The notes under the pieces: generated by a model | Told to the model about the DNA's origin: nothing | Seen by the model: only the letters and a program-made list of their open reading frames with translations | The model's database searches: none | Virus record (IMG/VR): IMGVR_UViG_3300047478_000188 | Location: 1 to 35,216 of that record | From: a virus | DNA: 35,216 nt | Reading direction: 5' to 3' (one strand) | Part shown: positions 1 to 35,216 of the stretch, piece by piece | Numbering within the stretch: position 1 is the first letter of the stretch | Layout: every line of letters starts with the position of its first letter | Translations under genes and position numbers: made by a program

Positions 1-1
1 A

Positions 2-1465
2 TTGAAAGATGTGACTACATCTTCTAATAAGAAAACAGGTGAAGAACGTAAATTAGATGCATCATTCAACCGCGCTGTAGGATTAGATGCTAACTTTTTC
101 GATGAATGGAATCGATACAATACCCTGTTTGCTCAAGCTAAATTATCTACTGAACAGTTAACTGAAGCTCAAGCTAAATTGTTAGCCGCTCAACCTTTTA
201 TGGAAGAAGCTGCTAAGAAAGAAAAAGATTCTATAGAAGCTTATAATAAGGGTGCACAAGTATCTATAGATTTAGCTTTTAGACAAGTAGCTGTCAAAGA
301 AAAAATAGCTAGACAGCTAGATGATGAACTACGCATGGCAGGAATGCGTCAAGAAGATCAACAACTCGAAGCATCTTATACCCAAGTAATTAATGAGTAT
401 AATGATGTTGGAATATCGTTGACTGAAGAACAGAATACCGCATTACGTAATAAGTTAATTTTAATTCAACAAATCAAAGATGTTACAGCAGCCGAGAATG
501 CTGTAATAGCTCAAACTGTTGATAAGTATAAGGCTCAAATTCTTCAACAACAAGCTATTCAAAAGGCATTAAAAGATCCAACGTCAGGTTTAACTCAACA
601 GATGGCTACAGATTTAGTAGTCCAGCAAGATCCTAACATGCAAGGATCTCAGCAATGGATCGATGCACAGAAAAGATCTCTTGATGACTATTATTCATAT
701 GTAGATGGGTTACGTAATCGTGATCTGATCAGTAATGAGACTGCTGAACAAGCCAAGGCTAAAGCCAAGTTAACATACAGTAAACAATCCTTAGATCAGG
801 CTTCTGATTTCTTTGGTAATTTAGCTACGCTTTCCGAGTCTGGAAATAAGAAACTTGCTGCAATTGGTAAGGCCGCCGCTATAGCTCAAGCCTCTATAAA
901 GGCTTATGTAGCTATTAATGAGGCATTAGCTAGTGCACCACCTCCACTGAATTATGCTCTTGCTGCTGCAGTAGGTGTAGCAGCATTTGCTAATGTATCA
1001 AAAATAGCCGGGTTCCAAGAGGGCGGTTACACAGGTAATGGTGGTACATCTGAAATTGCAGGTGTAACCCACGGTAAAGAGTTCGTAGTAAATGCATCTG
1101 CTACATCACGTAATAGATCATTATTAGAGGCTATGAATCGTGGATACGATTTTGATATATCTAAGATGGTACCTAAAGAGGTTCCAGGTTATGCTATAGG
1201 TGGATTTGTACAACAAGCTAATTATAATCCTCCGCCAGTGCAAAATGTATTAGCTCAATCTACCTCGCCTAATGTAAGTATTATAGTTAATAACAATGCT
1301 CCAGATACTAAAACTACGCGAGAAGAGCGCGATGGACCAAATGGTAAAGAAATAGAAATAACTATCGAAAGAGTGGTTAATAAGAATATTAATACTGGCG
1401 GATCCATTGCTTCAACTATGGAATCCAAGTATGGGCTTAACCGTGCACAGTCATTGAGTTATTAA
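2..1465 (+). CDS. Tail tape measure protein, C-terminal part (5' truncated)
   Basis: The reading frame is open from the window edge, so the true start lies outside. About 487 residues are visible. The first 250 are rich in Ala, Gln, Lys and Glu with heptad-like spacing, as expected for long coiled coils. A hydrophobic small-residue stretch around residues 300-335 (repeated Ala/Val/Gly) follows. Next comes a motif common at the C-terminus of siphophage tape measure proteins: GFQEGGYTGNGG, then a short AGxxHGxEFVVNA segment. Tape measure proteins set tail length and are ejected with the DNA. It is followed after 1 nt by a minor tail gene, the usual gene order. The total length cannot be judged. 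Confidence 0.85.
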   Translation: MKDVTTSSNKKTGEERKLDASFNRAVGLDANFFDEWNRYNTLFAQAKLSTEQLTEAQAKLLAAQPFMEEAAKKEKDSIEAYNKGAQVSIDLAFRQVAVKEKIARQLDDELRMAGMRQEDQQLEASYTQVINEYNDVGISLTEEQNTALRNKLILIQQIKDVTAAENAVIAQTVDKYKAQILQQQAIQKALKDPTSGLTQQMATDLVVQQDPNMQGSQQWIDAQKRSLDDYYSYVDGLRNRDLISNETAEQAKAKAKLTYSKQSLDQASDFFGNLATLSESGNKKLAAIGKAAAIAQASIKAYVAINEALASAPPPLNYALAAAVGVAAFANVSKIAGFQEGGYTGNGGTSEIAGVTHGKEFVVNASATSRNRSLLEAMNRGYDFDISKMVPKEVPGYAIGGFVQQANYNPPPVQNVLAQSTSPNVSIIVNNNAPDTKTTREERDGPNGKEIEITIERVVNKNINTGGSIASTMESKYGLNRAQSLSY

Positions 1466-1466
1466 T

Positions 1467-2201
1467 ATGGCTACAGGTATTAGATTTCCTGTAGATCTAC
1501 CTCCACCAAGCCGTGACGGGTATAGCTCTGCTTATGAAGTAAATGTTTCACGTCAAGATCGTGAGATAGGTTCTGCTAGACAACGTAGGACTACCAGAAC
1601 TCAACCTCGAATAGAATCACTATCTTTTTCATTTACTGAAGCAGAATACTTAATATTTGATACATGGTGGCAAGAAACTATAAAGTCAGGTGAATTACTA
1701 TTTGACATATTATTGTCGGATGATTTAGGCGGGTTCATTTGGTATACAGCTAGATGGATTAATGACTATGAAGCCTCAATAGATAATTCAAGATACGATT
1801 GGAATATAAAAGGTACATTACGATTAATGGGAGCAGGATTTGCAGTTAGAGTTTCTGGTACAGATGAATTACATGGTTTAGCTACATTAACTAGTTTTGG
1901 TAAGGGTGGATTAATAGTAGAATCTATTCTTCGAGGTAGATCCACAGTTGAATCTAGTGGTAGAGCTAAGTTCAGTGAAGCTACACTATTAGGTTTAAGT
2001 GAGACTGAGTCTAATGGTAGAGGTAAGTTAGGTATGTTGGTATTACACGGTATATCATCTACCGTGACTAATGGTGAGGCTCAATTAGGTGTACTAGTGT
2101 TACGAGGTATTTCAACCACTATATCTGAAGGTACAGGAGAATTAGGTATATTACAAGGTTTATCAAGTACAACATCTGAGGGTAAAGGTGAATTTGCGTA
2201 A
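1467..2201 (+). CDS. Minor tail protein with tandem-repeat C-terminus
   Basis: 244 residues. The N-terminal 125 residues (MATGIRFPVDLPPPSRDGYS, later FDTWW and WYTARWIND) resemble the small minor tail proteins found just after the tape measure gene in siphophages; the next gene has a related N-terminal domain. From about residue 130 the protein consists of roughly 20-residue units that repeat a pattern of Leu-x-Gly-(I/L)-S-x-T-x-S-x-G-x-(G/A)-x-L/F, about five copies. Such repeats could form a beta-solenoid-like surface extension. It starts 1 nt after the tape measure stop and its last base is the first base of the next gene's ATG. Tail role is inferred mostly from position; the repeats are seen directly. 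Confidence 0.6.
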   Translation: MATGIRFPVDLPPPSRDGYSSAYEVNVSRQDREIGSARQRRTTRTQPRIESLSFSFTEAEYLIFDTWWQETIKSGELLFDILLSDDLGGFIWYTARWINDYEASIDNSRYDWNIKGTLRLMGAGFAVRVSGTDELHGLATLTSFGKGGLIVESILRGRSTVESSGRAKFSEATLLGLSETESNGRGKLGMLVLHGISSTVTNGEAQLGVLVLRGISTTISEGTGELGILQGLSSTTSEGKGEFA

Positions 2202-3112
2202 TGTCTACACCTATATTTCCAACATCTTTACCTACTGTAAGTACATTATCATTACAAGCTATAAGTAATTTAATAGCCGATGATGGTACAGTAAAGAGCT
2301 ATAGACGCATTAGTAGAGTACCAAACGCTAATGATAAAGTTCAATGGACTTTATTCAATGATCAATTAAGTGTGTTTTTAGCTTTTTACAAAGCAACCCT
2401 GTTAGATGGTCATAAGTGGTTTTATATCAAGTTACCATCTGCAAAAGGTATTGTATACCATATTGCCAGATTTAAGTCTTTACAAGTTAATGTTACAGGC
2501 CATAAAGCTTGGGTTGTAGATGCTGAACTCGAGTTAAGAGAAAGAGCTTTTGAAGTTATTGAGCCAATTATTGATCCAGAACCTCCTGAAGGAGAACCAG
2601 ACGTGCTATCATTTTTATTACTTAATAATTCAACTACATATGCATTGGATCAATCACGTGTACCCTTAACTGATTTCCTTGGACGTCATACATTATCAGA
2701 AGCAGATTATGCTACATTTGATGAATCTACAGGTGTAATAAATATAAGTACGGCTGGAATATATGAATTACGGTGCTCTATTGCCTTCGTATCTATCACA
2801 TTGTTTACTCTAAATGCAATAATGGGTTGCGAAGTGTCATTAGAATATGAATTTGATGTAGGTAATAATGCCAAAGCTTATCCTAATAGTTATCCTTTAG
2901 TAGGTCATGCGGCTGTAAATGAGGGAGGTCCAAGTGTACCGACAGTAAATATACATAAAATAATAAACGCTGCCGCAGTTGTAACCCCTATACTAGTTCA
3001 TATAATGCCTTTTGGATTTACCCAAGATTCTGTAGGTACTTATAATGCATTAAGTATAGCAGGATCACTTCACAGACTGGGTGATGTTGTATATACACCT
3101 CCTACAGACTAA
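2201..3112 (+). CDS. Minor tail protein with jelly-roll-like C-terminal domain
   Basis: 303 residues. Residues 1-120 look like a divergent version of the N-terminal domain of the preceding gene: IFPTSLP opening, a hydrophobic core segment, then WFYIKLPSAKG and a terminal LELRERAF strand. A proline-rich linker (PEPPEGEP, about residues 128-135) leads to a C-terminal region whose opening (short LxLNNSTTYALD strand, an ESTGVINISTAGIYELRCSI segment, later hydrophobic strands) resembles C1q/TNF-like trimeric jelly rolls used by phage receptor-binding or decoration proteins. The start codon overlaps the preceding stop by 1 nt. The jelly-roll reading is a pattern-level guess; a tail role is likely from context. 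Confidence 0.55.
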   Translation: MSTPIFPTSLPTVSTLSLQAISNLIADDGTVKSYRRISRVPNANDKVQWTLFNDQLSVFLAFYKATLLDGHKWFYIKLPSAKGIVYHIARFKSLQVNVTGHKAWVVDAELELRERAFEVIEPIIDPEPPEGEPDVLSFLLLNNSTTYALDQSRVPLTDFLGRHTLSEADYATFDESTGVINISTAGIYELRCSIAFVSITLFTLNAIMGCEVSLEYEFDVGNNAKAYPNSYPLVGHAAVNEGGPSVPTVNIHKIINAAAVVTPILVHIMPFGFTQDSVGTYNALSIAGSLHRLGDVVYTPPTD

Positions 3113-3114
3113 TA

Positions 3115-3687
3115 ATGCCGATATTTTCAACTCCTAATTTAGGATTATCGTATTCTGAAGCTATTGCAGAAGCCTATGCTTCTGCACCTGAAGATTCAAT
3201 AATTCTCCACACATTAGAATTTCGTCACCCATTATTTATAGATCCTGTCACATTAGACGAAATTGGTATACGAGTAGTGAATGATCATGAGTTTTTACTG
3301 GCTACTCTTGAAGATGGGGCTATATTAAATCCTGAAGAAGAGGTCCGATTTGAGCCAGTAAAATTCGAATTTACTAGACCATCCGAGTCTGACAGCTCAG
3401 CCTCCCCTGAAATAGAGATATCAGTTAGTAATGTATCAAGAATTCTTATCCCATATTTAGATTTAGCTAAAGAATCACGTATACCTATTGAAGTTACTTA
3501 TAGACCATATATGGCTAGTGACCTAAGTGCACCACATATGAAGCCAGTATTAAACCTAACTTTACGCAATGTTAATTGCAGTATGTCCGATGTAACTGCT
3601 ACAGCTGGATTCGGTGATTTAACTAATCGTAAATTTCCAAATAAAGATTATACCAGTTTGAAGTTCCCTGGATTAACTGCAAGATGA
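3115..3687 (+). CDS. DUF1833-like minor tail protein
   Basis: 190 residues. The N-terminal half (SYSEAIAEAYASAPEDSIILHTLEFRHP fold of strands, then VRVVNDHEFLLATLEDG) and the following FEFTRPSESDSSASPEI/ISVSNVSRIL segment match my memory of the DUF1833 phage family, which sits directly before the NlpC/P60 tail peptidase gene in many siphophages. It overlaps that peptidase gene here by 4 nt (ATGA). The family is thought to belong to the distal tail complex, roughly in the place of lambda gpL. No catalytic motif is visible. Confidence 0.65.
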   Translation: MPIFSTPNLGLSYSEAIAEAYASAPEDSIILHTLEFRHPLFIDPVTLDEIGIRVVNDHEFLLATLEDGAILNPEEEVRFEPVKFEFTRPSESDSSASPEIEISVSNVSRILIPYLDLAKESRIPIEVTYRPYMASDLSAPHMKPVLNLTLRNVNCSMSDVTATAGFGDLTNRKFPNKDYTSLKFPGLTAR

Positions 3688-4094
3688 CACACTGGGCCAC
3701 TCAATATATAGGTTTACCTTGGCATAGAACTGGTGATGATGTCACCAGTTTTAATTGCTGGTCTTTTACTAAGAAAATACAATTAATTCATTTCAATCGT
3801 ACTTTACCTGCTATAGACGTAGATGCTATGTCTAGCATATCTATAGCTAAATTATGTATTAGCCAATCTAAATCTAATAATTGGATAGAAGTAGATAAAC
3901 CTATAGATGGATCATGCGCTTTATTATGTAGAAATAAAATACCTATTCATGTAGGTACATGGTTAGAGATACCTGGTGGATCAGGTTTAATACATTGTAT
4001 GACTGGTATGGGTGTAATGTTTCAAAACCTTCATTCATTACGAATAAGCGGTTGGAGTAGATTACATTACTTTAATTGGAATCCAAGTGCCTAA
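3684..4094 (+). CDS. NlpC/P60-like tail peptidase (lambda K-like)
   Basis: 136 residues. The start WATQYIGLPWHRTGDD followed by FNCWSF puts a Cys at residue 25 in the place of the catalytic Cys of NlpC/P60 tail proteins (usual pattern GxPxxxGGxxxxxFDCxGL). A His in the later IPIHVGTWLE segment fits the catalytic His. Such enzymes cleave peptidoglycan peptides during DNA entry and are part of the tail tip. It is short, with no N-terminal extra domain. It is flanked by the DUF1833-like gene and the tail-tip gene, matching the common order. Asp before the Cys is replaced by Asn, which is unusual. Confidence 0.72.
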   Translation: MTHWATQYIGLPWHRTGDDVTSFNCWSFTKKIQLIHFNRTLPAIDVDAMSSISIAKLCISQSKSNNWIEVDKPIDGSCALLCRNKIPIHVGTWLEIPGGSGLIHCMTGMGVMFQNLHSLRISGWSRLHYFNWNPSA

Positions 4095-6441
4095 TCCAGT
4101 TGTTATATATGCATCAAACCCGTTCAATATGGCTGAACGGGTGTGCACATCTGTAAATAATGGAACTAATTTATTACAATTAGTTCCAAAAATTAATTCA
4201 CCAATAGTATGTAATATTAATGGTCAATGCATATCTAATAAATATTGGGATTGTATATTAGAAGATGGGGATGTAATAGTATTTCATGTATTACCTCATG
4301 GGGGTAGTGGAAAGAATCCGCTTCAAACAATATTAAGCATAGTCTTAATTGTTGTAGGTGTAGTATTTGTTAATCCATATCTAATTGCTGCTGGTGTAGG
4401 TATAGGATTGGCTGGATTAGTGCCTGTCCCAAAGGTTCCTACGGGTATTCAATCTAGTTCACCATCTCCCACATATAATATAGCTTTAGCGGGTAACTCT
4501 GCTAGACTAGGTGAAGCCATACCTATCATATATGGTAGGCATATTATTTATCCAGATTTTGCTTCGCAACCTTATACTGAATTTGATAACGACTCAAACG
4601 ATCAATTTTACTTTGCATTATTATGTATAGGTAACAGTAGTGCTATAACCATTGAGTCAATACTTATTGATGATACAGATATATCATCATTTGATGAAGT
4701 TCAATATCAAATTCAAGGATCCGAATTTACACCGATTCAAACACTAGTTTCACCCGCTGTAGTTAATGCTATTGAAGTAGCGGGTCAAACATTAGAGACT
4801 GCTAGAATAGTAGGGCCATTTGCGGCTGTAGGACCTACGTTACGGACTACTAAGATTAGTATAGACGTCACAATGAATAAAGGATTATTCTTTGCTGACG
4901 ATGAGGGTGGATTACAGAGTTTAACTATTTCATGGACTGTTCAATATAGATTAATTGATGATTTAGGTCAACCAAGCGGTAATTGGTTAGTACTTGCTAA
5001 TGAATCTTATACAGCTGCAACGAATAAACCGGTAAGAAGAACATATAACTATAATGTATCATCTGGTAGATATGAAGTAAGAATGCAGCGTACGGATGCT
5101 AGACAGGATAATAATAGAGCCGCCCATGATATAGAGTGGGCTGGAATGCGCTCATTTTTAGATACTGATATTACGTTAGAGCCTACAGCTGCTTATTTAG
5201 CTATTAAGATTAGAGCTACTAGTCAATTAAGCGGTACTAGTCAACGTAAAATAGCTGTAATAGTTCGTAGGAAACTTAGAACATGGCATCCAGTCAATGG
5301 CTGGTCAGTACCTATTGAATCAAGAAGTATTGCATGGGCTTTAGCTGATGTATTACAAAATCAGAATTATTCATTAGGTTTAACCGATGCCAGAATCGAC
5401 TTACAAACTCTATATGAATTAGATCAATTGTTTACGAGTAGAGGTGATACTTATAATGCTATTATAGATAAGAAGGTTACAATCTGGCAAGCTTTAGCAG
5501 CTATTGCTAGATGTGGCAGAGCTGTACCAATAATGCGTGGAGGTGTATTCACATTTGTAAGAGACTCTGAAGTACAATTACCGTCTGCTATGTTTAATAT
5601 GAGAAATATCCAGCGAAATTCATTCGCTGTAAGTTATGCAATGGTAACCGAAGATACACCTGATGGAATAGAGTTAGAGTATTTTGATGAGCAAAGTTGG
5701 AGTTTGTTATCAGTAATAATCCCTATTCCAGGTATTACTACACCTACTATTATAGCTAAGTTTACTTTAATAGGTGTTACTAATCGTAATCAAGCATTGC
5801 GTGAAGCAGCTTACATAGCAGCTGATATTGCATATAGACGCACTAATGTGAGATTTGTTACAGAAATGGAGGGATTTCTTCCGGCATATGGATCCCTTAT
5901 AGCTGTAAGCCATGATATAGCTCAATGGGGTAAAAGTGCGGATGTTGAATCAGTGAACTTACCTGAAATAACAATATCAGAGCAAGTTCAGTTTACTGGA
6001 TCACAATTTTATGCCTTATTATCTGATAATAAAGGCGAAGTATTCGGCCCATATAGAGTAGCCGCCGGATCAGATTCTAAAACTATACTATTTGTAGATA
6101 CACCCTCTCTAACATTTTACACTGGTACTGAGAAGGAACGTACAAAAATATCTATAGGTCAAGGTACATCATTTCTTAAATATTGTAAGGTTAAAGCTAT
6201 AAGACCAAAACCAAATGATTTTATAGAAATCCAATGTATTGTGGAAGATGATAGAGTTCATACGGGTGACAATGCTTATTTACCTCAATTCCCAACATCT
6301 AGACCTATGTATGTAATGGCTAACGATACGCCTACCTATGATTTAGCTACGATAGAACAGAAATCAGGGTTAGGTGGGTGGGTTAGTGGATCTGATGGTA
6401 CTGTAGGTACAAATCATGATGCAGGATTTTTCTACCAATAA
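4087..6441 (+). CDS. Central tail-tip/host-specificity protein (lambda J-like) with fused I-like N-terminus
   Basis: 784 residues from a GTG start that overlaps the preceding gene by 8 nt. Residues 1-75 look like a small ubiquitin-like beta-grasp domain ending in a GGSG segment (LEDGDVIVFHVLPHGGSG). Residues about 80-125 hold two hydrophobic stretches (IVLIVVGVVFVNPYLIAAG and GIGLAGLV). This arrangement is what lambda-type tail assembly protein I shows. The rest resembles the J-type tip protein: EAIPIIYGRH, a strand-rich middle with YRLIDD and WxVLANESYTA, then AWALADVL and QALREAAYIAAD helices. J-like proteins cap the tail and contact the receptor. The fused I-like part is an inference. Fibre-like genes follow immediately. 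Confidence 0.78.
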   Translation: MPNPVVIYASNPFNMAERVCTSVNNGTNLLQLVPKINSPIVCNINGQCISNKYWDCILEDGDVIVFHVLPHGGSGKNPLQTILSIVLIVVGVVFVNPYLIAAGVGIGLAGLVPVPKVPTGIQSSSPSPTYNIALAGNSARLGEAIPIIYGRHIIYPDFASQPYTEFDNDSNDQFYFALLCIGNSSAITIESILIDDTDISSFDEVQYQIQGSEFTPIQTLVSPAVVNAIEVAGQTLETARIVGPFAAVGPTLRTTKISIDVTMNKGLFFADDEGGLQSLTISWTVQYRLIDDLGQPSGNWLVLANESYTAATNKPVRRTYNYNVSSGRYEVRMQRTDARQDNNRAAHDIEWAGMRSFLDTDITLEPTAAYLAIKIRATSQLSGTSQRKIAVIVRRKLRTWHPVNGWSVPIESRSIAWALADVLQNQNYSLGLTDARIDLQTLYELDQLFTSRGDTYNAIIDKKVTIWQALAAIARCGRAVPIMRGGVFTFVRDSEVQLPSAMFNMRNIQRNSFAVSYAMVTEDTPDGIELEYFDEQSWSLLSVIIPIPGITTPTIIAKFTLIGVTNRNQALREAAYIAADIAYRRTNVRFVTEMEGFLPAYGSLIAVSHDIAQWGKSADVESVNLPEITISEQVQFTGSQFYALLSDNKGEVFGPYRVAAGSDSKTILFVDTPSLTFYTGTEKERTKISIGQGTSFLKYCKVKAIRPKPNDFIEIQCIVEDDRVHTGDNAYLPQFPTSRPMYVMANDTPTYDLATIEQKSGLGGWVSGSDGTVGTNHDAGFFYQ

Positions 6442-6443
6442 CT

Positions 6444-6818
6444 ATGACTATAAGTAATGTAACTACACCTCAAATAGGTACTCGTAGTAAATTCAATGAG
6501 ATTATATCTGCATTGAATAAGATGGGTATGTCTCGTGTAAACTTTAACGGTAATACAGCTGTCATAAGGGATTCCTCATCTGACATATCTAGTATAACTA
6601 AGTTAGGCGGCGGTGATTATGAAATTAATTTTCTTACACCAAAATCTAACACTAATTATACTATTATCGGCAGTTGCAGTGTATGTGCAGGTAATGACAC
6701 TGGATTTGTAATGCTCATAAGTCAGTCTACAAATAAGTTCAGAATTCATTGTCGTAATGATGATGGCGGTATAGGTGACAGTAATACTGTCTGTATAATA
6801 GTTAACACTTCGGAATAA
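6444..6818 (+). CDS. Tail fibre-like protein, first of two tandem paralogues
   Basis: 124 residues. The core (VNFNGN, a run of short strands, LGGGDYEINFLTP, NYTIIGSC, GNDTGFVMLIS, CRNDDGG) is the strand pattern often seen at the C-terminus of phage tail fibres and side proteins. It shares many identical positions with the next gene, including VNF.G, GGG.Y.I.F.TP, NY..(V/I)G.C, AGNDTGFVML and CRNDDGG, so the pair arose by duplication. It starts 2 nt after the tip gene stop. A role in adsorption is inferred from position and fold pattern. Confidence 0.6.
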   Translation: MTISNVTTPQIGTRSKFNEIISALNKMGMSRVNFNGNTAVIRDSSSDISSITKLGGGDYEINFLTPKSNTNYTIIGSCSVCAGNDTGFVMLISQSTNKFRIHCRNDDGGIGDSNTVCIIVNTSE

Positions 6819-6820
6819 TC

Positions 6821-7195
6821 ATGCCAATACCTCTGATGAATGTTGGGGATCCAATTACTGAAGACCTAATGAATTCAATTATAGATGCAATAAATGGGGT
6901 AAGTATTTCTTGGGTTAATTTTCAGGGTACTCCAACTGTAATTGTACGAGAGTTTGCAGGTAACATAGCTGGAGTATCTCATACAGGTGGCGGTGTTTAT
7001 AGAATTACATTCGACACCCCGCGTGCAGATGCAAATTACGCTGTAGTAGGTAACTGTACAGCCAATGCAGGTAATGATACCGGATTTGTAATGCTTGTGA
7101 CTTTGACTACAACTTATGTTGATATTCAGTGTCGCAATGACGATGGTGGTGCTAACGTGGTATCCACCGCAACTGTGATAATAGTCGGAAACTAG
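6821..7195 (+). CDS. Tail fibre-like protein, second tandem paralogue
   Basis: 124 residues, the same length as the gene before it and clearly homologous along the whole length (shared AGNDTGFVML and CRNDDGG blocks). The opening WVNFQGTPTVIV is typical of phage fibre modules. The differences lie in the first 40 residues and in strands between the shared blocks, as expected for two receptor-contact or structural variants. It is 2 nt downstream of its paralogue. Function is inferred from context. Confidence 0.6.
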   Translation: MPIPLMNVGDPITEDLMNSIIDAINGVSISWVNFQGTPTVIVREFAGNIAGVSHTGGGVYRITFDTPRADANYAVVGNCTANAGNDTGFVMLVTLTTTYVDIQCRNDDGGANVVSTATVIIVGN

Positions 7196-7204
7196 GAGTT
7201 CACC

Positions 7205-7663
7205 ATGGCCTCAATGTCTAATTACCTCAGAAATAAACTCATTGACTGGTTCTTGCGTCAAGAAGCTTTTTCACCTCCAGCTACAGTTTATGTAGCACTA
7301 TGTACATCTGCTCCAACAGCTGCGGCCGCTGGTACAGAAGTATCTACTAGTGGTACTGGTTATGCTAGAGAAGCTGTAACAAGTTCTTTGACCAATTGGG
7401 CTGGAACTCAGGCAGCATTAAGTACAGCTGTAAGTAGTGGCACAAGTGGTGAAACAAGTAATAACTCTGCTATAGACTTCGGCACTGCTACCACAGGTTG
7501 GGGTACAGTATCTCATTGGGAGATTTATGATGCTGCCACCAGTGGTAATAGATTAATCTTTGGGACAATTGTAGATGGTGTTGGATCACCATCACCACGT
7601 ACAATTGTAGCCGCAGATCCAGTATCATTCCCAGCATCAGCATTAGTGTGGAACATCTCATGA
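7205..7663 (+). CDS. Tail fibre-like structural protein
   Basis: 152 residues, preceded by a strong ribosome binding site (AGGAG, 7195-7199). The start MASMSNYLRNKLIDWFLRQ, then PATVYVALCTSAPT, a Ser/Thr/Gly-rich middle, SAIDFGTATTGWGTVSHWEIYDAATSGN and a final PVSFPASAL segment, is a recurring phage protein family found next to tail fibre genes. The family is usually annotated as a tail fibre or putative structural protein. Its stop overlaps the spanin start (ATGA, 7660-7663), linking tail and lysis genes in one operon. Confidence 0.6.
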   Translation: MASMSNYLRNKLIDWFLRQEAFSPPATVYVALCTSAPTAAAAGTEVSTSGTGYAREAVTSSLTNWAGTQAALSTAVSSGTSGETSNNSAIDFGTATTGWGTVSHWEIYDAATSGNRLIFGTIVDGVGSPSPRTIVAADPVSFPASALVWNIS

Positions 7664-8019
7664 TAAATCCATGGTATATTGTAGGTTTACTAGTCGGGGT
7701 AATTACCTTGACTAGTACAGCCTATAATTATGGCTATAACAATGGTGTTAATAAGGTAGAAGCCGCTCAAACTAGAGATAATGACCTTATTGCTAAAGTT
7801 GAAGAACGTGCTATGTTAGGAGCCGCAAATGAAATTGCTAAAATTCAACTTAAGCAAACAACCATATATAACAAAGTTCAAAAAGAGGTCCAGACAAATA
7901 CTGTTTATCGTGAGTGTAAGCACACTGCTGACGGGTTGCGAAGTATTAACGAAGCGCTCACAAACTCCAAAACAGAATCCATTGATACTAGCAAGTTGCC
8001 CTATGTTAACAATCCTTGA
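7660..8019 (+). CDS. Inner-membrane spanin (Rz-like)
   Basis: 119 residues from ATG 7660, which overlaps the preceding stop as ATGA. A GTG four codons upstream is possible but lies inside the previous gene. Residues 5-21 form one transmembrane segment (IVGLLVGVITLTSTAYN) followed by a charged helical periplasmic region (KVEAAQTRDNDLIAKVEERA onward) and a VYRECKHTADGLRSINEAL end, the layout of type II i-spanins. It acts with the nested outer-membrane lipoprotein to fuse the two membranes at lysis. No holin or endolysin is adjacent in this window, so those genes must be elsewhere. Confidence 0.8.
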   Translation: MINPWYIVGLLVGVITLTSTAYNYGYNNGVNKVEAAQTRDNDLIAKVEERAMLGAANEIAKIQLKQTTIYNKVQKEVQTNTVYRECKHTADGLRSINEALTNSKTESIDTSKLPYVNNP

Positions 8020-8107
8020 AGATGATTCTTTTGGTGCAACAACGCTAAAATTAATAGAAGTAACTAAACAATATTATACTTGTAGAGAAGCCTCAATCGC
8101 AAAATAA
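7829..8107 (+). CDS. Outer-membrane spanin lipoprotein (Rz1-like), nested in the i-spanin gene
   Basis: 92 residues in the +1 frame relative to the i-spanin gene, starting inside it and running 88 nt past its stop. A basic N-terminus (KKRSRQ) leads to ILFIVSVSTLLTGC, a lipobox with the lipidated Cys at residue 37. The mature part ends with CPMLTILEDDSFGATTLKLIE, a segment typical of Rz1 proteins in this arrangement. It would be anchored in the outer membrane and bind the i-spanin C-terminus. The mature part is about 56 residues with two more cysteines. It ends 42 nt before the terminator stem. Confidence 0.85.
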   Translation: MKLLKFNLSKQPYITKFKKRSRQILFIVSVSTLLTGCEVLTKRSQTPKQNPLILASCPMLTILEDDSFGATTLKLIEVTKQYYTCREASIAK

Positions 8108-8148
8108 TAGAATGGGTAGTGTCAGCAGCGCCTGTGACCCGCAGGCTT

Positions 8149-8181
8149 GAGAACAGAACTAAAAATTCTGTTCTCTTTTTT
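8149..8181 (+). terminator. Intrinsic terminator of the late/lysis operon
   Basis: A perfect 10-bp stem, GAGAACAGAA (8149-8158) with TTCTGTTCTC (8166-8175), encloses a 7-nt loop and is followed by six T (8176-8181). It closes the tail/lysis operon. The T run merges into the start of the 129-bp repeat. A smaller GCCTG/CAGGC hairpin lies just upstream. Confidence 0.9.
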
Positions 8182-8305
8182 ATTTTCAAACGTTAAAATA
8201 CCACGCAGTTTAGTACGTCCGGGAGATTTTAGCGTATATCCGGGAGTCCCGGATACCTAGGACGTATTAATCTAAAGGTAACGGCTCCCGGATAAATTAA
8301 TTCAT
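8177..8305. repeat. 129-bp perfect direct repeat, copy 1
   Basis: Identical base for base with 31433-31561, 23.26 kb away. Inside is a 19-bp odd-centred palindrome TATCCGGGAGTCCCGGATA (8237-8255), nested in an outer inverted pair TACGTCC (8214-8220) and GGACGTA (8260-8266). A further TCCGGGAG (8218-8225) and CTCCCGGA (8285-8292) could pair with each other instead. So there are four TCCGGGA half-sites. Both copies begin at the T run of a terminator. No reading frame is shared across the copies. It could be an operator cluster, an origin element or a structured 5' leader. The stretch 8108-8399 holds only the terminator, this repeat and a promoter. Confidence 0.93.
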
Positions 8306-8336
8306 TAACCGATTTTAATTATATTGATCAAATTAG

Positions 8337-8366
8337 TGTACAAAATACTCACTTACGATATATAAT
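8337..8366 (+). promoter_or_regulatory. Sigma70-like phage promoter for the replication operon
   Basis: TGTACA (8337-8342), an 18-nt spacer and TATAAT (8361-8366), with TTGATCAAA just upstream (from 8324). The same GATCAAA plus TGTAC/TTTACA plus TATAAT layout recurs before eight other genes in the window. The expected start near 8373 gives a leader of about 60 nt before the primase-helicase gene. Confidence 0.75.
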
Positions 8367-8435
8367 AGTTATTGCTCCCAATATAATTAGAACTTTAACT
8401 TGTGGACAATGATCTGTCCTCTACCGGTGAGGCCT

Positions 8436-10856
8436 ATGGCAGAAGATCTTCTGACTAATATAATTGCTGACTTCTTTAACTCTGGATGGCGTGTTGCGCC
8501 CTTTATTAAGACTACAGATGGTTACATAGGTGTAAAAGCTTGGCCAAAACGTGCTGCAACCAATAATGCTGAATTACAGCTTCTTATTGAGGAGCATGCT
8601 AGTAAGTCATCAAAAGTACCAGTATTAGGTATAGTACCGCCAGCAGGTAGGTACATAGTTGATATAGATACTAAGAAGAATATATCAGCACTCCAACTTT
8701 GGAAAAACAAGGTTGCAGAGGCTTATGGTGAAGGTTGTCCACTAGGATTACCTAATCTAATTGTTAAGACTAAATCAGGTGGATTTCACTTATATTATTC
8801 TGATGGTAGTGAAAAACAACTACATAGTCCTACAAGCATATTTTCAAAAGATTCAGGTATAGATATCAGAGGCTATACTGGGATGGTTATAGCCCCTACA
8901 TCTATAGGGACTCTGGAAGATTGGCAATTAGGTGATTATACAATAATAAAGGGTCTACCAAATGACCCACTAACTGTTTTAGGGTTATCTAAAATCTTAG
9001 GTGACTCGTACGATGAAGCAGATACATTCATTCGAAGCACACTAAACATAATTAATGAGTGCTTAAGAAATGATAATGTAAATGAATTACATCGTCATAG
9101 ACTCATACCTGATTCAGTAATAATACCCTCATCTAGTAGAGATAATACTCTTTACAAGTGTGCGAGGTTATGTCGTCTTGCGAATTTATCTCAAGACGCT
9201 GCATTTGTATTCATGCAACACATCGCTACTAGATGTGAATTTAGTGCAGAAGAACCTTTAGAGCATTGGGTTAAGTTAGCTGTAGATAAGGTTAAAAGAG
9301 TTTACTCATCTGATAGTGAATTAAAACTTCAAACCATATCTGGATTTTATGAGGAATTAGATAATGCAGGTACAGTATTATTACGTGGGGTAGCAAAATC
9401 TTATTACTATTTCCGACATGGATCATCATTACTACGAATAGACGCGCGATCTAAATACTCCACCGAAAATATTGGTAATGTATTACAAGGCACTAGTATT
9501 CATAGCGACGAAGGACCTATACCTGTTAAAAAGGTTATAGGCGCTTATAAGCCTAAAGAAGTGGCTTATAATGCTGCAATGTATCCTAAATCCGATATGC
9601 CATACTTTGACTATGAAGGTCAACGGTATGTAAATACGTATCATGATCATTTTTCGGCATTCGAACCTAACCCAGAATTATATGAATTAGCATTACCTTT
9701 CGTAAAGATTTTTTCAGATTTAGCAAATCATATTGTAGGTTATAATCAGGGTGATCATAAACATCTATTAGATAAAATAGCCTGGATAATTCAAAAGCCA
9801 TATAGAAGATTACCCACTGGTACCATTATATATTCTCATACTCGTGGATCAGGTAAGGATATATTTATGGGTATACTACGAGAGTTAGTAGGCCGTAAAT
9901 ACTATATGCCTATTAACCTTAAAACAATAGAAAACTCTCATACAGATATTCATGATAAAATAATATGTACAGCATCCGAAGTACAATTACAAACCAATGC
10001 TAGAGGCAATATTGCAGCCGCAAACTTCATGGGTCAATTGAAAGATATTATCACAACTAAGAGTGTTTATATAAATGAAAAATTCGTACAACCTTACAGT
10101 GCTCCAATTTTTACTAACATCTTCTTGCTATCTAACTTCGAGCTGTCCTCAATCATTGAGCCAGGCGACCGTAGAATGGATATATTCCATGCTGCCGAAG
10201 AGAAATTGGATCAGGCACAATTTGGCGATCTTGCAGATATTACAAATGACGGTATTTGGGTGGAAAGATCTAGCAGAGATAGAGAGCTTAGAACGCACAT
10301 AATATATGCCATTAGAAAGGCATTACTGGATAGAAACATTGAATCAACATTCGATAGAGAAGAGGCTAAGTTAAATGATGTAAAACAGTTGATGCTAGAA
10401 AATCAGCATCCACCTGTAGTAGATTGGATGATGAAAAACTTACCTCCATACTTTACTGAAGATATAGTCATGATGGCATGCCACTTTTGTCCTGTGAGAT
10501 CTTCACCTGAATACATATTAAAACAACTGAAAGAGCATTTTGGTGCTCAACTAAAGAATCTTAGACGAAATAATACCATCTACAGAATGAATGGATCGCC
10601 TAGATTAGAAAAGCGGAGTGATAATAGTGTAGGAACTGTTCATATAATTAACTTCGAAACAAGATCTGCAGACCCAACATGTCGAAGATCAGTCTTTTAT
10701 TTTGACACATCATTACGTGATTCAGCTCCAACTGATGCAACTCTTAAGACTATTATGAAGAAATGGTATGATCAAATGATTGCTACTCATTATAACAACG
10801 TTATCACTTTACCAGGTGCAAAGCCCGATGCAGCGCCTGATACAGACCTTATTTAA
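8436..10856 (+). CDS. Primase-helicase (prim-pol plus D5-like SF3 helicase)
   Basis: 806 residues from ATG 8436, chosen because GGTGAGG (8426-8432) sits at ribosome-binding distance. TTG 8400 and ATG 8409 are in frame but lack this. The N-terminal 230 residues look like a bifunctional primase-polymerase domain: KAWPKRAATNN, a catalytic YIVDID acid pair, KTKSGGFHLYY with its His, then GIDIRGYTGMVIAP. The C-terminal half carries a helicase domain with a Walker A motif (YSHTRGSGKDIF) and an arginine-finger-like GDRRMDIF. Such proteins prime and unwind DNA at the phage fork. It heads the replication operon, just ahead of the DNA polymerase gene. A function as the sole replicative helicase is inferred. 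Confidence 0.85.
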   Translation: MAEDLLTNIIADFFNSGWRVAPFIKTTDGYIGVKAWPKRAATNNAELQLLIEEHASKSSKVPVLGIVPPAGRYIVDIDTKKNISALQLWKNKVAEAYGEGCPLGLPNLIVKTKSGGFHLYYSDGSEKQLHSPTSIFSKDSGIDIRGYTGMVIAPTSIGTLEDWQLGDYTIIKGLPNDPLTVLGLSKILGDSYDEADTFIRSTLNIINECLRNDNVNELHRHRLIPDSVIIPSSSRDNTLYKCARLCRLANLSQDAAFVFMQHIATRCEFSAEEPLEHWVKLAVDKVKRVYSSDSELKLQTISGFYEELDNAGTVLLRGVAKSYYYFRHGSSLLRIDARSKYSTENIGNVLQGTSIHSDEGPIPVKKVIGAYKPKEVAYNAAMYPKSDMPYFDYEGQRYVNTYHDHFSAFEPNPELYELALPFVKIFSDLANHIVGYNQGDHKHLLDKIAWIIQKPYRRLPTGTIIYSHTRGSGKDIFMGILRELVGRKYYMPINLKTIENSHTDIHDKIICTASEVQLQTNARGNIAAANFMGQLKDIITTKSVYINEKFVQPYSAPIFTNIFLLSNFELSSIIEPGDRRMDIFHAAEEKLDQAQFGDLADITNDGIWVERSSRDRELRTHIIYAIRKALLDRNIESTFDREEAKLNDVKQLMLENQHPPVVDWMMKNLPPYFTEDIVMMACHFCPVRSSPEYILKQLKEHFGAQLKNLRRNNTIYRMNGSPRLEKRSDNSVGTVHIINFETRSADPTCRRSVFYFDTSLRDSAPTDATLKTIMKKWYDQMIATHYNNVITLPGAKPDAAPDTDLI

Positions 10857-10865
10857 TCAAAGCGG

Positions 10866-10894
10866 TGTACTTTACGATCAACTCAACGTATAAT
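10866..10894 (+). promoter_or_regulatory. Sigma70-like promoter abutting the DNA polymerase start codon
   Basis: TGTACT (10866-10871), a 17-nt spacer and TATAAT (10889-10894), with AATCAAA upstream. Transcription would begin 6-7 nt after the -10 element, at or next to the ATG at 10900. An in-frame TAA (10891-10893) rules out an upstream start, so this promoter would give a leaderless or nearly leaderless mRNA. Confidence 0.7.
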
Positions 10895-10899
10895 ATTTT

Positions 10900-12747
10900 A
10901 TGACACACGCACTCGATTTAGAAACAGGTTCAAAATCAGGCGATCTTAGTGATGGCTATGCATTGGAACCCTGGCGTGCTAGACAAGGTTTAGCATTCAT
11001 CACTAGTATCCACGTATACGGCGATAAAATCAATCTAGCTGAATTACGGCCTACACGTGATAGATTAGTTGAGATACTCGAATCACTTCGCGGTGAAGAA
11101 GTATATGCTCATTATGCTGTATTTGATTGTGCATGGTTGATAGCATCAATTGAGCCAAATAAGCTGGCACGAATTCACTCCGCTATAACTGGAATTAGAT
11201 GGCGTGATACAGCCTTACTTGCCAAGTGGTGCACCAATGGGCGTAAAGCTGATGATATGAGACTTAGCTATTCTCTAGCTAATCTTATCAATATGTGGAA
11301 AGATAAGTTAGGATTCCCAGGTGCAGAAGATTTTATTAGGATGAAGCAGCAGGAAGTATTAACTGCTAATGATCCATATTGGGAGGCACGTGGTAAATTA
11401 GACGTATTGTGGACATATAGATTAGCTAAGTTTTTAGAAGGTCAATTACCTGCCCCATGTAAACGTGGATTCATAATTGAATCTCATGCTATACCTAAAA
11501 TAGCTAATAGTTGGCTTGTAGGTATGTATGTTAATCAACAGGCACTTAAGTTAGCTGAAGAAGAAACCGAAAAAGACATTCAAGAAGGATGTAAGTTACT
11601 CAATCTTCCTGAATCAGTTATATCTTCACCAGCACAATTAGGTCATGTAGTCTTCGGTCAGTGGGGTTTTACACCTCTTGCATTAACTCCTACAGGTAAA
11701 CCTAAAGCAGATGCAGATACATGGATCTTATTAGCTCATACATCCAATGATCCAAGGTTAAAGCAGTTACTTAAATGTCGTCAAGCTCTTACAATAAGAA
11801 GCAAATACATTAAGACAGCTTACGAAGCACTTGCAAGTACAGGTGATGGCTACCTATATGGTAAGCCTATGATGTTTGGTACTCAGTCGGGACGACTGAC
11901 ATATGCCAGTGAGACACTTGGTAGAAAAGTGTCAATTGCTCAACATCAAATACCTCGTAAAGCTAAGTTGGTTAGAGGTTATTTGGCACCTCCACCAGGC
12001 ATGAAGTTGTATGAAACTGATGCTATGGCCCAAGAATCTCGAATAATGGGTATATGGTCAGGTGATGCTGAAATTATTCGAATCTTCAGGGAAAAAATCA
12101 ATTTCCATAGTTATACAGCTTGTATGATTTATGGTGTGGCCTATGAAGAATTTCAACGGCATTATAAAGCTGAAGTTGCTAAGTATATTGAATGGAGACA
12201 GATGGGTAAGCTTACAAATCTGTCATGTAATTTCAGAATTGGGGGTAAGTCATTGAGTAAGAAGGCTCTTACTGAATATGATACTTATATGTCTGAAATG
12301 GATGGTAGAAAACTTGTCAATACATTCAAACGCACATATAGCGGGGTACCTAGCTATTGGGATGCCATCATTACATTTGCTAAAGCTCATGGATATTCAT
12401 ATACATTAGCACAGCGTAGATGGAAAGTACCTACGGAAATGCTTTCAGGACCTGACGCTTGGAAGGTTGAAGGCACAGTCATTAGCCATCCAATTCAGGG
12501 TACTGGTGGAGATATGTTCTTGGCTGGCATAAGCTCTGTACCTGAAAGCAGAATTCAAACAAACATGCACGATGGTGTATTCTGGATAGTTGAAGATTCA
12601 AAGGAGGGTGAACAAGAATCAGAGCATATTCTTGAACAAATGAATGCAACCGACTATCAACGACTCTGGGATCTACCTGATCCATTGAGTATACCCCTTC
12701 TTTATGAAGGTTCACGACTTGGTACATCTTACGCGGATGTGAAATAA
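10900..12747 (+). CDS. Family A DNA polymerase with 3'-5' exonuclease domain
   Basis: 615 residues. The exonuclease domain begins at once with ALDLETGSK (D6, E8) and continues with AHYAVFDCAWL (second metal-binding Asp). The polymerase domain has SGRLTYAS, motif A TDAMAQESRIMG (Asp and Glu in the Pol I D705/E710 positions), motif B RQMGKLTNLSCNFRIGG (Arg and Lys kept; Leu in the Pol I F762 place) and motif C NMHDGVFW. In motif C, Gly replaces the usual Glu after Asp, and in motif B the normal YG becomes FR. It is the likely replicative polymerase and must accept any modified dNTP. The start is fixed because the first exo motif is at the N-terminus. No Shine-Dalgarno sequence is visible. Confidence 0.9.
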   Translation: MTHALDLETGSKSGDLSDGYALEPWRARQGLAFITSIHVYGDKINLAELRPTRDRLVEILESLRGEEVYAHYAVFDCAWLIASIEPNKLARIHSAITGIRWRDTALLAKWCTNGRKADDMRLSYSLANLINMWKDKLGFPGAEDFIRMKQQEVLTANDPYWEARGKLDVLWTYRLAKFLEGQLPAPCKRGFIIESHAIPKIANSWLVGMYVNQQALKLAEEETEKDIQEGCKLLNLPESVISSPAQLGHVVFGQWGFTPLALTPTGKPKADADTWILLAHTSNDPRLKQLLKCRQALTIRSKYIKTAYEALASTGDGYLYGKPMMFGTQSGRLTYASETLGRKVSIAQHQIPRKAKLVRGYLAPPPGMKLYETDAMAQESRIMGIWSGDAEIIRIFREKINFHSYTACMIYGVAYEEFQRHYKAEVAKYIEWRQMGKLTNLSCNFRIGGKSLSKKALTEYDTYMSEMDGRKLVNTFKRTYSGVPSYWDAIITFAKAHGYSYTLAQRRWKVPTEMLSGPDAWKVEGTVISHPIQGTGGDMFLAGISSVPESRIQTNMHDGVFWIVEDSKEGEQESEHILEQMNATDYQRLWDLPDPLSIPLLYEGSRLGTSYADVK

Positions 12748-12749
12748 TC

Positions 12750-12923
12750 ATGGGACTTAGATACTACATTGTAGATCTGGTTGATGGACTTCCTTTAGGG
12801 ACCAATGATAAAGTTATAGCTGAAAGTTATGCTTTATCTGAAGATGCATTTGTCATTGATACTGAAACTAATGAATGGCTTTCATCCAGTACATCGGATC
12901 AAATCAAGGAAGTAAAGGAATAA
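12750..12923 (+). CDS. Small acidic protein of unknown function
   Basis: 57 residues, beginning MGLRYYIVDLVDGLPLGTND and ending in QIKEVKE. It lies 2 nt after the polymerase stop and 3 nt before the Cas4-like nuclease gene, so it is probably co-translated with them. The composition is acidic and there are no cysteines or membrane segments. The tight packing and intact frame support a real gene. I do not recognise the family. Confidence 0.6.
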   Translation: MGLRYYIVDLVDGLPLGTNDKVIAESYALSEDAFVIDTETNEWLSSSTSDQIKEVKE

Positions 12924-12926
12924 CAT

Positions 12927-13607
12927 ATGCTGGCACTGTCGTGGTCTAGACTTAGTACTTACAAACAATGTCCGTTGAAATTTCATCTGACATATATCTC
13001 TAAATCTTTTAAGGAAGAAGAGAAGTCAATCCATCTTATTAAGGGTGAACAACTTCATAAACAGTTAGAAGATTATATTCTAGCTAAAAACGGTGCAGCA
13101 GCAATGCCTCTAGGCTTCTCAGAAGAAGTTAAGAAGGCTTTGCCGTATGTAGATAAGTTATACTCTATATATGACCAAATTTATCCTGAAGCACAAGTAG
13201 CATGTAACATTGAATGGAAGCCGGCCGAATGGTTTGCTAAAACTGTTGCATGGCGTGCTATTTGGGATGCATCTTGTCTTAAGAAGGATACATGCTTCTT
13301 GCCAGACTGGAAGTCCGGTAAAGTGTACCCATTAGGCCAAAGCTATGGTCAGCTACATTTGTCAGCAGTGATTGCATTAGAACGTTGGGCAGACTTGCCT
13401 GAAGTAAACGCTGCTTATGTATATATTGAGCATCAGAAAGTTGTACCTATTAAGGTAACTAGAGAACAGTTACCTGAAGTAAGAACTTACTTTGAGAAAG
13501 AGTTTGAAAAAGTACAGAATGAAAAGGCTTGGGAACCTACAGCCAATGCTAACTGTACCTACTGCCAGGCTACCAAAGCTCAATGTAAGTTCTCTAGAAA
13601 ACTATGA
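12927..13607 (+). CDS. PD-(D/E)XK exonuclease, Cas4/RecB-like, with Fe-S cysteines
   Basis: 226 residues from ATG 12927, with AAGGA about 7 nt upstream. It opens with LSWSRLSTYKQCPLKF (C15) and ends with C210, C213 and C220 (NCTYCQATKAQC). This one-plus-three cysteine layout holds the 4Fe-4S cluster in Cas4 and AddB-type nucleases. LIKGEQLHKQLE provides the conserved His. PDWKSGKVYPLGQSYGQLHL contains the Asp and Lys of the PD-(D/E)XK core and the QxxxY motif. Such nucleases resect DNA ends for recombination. It overlaps the VRR-NUC gene by 4 nt. Phage copies usually act in replication and recombination rather than CRISPR adaptation, and no CRISPR array is seen here. Confidence 0.82.
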   Translation: MLALSWSRLSTYKQCPLKFHLTYISKSFKEEEKSIHLIKGEQLHKQLEDYILAKNGAAAMPLGFSEEVKKALPYVDKLYSIYDQIYPEAQVACNIEWKPAEWFAKTVAWRAIWDASCLKKDTCFLPDWKSGKVYPLGQSYGQLHLSAVIALERWADLPEVNAAYVYIEHQKVVPIKVTREQLPEVRTYFEKEFEKVQNEKAWEPTANANCTYCQATKAQCKFSRKL

Positions 13608-13912
13608 CGCCAGAAGGTAAGGCTAAAGTGAAAATTCGCCAGTGGATCAAGGATAATATGCCTGGATCCTGGCGAGTTTCACCTAAAGGAGGCATCTTTG
13701 GTAAAACAGGATGCCCTGATGATATCATTTGTTGGCGAGGAGTGTTCATCGCCATAGAAATAAAGTCTTTAGAAGGTAATCCAACACCTTCTCAGGTAAA
13801 TGAATTAAACCTTATACGACAAGCTGGAGGTGTGGCAGCTATTGTACGAGGTTACGATGTGCAACGTCTACAGGCAATCAAGAATGCAGCATTAGCTGTT
13901 AGTAAAACATGA
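13604..13912 (+). CDS. VRR-NUC domain nuclease
   Basis: 102 residues. The pattern KGGIFGKTGCPDDIICWRGV followed by FIAIEIKSLEGNPTPSQ is that of stand-alone phage VRR-NUC nucleases: an Asp in GxPD, then Glu-x-Lys in EIKS, and a Gln in PSQ. The family cuts branched or flapped DNA such as Holliday-type junctions. It overlaps genes on both sides by 4 nt (ATGA type), between the Cas4-like nuclease and the SNF2-like helicase, a grouping common in phages. Its substrate here is inferred from family. Confidence 0.85.
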   Translation: MTPEGKAKVKIRQWIKDNMPGSWRVSPKGGIFGKTGCPDDIICWRGVFIAIEIKSLEGNPTPSQVNELNLIRQAGGVAAIVRGYDVQRLQAIKNAALAVSKT

Positions 13913-15300
13913 ATTTTACAATAGATCAATATACTTGGCCAGCATATCAAGGTCGTAAGCCTTTTATGCACCAAATACCTACTGTGAAGTTTGCTCTTGA
14001 TAACAAGAGATGCTTTATTCTTAACGAGATGGGTACAGGTAAAACCTTATCTGCCATATGGGCTGCTGATATACTTTTGACTGCACTAAAGATTAAGCGT
14101 GTACTTATTGTAGGACCTCTATCTACAATGAGATCTGTGTGGTATAATGAGCTTACTTACAATATACCCCATAGAAAGGTAGGTATTGCCCACGGTAATA
14201 AGCAATTAAGACTCTCTATCATCAATGACAAATCTATAGAGTTTGTCATTATCAATCATGACGGCATTAAGAATTCTGAGGATGAACTTATTGCTCAGGG
14301 CTTTGACTTAATCATTATAGATGAATTAACTGCCTTTAAATCCCATGCATCTGAACGCAGTAAATGTATGGAACGCATTTCTAAAACTGTAAAAGCGGTG
14401 TGGGGCATGACAGGTGAAATTACGCCTAACAGTCCATTAGAAGCTTATTATCCATGTAAAATCGTAAATCCATTTAACAAGTGGTTACCTAAATATTTTG
14501 GACAATACAGGGATGCCTGTATGTTCAAAGTAAATGATGCGTTATGGATGGCTAAACCTGAATCACCACAAATTGTGGCTATGTGTGTACAACCTGCTAT
14601 CAGGTTCACTAGAGAACAATGTTTAGATTTACCTGATACAACTTATCAGATGATTGAAACAGAGTTATCCACTGAACAGAAAGAGTGGTATACTGTTATG
14701 AAATCTAAAGCCTTGGTAGAAAGCGACCAAGGCAAAGTTACTGCACAGAATGCTGCTGTGATGTTGAACAAGTTATTACAGATATCTGCTGGAGCAGTGA
14801 AAGACGTAAATGGTAATATAATCGAAATAGGCTGCCAACCTAGATTAGAGCAGTTATTACAGATATACGATGAAACTCCTCAGAAGAAACTAGTAGTATT
14901 TGCAACATATCGTGCTACAATAGACATGTTAATTCGTGAATTGACGGCTAGAAAAATTAAATGTGCCGCAATTCATGGAGATGTAAACCAAAATATACGG
15001 TCTAAACTCATCGATGATTTCCAAACTGGAGACCTGAATATACTTGTGTTGCAGCCACAATCTACTGCTCATGGTATTACTCTCACTGCGGCTTCAACTA
15101 TCGTATGGTTTAGCCTGATTCCAAGTAATGAACTGACCCAGCAAGGTAATGCCCGTATTATTCGTGCTGGCCAAACACGTAAAACATTGATTATTATGTT
15201 TGCAAGTACTAAAGCTGAAAAACATATTGCTAAGATTTTAGAGCGAAAGGGCGACATATCTAGAGAAACATTAAAACTGTTTATTGACCATGATATTTAA
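13909..15300 (+). CDS. SNF2-like DEAD/H superfamily 2 helicase
   Basis: 463 residues. Walker A is NEMGTGKT (residues 39-46), with a Walker B-like IIIDELTAFK near residue 143. The C-terminal helicase domain shows VVFATYRATIDMLI, AAIHGDV, LVLQPQSTAHGITLTAA and QGNARIIRAGQT, the motif V-VI region. This is a short SNF2-type ATPase of the sort phages carry for replication fork or recombination work. The proposed motif II reads DELT rather than DEAH. It directly overlaps the VRR-NUC gene and ends 12 nt before the next promoter's -35 region, so it closes this operon. Confidence 0.85.
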   Translation: MNFTIDQYTWPAYQGRKPFMHQIPTVKFALDNKRCFILNEMGTGKTLSAIWAADILLTALKIKRVLIVGPLSTMRSVWYNELTYNIPHRKVGIAHGNKQLRLSIINDKSIEFVIINHDGIKNSEDELIAQGFDLIIIDELTAFKSHASERSKCMERISKTVKAVWGMTGEITPNSPLEAYYPCKIVNPFNKWLPKYFGQYRDACMFKVNDALWMAKPESPQIVAMCVQPAIRFTREQCLDLPDTTYQMIETELSTEQKEWYTVMKSKALVESDQGKVTAQNAAVMLNKLLQISAGAVKDVNGNIIEIGCQPRLEQLLQIYDETPQKKLVVFATYRATIDMLIRELTARKIKCAAIHGDVNQNIRSKLIDDFQTGDLNILVLQPQSTAHGITLTAASTIVWFSLIPSNELTQQGNARIIRAGQTRKTLIIMFASTKAEKHIAKILERKGDISRETLKLFIDHDI

Positions 15301-15312
15301 CAATCAAAATTG

Positions 15313-15341
15313 TGTACATTTTGATCGAATTAGTTTATAAT
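15313..15341 (+). promoter_or_regulatory. Sigma70-like phage promoter
   Basis: TGTACA (15313-15318), a 17-nt spacer and TATAAT (15336-15341), preceded by CAATCAAA (15301-15308). It belongs to the same recurring promoter family. The expected start near 15348 leaves a 15-nt leader holding the ribosome binding site TTGGAG. Confidence 0.8.
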
Positions 15342-15362
15342 TGATATTAGATTGGAGTGAAA

Positions 15363-15911
15363 ATGTCAGAAGCTTGGGACGAATTATCAGATGAAGATAT
15401 TGAAGACGAATACGGTAGTGAATTGGATGATGTAGATTTTACATCCAACACACCTAGATTTGTTAAGATGGAACTCCTGTCTTTTGACGGAGCTAAACTA
15501 GCCTCAATGAGGGTTGATGAACTAATCAAGACCTATATTGAGGCTAGAAATCAATTAGGTACTGATCGTAAAGGCTATAAAGCTCGTGAGAAAGCTGTAA
15601 AAGAACATTTGGCCATGATTAGTATGGCTCTGAAAGAGAAGGCCGAGCCTTTAGGTGTAGACAATTTCAAGACTGAATTAGGTACTGCTTATAAAAACAA
15701 AAAGGAGACGTTTAAGGTATCTAATTGGGAAGAACTTGTCAAGTATCTTCAGGATACAAATAATTTTCATGTATTACAAAAACGTGTGTCTCCTTTAGCT
15801 GTCAAAGACATTCGAACAATCGATGGAGCAATCCCTCCAGGTGTAGAAGGGTTTACTATGATTGAATTTGCCGTGAGAAGTCCAACCTCACGTAAACCAA
15901 AAGTTGGATAA
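15363..15911 (+). CDS. Conserved phage protein of unknown function near recombination genes
   Basis: 182 residues from ATG 15363, with TTGGAG (15352-15357) upstream; an in-frame GTG at 15357 overlaps that site and is less likely. The N-terminal 35 residues are strongly acidic (SEAWDELSDEDIEDEYGSEL). Residues 55-110 are helical and charged, then comes GVDNFKTELGTAYKNKKETF and a C-terminal IPPGVEGFTMIEFAVR strand pair. I recognise the layout from many phage proteins found beside DNA replication and recombination genes, without an assigned activity. It has its own promoter. Confidence 0.7.
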   Translation: MSEAWDELSDEDIEDEYGSELDDVDFTSNTPRFVKMELLSFDGAKLASMRVDELIKTYIEARNQLGTDRKGYKAREKAVKEHLAMISMALKEKAEPLGVDNFKTELGTAYKNKKETFKVSNWEELVKYLQDTNNFHVLQKRVSPLAVKDIRTIDGAIPPGVEGFTMIEFAVRSPTSRKPKVG

Positions 15912-15928
15912 TCAATCAGGAATCAGTA

Positions 15929-16183
15929 ATGGGAATCAAATCTAAGGAAATGGTGGATGGTTGCTTTGCCCGAGCAGCCATGGATGAGCCAATCTTTGTG
16001 CTTCGTGCACAGGATAAGAGCTCTCCAGCACTAGTAAGAGCATGGGCAGCTAAATTTCGTGACCAACATATCAAGGCTGGTACGTCGGGTCATGAATTGG
16101 CTAAAGCTATTACCAAGCATACAGGTGCACTTGAAACAGCTGATGCTATGGAAAAGTGGGCTACTCGCAAACAGGCAGATTAA
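15929..16183 (+). CDS. Small helical protein of unknown function
   Basis: 84 residues with AGGAATCA as ribosome binding site, the same string that precedes the next gene. The sequence (MGIKSKEMVDGCFARAAMDE, then SSPALVRAWAAKFRDQHIKA) looks fully helical and soluble. It lies between the acidic phage protein and the zinc-binding protein in a three-gene run behind one promoter. Family not recognised. Confidence 0.65.
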   Translation: MGIKSKEMVDGCFARAAMDEPIFVLRAQDKSSPALVRAWAAKFRDQHIKAGTSGHELAKAITKHTGALETADAMEKWATRKQAD

Positions 16184-16193
16184 GGAATCAATC

Positions 16194-17135
16194 ATGAGCA
16201 TGGAAATCCCAGAACATCTACGTACAGGCCCACTTGCTGATGCAGCTAAGAAAGCTTTGGAAGATGCCGCAAAGATGGCAGCATCTTCGAACAGCGTTCC
16301 ACGCATTAGCTTGAAGGGACGTGAATTTCGGCTGATCGATGGCGGTGAAGAAATTGCCAAGTTCAGAGACTCTCTGAATGTCATCATCCTTGGTGTGGAA
16401 CCAGAAGCTGGTCGGATGATCAAGACCTGGTACAAGGATGGTTACAAGTCCGGGTCTAAGGAACCACCTACCTGCAGTTCCGATGACGGAGTTTCACCTG
16501 CAAATTGGGTGAATGACAAACAAGCTGCTAACTGTAGCCAATGTCCGAAGAATCAGTTTGGTTCAGCAATTTCACCTAGTGGTAAGCCTACCAAAGCTTG
16601 CAGAGATAGCAAGCGTATCTGGGTCCGCATGGCTGATAACCATGTCTTGAAGGATGATGTCAGAGTACTTCATCCAACGTCCACAGTTCCATTCGCTGAA
16701 CGAACCATGTTCGGTCTGAATGTGACAGTGGCATCGCTGAAGGCTTTCAGTGAGTACGGCAAGAAGTTAGCCAGCTTAGGCCAAGGCCCTGCTGTTTGTG
16801 TGACCAAACTTGTCATGCTTGACATGGAGTATCCACAGCTGGATTTCCAATTACTTGCATGGCTCGATGCACAAGTGGCGCCCTTGTCCTTGGAAATTTC
16901 AGCCAAGAAGCCTTGGAAGATTCAGTATGCAAATGCTGGATTAGCATTGGCCCATGATGGCAGCTCATCGAATGCTTTACCTGTGAAGCTTCCAGGGCAA
17001 GTTCCTGACGTGCCACCTCACCTGCAAACTCAGCAAGTAGTTGTGGATGATGCCACTTCTGAACAGTTGATTGCAAAGGCCACTGAAAGACTCAAGCAAG
17101 ATATCAACATCGATGACGCCATCGGTAAGTGGTAA
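16194..17135 (+). CDS. Conserved phage protein with Cys cluster, possible ssDNA-binding role
   Basis: 313 residues from ATG 16194, with AAGGAATC upstream. A cysteine group (CSSDDGVSP, then CSQCPKNQFGSA, then CRDSKR, about residues 95-145) suggests a bound zinc. The rest is beta-rich, with an acidic C-terminal tail (DINIDDAIGKW) like those of single-stranded DNA-binding proteins. I have seen this family in many phage replication regions but without a firm function; ssDNA binding is a guess. Codons are clearly more GC-ending (CTG, GCC, AAG) than in neighbours, as for an abundant protein. It is the last gene before a structured non-coding stretch. Confidence 0.65.
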   Translation: MSMEIPEHLRTGPLADAAKKALEDAAKMAASSNSVPRISLKGREFRLIDGGEEIAKFRDSLNVIILGVEPEAGRMIKTWYKDGYKSGSKEPPTCSSDDGVSPANWVNDKQAANCSQCPKNQFGSAISPSGKPTKACRDSKRIWVRMADNHVLKDDVRVLHPTSTVPFAERTMFGLNVTVASLKAFSEYGKKLASLGQGPAVCVTKLVMLDMEYPQLDFQLLAWLDAQVAPLSLEISAKKPWKIQYANAGLALAHDGSSSNALPVKLPGQVPDVPPHLQTQQVVVDDATSEQLIAKATERLKQDINIDDAIGKW

Positions 17136-17144
17136 TTAGAGTTT

Positions 17145-17257
17145 GAGGGTCTAGGACTAGCCCAGTGAATTGATCCCACAAGACTTTGCTTGAAGCCTCA
17201 GTCTAGTTAGCAGTGCTGACCATGGGAACCGCCATTGGCCTTATGTCCTAAACCCTC
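17145..17257 (+). ncRNA. Predicted structured RNA element closed by a 13-position helix
   Basis: GAGGGTCTAGGAC (17145-17157) pairs with GTCCTAAACCCTC (17245-17257) with one C/A mismatch, closing about 87 nt. Inside are short hairpins such as CAAG-actttg-CTTG and the AGACT/AGTCT pair. There is no convincing reading frame. The element ends 5 nt before a small gene's ATG. It could be a free RNA or a 5' regulatory leader for the carbamoyltransferase operon. No T run follows, so it is not a terminator. It resembles in style the elements at 28754 and 29550. Confidence 0.45.
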
Positions 17258-17262
17258 TCTTT

Positions 17263-17427
17263 ATGACTAAAGACGAATTACACCGTAGACCTGGTATTAG
17301 AGCAATTATACATCAGTTGCGTATTGCTCATAGCTCCTGGTCTAAAGAGCGAATTTATACTGAAGCTAAACAACGTTGGACTGAGAGATATCTAAATGAA
17401 AAGCCTCCTACTAACCCTAGGTCATAA
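17263..17427 (+). CDS. Small basic protein of unknown function
   Basis: 54 residues, beginning MTKDELHRRPGIRAIIHQLR and rich in Arg and Lys, with SSWSKERIYTEAKQRWTERY forming a likely helix. It overlaps the start of the carbamoyltransferase gene by 32 nt in another frame. No good ribosome binding site is seen. The amphipathic helical pattern is gene-like, but the size and overlap make it uncertain. Confidence 0.45.
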   Translation: MTKDELHRRPGIRAIIHQLRIAHSSWSKERIYTEAKQRWTERYLNEKPPTNPRS

Positions 17428-18985
17428 TAGTTCTGCCATCTATATTCAAGATAATAAGATTTTATGGGGTTATGAGACTGAGCGTCTATCAGGTGTGAAG
17501 TCTGATAGTAGATTTCCTATGCCTATCATAGATAAATATATATCATACGATAAGCCTGATATTGTATATGTAACACACTGGGCTCCAGACGGCAATCTTA
17601 ATTCAATGAGCGAAAAGCATTGGGATCCAGCTTATTTTGATGGCATTCCAATTAGAACTTTGTCTACAAACTGCACACATCATGATACTCACATGGCTGC
17701 AGCTGTTTGCTATGCTAATCTGAATAAACCAAAAACATATGGTTTAGTGGTCGATGGATTTGGTACCTGTGGCGAACATTTTAGTATTTATGATCTATCT
17801 AATGGTGGCAACAAGTTAATTAGACGTATCCATGGTTATGAGACAAGTTTAGGATTGTGGTATCAATATGCCACGGCCTTTTTAGGTATGAAGATGCATG
17901 AAGATGAATTCAAGCTTTTAGGCTATGAAGCTCATGTACCATTAGACTTAGTGCCAGAACTAAATTCATTAGCTAGTCATTACACTACCAAATGGTTGGA
18001 GAAAATGGATGAATCTATATATAGGAGTAAGTATGACCCTGTATATAGTATAAATGCTTTAGCCAATATTAAGAATAACATTTTCAGTCATCTAACTTCA
18101 ATATGTCTAAATTTTAATCTTTCAAATTCTTCAGATTACCGCACTAGATGTGTAATAGCTTATTATGTACAAAAGGTACTTGAGAATGTGGTGTTATACC
18201 ATGTTCAAAAACTAGATGCTGATTACCTGGTTTTATCTGGCGGTGTATTCTACAATGTAAAACTGAATAAGTTGATTGTAGATGCAGTTAATAAGGCTGC
18301 ATGCATTTACCCATTAGCTGGTGATCAGGGCAATGCATTAGGTCTGTACTCAATTGACCACCCTGAATTCGTGTTCCCAGATAACCTCAACTGGGGTCAT
18401 CGGACCTTGTCTCATATCAAAGAAGTTGAGGGCTTATATACATTTAATGAGCAACAGGGTTATGATGTTATTAACATGCAACTGATTTCAAAAGGTATTG
18501 TTAATGTAGTAAGAGGTTCGATGGAATTTGGACCTCGTGCATTGTGCAATACATCCACATTAGCACTGCCTACACCCCAAAATGTAAGTGAAATTAATCT
18601 TGCCAATGATCGTAATACAGTAATGCCTATGGCGCCTGTAATGAGCCATAAGATGTATAAAGATTATTTTGAAAGAACAGATAAGTTACATAAGTCTCAA
18701 GCACATATGATTTGTGCAATGGAATATCAAGAGCATCCGTATGACCATATGCTAGGTGTGGCTCATGAATACCATACACCATATCATCATCATACAGGCC
18801 GCCCACAGGTTGCTAAGTCTGACGATAAACTGTTAAACCAATTATTTGATGCACATAAATCACCTCTGATTAATACATCATTCAATTATCATGGCATGCC
18901 TATAGCATGGGGCATGTCCAGCATCATAACAAACCATGTGATGCAATACCTCCGTGCTGACATTAAAACCGTGGTAATAATCTAA
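17396..18985 (+). CDS. NodU/TobZ-type carbamoyltransferase, likely DNA-modifying
   Basis: 529 residues. The N-terminal half has the Kae1-like pattern of NodU/CmcH/TobZ enzymes: LGHNSSAI, an ETERLSGVK segment, the metal-binding CTHHDTHMAAA and VVDGFGTCGEH. The C-terminal half has LSGGVFYNVKLN, GDQGNALG, GSMEFGPRALCNTS and INTSFNYHGMPI, all family hallmarks. These enzymes use carbamoyl phosphate and ATP to carbamoylate a hydroxyl group. In phage, homologues act on 5-hydroxymethylcytosine in DNA to form the carbamoyloxymethyl base. Here it starts a run of pyrimidine nucleotide genes and overlaps the MazG-like gene by 1 nt, which supports a DNA-base substrate. A surface or small-molecule substrate remains possible. 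Confidence 0.88.
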   Translation: MKSLLLTLGHNSSAIYIQDNKILWGYETERLSGVKSDSRFPMPIIDKYISYDKPDIVYVTHWAPDGNLNSMSEKHWDPAYFDGIPIRTLSTNCTHHDTHMAAAVCYANLNKPKTYGLVVDGFGTCGEHFSIYDLSNGGNKLIRRIHGYETSLGLWYQYATAFLGMKMHEDEFKLLGYEAHVPLDLVPELNSLASHYTTKWLEKMDESIYRSKYDPVYSINALANIKNNIFSHLTSICLNFNLSNSSDYRTRCVIAYYVQKVLENVVLYHVQKLDADYLVLSGGVFYNVKLNKLIVDAVNKAACIYPLAGDQGNALGLYSIDHPEFVFPDNLNWGHRTLSHIKEVEGLYTFNEQQGYDVINMQLISKGIVNVVRGSMEFGPRALCNTSTLALPTPQNVSEINLANDRNTVMPMAPVMSHKMYKDYFERTDKLHKSQAHMICAMEYQEHPYDHMLGVAHEYHTPYHHHTGRPQVAKSDDKLLNQLFDAHKSPLINTSFNYHGMPIAWGMSSIITNHVMQYLRADIKTVVII

Positions 18986-19389
18986 TGAGCAACTCCAGCC
19001 TTTCCCCAGTAATCAACGCCATTTTTGACTTCAATGAACAAGTCATTGGTACAGGTGATGTATCATTGAATACGCTCACTGAAAAACAATTCAATTGGAC
19101 TATTGGGTTCTGTCAAGAAGAACTGGTAGAATTTACTGAGGCCTATCAAAAGCAAGATATTGTCAAGATGGTAGATGGAATTCTTGACCTGATCTACGGT
19201 GCTATGGGTACGCTCAAGAAGATGGGTCTTACTCGTGAACAAGTCTTTGCATGCATGATGGCTATTCACACTGCCAACATGACTAAGAAGAAGGGTATGA
19301 CGGCTCGTGGTTCAGAAGAAGATGCTGCCAAACCTGCAGAATTCGTGCCTCCTGATCAAGCTATCGGTCATATTCTGTTTGGGGAGTGA
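18985..19389 (+). CDS. MazG-like all-alpha nucleotide pyrophosphatase (possible dCTPase)
   Basis: 134 residues. The metal site shows as EELVEFTEA (E-E-x-x-E) and the second helix as VDGILDLIYGAMG (D-x-x-x-D), the standard all-alpha NTP pyrophosphatase signature. The family hydrolyses (d)NTPs to monophosphates. In this operon the sensible job is to convert dCTP to dCMP, playing the role of T4 gp56: it feeds the pyrimidine C5-transferase and keeps unmodified dC out of phage DNA. That substrate choice is inference. It is 4 nt upstream of the kinase gene. The last 35 residues are a low-complexity tail. Confidence 0.78.
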   Translation: MSNSSLSPVINAIFDFNEQVIGTGDVSLNTLTEKQFNWTIGFCQEELVEFTEAYQKQDIVKMVDGILDLIYGAMGTLKKMGLTREQVFACMMAIHTANMTKKKGMTARGSEEDAAKPAEFVPPDQAIGHILFGE

Positions 19390-19393
19390 GACT

Positions 19394-19972
19394 ATGATCG
19401 TAGTACTTGAAGGACCTGACAATGCGGGTAAGACTACACTTGCTCGCATTTGGCAAGACGCTTTGCTAGACAAGGTTTCTTATCATCATCCTGGAGGTAA
19501 ACCTGATTCTCTAGAGCAAGAGGATCAGTGTATGATCGATCAACTGAATCTAGTTGAATCTTCGAAAGATTCAAACGCTATTCTTGATCGTGTAACAGCG
19601 ATTAGTCAACAAGTTTATAATCCACATGCTGTGTATAATAAGAATAGGGATTATTTCCTGAAAGAGATGCTGAAAAAAGGTATTATACTGCTTTATTGTC
19701 GACCTTCAGACGATAGATTAATGCGAACTGAAGACTTCAAATGGCGTGATGGTGAGACTGAGGAACATAAGCAAAAGATCATCCGAAATCAGCATCAGTT
19801 CATTAAAAATTACGATGATCTGATGCAACGTACTCCTCACATTACTTATAATCATGAAGATACTGTCATGGCTGATATGATTGTAGGCCATTCAATAGCT
19901 GCCTTTAACGGTAGCCAGATTAGTATTGCATGGTTTGAAAAGATTATGTTCTATACAAGGGGTTCCAAATGA
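19394..19972 (+). CDS. P-loop deoxynucleoside monophosphate kinase
   Basis: 192 residues from ATG 19394, with a strong GGGGAGTGAG site upstream. The P-loop is EGPDNAGKTT (residues 6-15), and ILDRVTAISQQVY (about 63-75) matches the DRxxxS motif of thymidylate kinase-type enzymes. A lid-like region rich in Arg and Lys follows (RPSDDRLMRTEDFKWRD). Such phage kinases convert dNMPs, including hydroxymethylated ones, to diphosphates, as T4 gp1 does. It lies between the pyrophosphatase and the ThyA-type enzyme and overlaps the latter by 4 nt. Confidence 0.85.
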   Translation: MIVVLEGPDNAGKTTLARIWQDALLDKVSYHHPGGKPDSLEQEDQCMIDQLNLVESSKDSNAILDRVTAISQQVYNPHAVYNKNRDYFLKEMLKKGIILLYCRPSDDRLMRTEDFKWRDGETEEHKQKIIRNQHQFIKNYDDLMQRTPHITYNHEDTVMADMIVGHSIAAFNGSQISIAWFEKIMFYTRGSK

Positions 19973-20808
19973 AAGTCATAAATACTGGTAGCAATATTCA
20001 GTCCATGCTTAAGATGTATGAGGCTGTAAGAGATGGTTATCATATGGTTGCTAGAGGTTCAGCCTGCATCAATGTACAAAACCTAGCAATTGTATTTAAT
20101 GCCAGCGAACCTGTCATCACAAGTTTTGATGCTAGACAGTTTAATTTACCGTATGCTAAAAGAGAATGGCTTTGGTACTTAGGTGCAGATAAGTTCGACT
20201 CTAGCATAGAGCAACATGCTACTATGTGGAAAAAGCTTAAACAACCTAATGGATCTTATTTCAGTAATTATGGTCAATACATTTTTGGTAAAAACGATCC
20301 GCCTGAGTCTGCTGAAACAAGTCAATCTCAGTTCGAATATGTAATTGATTGTTTATTGAGAGATCCACAGTCAAGACGAGCGTCCATAGTATTACTGGAT
20401 AAAGATCATTTGTTTTTGGATAATGTCGATACTGTATGCACATACAGTATCAATTTTACTCTTCAAGATGGCCGCTTAGATATGACAGTCATGATGAGAA
20501 GTAATGACGTCATCTTTGGGTTCACCAATGATGCATTCTGTTTTTGGAATTTATATCAGTTTGTTTACAGTATATTGCACCAGAAGATGGGCTCCTATAT
20601 CAAACAAGGATTTTATACCCATATAACAAACTCAATGCATGTATATGAGCGCCATTTTTTAATGATTAACCTTATTATTGAAGGCGGCGAATCTAAGTAT
20701 AAATTCATAGATGTGCCAAAACCTACAGCCACTGTATCTGAAATGCTAGTTGCAAGTAAAGGTAAAAATGGACGTGGTAAATATTACGACTGGCTCACGG
20801 CCGTCTAG
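19969..20808 (+). CDS. ThyA-family pyrimidine C5-transferase, probable dCMP hydroxymethylase
   Basis: 279 residues. Family motifs: SRRASIVLL (phosphate-binding arginines), DTVCTYSINF with catalytic C157, MRSNDVIFGFTND and HVYERH (His-x-Tyr as in the thymidylate synthase HIYSNH). Counting from RSND (D180), position 188 equals E. coli ThyA N177, which reads uracil; here it is Asp. T4 dCMP hydroxymethylase also has Asp at this position, where it selects cytosine. The residue after C157 is Thr rather than His. With ThyX encoded separately at 23648, this enzyme most likely makes 5-hydroxymethyl-dCMP. 5-methyl-dCMP or hydroxymethyl-dUMP are alternatives. Confidence 0.83.
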   Translation: MKVINTGSNIQSMLKMYEAVRDGYHMVARGSACINVQNLAIVFNASEPVITSFDARQFNLPYAKREWLWYLGADKFDSSIEQHATMWKKLKQPNGSYFSNYGQYIFGKNDPPESAETSQSQFEYVIDCLLRDPQSRRASIVLLDKDHLFLDNVDTVCTYSINFTLQDGRLDMTVMMRSNDVIFGFTNDAFCFWNLYQFVYSILHQKMGSYIKQGFYTHITNSMHVYERHFLMINLIIEGGESKYKFIDVPKPTATVSEMLVASKGKNGRGKYYDWLTAV

Positions 20809-21229
20809 AGATGCTTACTTTATTGCGATGGTGGCTTTAGTTGCGACTAGAGCCACATGTATTCGACGTAAAGTAGGCTGTATTCTGGTCAACGAGCAAG
20901 GCCATGTACTTGCAACAGGCTATAATGGTGTATGCGCAGGCGCAGTCCATTGTATTGACAAGCCATGTGCTGGGGCCAATCAACCTTCAGGTCAGGGCTT
21001 ACATCTATGCGAGGCGATTCATGCTGAACAGAATGCATTGATTCAGTGTCGTAACATAAATGAAATTCATACTGCTTATGTGACATCGTCACCATGCATA
21101 AGTTGTATGAGGTTACTGGCTAACACAAGTGTGACTCGAATAGTTTTTTCAGAAAGATACCCTCATGTCGAATCAGAACGCATTGCCTCCTCAAGGAACA
21201 TTGCCTGGGAACTCTTCTCGCCCAATTGA
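20768..21229 (+). CDS. dCMP deaminase
   Basis: 153 residues from ATG 20768, overlapping the ThyA-type gene by 41 nt in another frame. Zinc-site motifs are EAIHAEQNA (His and catalytic Glu) and SPCISC (two Cys). CIRRKVGCILV and GYNGVCAGAVHC with KPCAG fit the dCMP deaminase branch, which carries an extra zinc-binding segment. It converts dCMP to dUMP for dTMP synthesis, here by ThyX. In a phage that diverts dCMP to a modified base, this enzyme sets the split of the dCMP pool. Confidence 0.88.
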   Translation: MDVVNITTGSRPSRDAYFIAMVALVATRATCIRRKVGCILVNEQGHVLATGYNGVCAGAVHCIDKPCAGANQPSGQGLHLCEAIHAEQNALIQCRNINEIHTAYVTSSPCISCMRLLANTSVTRIVFSERYPHVESERIASSRNIAWELFSPN

Positions 21230-21470
21230 GATGGCTTGGGAGACTTTTGCTGAGCAGCATTTTGATCCATCATTTACAGCTGAACAGCGTCATAATGCTA
21301 AGTACATTTTCTACTGTTGTGCGGTTAGTATGTACAACTTAATGACTGGAGCCCTTAAAAACGATCCATCCATGCGATTATATGTACATGTTTCAGAGTT
21401 AATGCTTGCGGATATAGAGGTTTACTTTAAGCAATTTGATGGTTTACAAACTACCAAGCCAACTCATTGA
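21165..21470 (+). CDS. Helical protein of unknown function
   Basis: 101 residues from ATG 21165, which overlaps the dCMP deaminase gene by 65 nt. ATG 21231, right after the deaminase stop, is an alternative start giving a 79-residue protein that keeps the conserved-looking part (MAWETFAEQHFDPSFTAEQR onward). The C-terminal part is helical (YIFYCCAVSMYNLMTGAL). The Pro- and Asn-rich first 20 residues would only exist with the earlier start. Family not recognised. Confidence 0.6.
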   Translation: MSNQNALPPQGTLPGNSSRPIEMAWETFAEQHFDPSFTAEQRHNAKYIFYCCAVSMYNLMTGALKNDPSMRLYVHVSELMLADIEVYFKQFDGLQTTKPTH

Positions 21471-21479
21471 TCAAAGCTA

Positions 21480-21509
21480 TTTACAACGGCTGCCAGAATG
21501 ATTTATAAT
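21480..21509 (+). promoter_or_regulatory. Sigma70-like phage promoter (TTTACA subclass)
   Basis: GATCAAAG (21469-21476), TTTACA (21480-21485), an 18-nt spacer containing CGGCTGCCAGAATGAT, and TATAAT (21504-21509). It is nearly identical to the promoters at 30902 and 32109 even within the spacer. The GATCAAA overlaps the stop codon of the previous gene. Expected start near 21516. Confidence 0.82.
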
Positions 21510-21528
21510 TAATTTAGAGGTGATAAAA

Positions 21529-22620
21529 ATGGAAGCTCAATATTTGTACCGCAAGAACTCACTTGGCATCGGCACTTGGCGTATTTGGCATCAGCCAGTA
21601 AGTGCCTCACATGCAATTATCCTTATCGCCCACTGCACTGTGGAGGGGGGATCTGAAATAGTGCATCGGGATGATGTAAAGACTAATCTATCAGGTAGGT
21701 CTATCATGGACCAGGTTACACTGGAGATGAAGTCCAGAATTAGTCGCCAACTTGATAAGGGTTATAAGTATAGCCTTGAAGAAGCCTTGAAAGGCAGTAC
21801 AAATCAGTTAGGTCTGATTAACCCAATGTTGGCTCAAAAACTTCAAGATGTCACACTCACCGGTAGTGATTTCAATGATGCTTATGTTCAGTACAAATTG
21901 GATGGACACCGTTGCCTGATTACTAAACAGGCTGGAGCAATGTTGGCTTATAGCCGTAAAGGCAAACCAATTGATACTATTCCACACATTTTGGAAGATG
22001 CCTATAACTGGATGCAAGATGGTGATACTTTGGATGGCGAACTTTACATCCATGGTAGACCATTGCAAAGTATTAGCAGTTTGATTAAGCGTAATCAACC
22101 TGATAGCAAACTATTACAATACCACTGGTATGATATAGCAGATAAGTCTGCTAAATATGGTAGCAGATACTCTCTCATGAAAGATCTGTTTGCTAGTTCC
22201 AAGTGCCCTCAACTGAAATTAGTTGAGACTACTAAAGTTGAGAAAATGTCTGAAGTTTATGCTCACTTCAGAGAAGCTCGATCATTGGGCTATGAAGGAT
22301 CCATGCTTAGATTGTCAAAAGCTGGATACCAAGATGCTCATCGTGCTAATCAATTGATCAAGATCAAAGAGCGTCATGACTGTGAGGTAACAGTCATTTC
22401 AGGTCGTCCATCGGCACGTGGTTGGGCTATACTGAGAGTTATGACTGATGATGGCGTTGAATTCGATGTATCGGCTCCAGGATCAGTTCAAGAAAAACTA
22501 CTTGTGATGCTTCATATTGATAAGTATATCAGTAAGCGGTTGACCATTGAATATGCAATGCTTACTGATGATAAGGTGCCTTTTCATGCTGTAGCCACGG
22601 CTTGGAGAGAAGATATATGA
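21529..22620 (+). CDS. ATP-dependent DNA ligase with WGR-like N-terminal domain
   Basis: 363 residues from ATG 21529, with AGAGGTG upstream. Motif I is YVQYKLDGHR with the adenylated Lys at 123. Others are YSRKGKPI (motif Ia region), DTLDGELYIHG (motif III), GYEGSMLRL (motif IV) and LIKIKERHD (motif V). An oligonucleotide-binding domain follows (EVTVISGRPSARGWAI onward). Residues 1-80 resemble a WGR-like domain as found at the front of many phage ligases (LYRKNSLGIGTWRIWHQ, ending KSRISRQLDKGYK). It seals nicks during replication and repair. Its own promoter precedes it. Confidence 0.9.
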   Translation: MEAQYLYRKNSLGIGTWRIWHQPVSASHAIILIAHCTVEGGSEIVHRDDVKTNLSGRSIMDQVTLEMKSRISRQLDKGYKYSLEEALKGSTNQLGLINPMLAQKLQDVTLTGSDFNDAYVQYKLDGHRCLITKQAGAMLAYSRKGKPIDTIPHILEDAYNWMQDGDTLDGELYIHGRPLQSISSLIKRNQPDSKLLQYHWYDIADKSAKYGSRYSLMKDLFASSKCPQLKLVETTKVEKMSEVYAHFREARSLGYEGSMLRLSKAGYQDAHRANQLIKIKERHDCEVTVISGRPSARGWAILRVMTDDGVEFDVSAPGSVQEKLLVMLHIDKYISKRLTIEYAMLTDDKVPFHAVATAWREDI

Positions 22621-22853
22621 ACCCGACCACTCATTCTACTAACAACATGATTTTAGGAGCTCCTAAAGGCATGGATAATTGTGTGGATGTAGCAGCCACA
22701 ATGTTCGTTGAAGATACTCAAACGACTATTGCTACATTCTGGACACCTACACCTGAAGAAATCACAGCTATTAATACTGGAGCATCTGTAGTGCTCTATG
22801 TTTGGGGATTACAACATCCTCCTGTAGCCTTAGGAATATGTGAGTCTAAATGA
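22617..22853 (+). CDS. Small conserved phage protein
   Basis: 78 residues from ATG 22617, which overlaps the ligase stop (ATGA). The end FWTPTPEEITAINTGASVVL then WGLQHPPVALGI is a pattern I have seen in short phage proteins (FWxPTxxE, HPPVxLGI). No function is known to me. It overlaps the kinase-like gene by 4 nt. Confidence 0.65.
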   Translation: MNPTTHSTNNMILGAPKGMDNCVDVAATMFVEDTQTTIATFWTPTPEEITAINTGASVVLYVWGLQHPPVALGICESK

Positions 22854-23287
22854 GAGGCGAACCTAAAGGAGTTCATGAAGACTGTTTTAATATGATGTGT
22901 GGAGAGTTAGTTGGCTCTGGTAGTCGACGTAAAGTGTTTGACTTTAATTTCATGAGCAATCATGTTGTAAAGGTTGAACAAGATCCACATTCATTTCAGA
23001 ACATTCATGAGTGGGAGGTTTGGCGTAGTGTAAGTGAGACTGACTATGCCAAATGGTTTGCACCATGTAAATACATCAGTCCTAATGGACAGATACTTAT
23101 TATGGAGCGTACACTCCCTTTGGATAATCAAAAATATCCAAAACTTATTCCTGCATTCTTTACCGATACGAAGTATGGTAACTTCGGCTTATTAAAGGGT
23201 AAGTTTGTGTGCCATGATTATGGTATACACTTATTTCATGAACAAGGTATGTCAAAGCGAATGCGTAAAGCTTACTGGTGGGATTAA
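22850..23287 (+). CDS. Truncated protein kinase-like protein
   Basis: 145 residues. ELVGSGSRRKVFDF looks like a glycine-rich nucleotide loop, MSNHVVKVE has the beta-3 Lys, and IHEWEVWR could supply the alpha-C Glu. YISPNGQILIMERT resembles the hinge strand, and KFVCHDYG stands where the DFG segment would be. A normal HRD catalytic loop is missing. Small proteins of this shape recur in phages; whether they phosphorylate anything is unknown. It sits in a chain of overlapping small genes between ligase and ThyX. Confidence 0.55.
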   Translation: MRGEPKGVHEDCFNMMCGELVGSGSRRKVFDFNFMSNHVVKVEQDPHSFQNIHEWEVWRSVSETDYAKWFAPCKYISPNGQILIMERTLPLDNQKYPKLIPAFFTDTKYGNFGLLKGKFVCHDYGIHLFHEQGMSKRMRKAYWWD

Positions 23288-23472
23288 TGGAAAAACCTAA
23301 TAATCCTTATCAAGGTCTCATTGGTGTCCGCATTGGTGGGCCACCTGCTACATCCGAGGCTGATCATTTTTACAAATGTAATCATTGTGGTCAAGCTGTA
23401 GATATGAGAGACCTTGGTCAAGTGTTTCATCATGAAGAACCTATTCATCAACCATTACTCCTAGATTCATGA
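23287..23472 (+). CDS. Small zinc-knuckle protein
   Basis: 61 residues from ATG 23287 in a TAATG overlap with the previous gene. FYKCNHCGQAVDMRDLGQVF has a Cys-x2-Cys knuckle, followed by HHEEPIH which could complete a zinc site. The layout is like small phage zinc-ribbon proteins. Function unknown. Confidence 0.6.
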   Translation: MEKPNNPYQGLIGVRIGGPPATSEADHFYKCNHCGQAVDMRDLGQVFHHEEPIHQPLLLDS

Positions 23473-23669
23473 ACGAACTTAATGTAATCAGAACTTGTGG
23501 TATTGATCCAAAATGTGATCACGTTATGGATCAATATGAGCCTATCTTTTCAGAAGAAGGCCGGAAGTGCGGTGAAACACTTGTATGTTCGAAGTGTGGC
23601 ACATCCGCATATGAAATTTCTTTGCGTGAAAGTTTTGAGGTGAAATCATGCGCCATAATGTCAGACTGA
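23469..23669 (+). CDS. Small zinc-ribbon-like protein
   Basis: 66 residues, ATGA overlap with the previous gene. Cysteines at RTCG, PKCDH, GRKCGE and LVCSKCG could bind zinc. The C-terminal third overlaps the ThyX start by 22 nt in another frame. Two cysteine-rich small proteins in a row suggest a shared origin or role, which I cannot name. Confidence 0.6.
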   Translation: MNELNVIRTCGIDPKCDHVMDQYEPIFSEEGRKCGETLVCSKCGTSAYEISLRESFEVKSCAIMSD

Positions 23670-24559
23670 TACTATCTTCTGAAGCGAATGGTGTACAGCT
23701 TCATACATTTCAATTGAAGTATTGGCGGGCCATTCATGCTGAGGTCTTGACTCATAGAGACTTCAGTAGAAACTCCGGATCTAGTAGGGCAATTCCGGTT
23801 GACAAGATGCTCAAGCAGATTCGAGAGAATCCAGCTGGACCTACTTACTGGGGTAAAAATGAGAAGGGTATGCAGGCATCTGAAGAAAACGATGCTACTG
23901 TAACTATCCCACATAATTTACAATACGCATTTACGGATTTCTGTGCTTCATCAGGCGTTAATTGGGATATATCTTATATCTTCAAGCACTGTCCTCGTGA
24001 AGTAGCTTGGGAATTCAGTGCTTGGCTAGCTGCAAGTATGTCTGAAGCATTTAGTAACGCTGGTTATCATAAACAGGTGGCTAACCGGATTACAGAGCCA
24101 TATCAGTATATGAATGTGATTGTGTCATCAACTGAGTGGCACAATTTCTTTAATCTCCGCTGCCATCCTGATGCAATGCCTGAATTCAGGGATATTGCAA
24201 TTGATATGCAGCAACTCATTCATGATTCTAGGCCTAGAAAACTTCAAATGGGTGAATGGCATATCCCATTCATCTCGACTGAAGAAGCGCTACAACCGTT
24301 GAATGTGCAATTGAAGTTATCAACGGCTCGTTGTGCTTCGACAAGTTTCAAAACCGTCGAAGGACTTGATATGACCTTCGATACTGCTGTAAGGATTTTT
24401 GACAAGCTTGTAGGTAGCAATCCATTGCATGCATCGCCCAGTGAGCATCAAGCTAAATTTGGGTCAATCGAAGGGGTTCAACTTAGGAATTGGGCTTCTA
24501 ATTTTAGATCTCCATGGGTTCAACATCGTAAGTTTATTGAAAATGGATGGAGTTTCTGA
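23648..24559 (+). CDS. thyX: Flavin-dependent thymidylate synthase ThyX
   Basis: 303 residues. The ThyX signature appears as LTHRDFSRNSGSSRA (about residues 34-48), a variant of RHR-x7-S. Supporting segments are HAEVLTHRD, HKQVANRITEPYQYMNVIVS, EWHNFFNLRCH and the C-terminal STARCAS. ThyX makes dTMP from dUMP with FAD, NADPH and methylenetetrahydrofolate. Having it beside a ThyA-family gene with a cytosine-type base pocket supports separate roles for the two. It is longer than usual bacterial ThyX (about 220-250), as in other phage versions. The neighbouring small genes overlap it on both sides. Confidence 0.85.
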   Translation: MRHNVRLILSSEANGVQLHTFQLKYWRAIHAEVLTHRDFSRNSGSSRAIPVDKMLKQIRENPAGPTYWGKNEKGMQASEENDATVTIPHNLQYAFTDFCASSGVNWDISYIFKHCPREVAWEFSAWLAASMSEAFSNAGYHKQVANRITEPYQYMNVIVSSTEWHNFFNLRCHPDAMPEFRDIAIDMQQLIHDSRPRKLQMGEWHIPFISTEEALQPLNVQLKLSTARCASTSFKTVEGLDMTFDTAVRIFDKLVGSNPLHASPSEHQAKFGSIEGVQLRNWASNFRSPWVQHRKFIENGWSF

Positions 24560-24789
24560 TGCATCCTAGTAATATTGACCTAATGTGGGTAGTTACAATC
24601 AATTACACTAACTATAAGGGTCAAACGGCTAATCGAAAGATTGTACCTCATTCAATTCATTTTGGTAAAACTGAGTTTCATCCTCAACCTCAATGGTTAT
24701 TGACTGCTACTGACATAGATAAGAACGAATTAAGAGTATTTGCTTTGAAAGACATCCATTCTTGGATTAATTCTTGGAGTGATTCATGA
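24559..24789 (+). CDS. Small WYL-like fold protein
   Basis: 76 residues from ATG 24559, sharing one base with the ThyX stop. VTINYTNYKGQTANRKIVPHSIHFG, W48-type QWLLTATDIDKNELRVFALKDIHSW resembles a single WYL domain (Y-N-x-G, R-x-I-P, W-x-L-x-A, R-x-F-x-L-x-x-I). Stand-alone WYL-like proteins occur in phages; WYL domains often sense nucleic acids or nucleotides. No DNA-binding domain is attached. Fold assignment is by pattern only. Confidence 0.55.
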   Translation: MHPSNIDLMWVVTINYTNYKGQTANRKIVPHSIHFGKTEFHPQPQWLLTATDIDKNELRVFALKDIHSWINSWSDS

Positions 24790-25202
24790 TTACTAATTAT
24801 GTCCTCGGATTTGCTTTTGACGATCTTGATCGAGTGGCTCTTATTTGCAAGAATAAGCCTAAATGGCAAGCAGGTAAATGGAATGGAATTGGCTGTAAGA
24901 TTGAGGGCAATGAATCTACTGACAAAGCTATGGCACACCAGTTTCATGAAGAAACTGGTGTGTTTGTGCCGCCTGAATTCTGGCGTCCAATCGGATTAAT
25001 GCACCTGCCTTCGGCCAATGTATGTGTATTTACATATTCTGGTGCAATAATCCGGAATGTATTCACTGCTGAAACAGAGGAAGTTAGATTATTTACACTT
25101 TCAGAAGTGAATTTTTTACCTACATTGAGCAATATTCCTGCGCAAATAGCTCTCTGCAAGGTTAAAGATATGATTGATTTCACAATTAACTTCAGCCAAT
25201 AG
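24786..25202 (+). CDS. Divergent Nudix hydrolase
   Basis: 138 residues, ATGA overlap with the previous gene. The Nudix region reads GCKIEGNESTDKAMAHQFHE followed by ETGV. Compared with GGKIExGE-x7-REUxEExG, the R-E pair is replaced by His-Gln, while the later two Glu (HEE) and Gly are kept. The flanking WQAGKWNGIG strand fits the fold. Nudix proteins clean up nucleotide pools or cut capped or ADP-ribose compounds. The changed R-E pair suggests altered chemistry or substrate. It is the last gene of the ligase/ThyX operon. Confidence 0.75.
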   Translation: MITNYVLGFAFDDLDRVALICKNKPKWQAGKWNGIGCKIEGNESTDKAMAHQFHEETGVFVPPEFWRPIGLMHLPSANVCVFTYSGAIIRNVFTAETEEVRLFTLSEVNFLPTLSNIPAQIALCKVKDMIDFTINFSQ

Positions 25203-25272
25203 TTATCCGGGACTCCCGGATAACTAGCGCGTATTAACATAAATATAGCGGCTCCCGGAAAAATTAAATCAT
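25203..25272. repeat. Diverged partial copy of the 129-bp repeat
   Basis: Begins right after the Nudix stop codon. It matches the 3' half of the repeats at 8177 and 31433. A 21-bp perfect palindrome spans 25203-25223, with centre C instead of G and arms extended by one base on each side. CTAG, GTATTAA, CGGCTCCCGGA and AAATTAA blocks then follow at the same spacing. The first part of the repeat (outer TACGTCC arm) is absent. Preservation of the palindrome despite sequence drift argues for function. 25273-25317 shows nothing else. Confidence 0.75.
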
Positions 25273-25317
25273 CATAGGTAGAGGGTAAGTTTTCCAAAAG
25301 TGTAACACGGTTTATCA

Positions 25318-25406
25318 CGCCGGGTGGCGAAATAGGTAGACGCAAGGGACTTAAAATCCCTCGACCCTCACAGGTCATACCGGTTCGATTCCGGTGCCGG
25401 CGACCA
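25318..25406 (+). tRNA. tRNA-Leu (UAA)
   Basis: 89 nt including encoded CCA. The anticodon loop CTTAAAA in a GGGA/TCCC stem gives UAA, with a long class II variable arm as in tRNA-Leu. D arm GCG/CGC and T arm ACCGG-TTCGATT-CCGGT are regular. The acceptor stem has a G-G mismatch at its inner end. It reads UUA, a frequent codon in this phage. Confidence 0.92.
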
Positions 25407-25408
25407 TC

Positions 25409-25483
25409 GTGCCTTTAGCTCAATGGATAGAGCAATTGCCTTCTAAGCAATAGATACAGGTTCGATTCCTGTAAGGCATACCA
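25409..25483 (+). tRNA. tRNA-Arg (UCU)
   Basis: 75 nt with encoded CCA, 2 nt after tRNA-Leu. The loop CTTCTAA gives anticodon UCU, reading AGA. The acceptor GTGCCTT pairs with AAGGCAT (first pair G-U). T arm ACAGG-TTCGATT-CCTGT is regular. Confidence 0.92.
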
Positions 25484-25492
25484 AGGATTTAT

Positions 25493-25684
25493 ATGAAATT
25501 CATTTTCTTTGTAGTATATTTGACAGCTCAATCATCTTATCAAGATGTTTATATATATAAAGAGATAGGGTTATCAACCCATGAATGTCATCATAAGTTG
25601 CTTCAAGCTCCTTTAGGATCATTGGATAATGCAAAAGATCTTGTAGTTATTGCTAAATGCATTCCTACTAATCTGTCAATGTAA
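25493..25684 (+). CDS. Small protein between tRNA genes, possible signal sequence
   Basis: 63 residues with AAGGATTT upstream. The first 13 residues (MKFIFFVVYLTAQ) form a basic plus hydrophobic start that could be a signal peptide or membrane anchor. Two Cys follow at CHH and KCIP. It sits between tRNA-Arg and the CAU tRNA, close to both, so it may be translated from an unprocessed tRNA transcript. Family not recognised. Confidence 0.5.
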   Translation: MKFIFFVVYLTAQSSYQDVYIYKEIGLSTHECHHKLLQAPLGSLDNAKDLVVIAKCIPTNLSM

Positions 25685-25690
25685 TTCAAG

Positions 25691-25767
25691 GGGCCGTTAG
25701 CTCAGTTGGTTAGAGCAGAGGACTCATAATCCTTTGGTCGTTGGTTCGAATCCAACACGGCCTACCA
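25691..25767 (+). tRNA. tRNA with CAU anticodon, probably tRNA-Ile2 (AUA)
   Basis: 77 nt with encoded CCA. The loop CTCATAA gives CAU. The anticodon arm GGACTCATAATCC and following TTTGGTCG resemble E. coli ileX more than elongator Met tRNA. The phage uses ATA codons heavily, so the C34-to-lysidine tRNA-Ile2 is the likely identity; elongator Met is the alternative. The acceptor GGGCCGT pairs with ACGGCCT (G-U first pair). Confidence 0.85.
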
Positions 25768-25779
25768 TAATCAAATAGT

Positions 25780-25809
25780 TGTACATCCTGGCTACTTATG
25801 CTATATAAT
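25780..25809 (+). promoter_or_regulatory. Sigma70-like phage promoter (TGTAC subclass)
   Basis: AATCAAA upstream (25769-25775), TGTACA (25780-25785), an 18-nt spacer with TCCTGGCTACTTATGC, and TATAAT (25804-25809). The spacer matches the promoters at 27942 and 34687. Expected start near 25816. The leader carries TTGGAG before ATG 25831, as at 15352. Confidence 0.82.
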
Positions 25810-25830
25810 TGGTAATAGATTGGAGCAACT

Positions 25831-26100
25831 ATGAAATATCGGGATAAAGAAGCCTGTGTAATGTCCAGGCAGATTAGTAGCATGGTTAGGGCGTTGCGTA
25901 AGCTAAATAAGAAAACTCAACCTGACCTAGCTAGTGAAATGGGAATGTGCATATCGACATATTGCCCAATGGAACTTGGCTATAAAGAATGGTCTTTATA
26001 CAGAATACAAAAGGTGTGTCAAATATTCAATATAACTGTACTAGAACTATTCACCATGGCTAGTAGAGTTGATCCAGTTAAAACTAAGCATTCTGTATAA
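25831..26100 (+). CDS. XRE-family helix-turn-helix regulator
   Basis: 89 residues. MVRALRKLNKKTQPDLASEM then CISTYCPMELGYKEWSLYRIQKVCQIF fits a Cro/C1-type five-helix HTH: the TQPDLASEMG helix pair, a recognition helix beginning CISTY, then the stabilising helices. An alternative start at ATG 25861 (MSRQISS) would trim ten residues, but the strong TTGGAG site favours 25831. It heads its own operon behind a phage promoter, so it may regulate that promoter family. Targets are unknown. Confidence 0.72.
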   Translation: MKYRDKEACVMSRQISSMVRALRKLNKKTQPDLASEMGMCISTYCPMELGYKEWSLYRIQKVCQIFNITVLELFTMASRVDPVKTKHSV

Positions 26101-26579
26101 TGGACGCATACGTTAAAGCCTTCATTAAGACTCATGTTCGCATTGATTCTGGCGGACGTGCTTTTATCAAAGATAAACAGATTGAAGTACATATTATAGG
26201 CGGTGTGAAGAAAATTGTATTGCCTATAAGCAAAATTCTTTACACGTTTGAAGACATCAAACGTGCTGGAGGTGAGTGTCAAGTAGTGACCTTAGCATCT
26301 CTGGCTAGAGCTGGTGGTGAAGGGCGTTGGAAAGAAGTCATTCAAGAACGTAAAGAGCAAGGTATACCATCTAATGTATATATTGCCAATGCTCGCACGA
26401 TCAACTTGGCTATCGCTAATAATAAGACTCCACCTCCAATCAAGTGGATTGGTCGTATACGGGATAAAATGACTGAGGTCTATGACACTATAGATCAAGT
26501 CATTGATGCTATGGATAATAACCGTTGGAAAACGGAATTTTCTAAAGGTCGTAATGCTAAAAGGAAAACCTCATCATGA
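26100..26579 (+). CDS. Protein of unknown function
   Basis: 159 residues, starting on the last base of the regulator's stop. A beta-rich first third (RIDSGGRAFIKDKQIEVHII) is followed by helices, a TPPPIKWIGRIRDKM segment and a very basic C-terminus (KGRNAKRKTSS). The basic tail could bind nucleic acid. I do not recognise the family. Confidence 0.65.
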   Translation: MDAYVKAFIKTHVRIDSGGRAFIKDKQIEVHIIGGVKKIVLPISKILYTFEDIKRAGGECQVVTLASLARAGGEGRWKEVIQERKEQGIPSNVYIANARTINLAIANNKTPPPIKWIGRIRDKMTEVYDTIDQVIDAMDNNRWKTEFSKGRNAKRKTSS

Positions 26580-26755
26580 GATCTTTGTGGAAGAAACCTA
26601 CTCCTTCGTTGAAAGATATCCTGATTCAAGAATCTGAGCTCTTAAATAAAGATATTATGGAGCGTCAATTGAACATGATTGATGCACAAAATAAACTGAA
26701 TGCTCAGATTGCTAAACAACAACTTATTGAGAGCTGGCTTAGGGGACTCGTATGA
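26576..26755 (+). CDS. Small coiled-coil protein
   Basis: 59 residues in ATGA overlaps at both ends, with the genes before and after. The sequence from residue 12 to the end is one predicted helix rich in Gln, Glu, Leu, Ile and Lys (QESELLNKDIMERQLNMIDA). The overlaps and good frame support translation. Function unknown. Confidence 0.65.
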   Translation: MRSLWKKPTPSLKDILIQESELLNKDIMERQLNMIDAQNKLNAQIAKQQLIESWLRGLV

Positions 26756-27258
26756 AAATCTATCACAATCCCGATCATTCATTGATCATCGAGCAAAGTC
26801 GTGTCATTAATAGGGATCAGTCAAATCGTCAACTTGAAAGAGATTTGTACTTAGAACCTTTCCCTGAACCAGATTTCTCATTTATACAGGGTAATCATCC
26901 ACTGCCAGACGGATCGATTGAAATTATTGGTAAAGAAGTACAACTTCTCACTCATAAGCCATTAACTTTGTGGTTTACACGCATTAATGACTCTTTAGGC
27001 ATTATTGCTTACGACATAATTAATCATCTGACAGGCTTAAATAATAGGTACTTATGCAATCGTGAAGGCTATGTACCCTTTGTGGCCGGTATAAGCCCCT
27101 TACCACTCTTTGATAAAGGTGCTTATAAGATTATTTGCCAAGACAATGACAAAATGTTTCCACCTAATGAAGTACGTGAAACAAGGTATTTCGAAGCTGA
27201 CATTACTAATTGGGGTGAAGGAACTAGTGTTATTGGCTGGAAACCCGTAGCATACTGA
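26752..27258 (+). CDS. Protein of unknown function
   Basis: 168 residues, soluble, with Pro- and aromatic-rich strands (LYLEPFPEPDFSFIQGNHPL, PLTLWFTRINDSLGI). No signal peptide or metal motif is seen. It is chained by overlap to the genes before and after (1 nt overlap with the next). Family not recognised. Confidence 0.65.
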   Translation: MKIYHNPDHSLIIEQSRVINRDQSNRQLERDLYLEPFPEPDFSFIQGNHPLPDGSIEIIGKEVQLLTHKPLTLWFTRINDSLGIIAYDIINHLTGLNNRYLCNREGYVPFVAGISPLPLFDKGAYKIICQDNDKMFPPNEVRETRYFEADITNWGEGTSVIGWKPVAY

Positions 27259-27701
27259 TGCAATACTTTGTGTTAATGCCTAAAGGTCAACTAACTGTGG
27301 CGAAGTTAGTTGACGAAGGCCAGGTGCTAAATACTCCTTTTACCAGCTGGCCACTGAATACTGGTAAAAGTGTTTCATTCGTGAATATTAGACTTCATAA
27401 ACTCCTGAAGTCCTTTTATATCAGTGGTACGTATGCTTCTGGAGCGATGTACGGATTGCCTTATGATCAAATGGTGAGTCTTGTAACATCGCACATTGGT
27501 CTTGATGAAAAGACTTTTTATAATCAGATAATTCAGCAATCGTCTGTAAAGGATGAATATCATCGCAATAGGCTCATAATGACGTTTGTAGGTAGACTGT
27601 CAATGAGTTTTATTGTGATTCTATATGAAATTTGCAAGTTTGTATTGATAATGTTGATTATACCGTTCATAATCAAACTATTCACTGGTAAACAGAGGTA
27701 A
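27258..27701 (+). CDS. Protein with C-terminal membrane anchor
   Basis: 147 residues. The last 40 contain a long hydrophobic segment (FIVILYEICKFVLIMLIIPF) followed by a basic end (KLFTGKQR), so it is probably tail-anchored in the inner membrane with the N-terminal domain in the cytoplasm. It is followed after 1 nt by another membrane protein gene. Function unknown. Confidence 0.65.
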   Translation: MQYFVLMPKGQLTVAKLVDEGQVLNTPFTSWPLNTGKSVSFVNIRLHKLLKSFYISGTYASGAMYGLPYDQMVSLVTSHIGLDEKTFYNQIIQQSSVKDEYHRNRLIMTFVGRLSMSFIVILYEICKFVLIMLIIPFIIKLFTGKQR

Positions 27702-27702
27702 C

Positions 27703-27915
27703 ATGTCACAAACTAAGTTTCAAAGTGTGGTTGAGTCTATTACTAACACACTTACAGGTTACTTGTCTGGATTGATCACTCAATTAATTGTCTTTCCATT
27801 TTTCAATATTAATATTCCATTAGCTAGTAATATGGCTCTTGTAGGTGTCTTTACAATAATTAGTCTAATAAGAAACTATGTTATTAGACGTTGGTTCAAT
27901 ACTAAACAAAAATAA
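27703..27915 (+). CDS. Small membrane protein common in phages
   Basis: 70 residues with two hydrophobic helices (about 18-36 and 41-58) and a basic C-terminus (RNYVIRRWFNTKQK). The pattern SxVESxxNTLTGYLxGLxTQ, PFF, then SLIRNYxIRRxF matches a membrane protein family I have seen in very many phages (DUF7220-like). Its role is unknown. It ends the operon 26 nt before the next promoter's upstream region. Confidence 0.7.
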   Translation: MSQTKFQSVVESITNTLTGYLSGLITQLIVFPFFNINIPLASNMALVGVFTIISLIRNYVIRRWFNTKQK

Positions 27916-27941
27916 TTCGTGATTATCATTGATCAAAACGG

Positions 27942-27970
27942 TGTACTCCTGGCCTCCTATGCTATATAAT
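27942..27970 (+). promoter_or_regulatory. Sigma70-like phage promoter (TGTAC subclass)
   Basis: TTGATCAAA (27929-27937), TGTACT (27942-27947), a 17-nt spacer with CCTGGCCTCCTATGC, and TATAAT (27965-27970). The leader to ATG 28054 is about 77 nt. It can form a stem of GGTG-TTGG with CCAA-G-CACC, and ends in AAAGGA. This promoter probably drives the GC-rich gene and the RNA/tRNA cluster that follows. Confidence 0.8.
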
Positions 27971-28053
27971 TTATACATGTTGGTAATGAGGTGTTGGTGC
28001 AACCGCTTTATCAACCCATCCGACCAAGCACCGTTCTCTAAAGGATGACAGAA

Positions 28054-28647
28054 ATGTCCGAAACCCAAGAAACATCCACTCCTGTGGAAACCCAAGCTGG
28101 CGCGGCTTCGCAAAGCCCTGTCAGTGCCTCAGCTGAAGCGGCTCGCAAGCGTGCGGCTGCTGCCAACTTCCTGCCGATCGTTCGCGGTCGCCTGCCATTG
28201 CTCTTCGTGCATGCCCTGCGTTTCGACGCCGTTCTGTTGGCCCTGTCTACCAAGGACGCTGCCACCAAGTTCGGTACGTCGGTGGGCAAGGTGTTCGACA
28301 TCCGCAAGGGCCGCAACTTCGCCTACATCACGGCTGACTTCAAGCCGTCTGCAGAAGATGTTGCACAAGCTGAAGCCTGGATCGCGCAAGTCGGCGGCGC
28401 CAATGCCAAGGGCTTGACTGCAAACGGTGACAAGAACGTGATGCAAGCAACGCTCGATCAGTACAAGGCTCAAGGCCTGGCCTCGGTCGAAGAAAGCGCC
28501 AAGTTTGCAGCTGTTCGCACCTCGACACGAGCCAAGGCCACGGTGGCTCCCGCTTCCACAGGCCTGGTGGCGAATACCACGGCAACTCCGGTTCAGACCG
28601 AAGCTGTGCAGAACGTGGCCAATGCGGCGGATGACCTGCTGAGCTAA
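28054..28647 (+). CDS. Unknown protein with GC-rich codon use, probably abundant
   Basis: 197 residues from ATG 28054; AAAGGA (28040-28045) fits this start better than ATG 28045, which it overlaps. It has a Thr/Ala/Gln-rich N-terminus and a KKR-like basic patch. A compact centre (FLPIVRGRLPLLFVHALRFD, STKDAATKFGTSVGKVFDIR) could be helix-turn-helix-like. The tail is Ala/Thr-rich and low-complexity. Codons end in C or G (CTG, GCC, CGC, AAG) far more than in the surrounding genes. That fits adaptation to a GC-rich host for high expression, or recent transfer. Family not recognised. Confidence 0.75.
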   Translation: MSETQETSTPVETQAGAASQSPVSASAEAARKRAAAANFLPIVRGRLPLLFVHALRFDAVLLALSTKDAATKFGTSVGKVFDIRKGRNFAYITADFKPSAEDVAQAEAWIAQVGGANAKGLTANGDKNVMQATLDQYKAQGLASVEESAKFAAVRTSTRAKATVAPASTGLVANTTATPVQTEAVQNVANAADDLLS

Positions 28648-28726
28648 GCTCAACTGGGCGGCGAAAGGGGTTAGTCTCCCGAGGTCTTAAAATTGTAAAG
28701 TTTTAAGATCTGAAGATGACTTGAGC
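28648..28726 (+). ncRNA. Predicted structured RNA segment A
   Basis: Directly follows the stop codon. GCTCAA (28648-28653) can pair with TTGAGC (28721-28726). Inside is a strong 11-position hairpin AGGTCTTAAAA (28682-28692) with TTTTAAGATCT (28701-28711) containing one G-U pair, plus a small GGG/CCC hairpin. There is no T run of terminator type and no reading frame. It may be part of a longer RNA with the next element. Confidence 0.4.
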
Positions 28727-28753
28727 CTGGGCATGCAAAGGAACTGCCTAAAG

Positions 28754-28884
28754 TTATTATAGGGAGATGCTTGATTCCAGTGGGAGAGTGGTTACTCACT
28801 TAAATAGTACCGTGCGTTCAAGAAAGTCTGCAGCTTCGCTTGAACCTAAACAATGACTTATAGCCAAGCATCTCCCTATAATAA
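28754..28884 (+). ncRNA. Predicted structured RNA B, closed by a perfect 20-bp helix, 3 nt before tRNA-Pro
   Basis: TTATTATAGGGAGATGCTTG (28754-28773) is the exact reverse complement of 28865-28884. The 91 nt between contain AGTGGG/CTCACT and GTTCAAG/CTTGAAC (with AAG/CTT inside) hairpins, so a branched fold is likely. tRNA-Pro starts at 28888. No coding frame fits. It contains TAGTACCGT, which also occurs in element E. Chance pairing of 20 bp is very unlikely. Function unknown. Confidence 0.65.
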
Positions 28885-28887
28885 TTT

Positions 28888-28964
28888 CGGAGTATAGCGC
28901 AGTCAGGTAGCGCATCTGCTTTGGGAGCAGAGGGTCGTAGGTTCGAATCCTACTATTCCGACCA
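28888..28964 (+). tRNA. tRNA-Pro (UGG)
   Basis: 77 nt with encoded CCA. The loop TTTGGGA gives anticodon UGG, reading CCA and related codons. The acceptor CGGAGTA pairs with TATTCCG. T arm GTAGG-TTCGAAT-CCTAC is perfect. The sequence is close to bacterial proM, including the C1 start typical of tRNA-Pro. Confidence 0.93.
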
Positions 28965-28969
28965 AGTTT

Positions 28970-29045
28970 TGAGGTCCGACAGCTAGCCACTGCCACAAGA
29001 GAAGAGTTCAGCGGATGGAGTGATCAACTCCTAATGACCACCTCA
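28970..29045 (+). ncRNA. Predicted structured RNA segment C
   Basis: TGAGGT (28970-28975) can pair with ACCTCA (29040-29045). Inside is a perfect GGAGT-gatca-ACTCC hairpin (29017-29031) and a possible CCG/CGG pair. It starts 5 nt after tRNA-Pro and ends 38 nt before the next gene. The pairing evidence is weaker than for elements B, E and F. It may be tRNA-transcript trailer or gene leader. Confidence 0.35.
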
Positions 29046-29083
29046 TTCCAATTACAGGGATTTCATCTTTTGAAAGACTGATC

Positions 29084-29437
29084 ATGGCAAAGAAAATTCC
29101 TGTTCGATTGCACATCGGAGTTAATCTCATGAATCCACCTGAGGGCGTAAGTTATGGTGGACTTCGCACTACACTGACTGATTCTGTGAGCGAAACAAAG
29201 GTGAATATCATCGCTGCTACAGTTGAACCTTTGATTGATGAAGGCGGTAATCTGCAACTTGTTGCAGAGTTCCAGGATGTCCAGTCTGGTGATACTGTTA
29301 CCTGTACTGCTGAAGCATTGGACAACATTGGCAACCCCATCGGCACGATGGTTACCCATGTGGCTTTGGTGGATACTGTGCCGGACGACGCAGGTCCTAA
29401 GTATTTGCAACCATCATTTCTTTTCATCTCGATTTAA
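29084..29437 (+). CDS. Beta-rich protein of unknown function
   Basis: 117 residues. Strand-rich sequence with alternating hydrophobics (KVNIIAATVEPLIDEGGNLQ, DTVTCTAEALDNIGN), which could form an Ig-like or small beta-sandwich domain. No signal peptide is seen. The ribosome binding site is weak (GAAAGA). It is isolated between the structured RNA segments and tRNAs. A virion or host-interaction role is possible but unsupported. Confidence 0.55.
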   Translation: MAKKIPVRLHIGVNLMNPPEGVSYGGLRTTLTDSVSETKVNIIAATVEPLIDEGGNLQLVAEFQDVQSGDTVTCTAEALDNIGNPIGTMVTHVALVDTVPDDAGPKYLQPSFLFISI

Positions 29438-29452
29438 GTAAGCCCGTATTGA

Positions 29453-29500
29453 GTTGGGTAGTGGAGTAGTACCAACAAAGGGCGATCAGCAGGCTGCTCG
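29453..29500 (+). other. Hairpins in non-coding stretch (segment D)
   Basis: GTTGGGTA (29453-29460) pairs with TACCAAC (29470-29476) with one bulge, and AGCA-ggc-TGCT follows near 29488-29498. The stretch 29438-29549 holds no gene and also carries the palindromes CTAGGCCTAG and CCTAATTAGG near 29525-29545. It may be the 5' part of the RNA at 29550. Confidence 0.35.
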
Positions 29501-29549
29501 AAAGAGTATAAAACTAGACCCATCCTAGGCCTAGCACCTAATTAGGAGT

Positions 29550-29691
29550 ATTTATTGTTGTGACTAAGAACTCCCCTATGAAGGCTTAAGTCCCCTTCTT
29601 AACAAAGCACGTGTGTAATGAGGGTGTAGTTAAAACAGTGCGGTGCGCTAGTACCGTATATCCATGGTCTGGCTTGGTTACAACAATAAAT
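29550..29691 (+). ncRNA. Predicted structured RNA E, closed by a 15-bp helix, 5 nt before a tRNA-like gene
   Basis: ATTTATTGTTGTGAC (29550-29564) pairs with GTTACAACAATAAAT (29677-29691) through 15 positions with one G-U. Inner hairpins include GAAGG/CCTTC (near 29580-29598) and TGCGGT/ACCGTA (near 29639-29658). It shares TAGTACCGT with element B. No plausible reading frame is present. The tRNA-like gene begins at 29697. Function unknown. Confidence 0.6.
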
Positions 29692-29696
29692 GTTTT

Positions 29697-29778
29697 AGGG
29701 AATTAGCTCAGTCTGGTAGAGCAGCTCATGGACTAGTACATGAGAAGGTCCTTGGTTCAAATCCTTGATTCCCTACCA
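29697..29778 (+). tRNA. tRNA-like gene with abnormal anticodon arm
   Basis: 82 nt with encoded CCA, about 5 nt longer than a normal class I tRNA. The acceptor AGGGAAT/ATTCCCT is perfect and the D arm GCTC-AGTCTGGTA-GAGC is normal. The anticodon arm is CTCATG-GACTAGTA-CATGAG, a 6-bp stem with an 8-nt loop, in which U33 is not in its usual place. An AGU reading would need a three-base bulge. The T arm CTTGG-TTCAAAT-CCTTG has two U-U mismatches. The anticodon cannot be assigned: it may be a decayed tRNA or a special tRNA-like RNA. Confidence 0.6.
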
Positions 29779-29779
29779 A

Positions 29780-29841
29780 GGGGCGCCGGTCCGTTGTTCC
29801 AGGAGTGTTGCAACGGTTTAGACGACACCACACGGCGCCCC
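29780..29841 (+). ncRNA. Predicted structured RNA F, 6 nt before tRNA-Thr
   Basis: GGGGCGCCG (29780-29788) pairs perfectly with CGGCGCCCC (29833-29841). Inside, CCGTTG (29791-29796) pairs with CAACGG (29811-29816). The 62-nt element fills nearly the whole gap between the tRNA-like gene and tRNA-Thr. No T run follows, so it is not a normal terminator. It could be a processing spacer or a free RNA. Confidence 0.55.
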
Positions 29842-29847
29842 ACCCTA

Positions 29848-29922
29848 GCCGATTTAGCTCAGTGGTAGAGCAACTGCCTTGTAAGCAGTAGGTCATCAGT
29901 TCGATCCCGATAATCGGCACCA
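29848..29922 (+). tRNA. tRNA-Thr (UGU)
   Basis: 75 nt with encoded CCA. The loop CTTGTAA in an ACTGC/GCAGT stem gives UGU, reading ACA. The acceptor GCCGATT pairs with AATCGGC. The body is close to bacterial thrU. The T stem ATCAG/CCGAT is imperfect. Confidence 0.92.
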
Positions 29923-29937
29923 ACTTGCGAGTATCAA

Positions 29938-30480
29938 ATGGGCTTTCACTTTCACATCGATCTTGAAACAATGTCTACAGCTCCAAATGCGGCAATTGTG
30001 TCGATTGGAGCTGTTTTCTTTACTGAGAAAGATATTGTTGACCAACTTTACACACCTGTAAGTTTGCAATCATGTCTTGATGCAGGCTTACATAAGAGTG
30101 TTCAGACTGAACTTTGGTGGAGCAACCAATCTCCAGAAGCACGTGCTGCTTGGGAAGTTGAAAATCCACCTTCTCTGTTAGAAGCTTTGTCAAAGCTCAA
30201 TGCCTTCATGTGTCTACATGCTTCAAAGAAGCAAATGTTTCCGTGGGGCAACGGTGCTGACTTTGACTTGGTAATTTTGAAGAGTGCATTTGATGCGGTT
30301 GGCTGTGATACACCCTGGCCTTATTATAATCAGATGTGTTTTCGTGCAGTCAAGAACTTGTTCAAGGATGTGATGGCTCCGTCTAGAACAGGTACGTACC
30401 ACAATGCTTTGGATGATGCAATTAACCAAACAAAGCATTTGCAAAAGATCATTCAAACCCACAATTTACGCTTGCCGTAA
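29938..30480 (+). CDS. DEDD-family 3'-5' exonuclease (DexA-like)
   Basis: 180 residues. HFHIDLETMS (Asp and Glu of motif I) opens the protein. PWGNGADFDLVIL carries motif II, and TYHNALDDAINQ gives the motif III His and Asp (H-x4-D). This matches the DUF5051/Rv2179c-like and T4 DexA group, which trim single-stranded DNA or RNA from the 3' end. The start is fixed by motif I being at the N-terminus. It follows tRNA-Thr by 15 nt, so it might act on tRNA ends as well as DNA; that is speculation. Confidence 0.85.
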   Translation: MGFHFHIDLETMSTAPNAAIVSIGAVFFTEKDIVDQLYTPVSLQSCLDAGLHKSVQTELWWSNQSPEARAAWEVENPPSLLEALSKLNAFMCLHASKKQMFPWGNGADFDLVILKSAFDAVGCDTPWPYYNQMCFRAVKNLFKDVMAPSRTGTYHNALDDAINQTKHLQKIIQTHNLRLP

Positions 30481-30575
30481 TGTTTGAAAAATTTGAAGCA
30501 GCAGTTGCGTATGGACTTACATTGTTTAATGTAATTCTGTACGCACACCTATTTGCGAGATTATTTAATGCTTAA
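30480..30575 (+). CDS. 31-residue probable membrane peptide
   Basis: ATG 30480 overlaps the exonuclease stop (TAATG). The sequence MFEKFEAAVAYGLTLFNVIL continues to a short RLFNA end and is one hydrophobic helix with a charged N-terminus, as in many small phage membrane proteins. Translation would be coupled to the exonuclease. 30576-30664 holds only a weak promoter-like TCCTGGC plus TATTAT stretch without a good -35 element. Confidence 0.5.
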   Translation: MFEKFEAAVAYGLTLFNVILYAHLFARLFNA

Positions 30576-30664
30576 TAAAGCTGAATTAAATATAGTCAAA
30601 TTGTCAGTAGAAAAATCCTGGCAAGTACTATTATATCATATATAACTATGAAAGTCATGCTTAT

Positions 30665-30892
30665 ATGCAATTCAGGGATATAGCCCAAATTTTACACAAA
30701 GATCCAAATCGTACTATAGTATCTTCAATCAAACGTATTAAGCATATTGCGGGCGGATTTATTCAATTATTTACTATCGACTCCAGACACGGTGTAGATA
30801 GACTTTTTGGTATAACTGTACACGACTTTCATATCGATGATAGCTATGATAATTACTATGTCAGAGCGCTCTTGAATGCTAGAAAGCGTTGA
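30665..30892 (+). CDS. Small basic protein of unknown function
   Basis: 75 residues. MQFRDIAQILHKDPNRTIVS then IKRIKHIAGGFIQLFTID and a C-terminal VRALLNARKR suggest a mixed fold with a basic start and end. No ribosome binding site is clear. Its stop codon (TGA, 30890-30892) overlaps the GATCAAA of the next promoter, as also happens at 21469. Family not recognised. Confidence 0.5.
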   Translation: MQFRDIAQILHKDPNRTIVSSIKRIKHIAGGFIQLFTIDSRHGVDRLFGITVHDFHIDDSYDNYYVRALLNARKR

Positions 30893-30901
30893 TCAAAGCT
30901 A

Positions 30902-30931
30902 TTTACAACGGCTGCCAGGAAGAGTTATAAT
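30902..30931 (+). promoter_or_regulatory. Sigma70-like phage promoter (TTTACA subclass), abutting a start codon
   Basis: GATCAAA (30891-30897), TTTACA (30902-30907), an 18-nt spacer with CGGCTGCCAGGAAGAG, and TATAAT (30926-30931). It is almost the same as the promoter at 21480. The ATG at 30938 lies exactly where transcription should begin, so the mRNA would be leaderless. Confidence 0.8.
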
Positions 30932-30937
30932 TATAAC

Positions 30938-31228
30938 ATGCAAAATAAATTAACAATCGAAGTTCAGCCTCATCAGTTTGCTGATCTTCAAAAACTTCTC
31001 GACAGAGGTCTCAATACTTGGGAACCTCATCTCAGACCTGCTTGGATTGATGAACTTGAAGTAAAACTTCAGGAGCAAATGGATGTGGCACATATTCAGA
31101 TTGCCGTGGGCCAGCCTCTGGCCAGTCGTGACGTCGCCCGCGGCCTCGCCGGAGGTGCAGCCGAATCTGCACCATTGTCCGCCTGTGGTAGCGATGACCA
31201 CCCGGCTGATGCCTACCCCAGTCCATAG
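30938..31228 (+). CDS. Small protein whose second half is GC-rich, possibly leaderless
   Basis: 96 residues. The first 48 (MQNKLTIEVQPHQFADLQKL, then RPAWIDELEVKLQEQ) look like a normal soluble helical protein. From about residue 58 the DNA becomes very GC-rich and the translation is Ala/Gly/Ser/Asp-rich (SRDVARGLAGGAAESAPL). The protein may originally have ended near the switch, with foreign DNA now supplying the tail. There is no ribosome binding site upstream. Function unknown. Confidence 0.5.
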   Translation: MQNKLTIEVQPHQFADLQKLLDRGLNTWEPHLRPAWIDELEVKLQEQMDVAHIQIAVGQPLASRDVARGLAGGAAESAPLSACGSDDHPADAYPSP

Positions 31229-31235
31229 GCGATGG

Positions 31236-31337
31236 ATGGGGGCTACAGAAGATGAGCTGGCCGTAGCAGTTGCCAATGGGAAATTGGCTGATACCCTAGC
31301 CGCGAAGCAAGGATTTCATCGGATCCTTGTTCGATAG
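31236..31337 (+). CDS. Possible 33-residue gene or fragment in GC-rich patch
   Basis: MGATEDELAVAVANGKLADT continues to FHRILVR. The helical look (EDELAVAVANGKLADTLAAK) is gene-like, and the same frame is open from 31083, so it may be the end of a longer fragment or a frameshifted continuation of the previous gene. No clear ribosome binding site is present. Weak call. Confidence 0.25.
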   Translation: MGATEDELAVAVANGKLADTLAAKQGFHRILVR

Positions 31338-31398
31338 ATAGTACTACAGCGCCGTGAGTGGCCCGCCTTTTGTAGAGAATACTTTCGGCGGGCCCTCT

Positions 31399-31437
31399 AA
31401 AAAGGTTTATAATTCACTCAGGATTATAAACCTTTTT
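31399..31437 (+). terminator. Strong intrinsic terminator before repeat copy 2
   Basis: A perfect 15-bp stem, AAAAAGGTTTATAAT (31399-31413) with ATTATAAACCTTTTT (31423-31437), around a 9-nt loop. The A run and T run make it work in both directions. Just upstream is another perfect 8-bp inverted pair, GGCCCGCC (31360-31367) and GGCGGGCC (31387-31394). The T run overlaps the start of the 129-bp repeat, as at 8177. Confidence 0.85.
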
Positions 31438-31561
31438 ATTTTCAAACGTTAAAATACCACGCAGTTTAGTACGTCCGGGAGATTTTAGCGTATATCCGGG
31501 AGTCCCGGATACCTAGGACGTATTAATCTAAAGGTAACGGCTCCCGGATAAATTAATTCAT
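31433..31561. repeat. 129-bp perfect direct repeat, copy 2
   Basis: Identical to 8177-8305. The palindrome lies at 31493-31511. The repeat ends with its last base immediately before the ATG at 31562, so here it forms the whole region between a terminator and a gene. Either it contains a promoter or the gene is reached by readthrough. I see no standard -35/-10 pair in it. Confidence 0.93.
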
Positions 31562-31801
31562 ATGACAGCAACCCCTTATCAGAAACGTGTTTATCAGCAA
31601 GGTATTGACTGGGTCAATGGTAAACCAGTTCATAATACTGTTGATGACGAATGTTGTCCTGACTTCTCATGCTGTTTTCCAGCATTATTTGAAACTGATA
31701 AGAAGATTCGCATAGCTATGCATAATAAGTTTGCCACATTTTGTGGATTACCTCTAGTACCTGAAATCAAACCTGCTGTAAAAGGAATTAATCATGTCTG
31801 A
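31562..31801 (+). CDS. Small Cys-rich conserved phage protein
   Basis: 79 residues, starting directly at the end of repeat copy 2. DDECCPDFSCCFPALF contains two CC pairs, a motif I have seen in short phage proteins of unknown role (CCPDFSCC). It could bind a metal. No Shine-Dalgarno sequence is seen; the upstream bases are the AAATTAATTCAT end of the repeat. It overlaps the next gene by 8 nt. Confidence 0.65.
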   Translation: MTATPYQKRVYQQGIDWVNGKPVHNTVDDECCPDFSCCFPALFETDKKIRIAMHNKFATFCGLPLVPEIKPAVKGINHV

Positions 31802-32099
31802 CAAAATTATTCTTGCAGATAGCGGTACTGTAATCCAAATAATGCCAGTATCATCTTTTATAAAGAACAACAGTGCTATATCTTATGTAAGTATTTTAGC
31901 TAAACATACTATTGAAGATAATGCTTATATACCAGCACAAAGTATAGATATAATGTTTAAGTCTACTGTACATAGTCAGGGATCATTAGATGATCTTATA
32001 TCAGCATTAATAGATGTGAAGGTACAGCATCTTAATGCTATTGAAGGTCCCACAGATAGTTCAACAATCAAAATTGGGGACTATGAAATTAAGCTCTAA
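31794..32099 (+). CDS. Protein of unknown function
   Basis: 101 residues, overlapping the previous gene by 8 nt with AAAGGAAT upstream. Alternating hydrophobic strands (MSDKIILADSGTVIQIMPVS) are followed by a helix near LDDLISALIDVKVQHL and a final short strand (IKIGDYEIKL). Its stop codon overlaps the AATCAAA of the next promoter. Family not recognised. Confidence 0.6.
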   Translation: MSDKIILADSGTVIQIMPVSSFIKNNSAISYVSILAKHTIEDNAYIPAQSIDIMFKSTVHSQGSLDDLISALIDVKVQHLNAIEGPTDSSTIKIGDYEIKL

Positions 32100-32108
32100 T
32101 CAAACTTG

Positions 32109-32138
32109 TTTACAACGGTAGCCAGAATGATTTATAAT
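32109..32138 (+). promoter_or_regulatory. Sigma70-like phage promoter (TTTACA subclass)
   Basis: AATCAAA (32098-32104), TTTACA (32109-32114), an 18-nt spacer with CGGTAGCCAGAATGAT, and TATAAT (32133-32138). The spacer differs from the promoter at 21480 at very few positions. Expected start near 32145, with GGGAG before ATG 32167. Confidence 0.82.
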
Positions 32139-32166
32139 TGAATTACGTTGTAAATGGGAGTCAGTC

Positions 32167-32427
32167 ATGATCATGCAGATTTTTGAGACTTCTAAGATTG
32201 GTGATTCTGGTCATCCAATTCGTCAGATGGTTGTGCAGTGTCATATCAGTGATATGAAAATGGCTCAAATGCTGAATGATCATGGAGGTAGTCAGGATTT
32301 GTCTTTGGTTTTGAAGTTGTTGCCTGATTTCATGTTGGACAACATCTTTAATATGACACATCATGTGGCGGTCTTCACGTTGAAAGAACCTAAACATGTT
32401 TGTGAAGTGTGCAGTGAAAGTACTTAA
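32167..32427 (+). CDS. Small protein of unknown function
   Basis: 86 residues, with GGGAG at good distance from ATG 32167. MIMQIFETSKIGDSGHPIRQ opens a strand-rich half, then a helix (LSLVLKLLPDFMLDNIF). It ends in CEVCSEST, with a Cys-x2-Cys pair that may bind metal. First gene behind its promoter. Family not recognised. Confidence 0.6.
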   Translation: MIMQIFETSKIGDSGHPIRQMVVQCHISDMKMAQMLNDHGGSQDLSLVLKLLPDFMLDNIFNMTHHVAVFTLKEPKHVCEVCSEST

Positions 32428-32441
32428 CTTCGGAAATCATC

Positions 32442-32558
32442 ATGTATCATACTTGGGTTTACAACGGTGTCCGCAAGACTGGCTATTTCAATGATCAAGG
32501 CTACTTGATCATCATCCGGAAAGAGCCAGCTGTAGGTCGTCTGTCAGTAGGTGTTTGA
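32442..32558 (+). CDS. Small 38-residue protein
   Basis: MYHTWVYNGVRKTGYFNDQG continues to a short basic C-terminus with a YLIIIRKEP strand. The strand-turn-strand look (WVYNGVRKTGYF) is gene-like. It lies 14 nt after the previous stop and before the next gene's ribosome binding site. No strong ribosome binding site of its own is seen. Function unknown. Confidence 0.45.
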   Translation: MYHTWVYNGVRKTGYFNDQGYLIIIRKEPAVGRLSVGV

Positions 32559-32580
32559 TTTTCAACTTCTGGAGAATATC

Positions 32581-32976
32581 GTGAGCAAGATCCCTACCAA
32601 TGCAATTCAACTCGGCGATGAAGATGGTACATATCGCCCGGCTTATCGTGGTCGTGTGAGTCATAACAATGGTTCTGGTCATGATGGCATGAGTGTGCAA
32701 CAACGTCGTGAATGGAAGATCACGACCGAGTTCATCCAAGCCAATGCCTGGCGGCGCAAGTTCAAGGCTCACATGGCTGCCGTTCGTGAAGAGGTCAAGA
32801 CCAAGGACGTGCAGTTTGCTGTCACGACCAAGGCCATCAAGCCGAAGGTTAGTTTCCGAGATTGGCGCATCGCACTTCGCAGTCGTGATGAGCAACGTGC
32901 TCGTATGCAGAAGAAGGCCGCCTTCGTGCCGCCCAAGACTACTGCAAATGTTTCAACGCCAATGTTGAAGAAGTAA
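32581..32976 (+). CDS. Basic protein of unknown function with GC-leaning codons
   Basis: 131 residues from GTG 32581, chosen because TGGAG (32569-32573) is at ribosome-binding distance. A longer frame from GTG 32551 overlaps the previous gene. The protein is rich in Arg and Lys (RREWKITTEFIQANAWRRKF, SRDEQRARMQKK) and has a Pro/Thr-rich tail, so it may bind nucleic acid. GC-ending codons suggest high expression. Family not recognised. Confidence 0.6.
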   Translation: MSKIPTNAIQLGDEDGTYRPAYRGRVSHNNGSGHDGMSVQQRREWKITTEFIQANAWRRKFKAHMAAVREEVKTKDVQFAVTTKAIKPKVSFRDWRIALRSRDEQRARMQKKAAFVPPKTTANVSTPMLKK

Positions 32977-32983
32977 TTCTTTG

Positions 32984-32999
32984 CAGGCCGAAAGGCCTG
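32984..32999 (+). terminator. Stable GAAA-loop hairpin, possible weak terminator
   Basis: CAGGCC-GAAA-GGCCTG, a perfect 6-bp stem with a GNRA tetraloop, lies between two genes. The following bases (TAATT) give only a weak T stretch, so it may protect mRNA ends or attenuate rather than fully terminate. Confidence 0.5.
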
Positions 33000-33014
33000 T
33001 AATTCGGAGTCAGA

Positions 33015-33263
33015 ATGAGTCGCACAATTATTGTAACTGTTCATCCGGGTGTTGGGCCTGGGGAATATACTGCCCAATTAAAGGGCGGCAATGCACATGT
33101 TCGTGCAGGGTCTCAAATTGTCGGGACTGAACAGTCAGTACTGAACTTTCATCATGATGATAAACTACTTGACGCGTTGCATGGTCAGTACTTAGATGTA
33201 CGTGATTATGCTAAGGCGTATGCATTACAACTTGTGCATAAACACTTGCGTGATCGAGCTTGA
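33015..33263 (+). CDS. Small protein of unknown function
   Basis: 82 residues, with CGGAGTC before ATG 33015. MSRTIIVTVHPGVGPGEYTA begins a beta-rich half, followed by a helix (YLDVRDYAKAYALQLVHKHL). Soluble, mildly basic at the end. Family not recognised. Confidence 0.6.
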   Translation: MSRTIIVTVHPGVGPGEYTAQLKGGNAHVRAGSQIVGTEQSVLNFHHDDKLLDALHGQYLDVRDYAKAYALQLVHKHLRDRA

Positions 33264-33296
33264 AGTTTTGATTATTGGTCTTTGAGGCATAAGAGT

Positions 33297-33623
33297 ATGC
33301 AGTATAGTGCGCATAACCCCGACCCTGCTAGGTTAGTGTGTCATTGTAAAGCTTATGCCTTTCCACATAGGATTGGGTCAGGTCCATGTGAAGCTACTTA
33401 CAACACAGCTTATCGCACTGATCCAACTGATTACAGGGTTGAGTTTGACCCAATTTGCTCTGAGTGTGGTTTAGCGTCTGAATCTAAGGAGGTTAATGAG
33501 GGAATAGGCTGCTATGAGTTTTGGGGTGCACCCGGCGTGGATAATGACTGGGTGCGTATTAGTGAATGTTGTGGAGCCCCAATGGCTCCAAATTCTGCTG
33601 ACACAGTAAAGGATATAAAATGA
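33297..33623 (+). CDS. Cys-rich zinc-binding-like protein
   Basis: 108 residues from ATG 33297, with GAGG (33284-33287) upstream; TTG 33282 is in frame but overlaps that site. Cysteine pairs at CHCKAY, DPICSECG and SECCGAP suggest one or two zinc sites. The overall layout looks like a small treble-clef or ribbon protein, which often binds nucleic acids. It overlaps the next gene as ATGA. Confidence 0.6.
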   Translation: MQYSAHNPDPARLVCHCKAYAFPHRIGSGPCEATYNTAYRTDPTDYRVEFDPICSECGLASESKEVNEGIGCYEFWGAPGVDNDWVRISECCGAPMAPNSADTVKDIK

Positions 33624-34291
33624 TGAACACCAAATTTGAATTCCCTGAGTGGATGGGCGAGATTCCCCGGCAAAATGCTTTGTGGTGTGATAAAGAAGAT
33701 GAGGTCTTGAAGAGAGGCTTTAAGATCAACAGGACTCTCAAAGACATTGCTGCAAAACATGGTCGGCATACCTCAGGTATTATCAATCGTTTGCGTAAGC
33801 TTTTCCCAGACCATGTCTTGTATGGACTACAAAAGGGTAGACTTGAAAGCCAGGGTATTTATTTCAAAGATGAATTGCCAGCATCAAGCATTGGCTATAT
33901 CAGTATATTGTTTCAAGCTGAAATTCTGACTGCTGAAGAATTTACTCAGAATTTCCCTGATAGGGCCTTTAAGACTATCAATAATCCTCATATGAAGCAG
34001 GTTGTCAAAGTTAGTGTTTACGATAGTCAATATAGGATTAAAGAACGTCTTATGGAATTTGACAAAGAAATGCGTACCCAAAAAGAAGTAGTTCAGCACT
34101 TGAATAAAGATATTACAAGTGTTGGTGTGAAACTTCGAGCTCATGGTGAAGACATTGACCGAGTTACAAGCAACCTTGATCGCTTGTCAACTAATGTTGA
34201 TGCACAGACAGCCCGACTTGATGCACAGACTCATACTCTTTACCAGATCAAAGAGAATCTGGATACTTTGTTGAAAGAATCTGATTACTGA
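33620..34291 (+). CDS. Predicted DNA-binding protein with long C-terminal coiled coil
   Basis: 223 residues; ATG 33620 or 33623 could start. Residues 20-62 (ALWCDKEDEVLKRGFKINRT, then LKDIAAKHGRHTSGIINRLRKLF) have the pattern of a helix-turn-helix with W-x3-E-D start, like SANT or GcrA-type domains. Residues about 145-220 form heptads (LMEFDKEMRTQKEVVQHLNK; VDAQTARLDAQTHTLYQIKE), a coiled coil for self-assembly. A role in transcription control or DNA bridging is inferred. It is the largest gene of this small-gene region. Confidence 0.6.
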   Translation: MMNTKFEFPEWMGEIPRQNALWCDKEDEVLKRGFKINRTLKDIAAKHGRHTSGIINRLRKLFPDHVLYGLQKGRLESQGIYFKDELPASSIGYISILFQAEILTAEEFTQNFPDRAFKTINNPHMKQVVKVSVYDSQYRIKERLMEFDKEMRTQKEVVQHLNKDITSVGVKLRAHGEDIDRVTSNLDRLSTNVDAQTARLDAQTHTLYQIKENLDTLLKESDY

Positions 34292-34315
34292 TGTAAACCT
34301 GAGGTTGTAGCAAAT

Positions 34316-34340
34316 AAGGCTAACTGTGAAAGTTAGCCTT
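34316..34340 (+). terminator. Hairpin terminator-like element
   Basis: AAGGCTAAC (34316-34324) pairs perfectly with GTTAGCCTT (34332-34340) around a 7-nt loop, 25 nt after the coiled-coil protein gene. The trailing AATCATT is only weakly T-rich. Confidence 0.6.
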
Positions 34341-34365
34341 AATCATTATAACTTATGGATTAATT

Positions 34366-34668
34366 ATGGCTAAGTCTTTTCCTGAATACAAGGAGCTTTC
34401 TGATGATGAATATCAAGCAATTATAAGAAGTAGAGGAGGTTGTAATTGTGCATATCTTGGATCTGTCGGAGGAGCTCCTTGTCATAATTGTACTGACACA
34501 ATTACTGATGAGGAAATGGAAGATTATGGCACTATAATAGAAATTACAGCTGAACCTGAAATTCAACCTGAAATTGATGAGCCATTTTATAAGCATATTC
34601 ATCAATTCATTAGGTATAAATCTAGCAGATTCAAGTTTTGTCTGAAGTGTGACAAAATCAAGACCTAA
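34366..34668 (+). CDS. Cys-containing protein of unknown function
   Basis: 100 residues. Cysteines at GGCNC, PCHNC and a C-terminal FCLKCDKIKT pair suggest a metal site. The middle is acidic (DTITDEEMEDYGTIIEITAE). There is no strong ribosome binding site upstream (ATTAATT). Family not recognised. Confidence 0.55.
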   Translation: MAKSFPEYKELSDDEYQAIIRSRGGCNCAYLGSVGGAPCHNCTDTITDEEMEDYGTIIEITAEPEIQPEIDEPFYKHIHQFIRYKSSRFKFCLKCDKIKT

Positions 34669-34686
34669 TAATTTTGATTAGAAGTG

Positions 34687-34715
34687 TGTACTCCTGGCTA
34701 CTTGTGTTGTATAAT
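34687..34715 (+). promoter_or_regulatory. Sigma70-like phage promoter with start-site hairpin
   Basis: TTGATTAGA upstream, TGTACT (34687-34692), a 17-nt spacer with CCTGGCTACTTGTG, and TATAAT (34710-34715). The predicted RNA begins at about 34722, inside a perfect inverted pair ATAGTGC (34720-34726) and GCACTAT (34733-34739), which would leave a hairpin at the mRNA 5' end. CAGGAG follows as ribosome binding site. Confidence 0.8.
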
Positions 34716-34753
34716 ATTTATAGTGCAATATCGCACTATGTCAGGAGATTCAA

Positions 34754-35047
34754 ATGTTTGGAACAATCACTATTGCAGACCTCACAATCCATTTTGGCAT
34801 GATTGCAGCTAACAATGTGGTGGACATGACTGATCCATTGCCTGATGATGCCAAATTCAACGTGACAACAATGGACTGCATTGATGGTGAGACCCGTACT
34901 GCAGTCGTGGACGGCAACAAGTTTACCAAGGCGCTTGCATTGGCCTTGCTCTTTGATGGCAGGATCCCTGATACTGCTGATGAAGTCTTGGCCTTCTGGA
35001 AGGACGCTGAAGAAGCTGTGAAAGATCTGCATCGCATCATGCCGTAA
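34754..35047 (+). CDS. Small acidic protein of unknown function
   Basis: 97 residues, with CAGGAG before ATG 34754. MFGTITIADLTIHFGMIAAN starts a beta-rich half; the C-terminal half is helical (VLAFWKDAEEAVKDLHRI). Codons are more GC-ending than in most neighbours. The strong promoter, 5' hairpin and good ribosome binding site suggest high expression. Family not recognised. Confidence 0.65.
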   Translation: MFGTITIADLTIHFGMIAANNVVDMTDPLPDDAKFNVTTMDCIDGETRTAVVDGNKFTKALALALLFDGRIPDTADEVLAFWKDAEEAVKDLHRIMP

Positions 35048-35056
35048 GTAAACGGT

Positions 35057-35081
35057 GGCCTATATCATGGTGGTATAGGCC
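35057..35081 (+). terminator. Hairpin terminator-like element
   Basis: GGCCTATA (35057-35064) pairs with TATAGGCC (35074-35081), loop of 9 nt, just after the acidic protein gene. A TAAACTTATTTT stretch follows, giving a delayed T-rich run. Confidence 0.6.
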
Positions 35082-35102
35082 TAAACTTATTTTGGAGTAC
35101 AT

Positions 35103-35216
35103 ATGGCTGATTATATCGTATGCACTAGCCACGGCATTTGGGAGTGCCCTATGCAAGAGGCGGTGTTCTGGAACATGGTAAATGGCTGGTTTAGTTCACC
35201 TGAAAGGGTGGATCCA
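35103..35216 (+). CDS. Start of a gene cut by the window end
   Basis: 38 codons visible from ATG 35103, with TTGGAG upstream (35092-35097). MADYIVCTSHGIWECPMQEA continues to FWNMVNGWFSSPERVDP. Trp-rich. Too short to identify. Confidence 0.6.
   Translation, partial: MADYIVCTSHGIWECPMQEAVFWNMVNGWFSSPERVDP

Follow-up and report, generated by a model that had tools for sequence, protein, structure and literature searches.

The question raised by this locus is what a 129-bp sequence, found twice without a single difference at distant operon boundaries in a record classed as viral, does for its genome, and how the copies came to be identical. The record (35,216 bp, analysed whole and referred to here as the window) has a replication module resembling those of Xanthomonas phage Xp15 and Acinetobacter phages Effie and MD-2021a, with DNA polymerases approximately 38% identical; IMG/VR was the sole source of closer relatives.

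A four-box element in the window and its relatives

The two copies, at positions 8177–8305 and 31433–31561 (both + strand), form a direct repeat with 100% identity over 129 bp, as the earlier note had reported, and both begin in the T run of a terminator-like structure. The T run at the first copy belongs to the intrinsic terminator of the tail operon (8149–8182, + strand, stem 8149–8175), while the second copy starts within the 3′ arm and T run of a strong stem-loop (31398–31438, + strand, z −8.05) and is followed immediately by the ATG of an ORF at 31562–31801. Each contains four copies of the 7-mer TCCGGGA. In copy 1, boxes 1 (8218–8224) and 2 (8239–8245, 21 bp after box 1) are on the + strand, and boxes 3 (8247–8253) and 4 (8286–8292, 39 bp after box 3 and preceded by an invariant CGG) are on the − strand, reading TCCCGGA on the + strand. 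Box 3 is the palindrome partner of box 2, and together they lie in a 19-bp palindrome, TATCCGGGAGTCCCGGATA (8237–8255), with a 17-bp core for which the chance expectation was 0 in 100 shuffles. The half-sites and palindrome were thus as first described. The outer TACGTCC/GGACGTA pair that had also been pointed out is present in copy 1 but is not conserved among relatives. A third, diverged copy (25204–25272, + strand) had been overlooked. It is 84% identical over 69 bp, retains only boxes 2, 3 and 4, and lies directly past the stop codon of a NUDIX gene (24786–25202) and before a tRNA-Leu gene. The window has 11 TCCGGGA words, every one of them within these three elements.

The earlier note had called for a search of relatives for further copies, and had named absence of the repeat from close relatives as a refuting result. 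Such absence was not what was observed: a profile search built from the element recovered it from 11 related viral contigs, whose genomes span 40–63% GC. In an alignment of 17 distinct elements, the 7-mer was nearly invariant at all four sites and the remainder variable, and with few exceptions the boxes were spaced 21, 8 and 39 bp apart, start to start. When a scan that presupposed no particular box sequence was used, eight instances were found with four boxes free of mismatches at this spacing (38 bp for the last interval in one), namely the two identical copies in the window, one of the same sequence in the relative G1, four in G2 and one in G3; shuffled sequences gave none.

Across the collections searched, this group of phages was the only one in which the element was found. 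The pattern was absent from 84,980 prokaryote genomes, those IMG/VR matches that could be assigned were relatives of the window phage, and a BLASTN search with the repeat found no match among INPHARED phages or PLSDB plasmids. No relative of the DNA polymerase was confirmed in the same 84,980 genomes, so neither a prophage nor a host was identified. Avoidance of the box elsewhere in the genome is not general, since G9 has 12 boxes outside its elements where 13.2 are expected. In the contig L009 (IMGVR_UViG_3300044806_000288), further clusters of TCCGGGA with irregular spacing were seen at 11023–11150 and 11590–11650, beside a regular element at 11710–11801. Isolated TCCGGGAG words occur outside the four-box elements at 19314 and 35810 in G2 (loci L020 and L021), and these may be decayed or minimal elements.

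Position relative to terminators, promoters and start codons

Copy 1 lies between the terminator of the tail operon and the early promoter of the replication operon, which is of the phage type TTGATCAAA-GTGTACA-N18-TATAAT (8324–8366, + strand, 43 bp past box 4). An element was found upstream of the primase gene in the window, G2, G3, G6, G8, G9, L035 and L053. There it precedes a promoter with the pattern TGATCAAA-GTGTACA-N-TATAAT, and at most of these loci the tail operon ends just before it in a T-rich stretch or a structure resembling a terminator. Judged by this shared order of tail-operon terminator, element, early promoter and primase gene, copy 1 is orthologous across the relatives. The site after the NUDIX gene is a second orthologous locus, common to the window and G2.

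A promoter of the phage type was found 23–77 bp after box 4 at 11 of 18 loci, against a background of 0.14–0.40 motifs per kb, though eight of these 11 are orthologues and are not independent observations. About one-third of the loci have no downstream promoter. In most of these a start codon lies 10–17 nt past box 4, and one has a tRNA gene instead. Placement immediately upstream of a start codon was clear at copy 2 in the window, G2_29872, G9_48963 and L038, but not at the promoter-type loci. The idea that the element itself conceals a promoter was also considered and rejected; a −10-like TATAAA is present in some copies, but no −35 match accompanies it.

A family of early promoters that recurs in the window and in its relatives has an unusual −35 region, with TGATCAAA ahead of GTGTACA or GTTTACA and TATAAT after it. 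In the window, members of this family are located at 8324–8366, 10865, 15312, 25779, 27941, 32108 and 34686. Three near-identical promoter-like stretches of 45 nt (TTTACAACGGCTGCCAGAATGATTTATAAT) were also seen at 21467–21511, 30889–30933 and 32096–32140, and their GCCAG spacer is conserved in G1 and G2.

The fixed geometry, the orthologous positions and a box sequence that is specific to each lineage (see below) favour an operator-like element bound by protein. We therefore consider, with moderate confidence, that the repeat belongs to a dispersed family of protein-binding elements that are located at the borders of transcription units and control transcription there via a phage protein. The phages that carry it, relatives of Xp15, would form a clade of siphoviruses with an apparently virulent lifestyle. 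A DNA-binding protein encoded by the phage, for which a small helix-turn-helix (HTH) family is the candidate, would bind the palindromic pair formed by boxes 2 and 3, and the fixed spacing would let the same protein reach boxes 1 and 4, giving a higher-order complex covering approximately 80 bp. Such a complex may regulate the early promoter 23–77 bp downstream, or it may block read-through from upstream. The start codons found 10–17 nt after box 4 at several loci would fit a leader RNA equally well and count against the operator reading.

A leader RNA, in which boxes 1 and 4 and boxes 2 and 3 pair and an alternative pairing of 1 with 3 and 2 with 4 switches translation or processing downstream, is an unlikely explanation, and RNA pairing is not well supported. 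The orientation of the boxes (+,+,−,−) is what nested pairing requires and the copy in the window folds better than shuffled sequences (z −4.29), but the RNAalifold covariation term was unfavourable (+1.43), counted covariation was borderline (score 0.099, reached by 12 of 500 shuffles) and pairing does not reach into the flanks. The element in G1_11726 has lost box 2 and yet retained box 3. The position of copy 1 and its orthologues, past a terminator and ahead of the promoter, places them outside the main transcript, and in Effie elements are found in both orientations within one intergenic gap of a single operon. A search of the window with Rfam found that only tRNAs reached gathering scores, and the element matched no known RNA family. 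What keeps the RNA reading alive are the copies close to start codons, where GGAG-like sequences are found in box 4 at G2 and L038 and where the elements of Xp15 also terminate just upstream of start codons, together with one position in the helix of boxes 2 and 3 at which the pair moves from G:C through G:U to A:U. Of the four functions that had been suggested for the repeat (operator, replication element, recombination site or leader RNA), the comparative data thus favour the operator-like element and weaken the leader RNA.

Sites dispersed for a replication initiator, a partition protein or a DNA-organising protein appear less probable again. One copy is always just upstream of the primase gene, copies are spread across many kilobases and G1 has a cluster of boxes inside a poorly coding region. 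However, element positions follow the ends of transcription units, and a search for the ParB domain (PF02195) found no match in seven related records, some of which are fragments. GC skew had been proposed as a means of revealing an origin; when this was run on G9, the cumulative minimum was at 41.5 kb, away from each of its three elements, and no origin was indicated at any of them.

Lineage-specific boxes and a candidate binding protein

A scan of Xp15, Effie and MD-2021a found no TCCGGGA elements. These phages carry dispersed elements of their own with the box CGCTCTGA/TCAGAGCG, arranged as inverted pairs 57–74 bp apart, and the CGCTCTGA box is shared by L039, L040 and L055. A further relative, L052, has a third box, GTAGCCAGATT. 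L035 has a polymerase with 73% identity to the window's, and in this contig boxes 1 and 2 read TCCGGAA and box 3 has the matching change. From their shared layout and gene context, rather than alignable sequence, we infer that the TCCGGGA, TCCGGAA, CGCTCTGA and GTAGCCAGATT elements are versions of one system. The spacing in the distant clade differs from that of the TCCGGGA elements, so these two families are putatively homologous. Searches of the open literature, including searches on Xp15, Alachuavirus and Effie, gave no description of the elements.

The use of one box throughout a genome, and of another in a different lineage, points to a co-evolving DNA-binding protein that acts in trans. 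Pairing within RNA would not by itself hold unlinked loci to the same sequence. Two families of small proteins with HTH-like segments, distributed across the clade, are candidates for this role. One is found in G1 (two copies), Xp15, Effie, MD-2021a, G7 and G9, and its predicted structure includes a confident four-helix C-terminal HTH domain behind a long helix. The other is represented in the window (28045–28647, + strand), G2, Xp15, Effie, MD-2021a and others. For the modelled protein of the first family, Foldseek and VIA-align comparisons with the PDB yielded no more than weak matches to HTH proteins in general, and no family was assigned. The putative link between these proteins and the element comes from their co-occurrence and nearness; in G1 an HTH gene directly follows an element and a promoter. 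The candidate gene in the window is covered by a GC-rich island (28000–28800, 54–59% GC) in a genome of 40% GC.

It is possible, as a speculative extension, that these elements make up a boundary code common to the clade. A phage protein and its multi-box elements would insulate blocks of genes, the recognition word would be swapped wholesale between lineages and conversion would keep the copies within a genome alike, with excision of the replication block possibly a by-product.

Several dispersed elements in other phages provide comparisons. The 15-bp SPBRE motif (SPbeta repeated element) of the temperate Bacillus phage SPbeta is bound by the master repressor MrpR, which was identified decades after the element itself (PMC10516654). 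Like SPBRE, the element described here is conserved and repeated at intergenic and promoter regions over the phage genome, but it is a four-box structure of approximately 80 bp with a predicted binding protein, in phages where no integrase was found. A search of seven records for the tyrosine-recombinase fold of MrpR with PF00589 found no match, though MrpR lacks the recombinase residues and a protein of this type might escape the model. The Cluster O mycobacteriophages, such as Corndog, carry more than 30 single 17-bp palindromes, a third of them inside genes (PMC4351075). These are likewise dispersed palindromes proposed to bind dimeric regulators, and deletions in these phages have been ascribed to recombination between repeats (PMC4351075), whereas here there are three to six compound, mostly intergenic, elements per genome.

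The extended start-associated sequences (ESAS) of Cluster K mycobacteriophages are 17-bp inverted repeats with a spacer of 4–13 bp, found beside a 13-bp SAS at the start codon (PMC3203893). They resemble the present elements in being inverted repeats upstream of genes, tied to gene families and with a consensus that varies by subcluster. Here, however, the boxes are 7 bp long and spaced at 21, 8 and 39 bp, and what follows at most loci is a promoter rather than a start codon. The stoperators of Cluster A mycobacteriophages are likewise present at many places in the genome and are served by a single phage protein, which has a further action on transcription during elongation, but each is a short, asymmetric, single site for the repressor of a temperate phage (PMC9283540); the element here differs from sites so described in being compound with a palindromic core. 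The put site of HK022 is likewise a phage cis element that acts on early-gene transcription, but it does so as nascent RNA (PMC9378689), while the main copies here are upstream of the early promoter. By analogy, the closest functional counterparts of the element are probably SPBRE and the palindromes of Cluster O, with its compound geometry and lineage-specific words setting it apart. With different words at the same loci, it offers a ready system for examining how a phage regulator and its many sites shift specificity together, and isolated phages of the CGCTCTGA type (Xp15 and Effie) are available for laboratory tests of binding and function.

Origin of the 129-bp identity

Outside the boxes, the element differs at about half of its positions between related phages. 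As this sequence diverges freely, the best explanation for identity over the full 129 bp within one genome is that duplication or conversion took place recently. Of the three causes that the earlier note had offered for it, duplication or conversion is therefore favoured for the 129 bp, and strict selection for the element itself. Copy 2 includes a stretch upstream of box 1 that, at the primase-type loci of relatives, follows the tail terminator, which suggests that copy 1 was the likely donor. Near-identical pairs occur elsewhere, with an independent analogue in L055 (134 bp, 98.5% identical, 7.2 kb apart) and an inverted 70-bp pair in L052 (97%). The similarity of paralogues within the window, and of those within G2, equals or exceeds that of orthologues between the two, which suggests that copies are homogenised within a genome.

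An alternative junction is on record in L009. This contig matches 5102–8305 of the window without difference and 31433–35216 with one indel, and the outer flanks are joined via a single copy of the repeat, with the 23-kb segment containing the primase and polymerase genes missing. Synteny in the relatives indicates that the arrangement around copy 1 in the window is native, and L009 would then represent either a deletion by recombination between the repeats, of the kind described in Cluster O phages (PMC4351075), or an assembly jump.

The L009 junction and the near-identical duplicates in L055 and L052 would be expected if the element were a recombination site or mobile unit and the segment between direct copies could be excised. 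We consider this distinctly improbable. Orthologous positions are stable over diverged phages, no tyrosine integrase (PF00589) was detected in seven records, and no resolvase (PF00239) exceeded the cut-off in them, with one sub-threshold match in G9. The junction reciprocal to that in L009, sought in IMG/VR via each inner flank, was not found. In addition, k-mers of 127 bases are usual in assemblies of this kind, and the repeat, at 129 bp, is longer, so the L009 junction may be an assembly jump. The closeness of these lengths, with the alternative junction itself, could also mean that copy 2 is a false repeat created in assembly, but this is very improbable. The 129 bp are joined to four different flanks, which requires two copies whatever the pairing of the flanks. 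The pairing of the left flank with the primase at copy 1 matches the arrangement in relatives, and the diverged third copy cannot have arisen as an artefact of this type.

Other repeats and tRNA features were recorded in the course of this work. At the end of the tail module (6444–7195), two adjacent genes for 124-aa proteins share an 85-nt stretch that is 75% identical, and represent a tandem duplication. In L009, a long run of degenerate tandem repeats of the type ATTACATA (13399–13885) lies ahead of the terminase gene, where the sequence is only weakly coding. In the window, a 23-nt inverted repeat (28751–28887, 96% identical, arms 91 nt apart) ends exactly at the start of a tRNA-Pro gene (28888). 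A tRNA detected by Rfam at 29697–29775 (45.6 bits) was not listed by ARAGORN. The other tRNAs in the window are Leu, Arg, Met, Pro and Thr, and ARAGORN listed none in L009, G2 or G3.

Follow-up and report, generated by a model that had tools for sequence, protein, structure and literature searches.

Which base would be produced by a virus that carries, in five consecutive genes, a carbamoyltransferase and a set of enzymes acting on deoxynucleotides? The question is raised by positions 17396-21229 of IMG/VR record IMGVR_UViG_3300047478_000188, a linear virus fragment of 35216 bases which was analysed as a whole and is called the window throughout. The evidence presented here argues, with a probability of roughly 0.87, that the products of these genes put 5-carbamoyloxymethylcytosine (5cmdC) in the place of cytosine in the phage DNA, a modification which likely protects against host restriction enzymes.

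A 2021 study described both the pathway and its key enzyme, and the window is a good further example of them, not a new system. In that study, based on MetaGPA of sewage phage contigs, a carbamoyltransferase (CT) was proven to act on 5hmdC in DNA and on 5hmdCTP, and not on 5hmdUTP or 5mdCTP (Yang et al. 2021, PMC8670742). According to the parts of the paper drawn on here, the domains most commonly found with CT on modified contigs were thymidylate synthase (TS), PRA-PH/MazG and dCMP deaminase; only modified contigs carried CT and TS together. Among the residues of TS, positions 177 and 147 were the two most discriminating, Asp at 177 being the pattern of modified contigs (PMC8670742). Two claims of the sequence-only reading of this DNA do not hold against the same source. 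Known phage enzymes of this type had been assigned to clusters containing TET, but the contig of the proven CT bears a TS-family gene, and the linked domains are those listed above; hydroxymethylation at the nucleotide level had been presented as a different route, but a T4-like route was already proposed there (PMC8670742). A search for the TET_JBP domain in 50 records related to the window returned no match; the search was run without a positive control.

Gene content of the cluster

Tail genes (tape measure, tail tip J) occupy the left part of the window, and a primase, a polymerase, an exonuclease and a helicase are encoded upstream of the cluster. The genes relevant to the pathway are the following:

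17396..18985, + strand: NodU/TobZ-type CT, predicted 5-hydroxymethylcytosine carbamoyltransferase, 529 aa (Pfam, PHROG, homology to the validated CT)
18985..19389, + strand: MazG-like (PRA-PH, all-alpha) dNTP pyrophosphatase, predicted dCTPase-type step (PF01503, phrog_671; substrate inferred)
19394..19972, + strand: P-loop deoxynucleoside monophosphate kinase of thymidylate-kinase type, predicted hmdCMP kinase (phrog_761, motifs, AF2 model; substrate inferred)
19969..20808, + strand: ThyA-family protein, predicted dCMP 5-hydroxymethylase (PDB sequence matches, AF2 model, Asp188)
20768..21229, + strand: dCMP deaminase, predicted to supply dUMP (PF00383, phrog_174, PDB matches, zinc motifs)
21520-22620: ATP-dependent ligase, downstream of the cluster (PHROG)
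23648..24559, + strand: divergent ThyX-like flavin-dependent thymidylate synthase (phrog_85, PF02511)

The five cluster genes proposed from the sequence were all recovered with Pfam and PHROG, in the proposed order and on the + strand. The Pfam search that had been suggested as a check gave matches for four of the five genes; the kinase stayed below the Pfam cut-off and was assigned through phrog_761 instead. The genes had also been described as overlapping, which is correct for CT and MazG (1 nt), kinase and TS (4 nt), and TS and deaminase (41 nt). The kinase start, placed earlier at GTG 19307, is most likely ATG 19394, and the kinase therefore does not overlap the MazG-like gene; the most likely start of the deaminase is ATG 20768.

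A search of a phage collection for near-identical DNA gave zero matches to the window, which thus has no close deposited relative in that collection. As the window is a linear fragment, further modification genes could be located beyond it.

Conservation across viral contigs

Viral contigs were scanned with the CT alignment alone, yielding 55 loci. A TS-family gene was found within about 6 kb of the CT in 50 of them and, by searching the whole record, elsewhere on the contig in one more (L052); the remaining four records are short (4.6 to 24 kb). Deaminase accompanied the CT in 31 loci, MazG in 20 and the kinase in 20, while all five genes stood in the order of the window in 16. This conserved order (16/55) excludes a chance association of the five genes.

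At the specificity position, Asp was present in every TS-family protein of the CT loci (53/53), as well as in that of the window. Since the same TS profile detects E. coli ThyA, an Asn type, at 1.4e-21, Asn types would have been noticed. A further 80 TS loci were left out as evidence, because they were obtained with a query which is itself of the Asp type and their uniform Asp could not be counted.

The ThyA-family enzyme

The fourth protein belongs to the ThyA family (Thymidylat_synt 5e-16; phrog_160 5.1e-32), and its best sequence matches in the PDB are T4 dCMP hydroxymethylase (3.5e-16) and the CMP hydroxymethylase MilA (6.6e-16). Cys157 corresponds to the catalytic Cys of E. coli ThyA (C146), and Thr158 stands where that enzyme has H147. 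The cytosine-type pocket claimed for this enzyme was confirmed, as Asp188 occupies the position of ThyA Asn177 and is matched in the alignment by the Asp of T4 dCMP hydroxymethylase. An AF2 model (pLDDT 93.7) is closest to MilA (Z 28.1, rmsd 2.3 over 258 residues), with a Z of about 23-24 against ThyA enzymes and the HY126 dCMP hydroxylase. Sequence and model thus point to a predicted dCMP 5-hydroxymethylase.

The presence of HY126 dCMP hydroxylase structures (9iqc and 9iqu, Z about 23) among the structural matches suggests another assignment: a flavin-dependent dCMP 5-hydroxylase, as AfhB of phage HY126, which would place the carbamate on 5-hydroxycytosine. The comparison makes this very improbable. 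MilA scores 28.1 against 23.7 in structure, and the profile scores follow the same order, with 138 and 117 bits for the hydroxymethylases and 81 bits for the hydroxylase. Moreover, the window protein aligns to its C-terminus with MilA and ThyA, whereas the hydroxylase match stops at residue 238, and 5hmC is the substrate on which the validated CT was shown to act (PMC8670742). A literature search on phage dCMP hydroxylase retrieved nothing useful.

The adjoining dCMP deaminase could instead feed a dUMP hydroxymethylase, in which case the base would be carbamoyloxymethyl-uracil. The sequence-only reading had left dU open beside dC; its carbamoylated hydroxymethyl base is well supported, but the homology to the validated CT and Asp188 narrow it to cytosine. 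The uracil base is very improbable given Asp and Thr at the ThyA 177 and 147 positions, the best matches to CMP and dCMP hydroxymethylases, the Asp of every CT-linked TS protein and the inactivity of the related validated CT on 5hmdUTP (PMC8670742).

The carbamoyltransferase

Both domains of the family are present in the CT (Carbam_trans_N 3.8e-19, Carbam_trans_C 1.4e-21), which is also assigned to phrog_1601 (3.3e-61). The HxxxH motif (H95-H99) and D310, the positions of the Kae1/TobZ metal site, are conserved in the alignment. A profile search matched the structures of NovN, GdmN and TobZ. A weak PADLOC match to AbiEi (1e-4) was taken as chance.

Members of this family mostly carbamoylate sugars and antibiotics, and the CT of the window could accordingly modify a small molecule or a surface sugar, as NodU and TobZ do, its nucleotide-gene neighbourhood being incidental. 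The CT of cyanophage P-RSM4 gives this some substance, as it adjoins 2OG oxygenases and has a tail fibre gene nearby, and the stretch displayed around it contains no TS. Nevertheless, the nearest characterised protein is the 5hmC carbamoyltransferase, at 39% identity over the full length (219/557 aligned columns, E 3e-115), whereas identity to the plasmid-borne NodU-type proteins of rhizobia is only about 24%; the 39% does not by itself prove that the two enzymes share an acceptor.

Signature residues bear on the same issue. Three TobZ positions (W408, G421 and R423) were tied to modified contigs (Yang et al. 2021, PMC8670742); mapped from motif spacing, they correspond to V371, C384 and T386 in the CT of the window. 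Cys384 and Thr386, at the equivalents of G421 and R423, are the same as in the validated 5hmC CT, and most CT relatives likewise have Cys/Thr there. Gly/Arg is found at these positions in the antibiotic CTs GdmN and NovN and in the P-RSM4 CT, which is a useful negative control. The equivalent of W408 does not discriminate in the present sequences. In a quick CT tree the window groups at full support with loci L007, L062 and L008, and together with the validated enzyme falls inside a 26-row group with 92% support only. A sugar or small-molecule acceptor is hardly compatible with the Cys/Thr signature and the near-universal link to Asp-type TS; diagnostic residues and gene linkage led to the rejection of both this acceptor and carbamoyloxymethyl-uracil.

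MazG-like protein, kinase, deaminase and ThyX-like gene

The MazG-like protein exceeds the curated cut-off for PRA-PH (PF01503, 1.2e-8) and matches phrog_671 (1.1e-19), and its EExxE and DxxxD positions do not vary among 15 aligned sequences. By sequence, the kinase is the weakest of the five calls (phrog_761, 5.9e-14), with GxDxxGK and DR...S...Y invariant across 15 aligned sequences; its AF2 model (pLDDT 92.8) matches YorR and thymidylate kinases at a Z of about 14. The earlier assignment as a dNMP kinase therefore stands as regards the P-loop dNMP kinase, but the type is that of thymidylate kinases: T4 gp1 was absent from the sequence matches and from the structural matches listed, the best being YorR and thymidylate kinases. 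The substrates of the MazG-like protein and the kinase are proposed from gene context. The deaminase (PF00383 5.4e-18; phrog_174 5.9e-39) carries the zinc motifs HAE and CISC and matches T4 and other dCMP deaminases in the PDB. PADLOC also reports a match for this protein, of a kind common to dCTP-deaminase defence proteins.

Outside the cluster, the ThyX-like gene matches phrog_85 (1e-61) and, just over the cut-off, PF02511 (9.2e-6), and THRDFSRNSGSSR in its product resembles the ThyX motif. It plausibly supplies dTMP, because the ThyA-family enzyme would be redirected to dCMP. TS, dCMP deaminase, MazG-type genes and kinases are common in phages, and an ordinary nucleotide-metabolism set for dTMP with unmodified DNA could look alike; it is most unlikely here, as the TS pocket is of the dCMP type, the fragment carries its own ThyX-like gene for dTMP, and supplying dTMP involves no CT.

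Proposed pathway

In the preferred reading, that of 5cmdC, the MazG-like enzyme would convert dCTP to dCMP, from which the Asp-type ThyA-family enzyme would form 5-hydroxymethyl-dCMP with methylene-tetrahydrofolate. The kinase would then yield 5hmdCDP and the host nucleoside diphosphate kinase 5hmdCTP. Using carbamoyl phosphate and ATP, the CT would transfer a carbamoyl group to the hydroxymethyl, with 5hmdCTP or fresh, partly single-stranded DNA as the acceptor. In parallel, the deaminase would turn dCMP into dUMP, and the ThyX-like gene product dUMP into dTMP. Homology underlies every step proposed for this phage, and the CT reaction is known from in vitro work on the 39% identical relative only.

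Carbamoylation before polymerization was raised by the 2021 paper since its enzyme works on 5hmdCTP (PMC8670742). In this phage it is a possible, though not the favoured, course of events: 5-carbamoyloxymethyl-dCTP would be inserted directly by the phage polymerase, unlike the post-replication decoration of T4. The close packing of the CT with nucleotide-pool genes fits carbamoylation on 5hmdCTP without proving it.

Relation to known systems

With the system of Yang et al. (2021) the window shares the full-length CT similarity, the Cys/Thr signature, the linked TS, PRA-PH and dCMP deaminase, the Asp-type TS and the proposed T4-like chemistry. It differs in belonging to another phage, in having a ThyX-like gene as well, and in its kinase, a domain not named among the top co-occurring ones in the parts of that paper drawn on here (PMC8670742).

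Xanthomonas phage Xp15 (NC_007024) has the five-gene order in gp39-gp35, with a DNA ligase further downstream and a ThyX match too. Its CT and TS, annotated as 'Nol-like carbamoyltransferase' and 'thymidylate synthase', are 41% and 36% identical to those of the window; the sequence is divergent, however, and additional genes separate deaminase and ligase. Acinetobacter phages MD-2021a, Effie and HHU4 share a CT of about 41% identity and the local gene order, including two genes before the cluster and the ligase after it, but the gene following the CT is longer (about 224 codons) and their CT retains Gly, where the window has Cys, at the equivalent of TobZ 421. Bacteroides fragilis phage BF503P2 and its relatives encode a CT of 33% identity and annotated deoxycytidylate hydroxymethyltransferases; unlike the window, they have two dCMP hydroxymethylase paralogues, another gene order and a dUTPase.

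The enzyme names and the T4-like logic of the sequence-only reading are well supported by families, residues, structure matches and conservation. T4 (gp56, gp42, gp1, Cd and glucosyltransferases) likewise combines dCTP removal, dCMP hydroxymethylation, phosphorylation and decoration of the hydroxymethyl group, and gp42 is a homologue of the TS of the window. The differences lie in the decoration, glucose in T4 and carbamoyl here, in the thymidylate-kinase-like kinase and in the MazG-like protein that replaces gp56.

Conclusions

In the literature searched, 5cmdC is named in one paper only; there is no report of a modified base in Xp15 or the Bacteroides phages, nor of 5cmdC in any of the cultured phages named above, and no chemical data on the base were found, either for this phage or for its relatives in culture. 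With this cluster, a DNA modification that has been published but little pursued is extended to a group of phages some of which are in culture, namely Xp15 and the Acinetobacter and Bacteroides phages. As cultured carriers exist, it becomes directly testable which base the isolated virion contains and at which stage it is carbamoylated.

Genes flanking the carbamoyltransferase set

Directly 5' of the NodU-type carbamoyltransferase gene lie two uncharacterised genes, which are kept in this position in most of the five-gene relatives and may be part of the replication module. These and the other neighbouring features of the window are:

16059-17135, uncharacterised gene (phrog_27714)
15357-15911, uncharacterised gene (phrog_13900, 'minor head protein')
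23648-24559, divergent ThyX-like gene (phrog_85, 1e-61)
24786-25202, NUDIX hydrolase
25318-29922, one tRNA gene each for Leu, Arg, Met, Pro and Thr (five in all), with small unknown genes scattered between them
29938-30480, Rv2179c-like 3'-5' exoribonuclease

Thymidylate synthase-family genes

The window pairs the divergent ThyX-like gene with a redirected ThyA-family enzyme, a predicted dCMP hydroxymethylase; ThyX is present in 3 of 16 related records, among them that of Xanthomonas phage Xp15. Some of the surveyed viral carbamoyltransferase loci (L036, L039, L041 and L004) encode two paralogues of the thymidylate synthase family, both with Asp at E. coli ThyA position 177. The second paralogue carries an unusual motif, e.g. 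NLLTLLPYD, and may have a different role.
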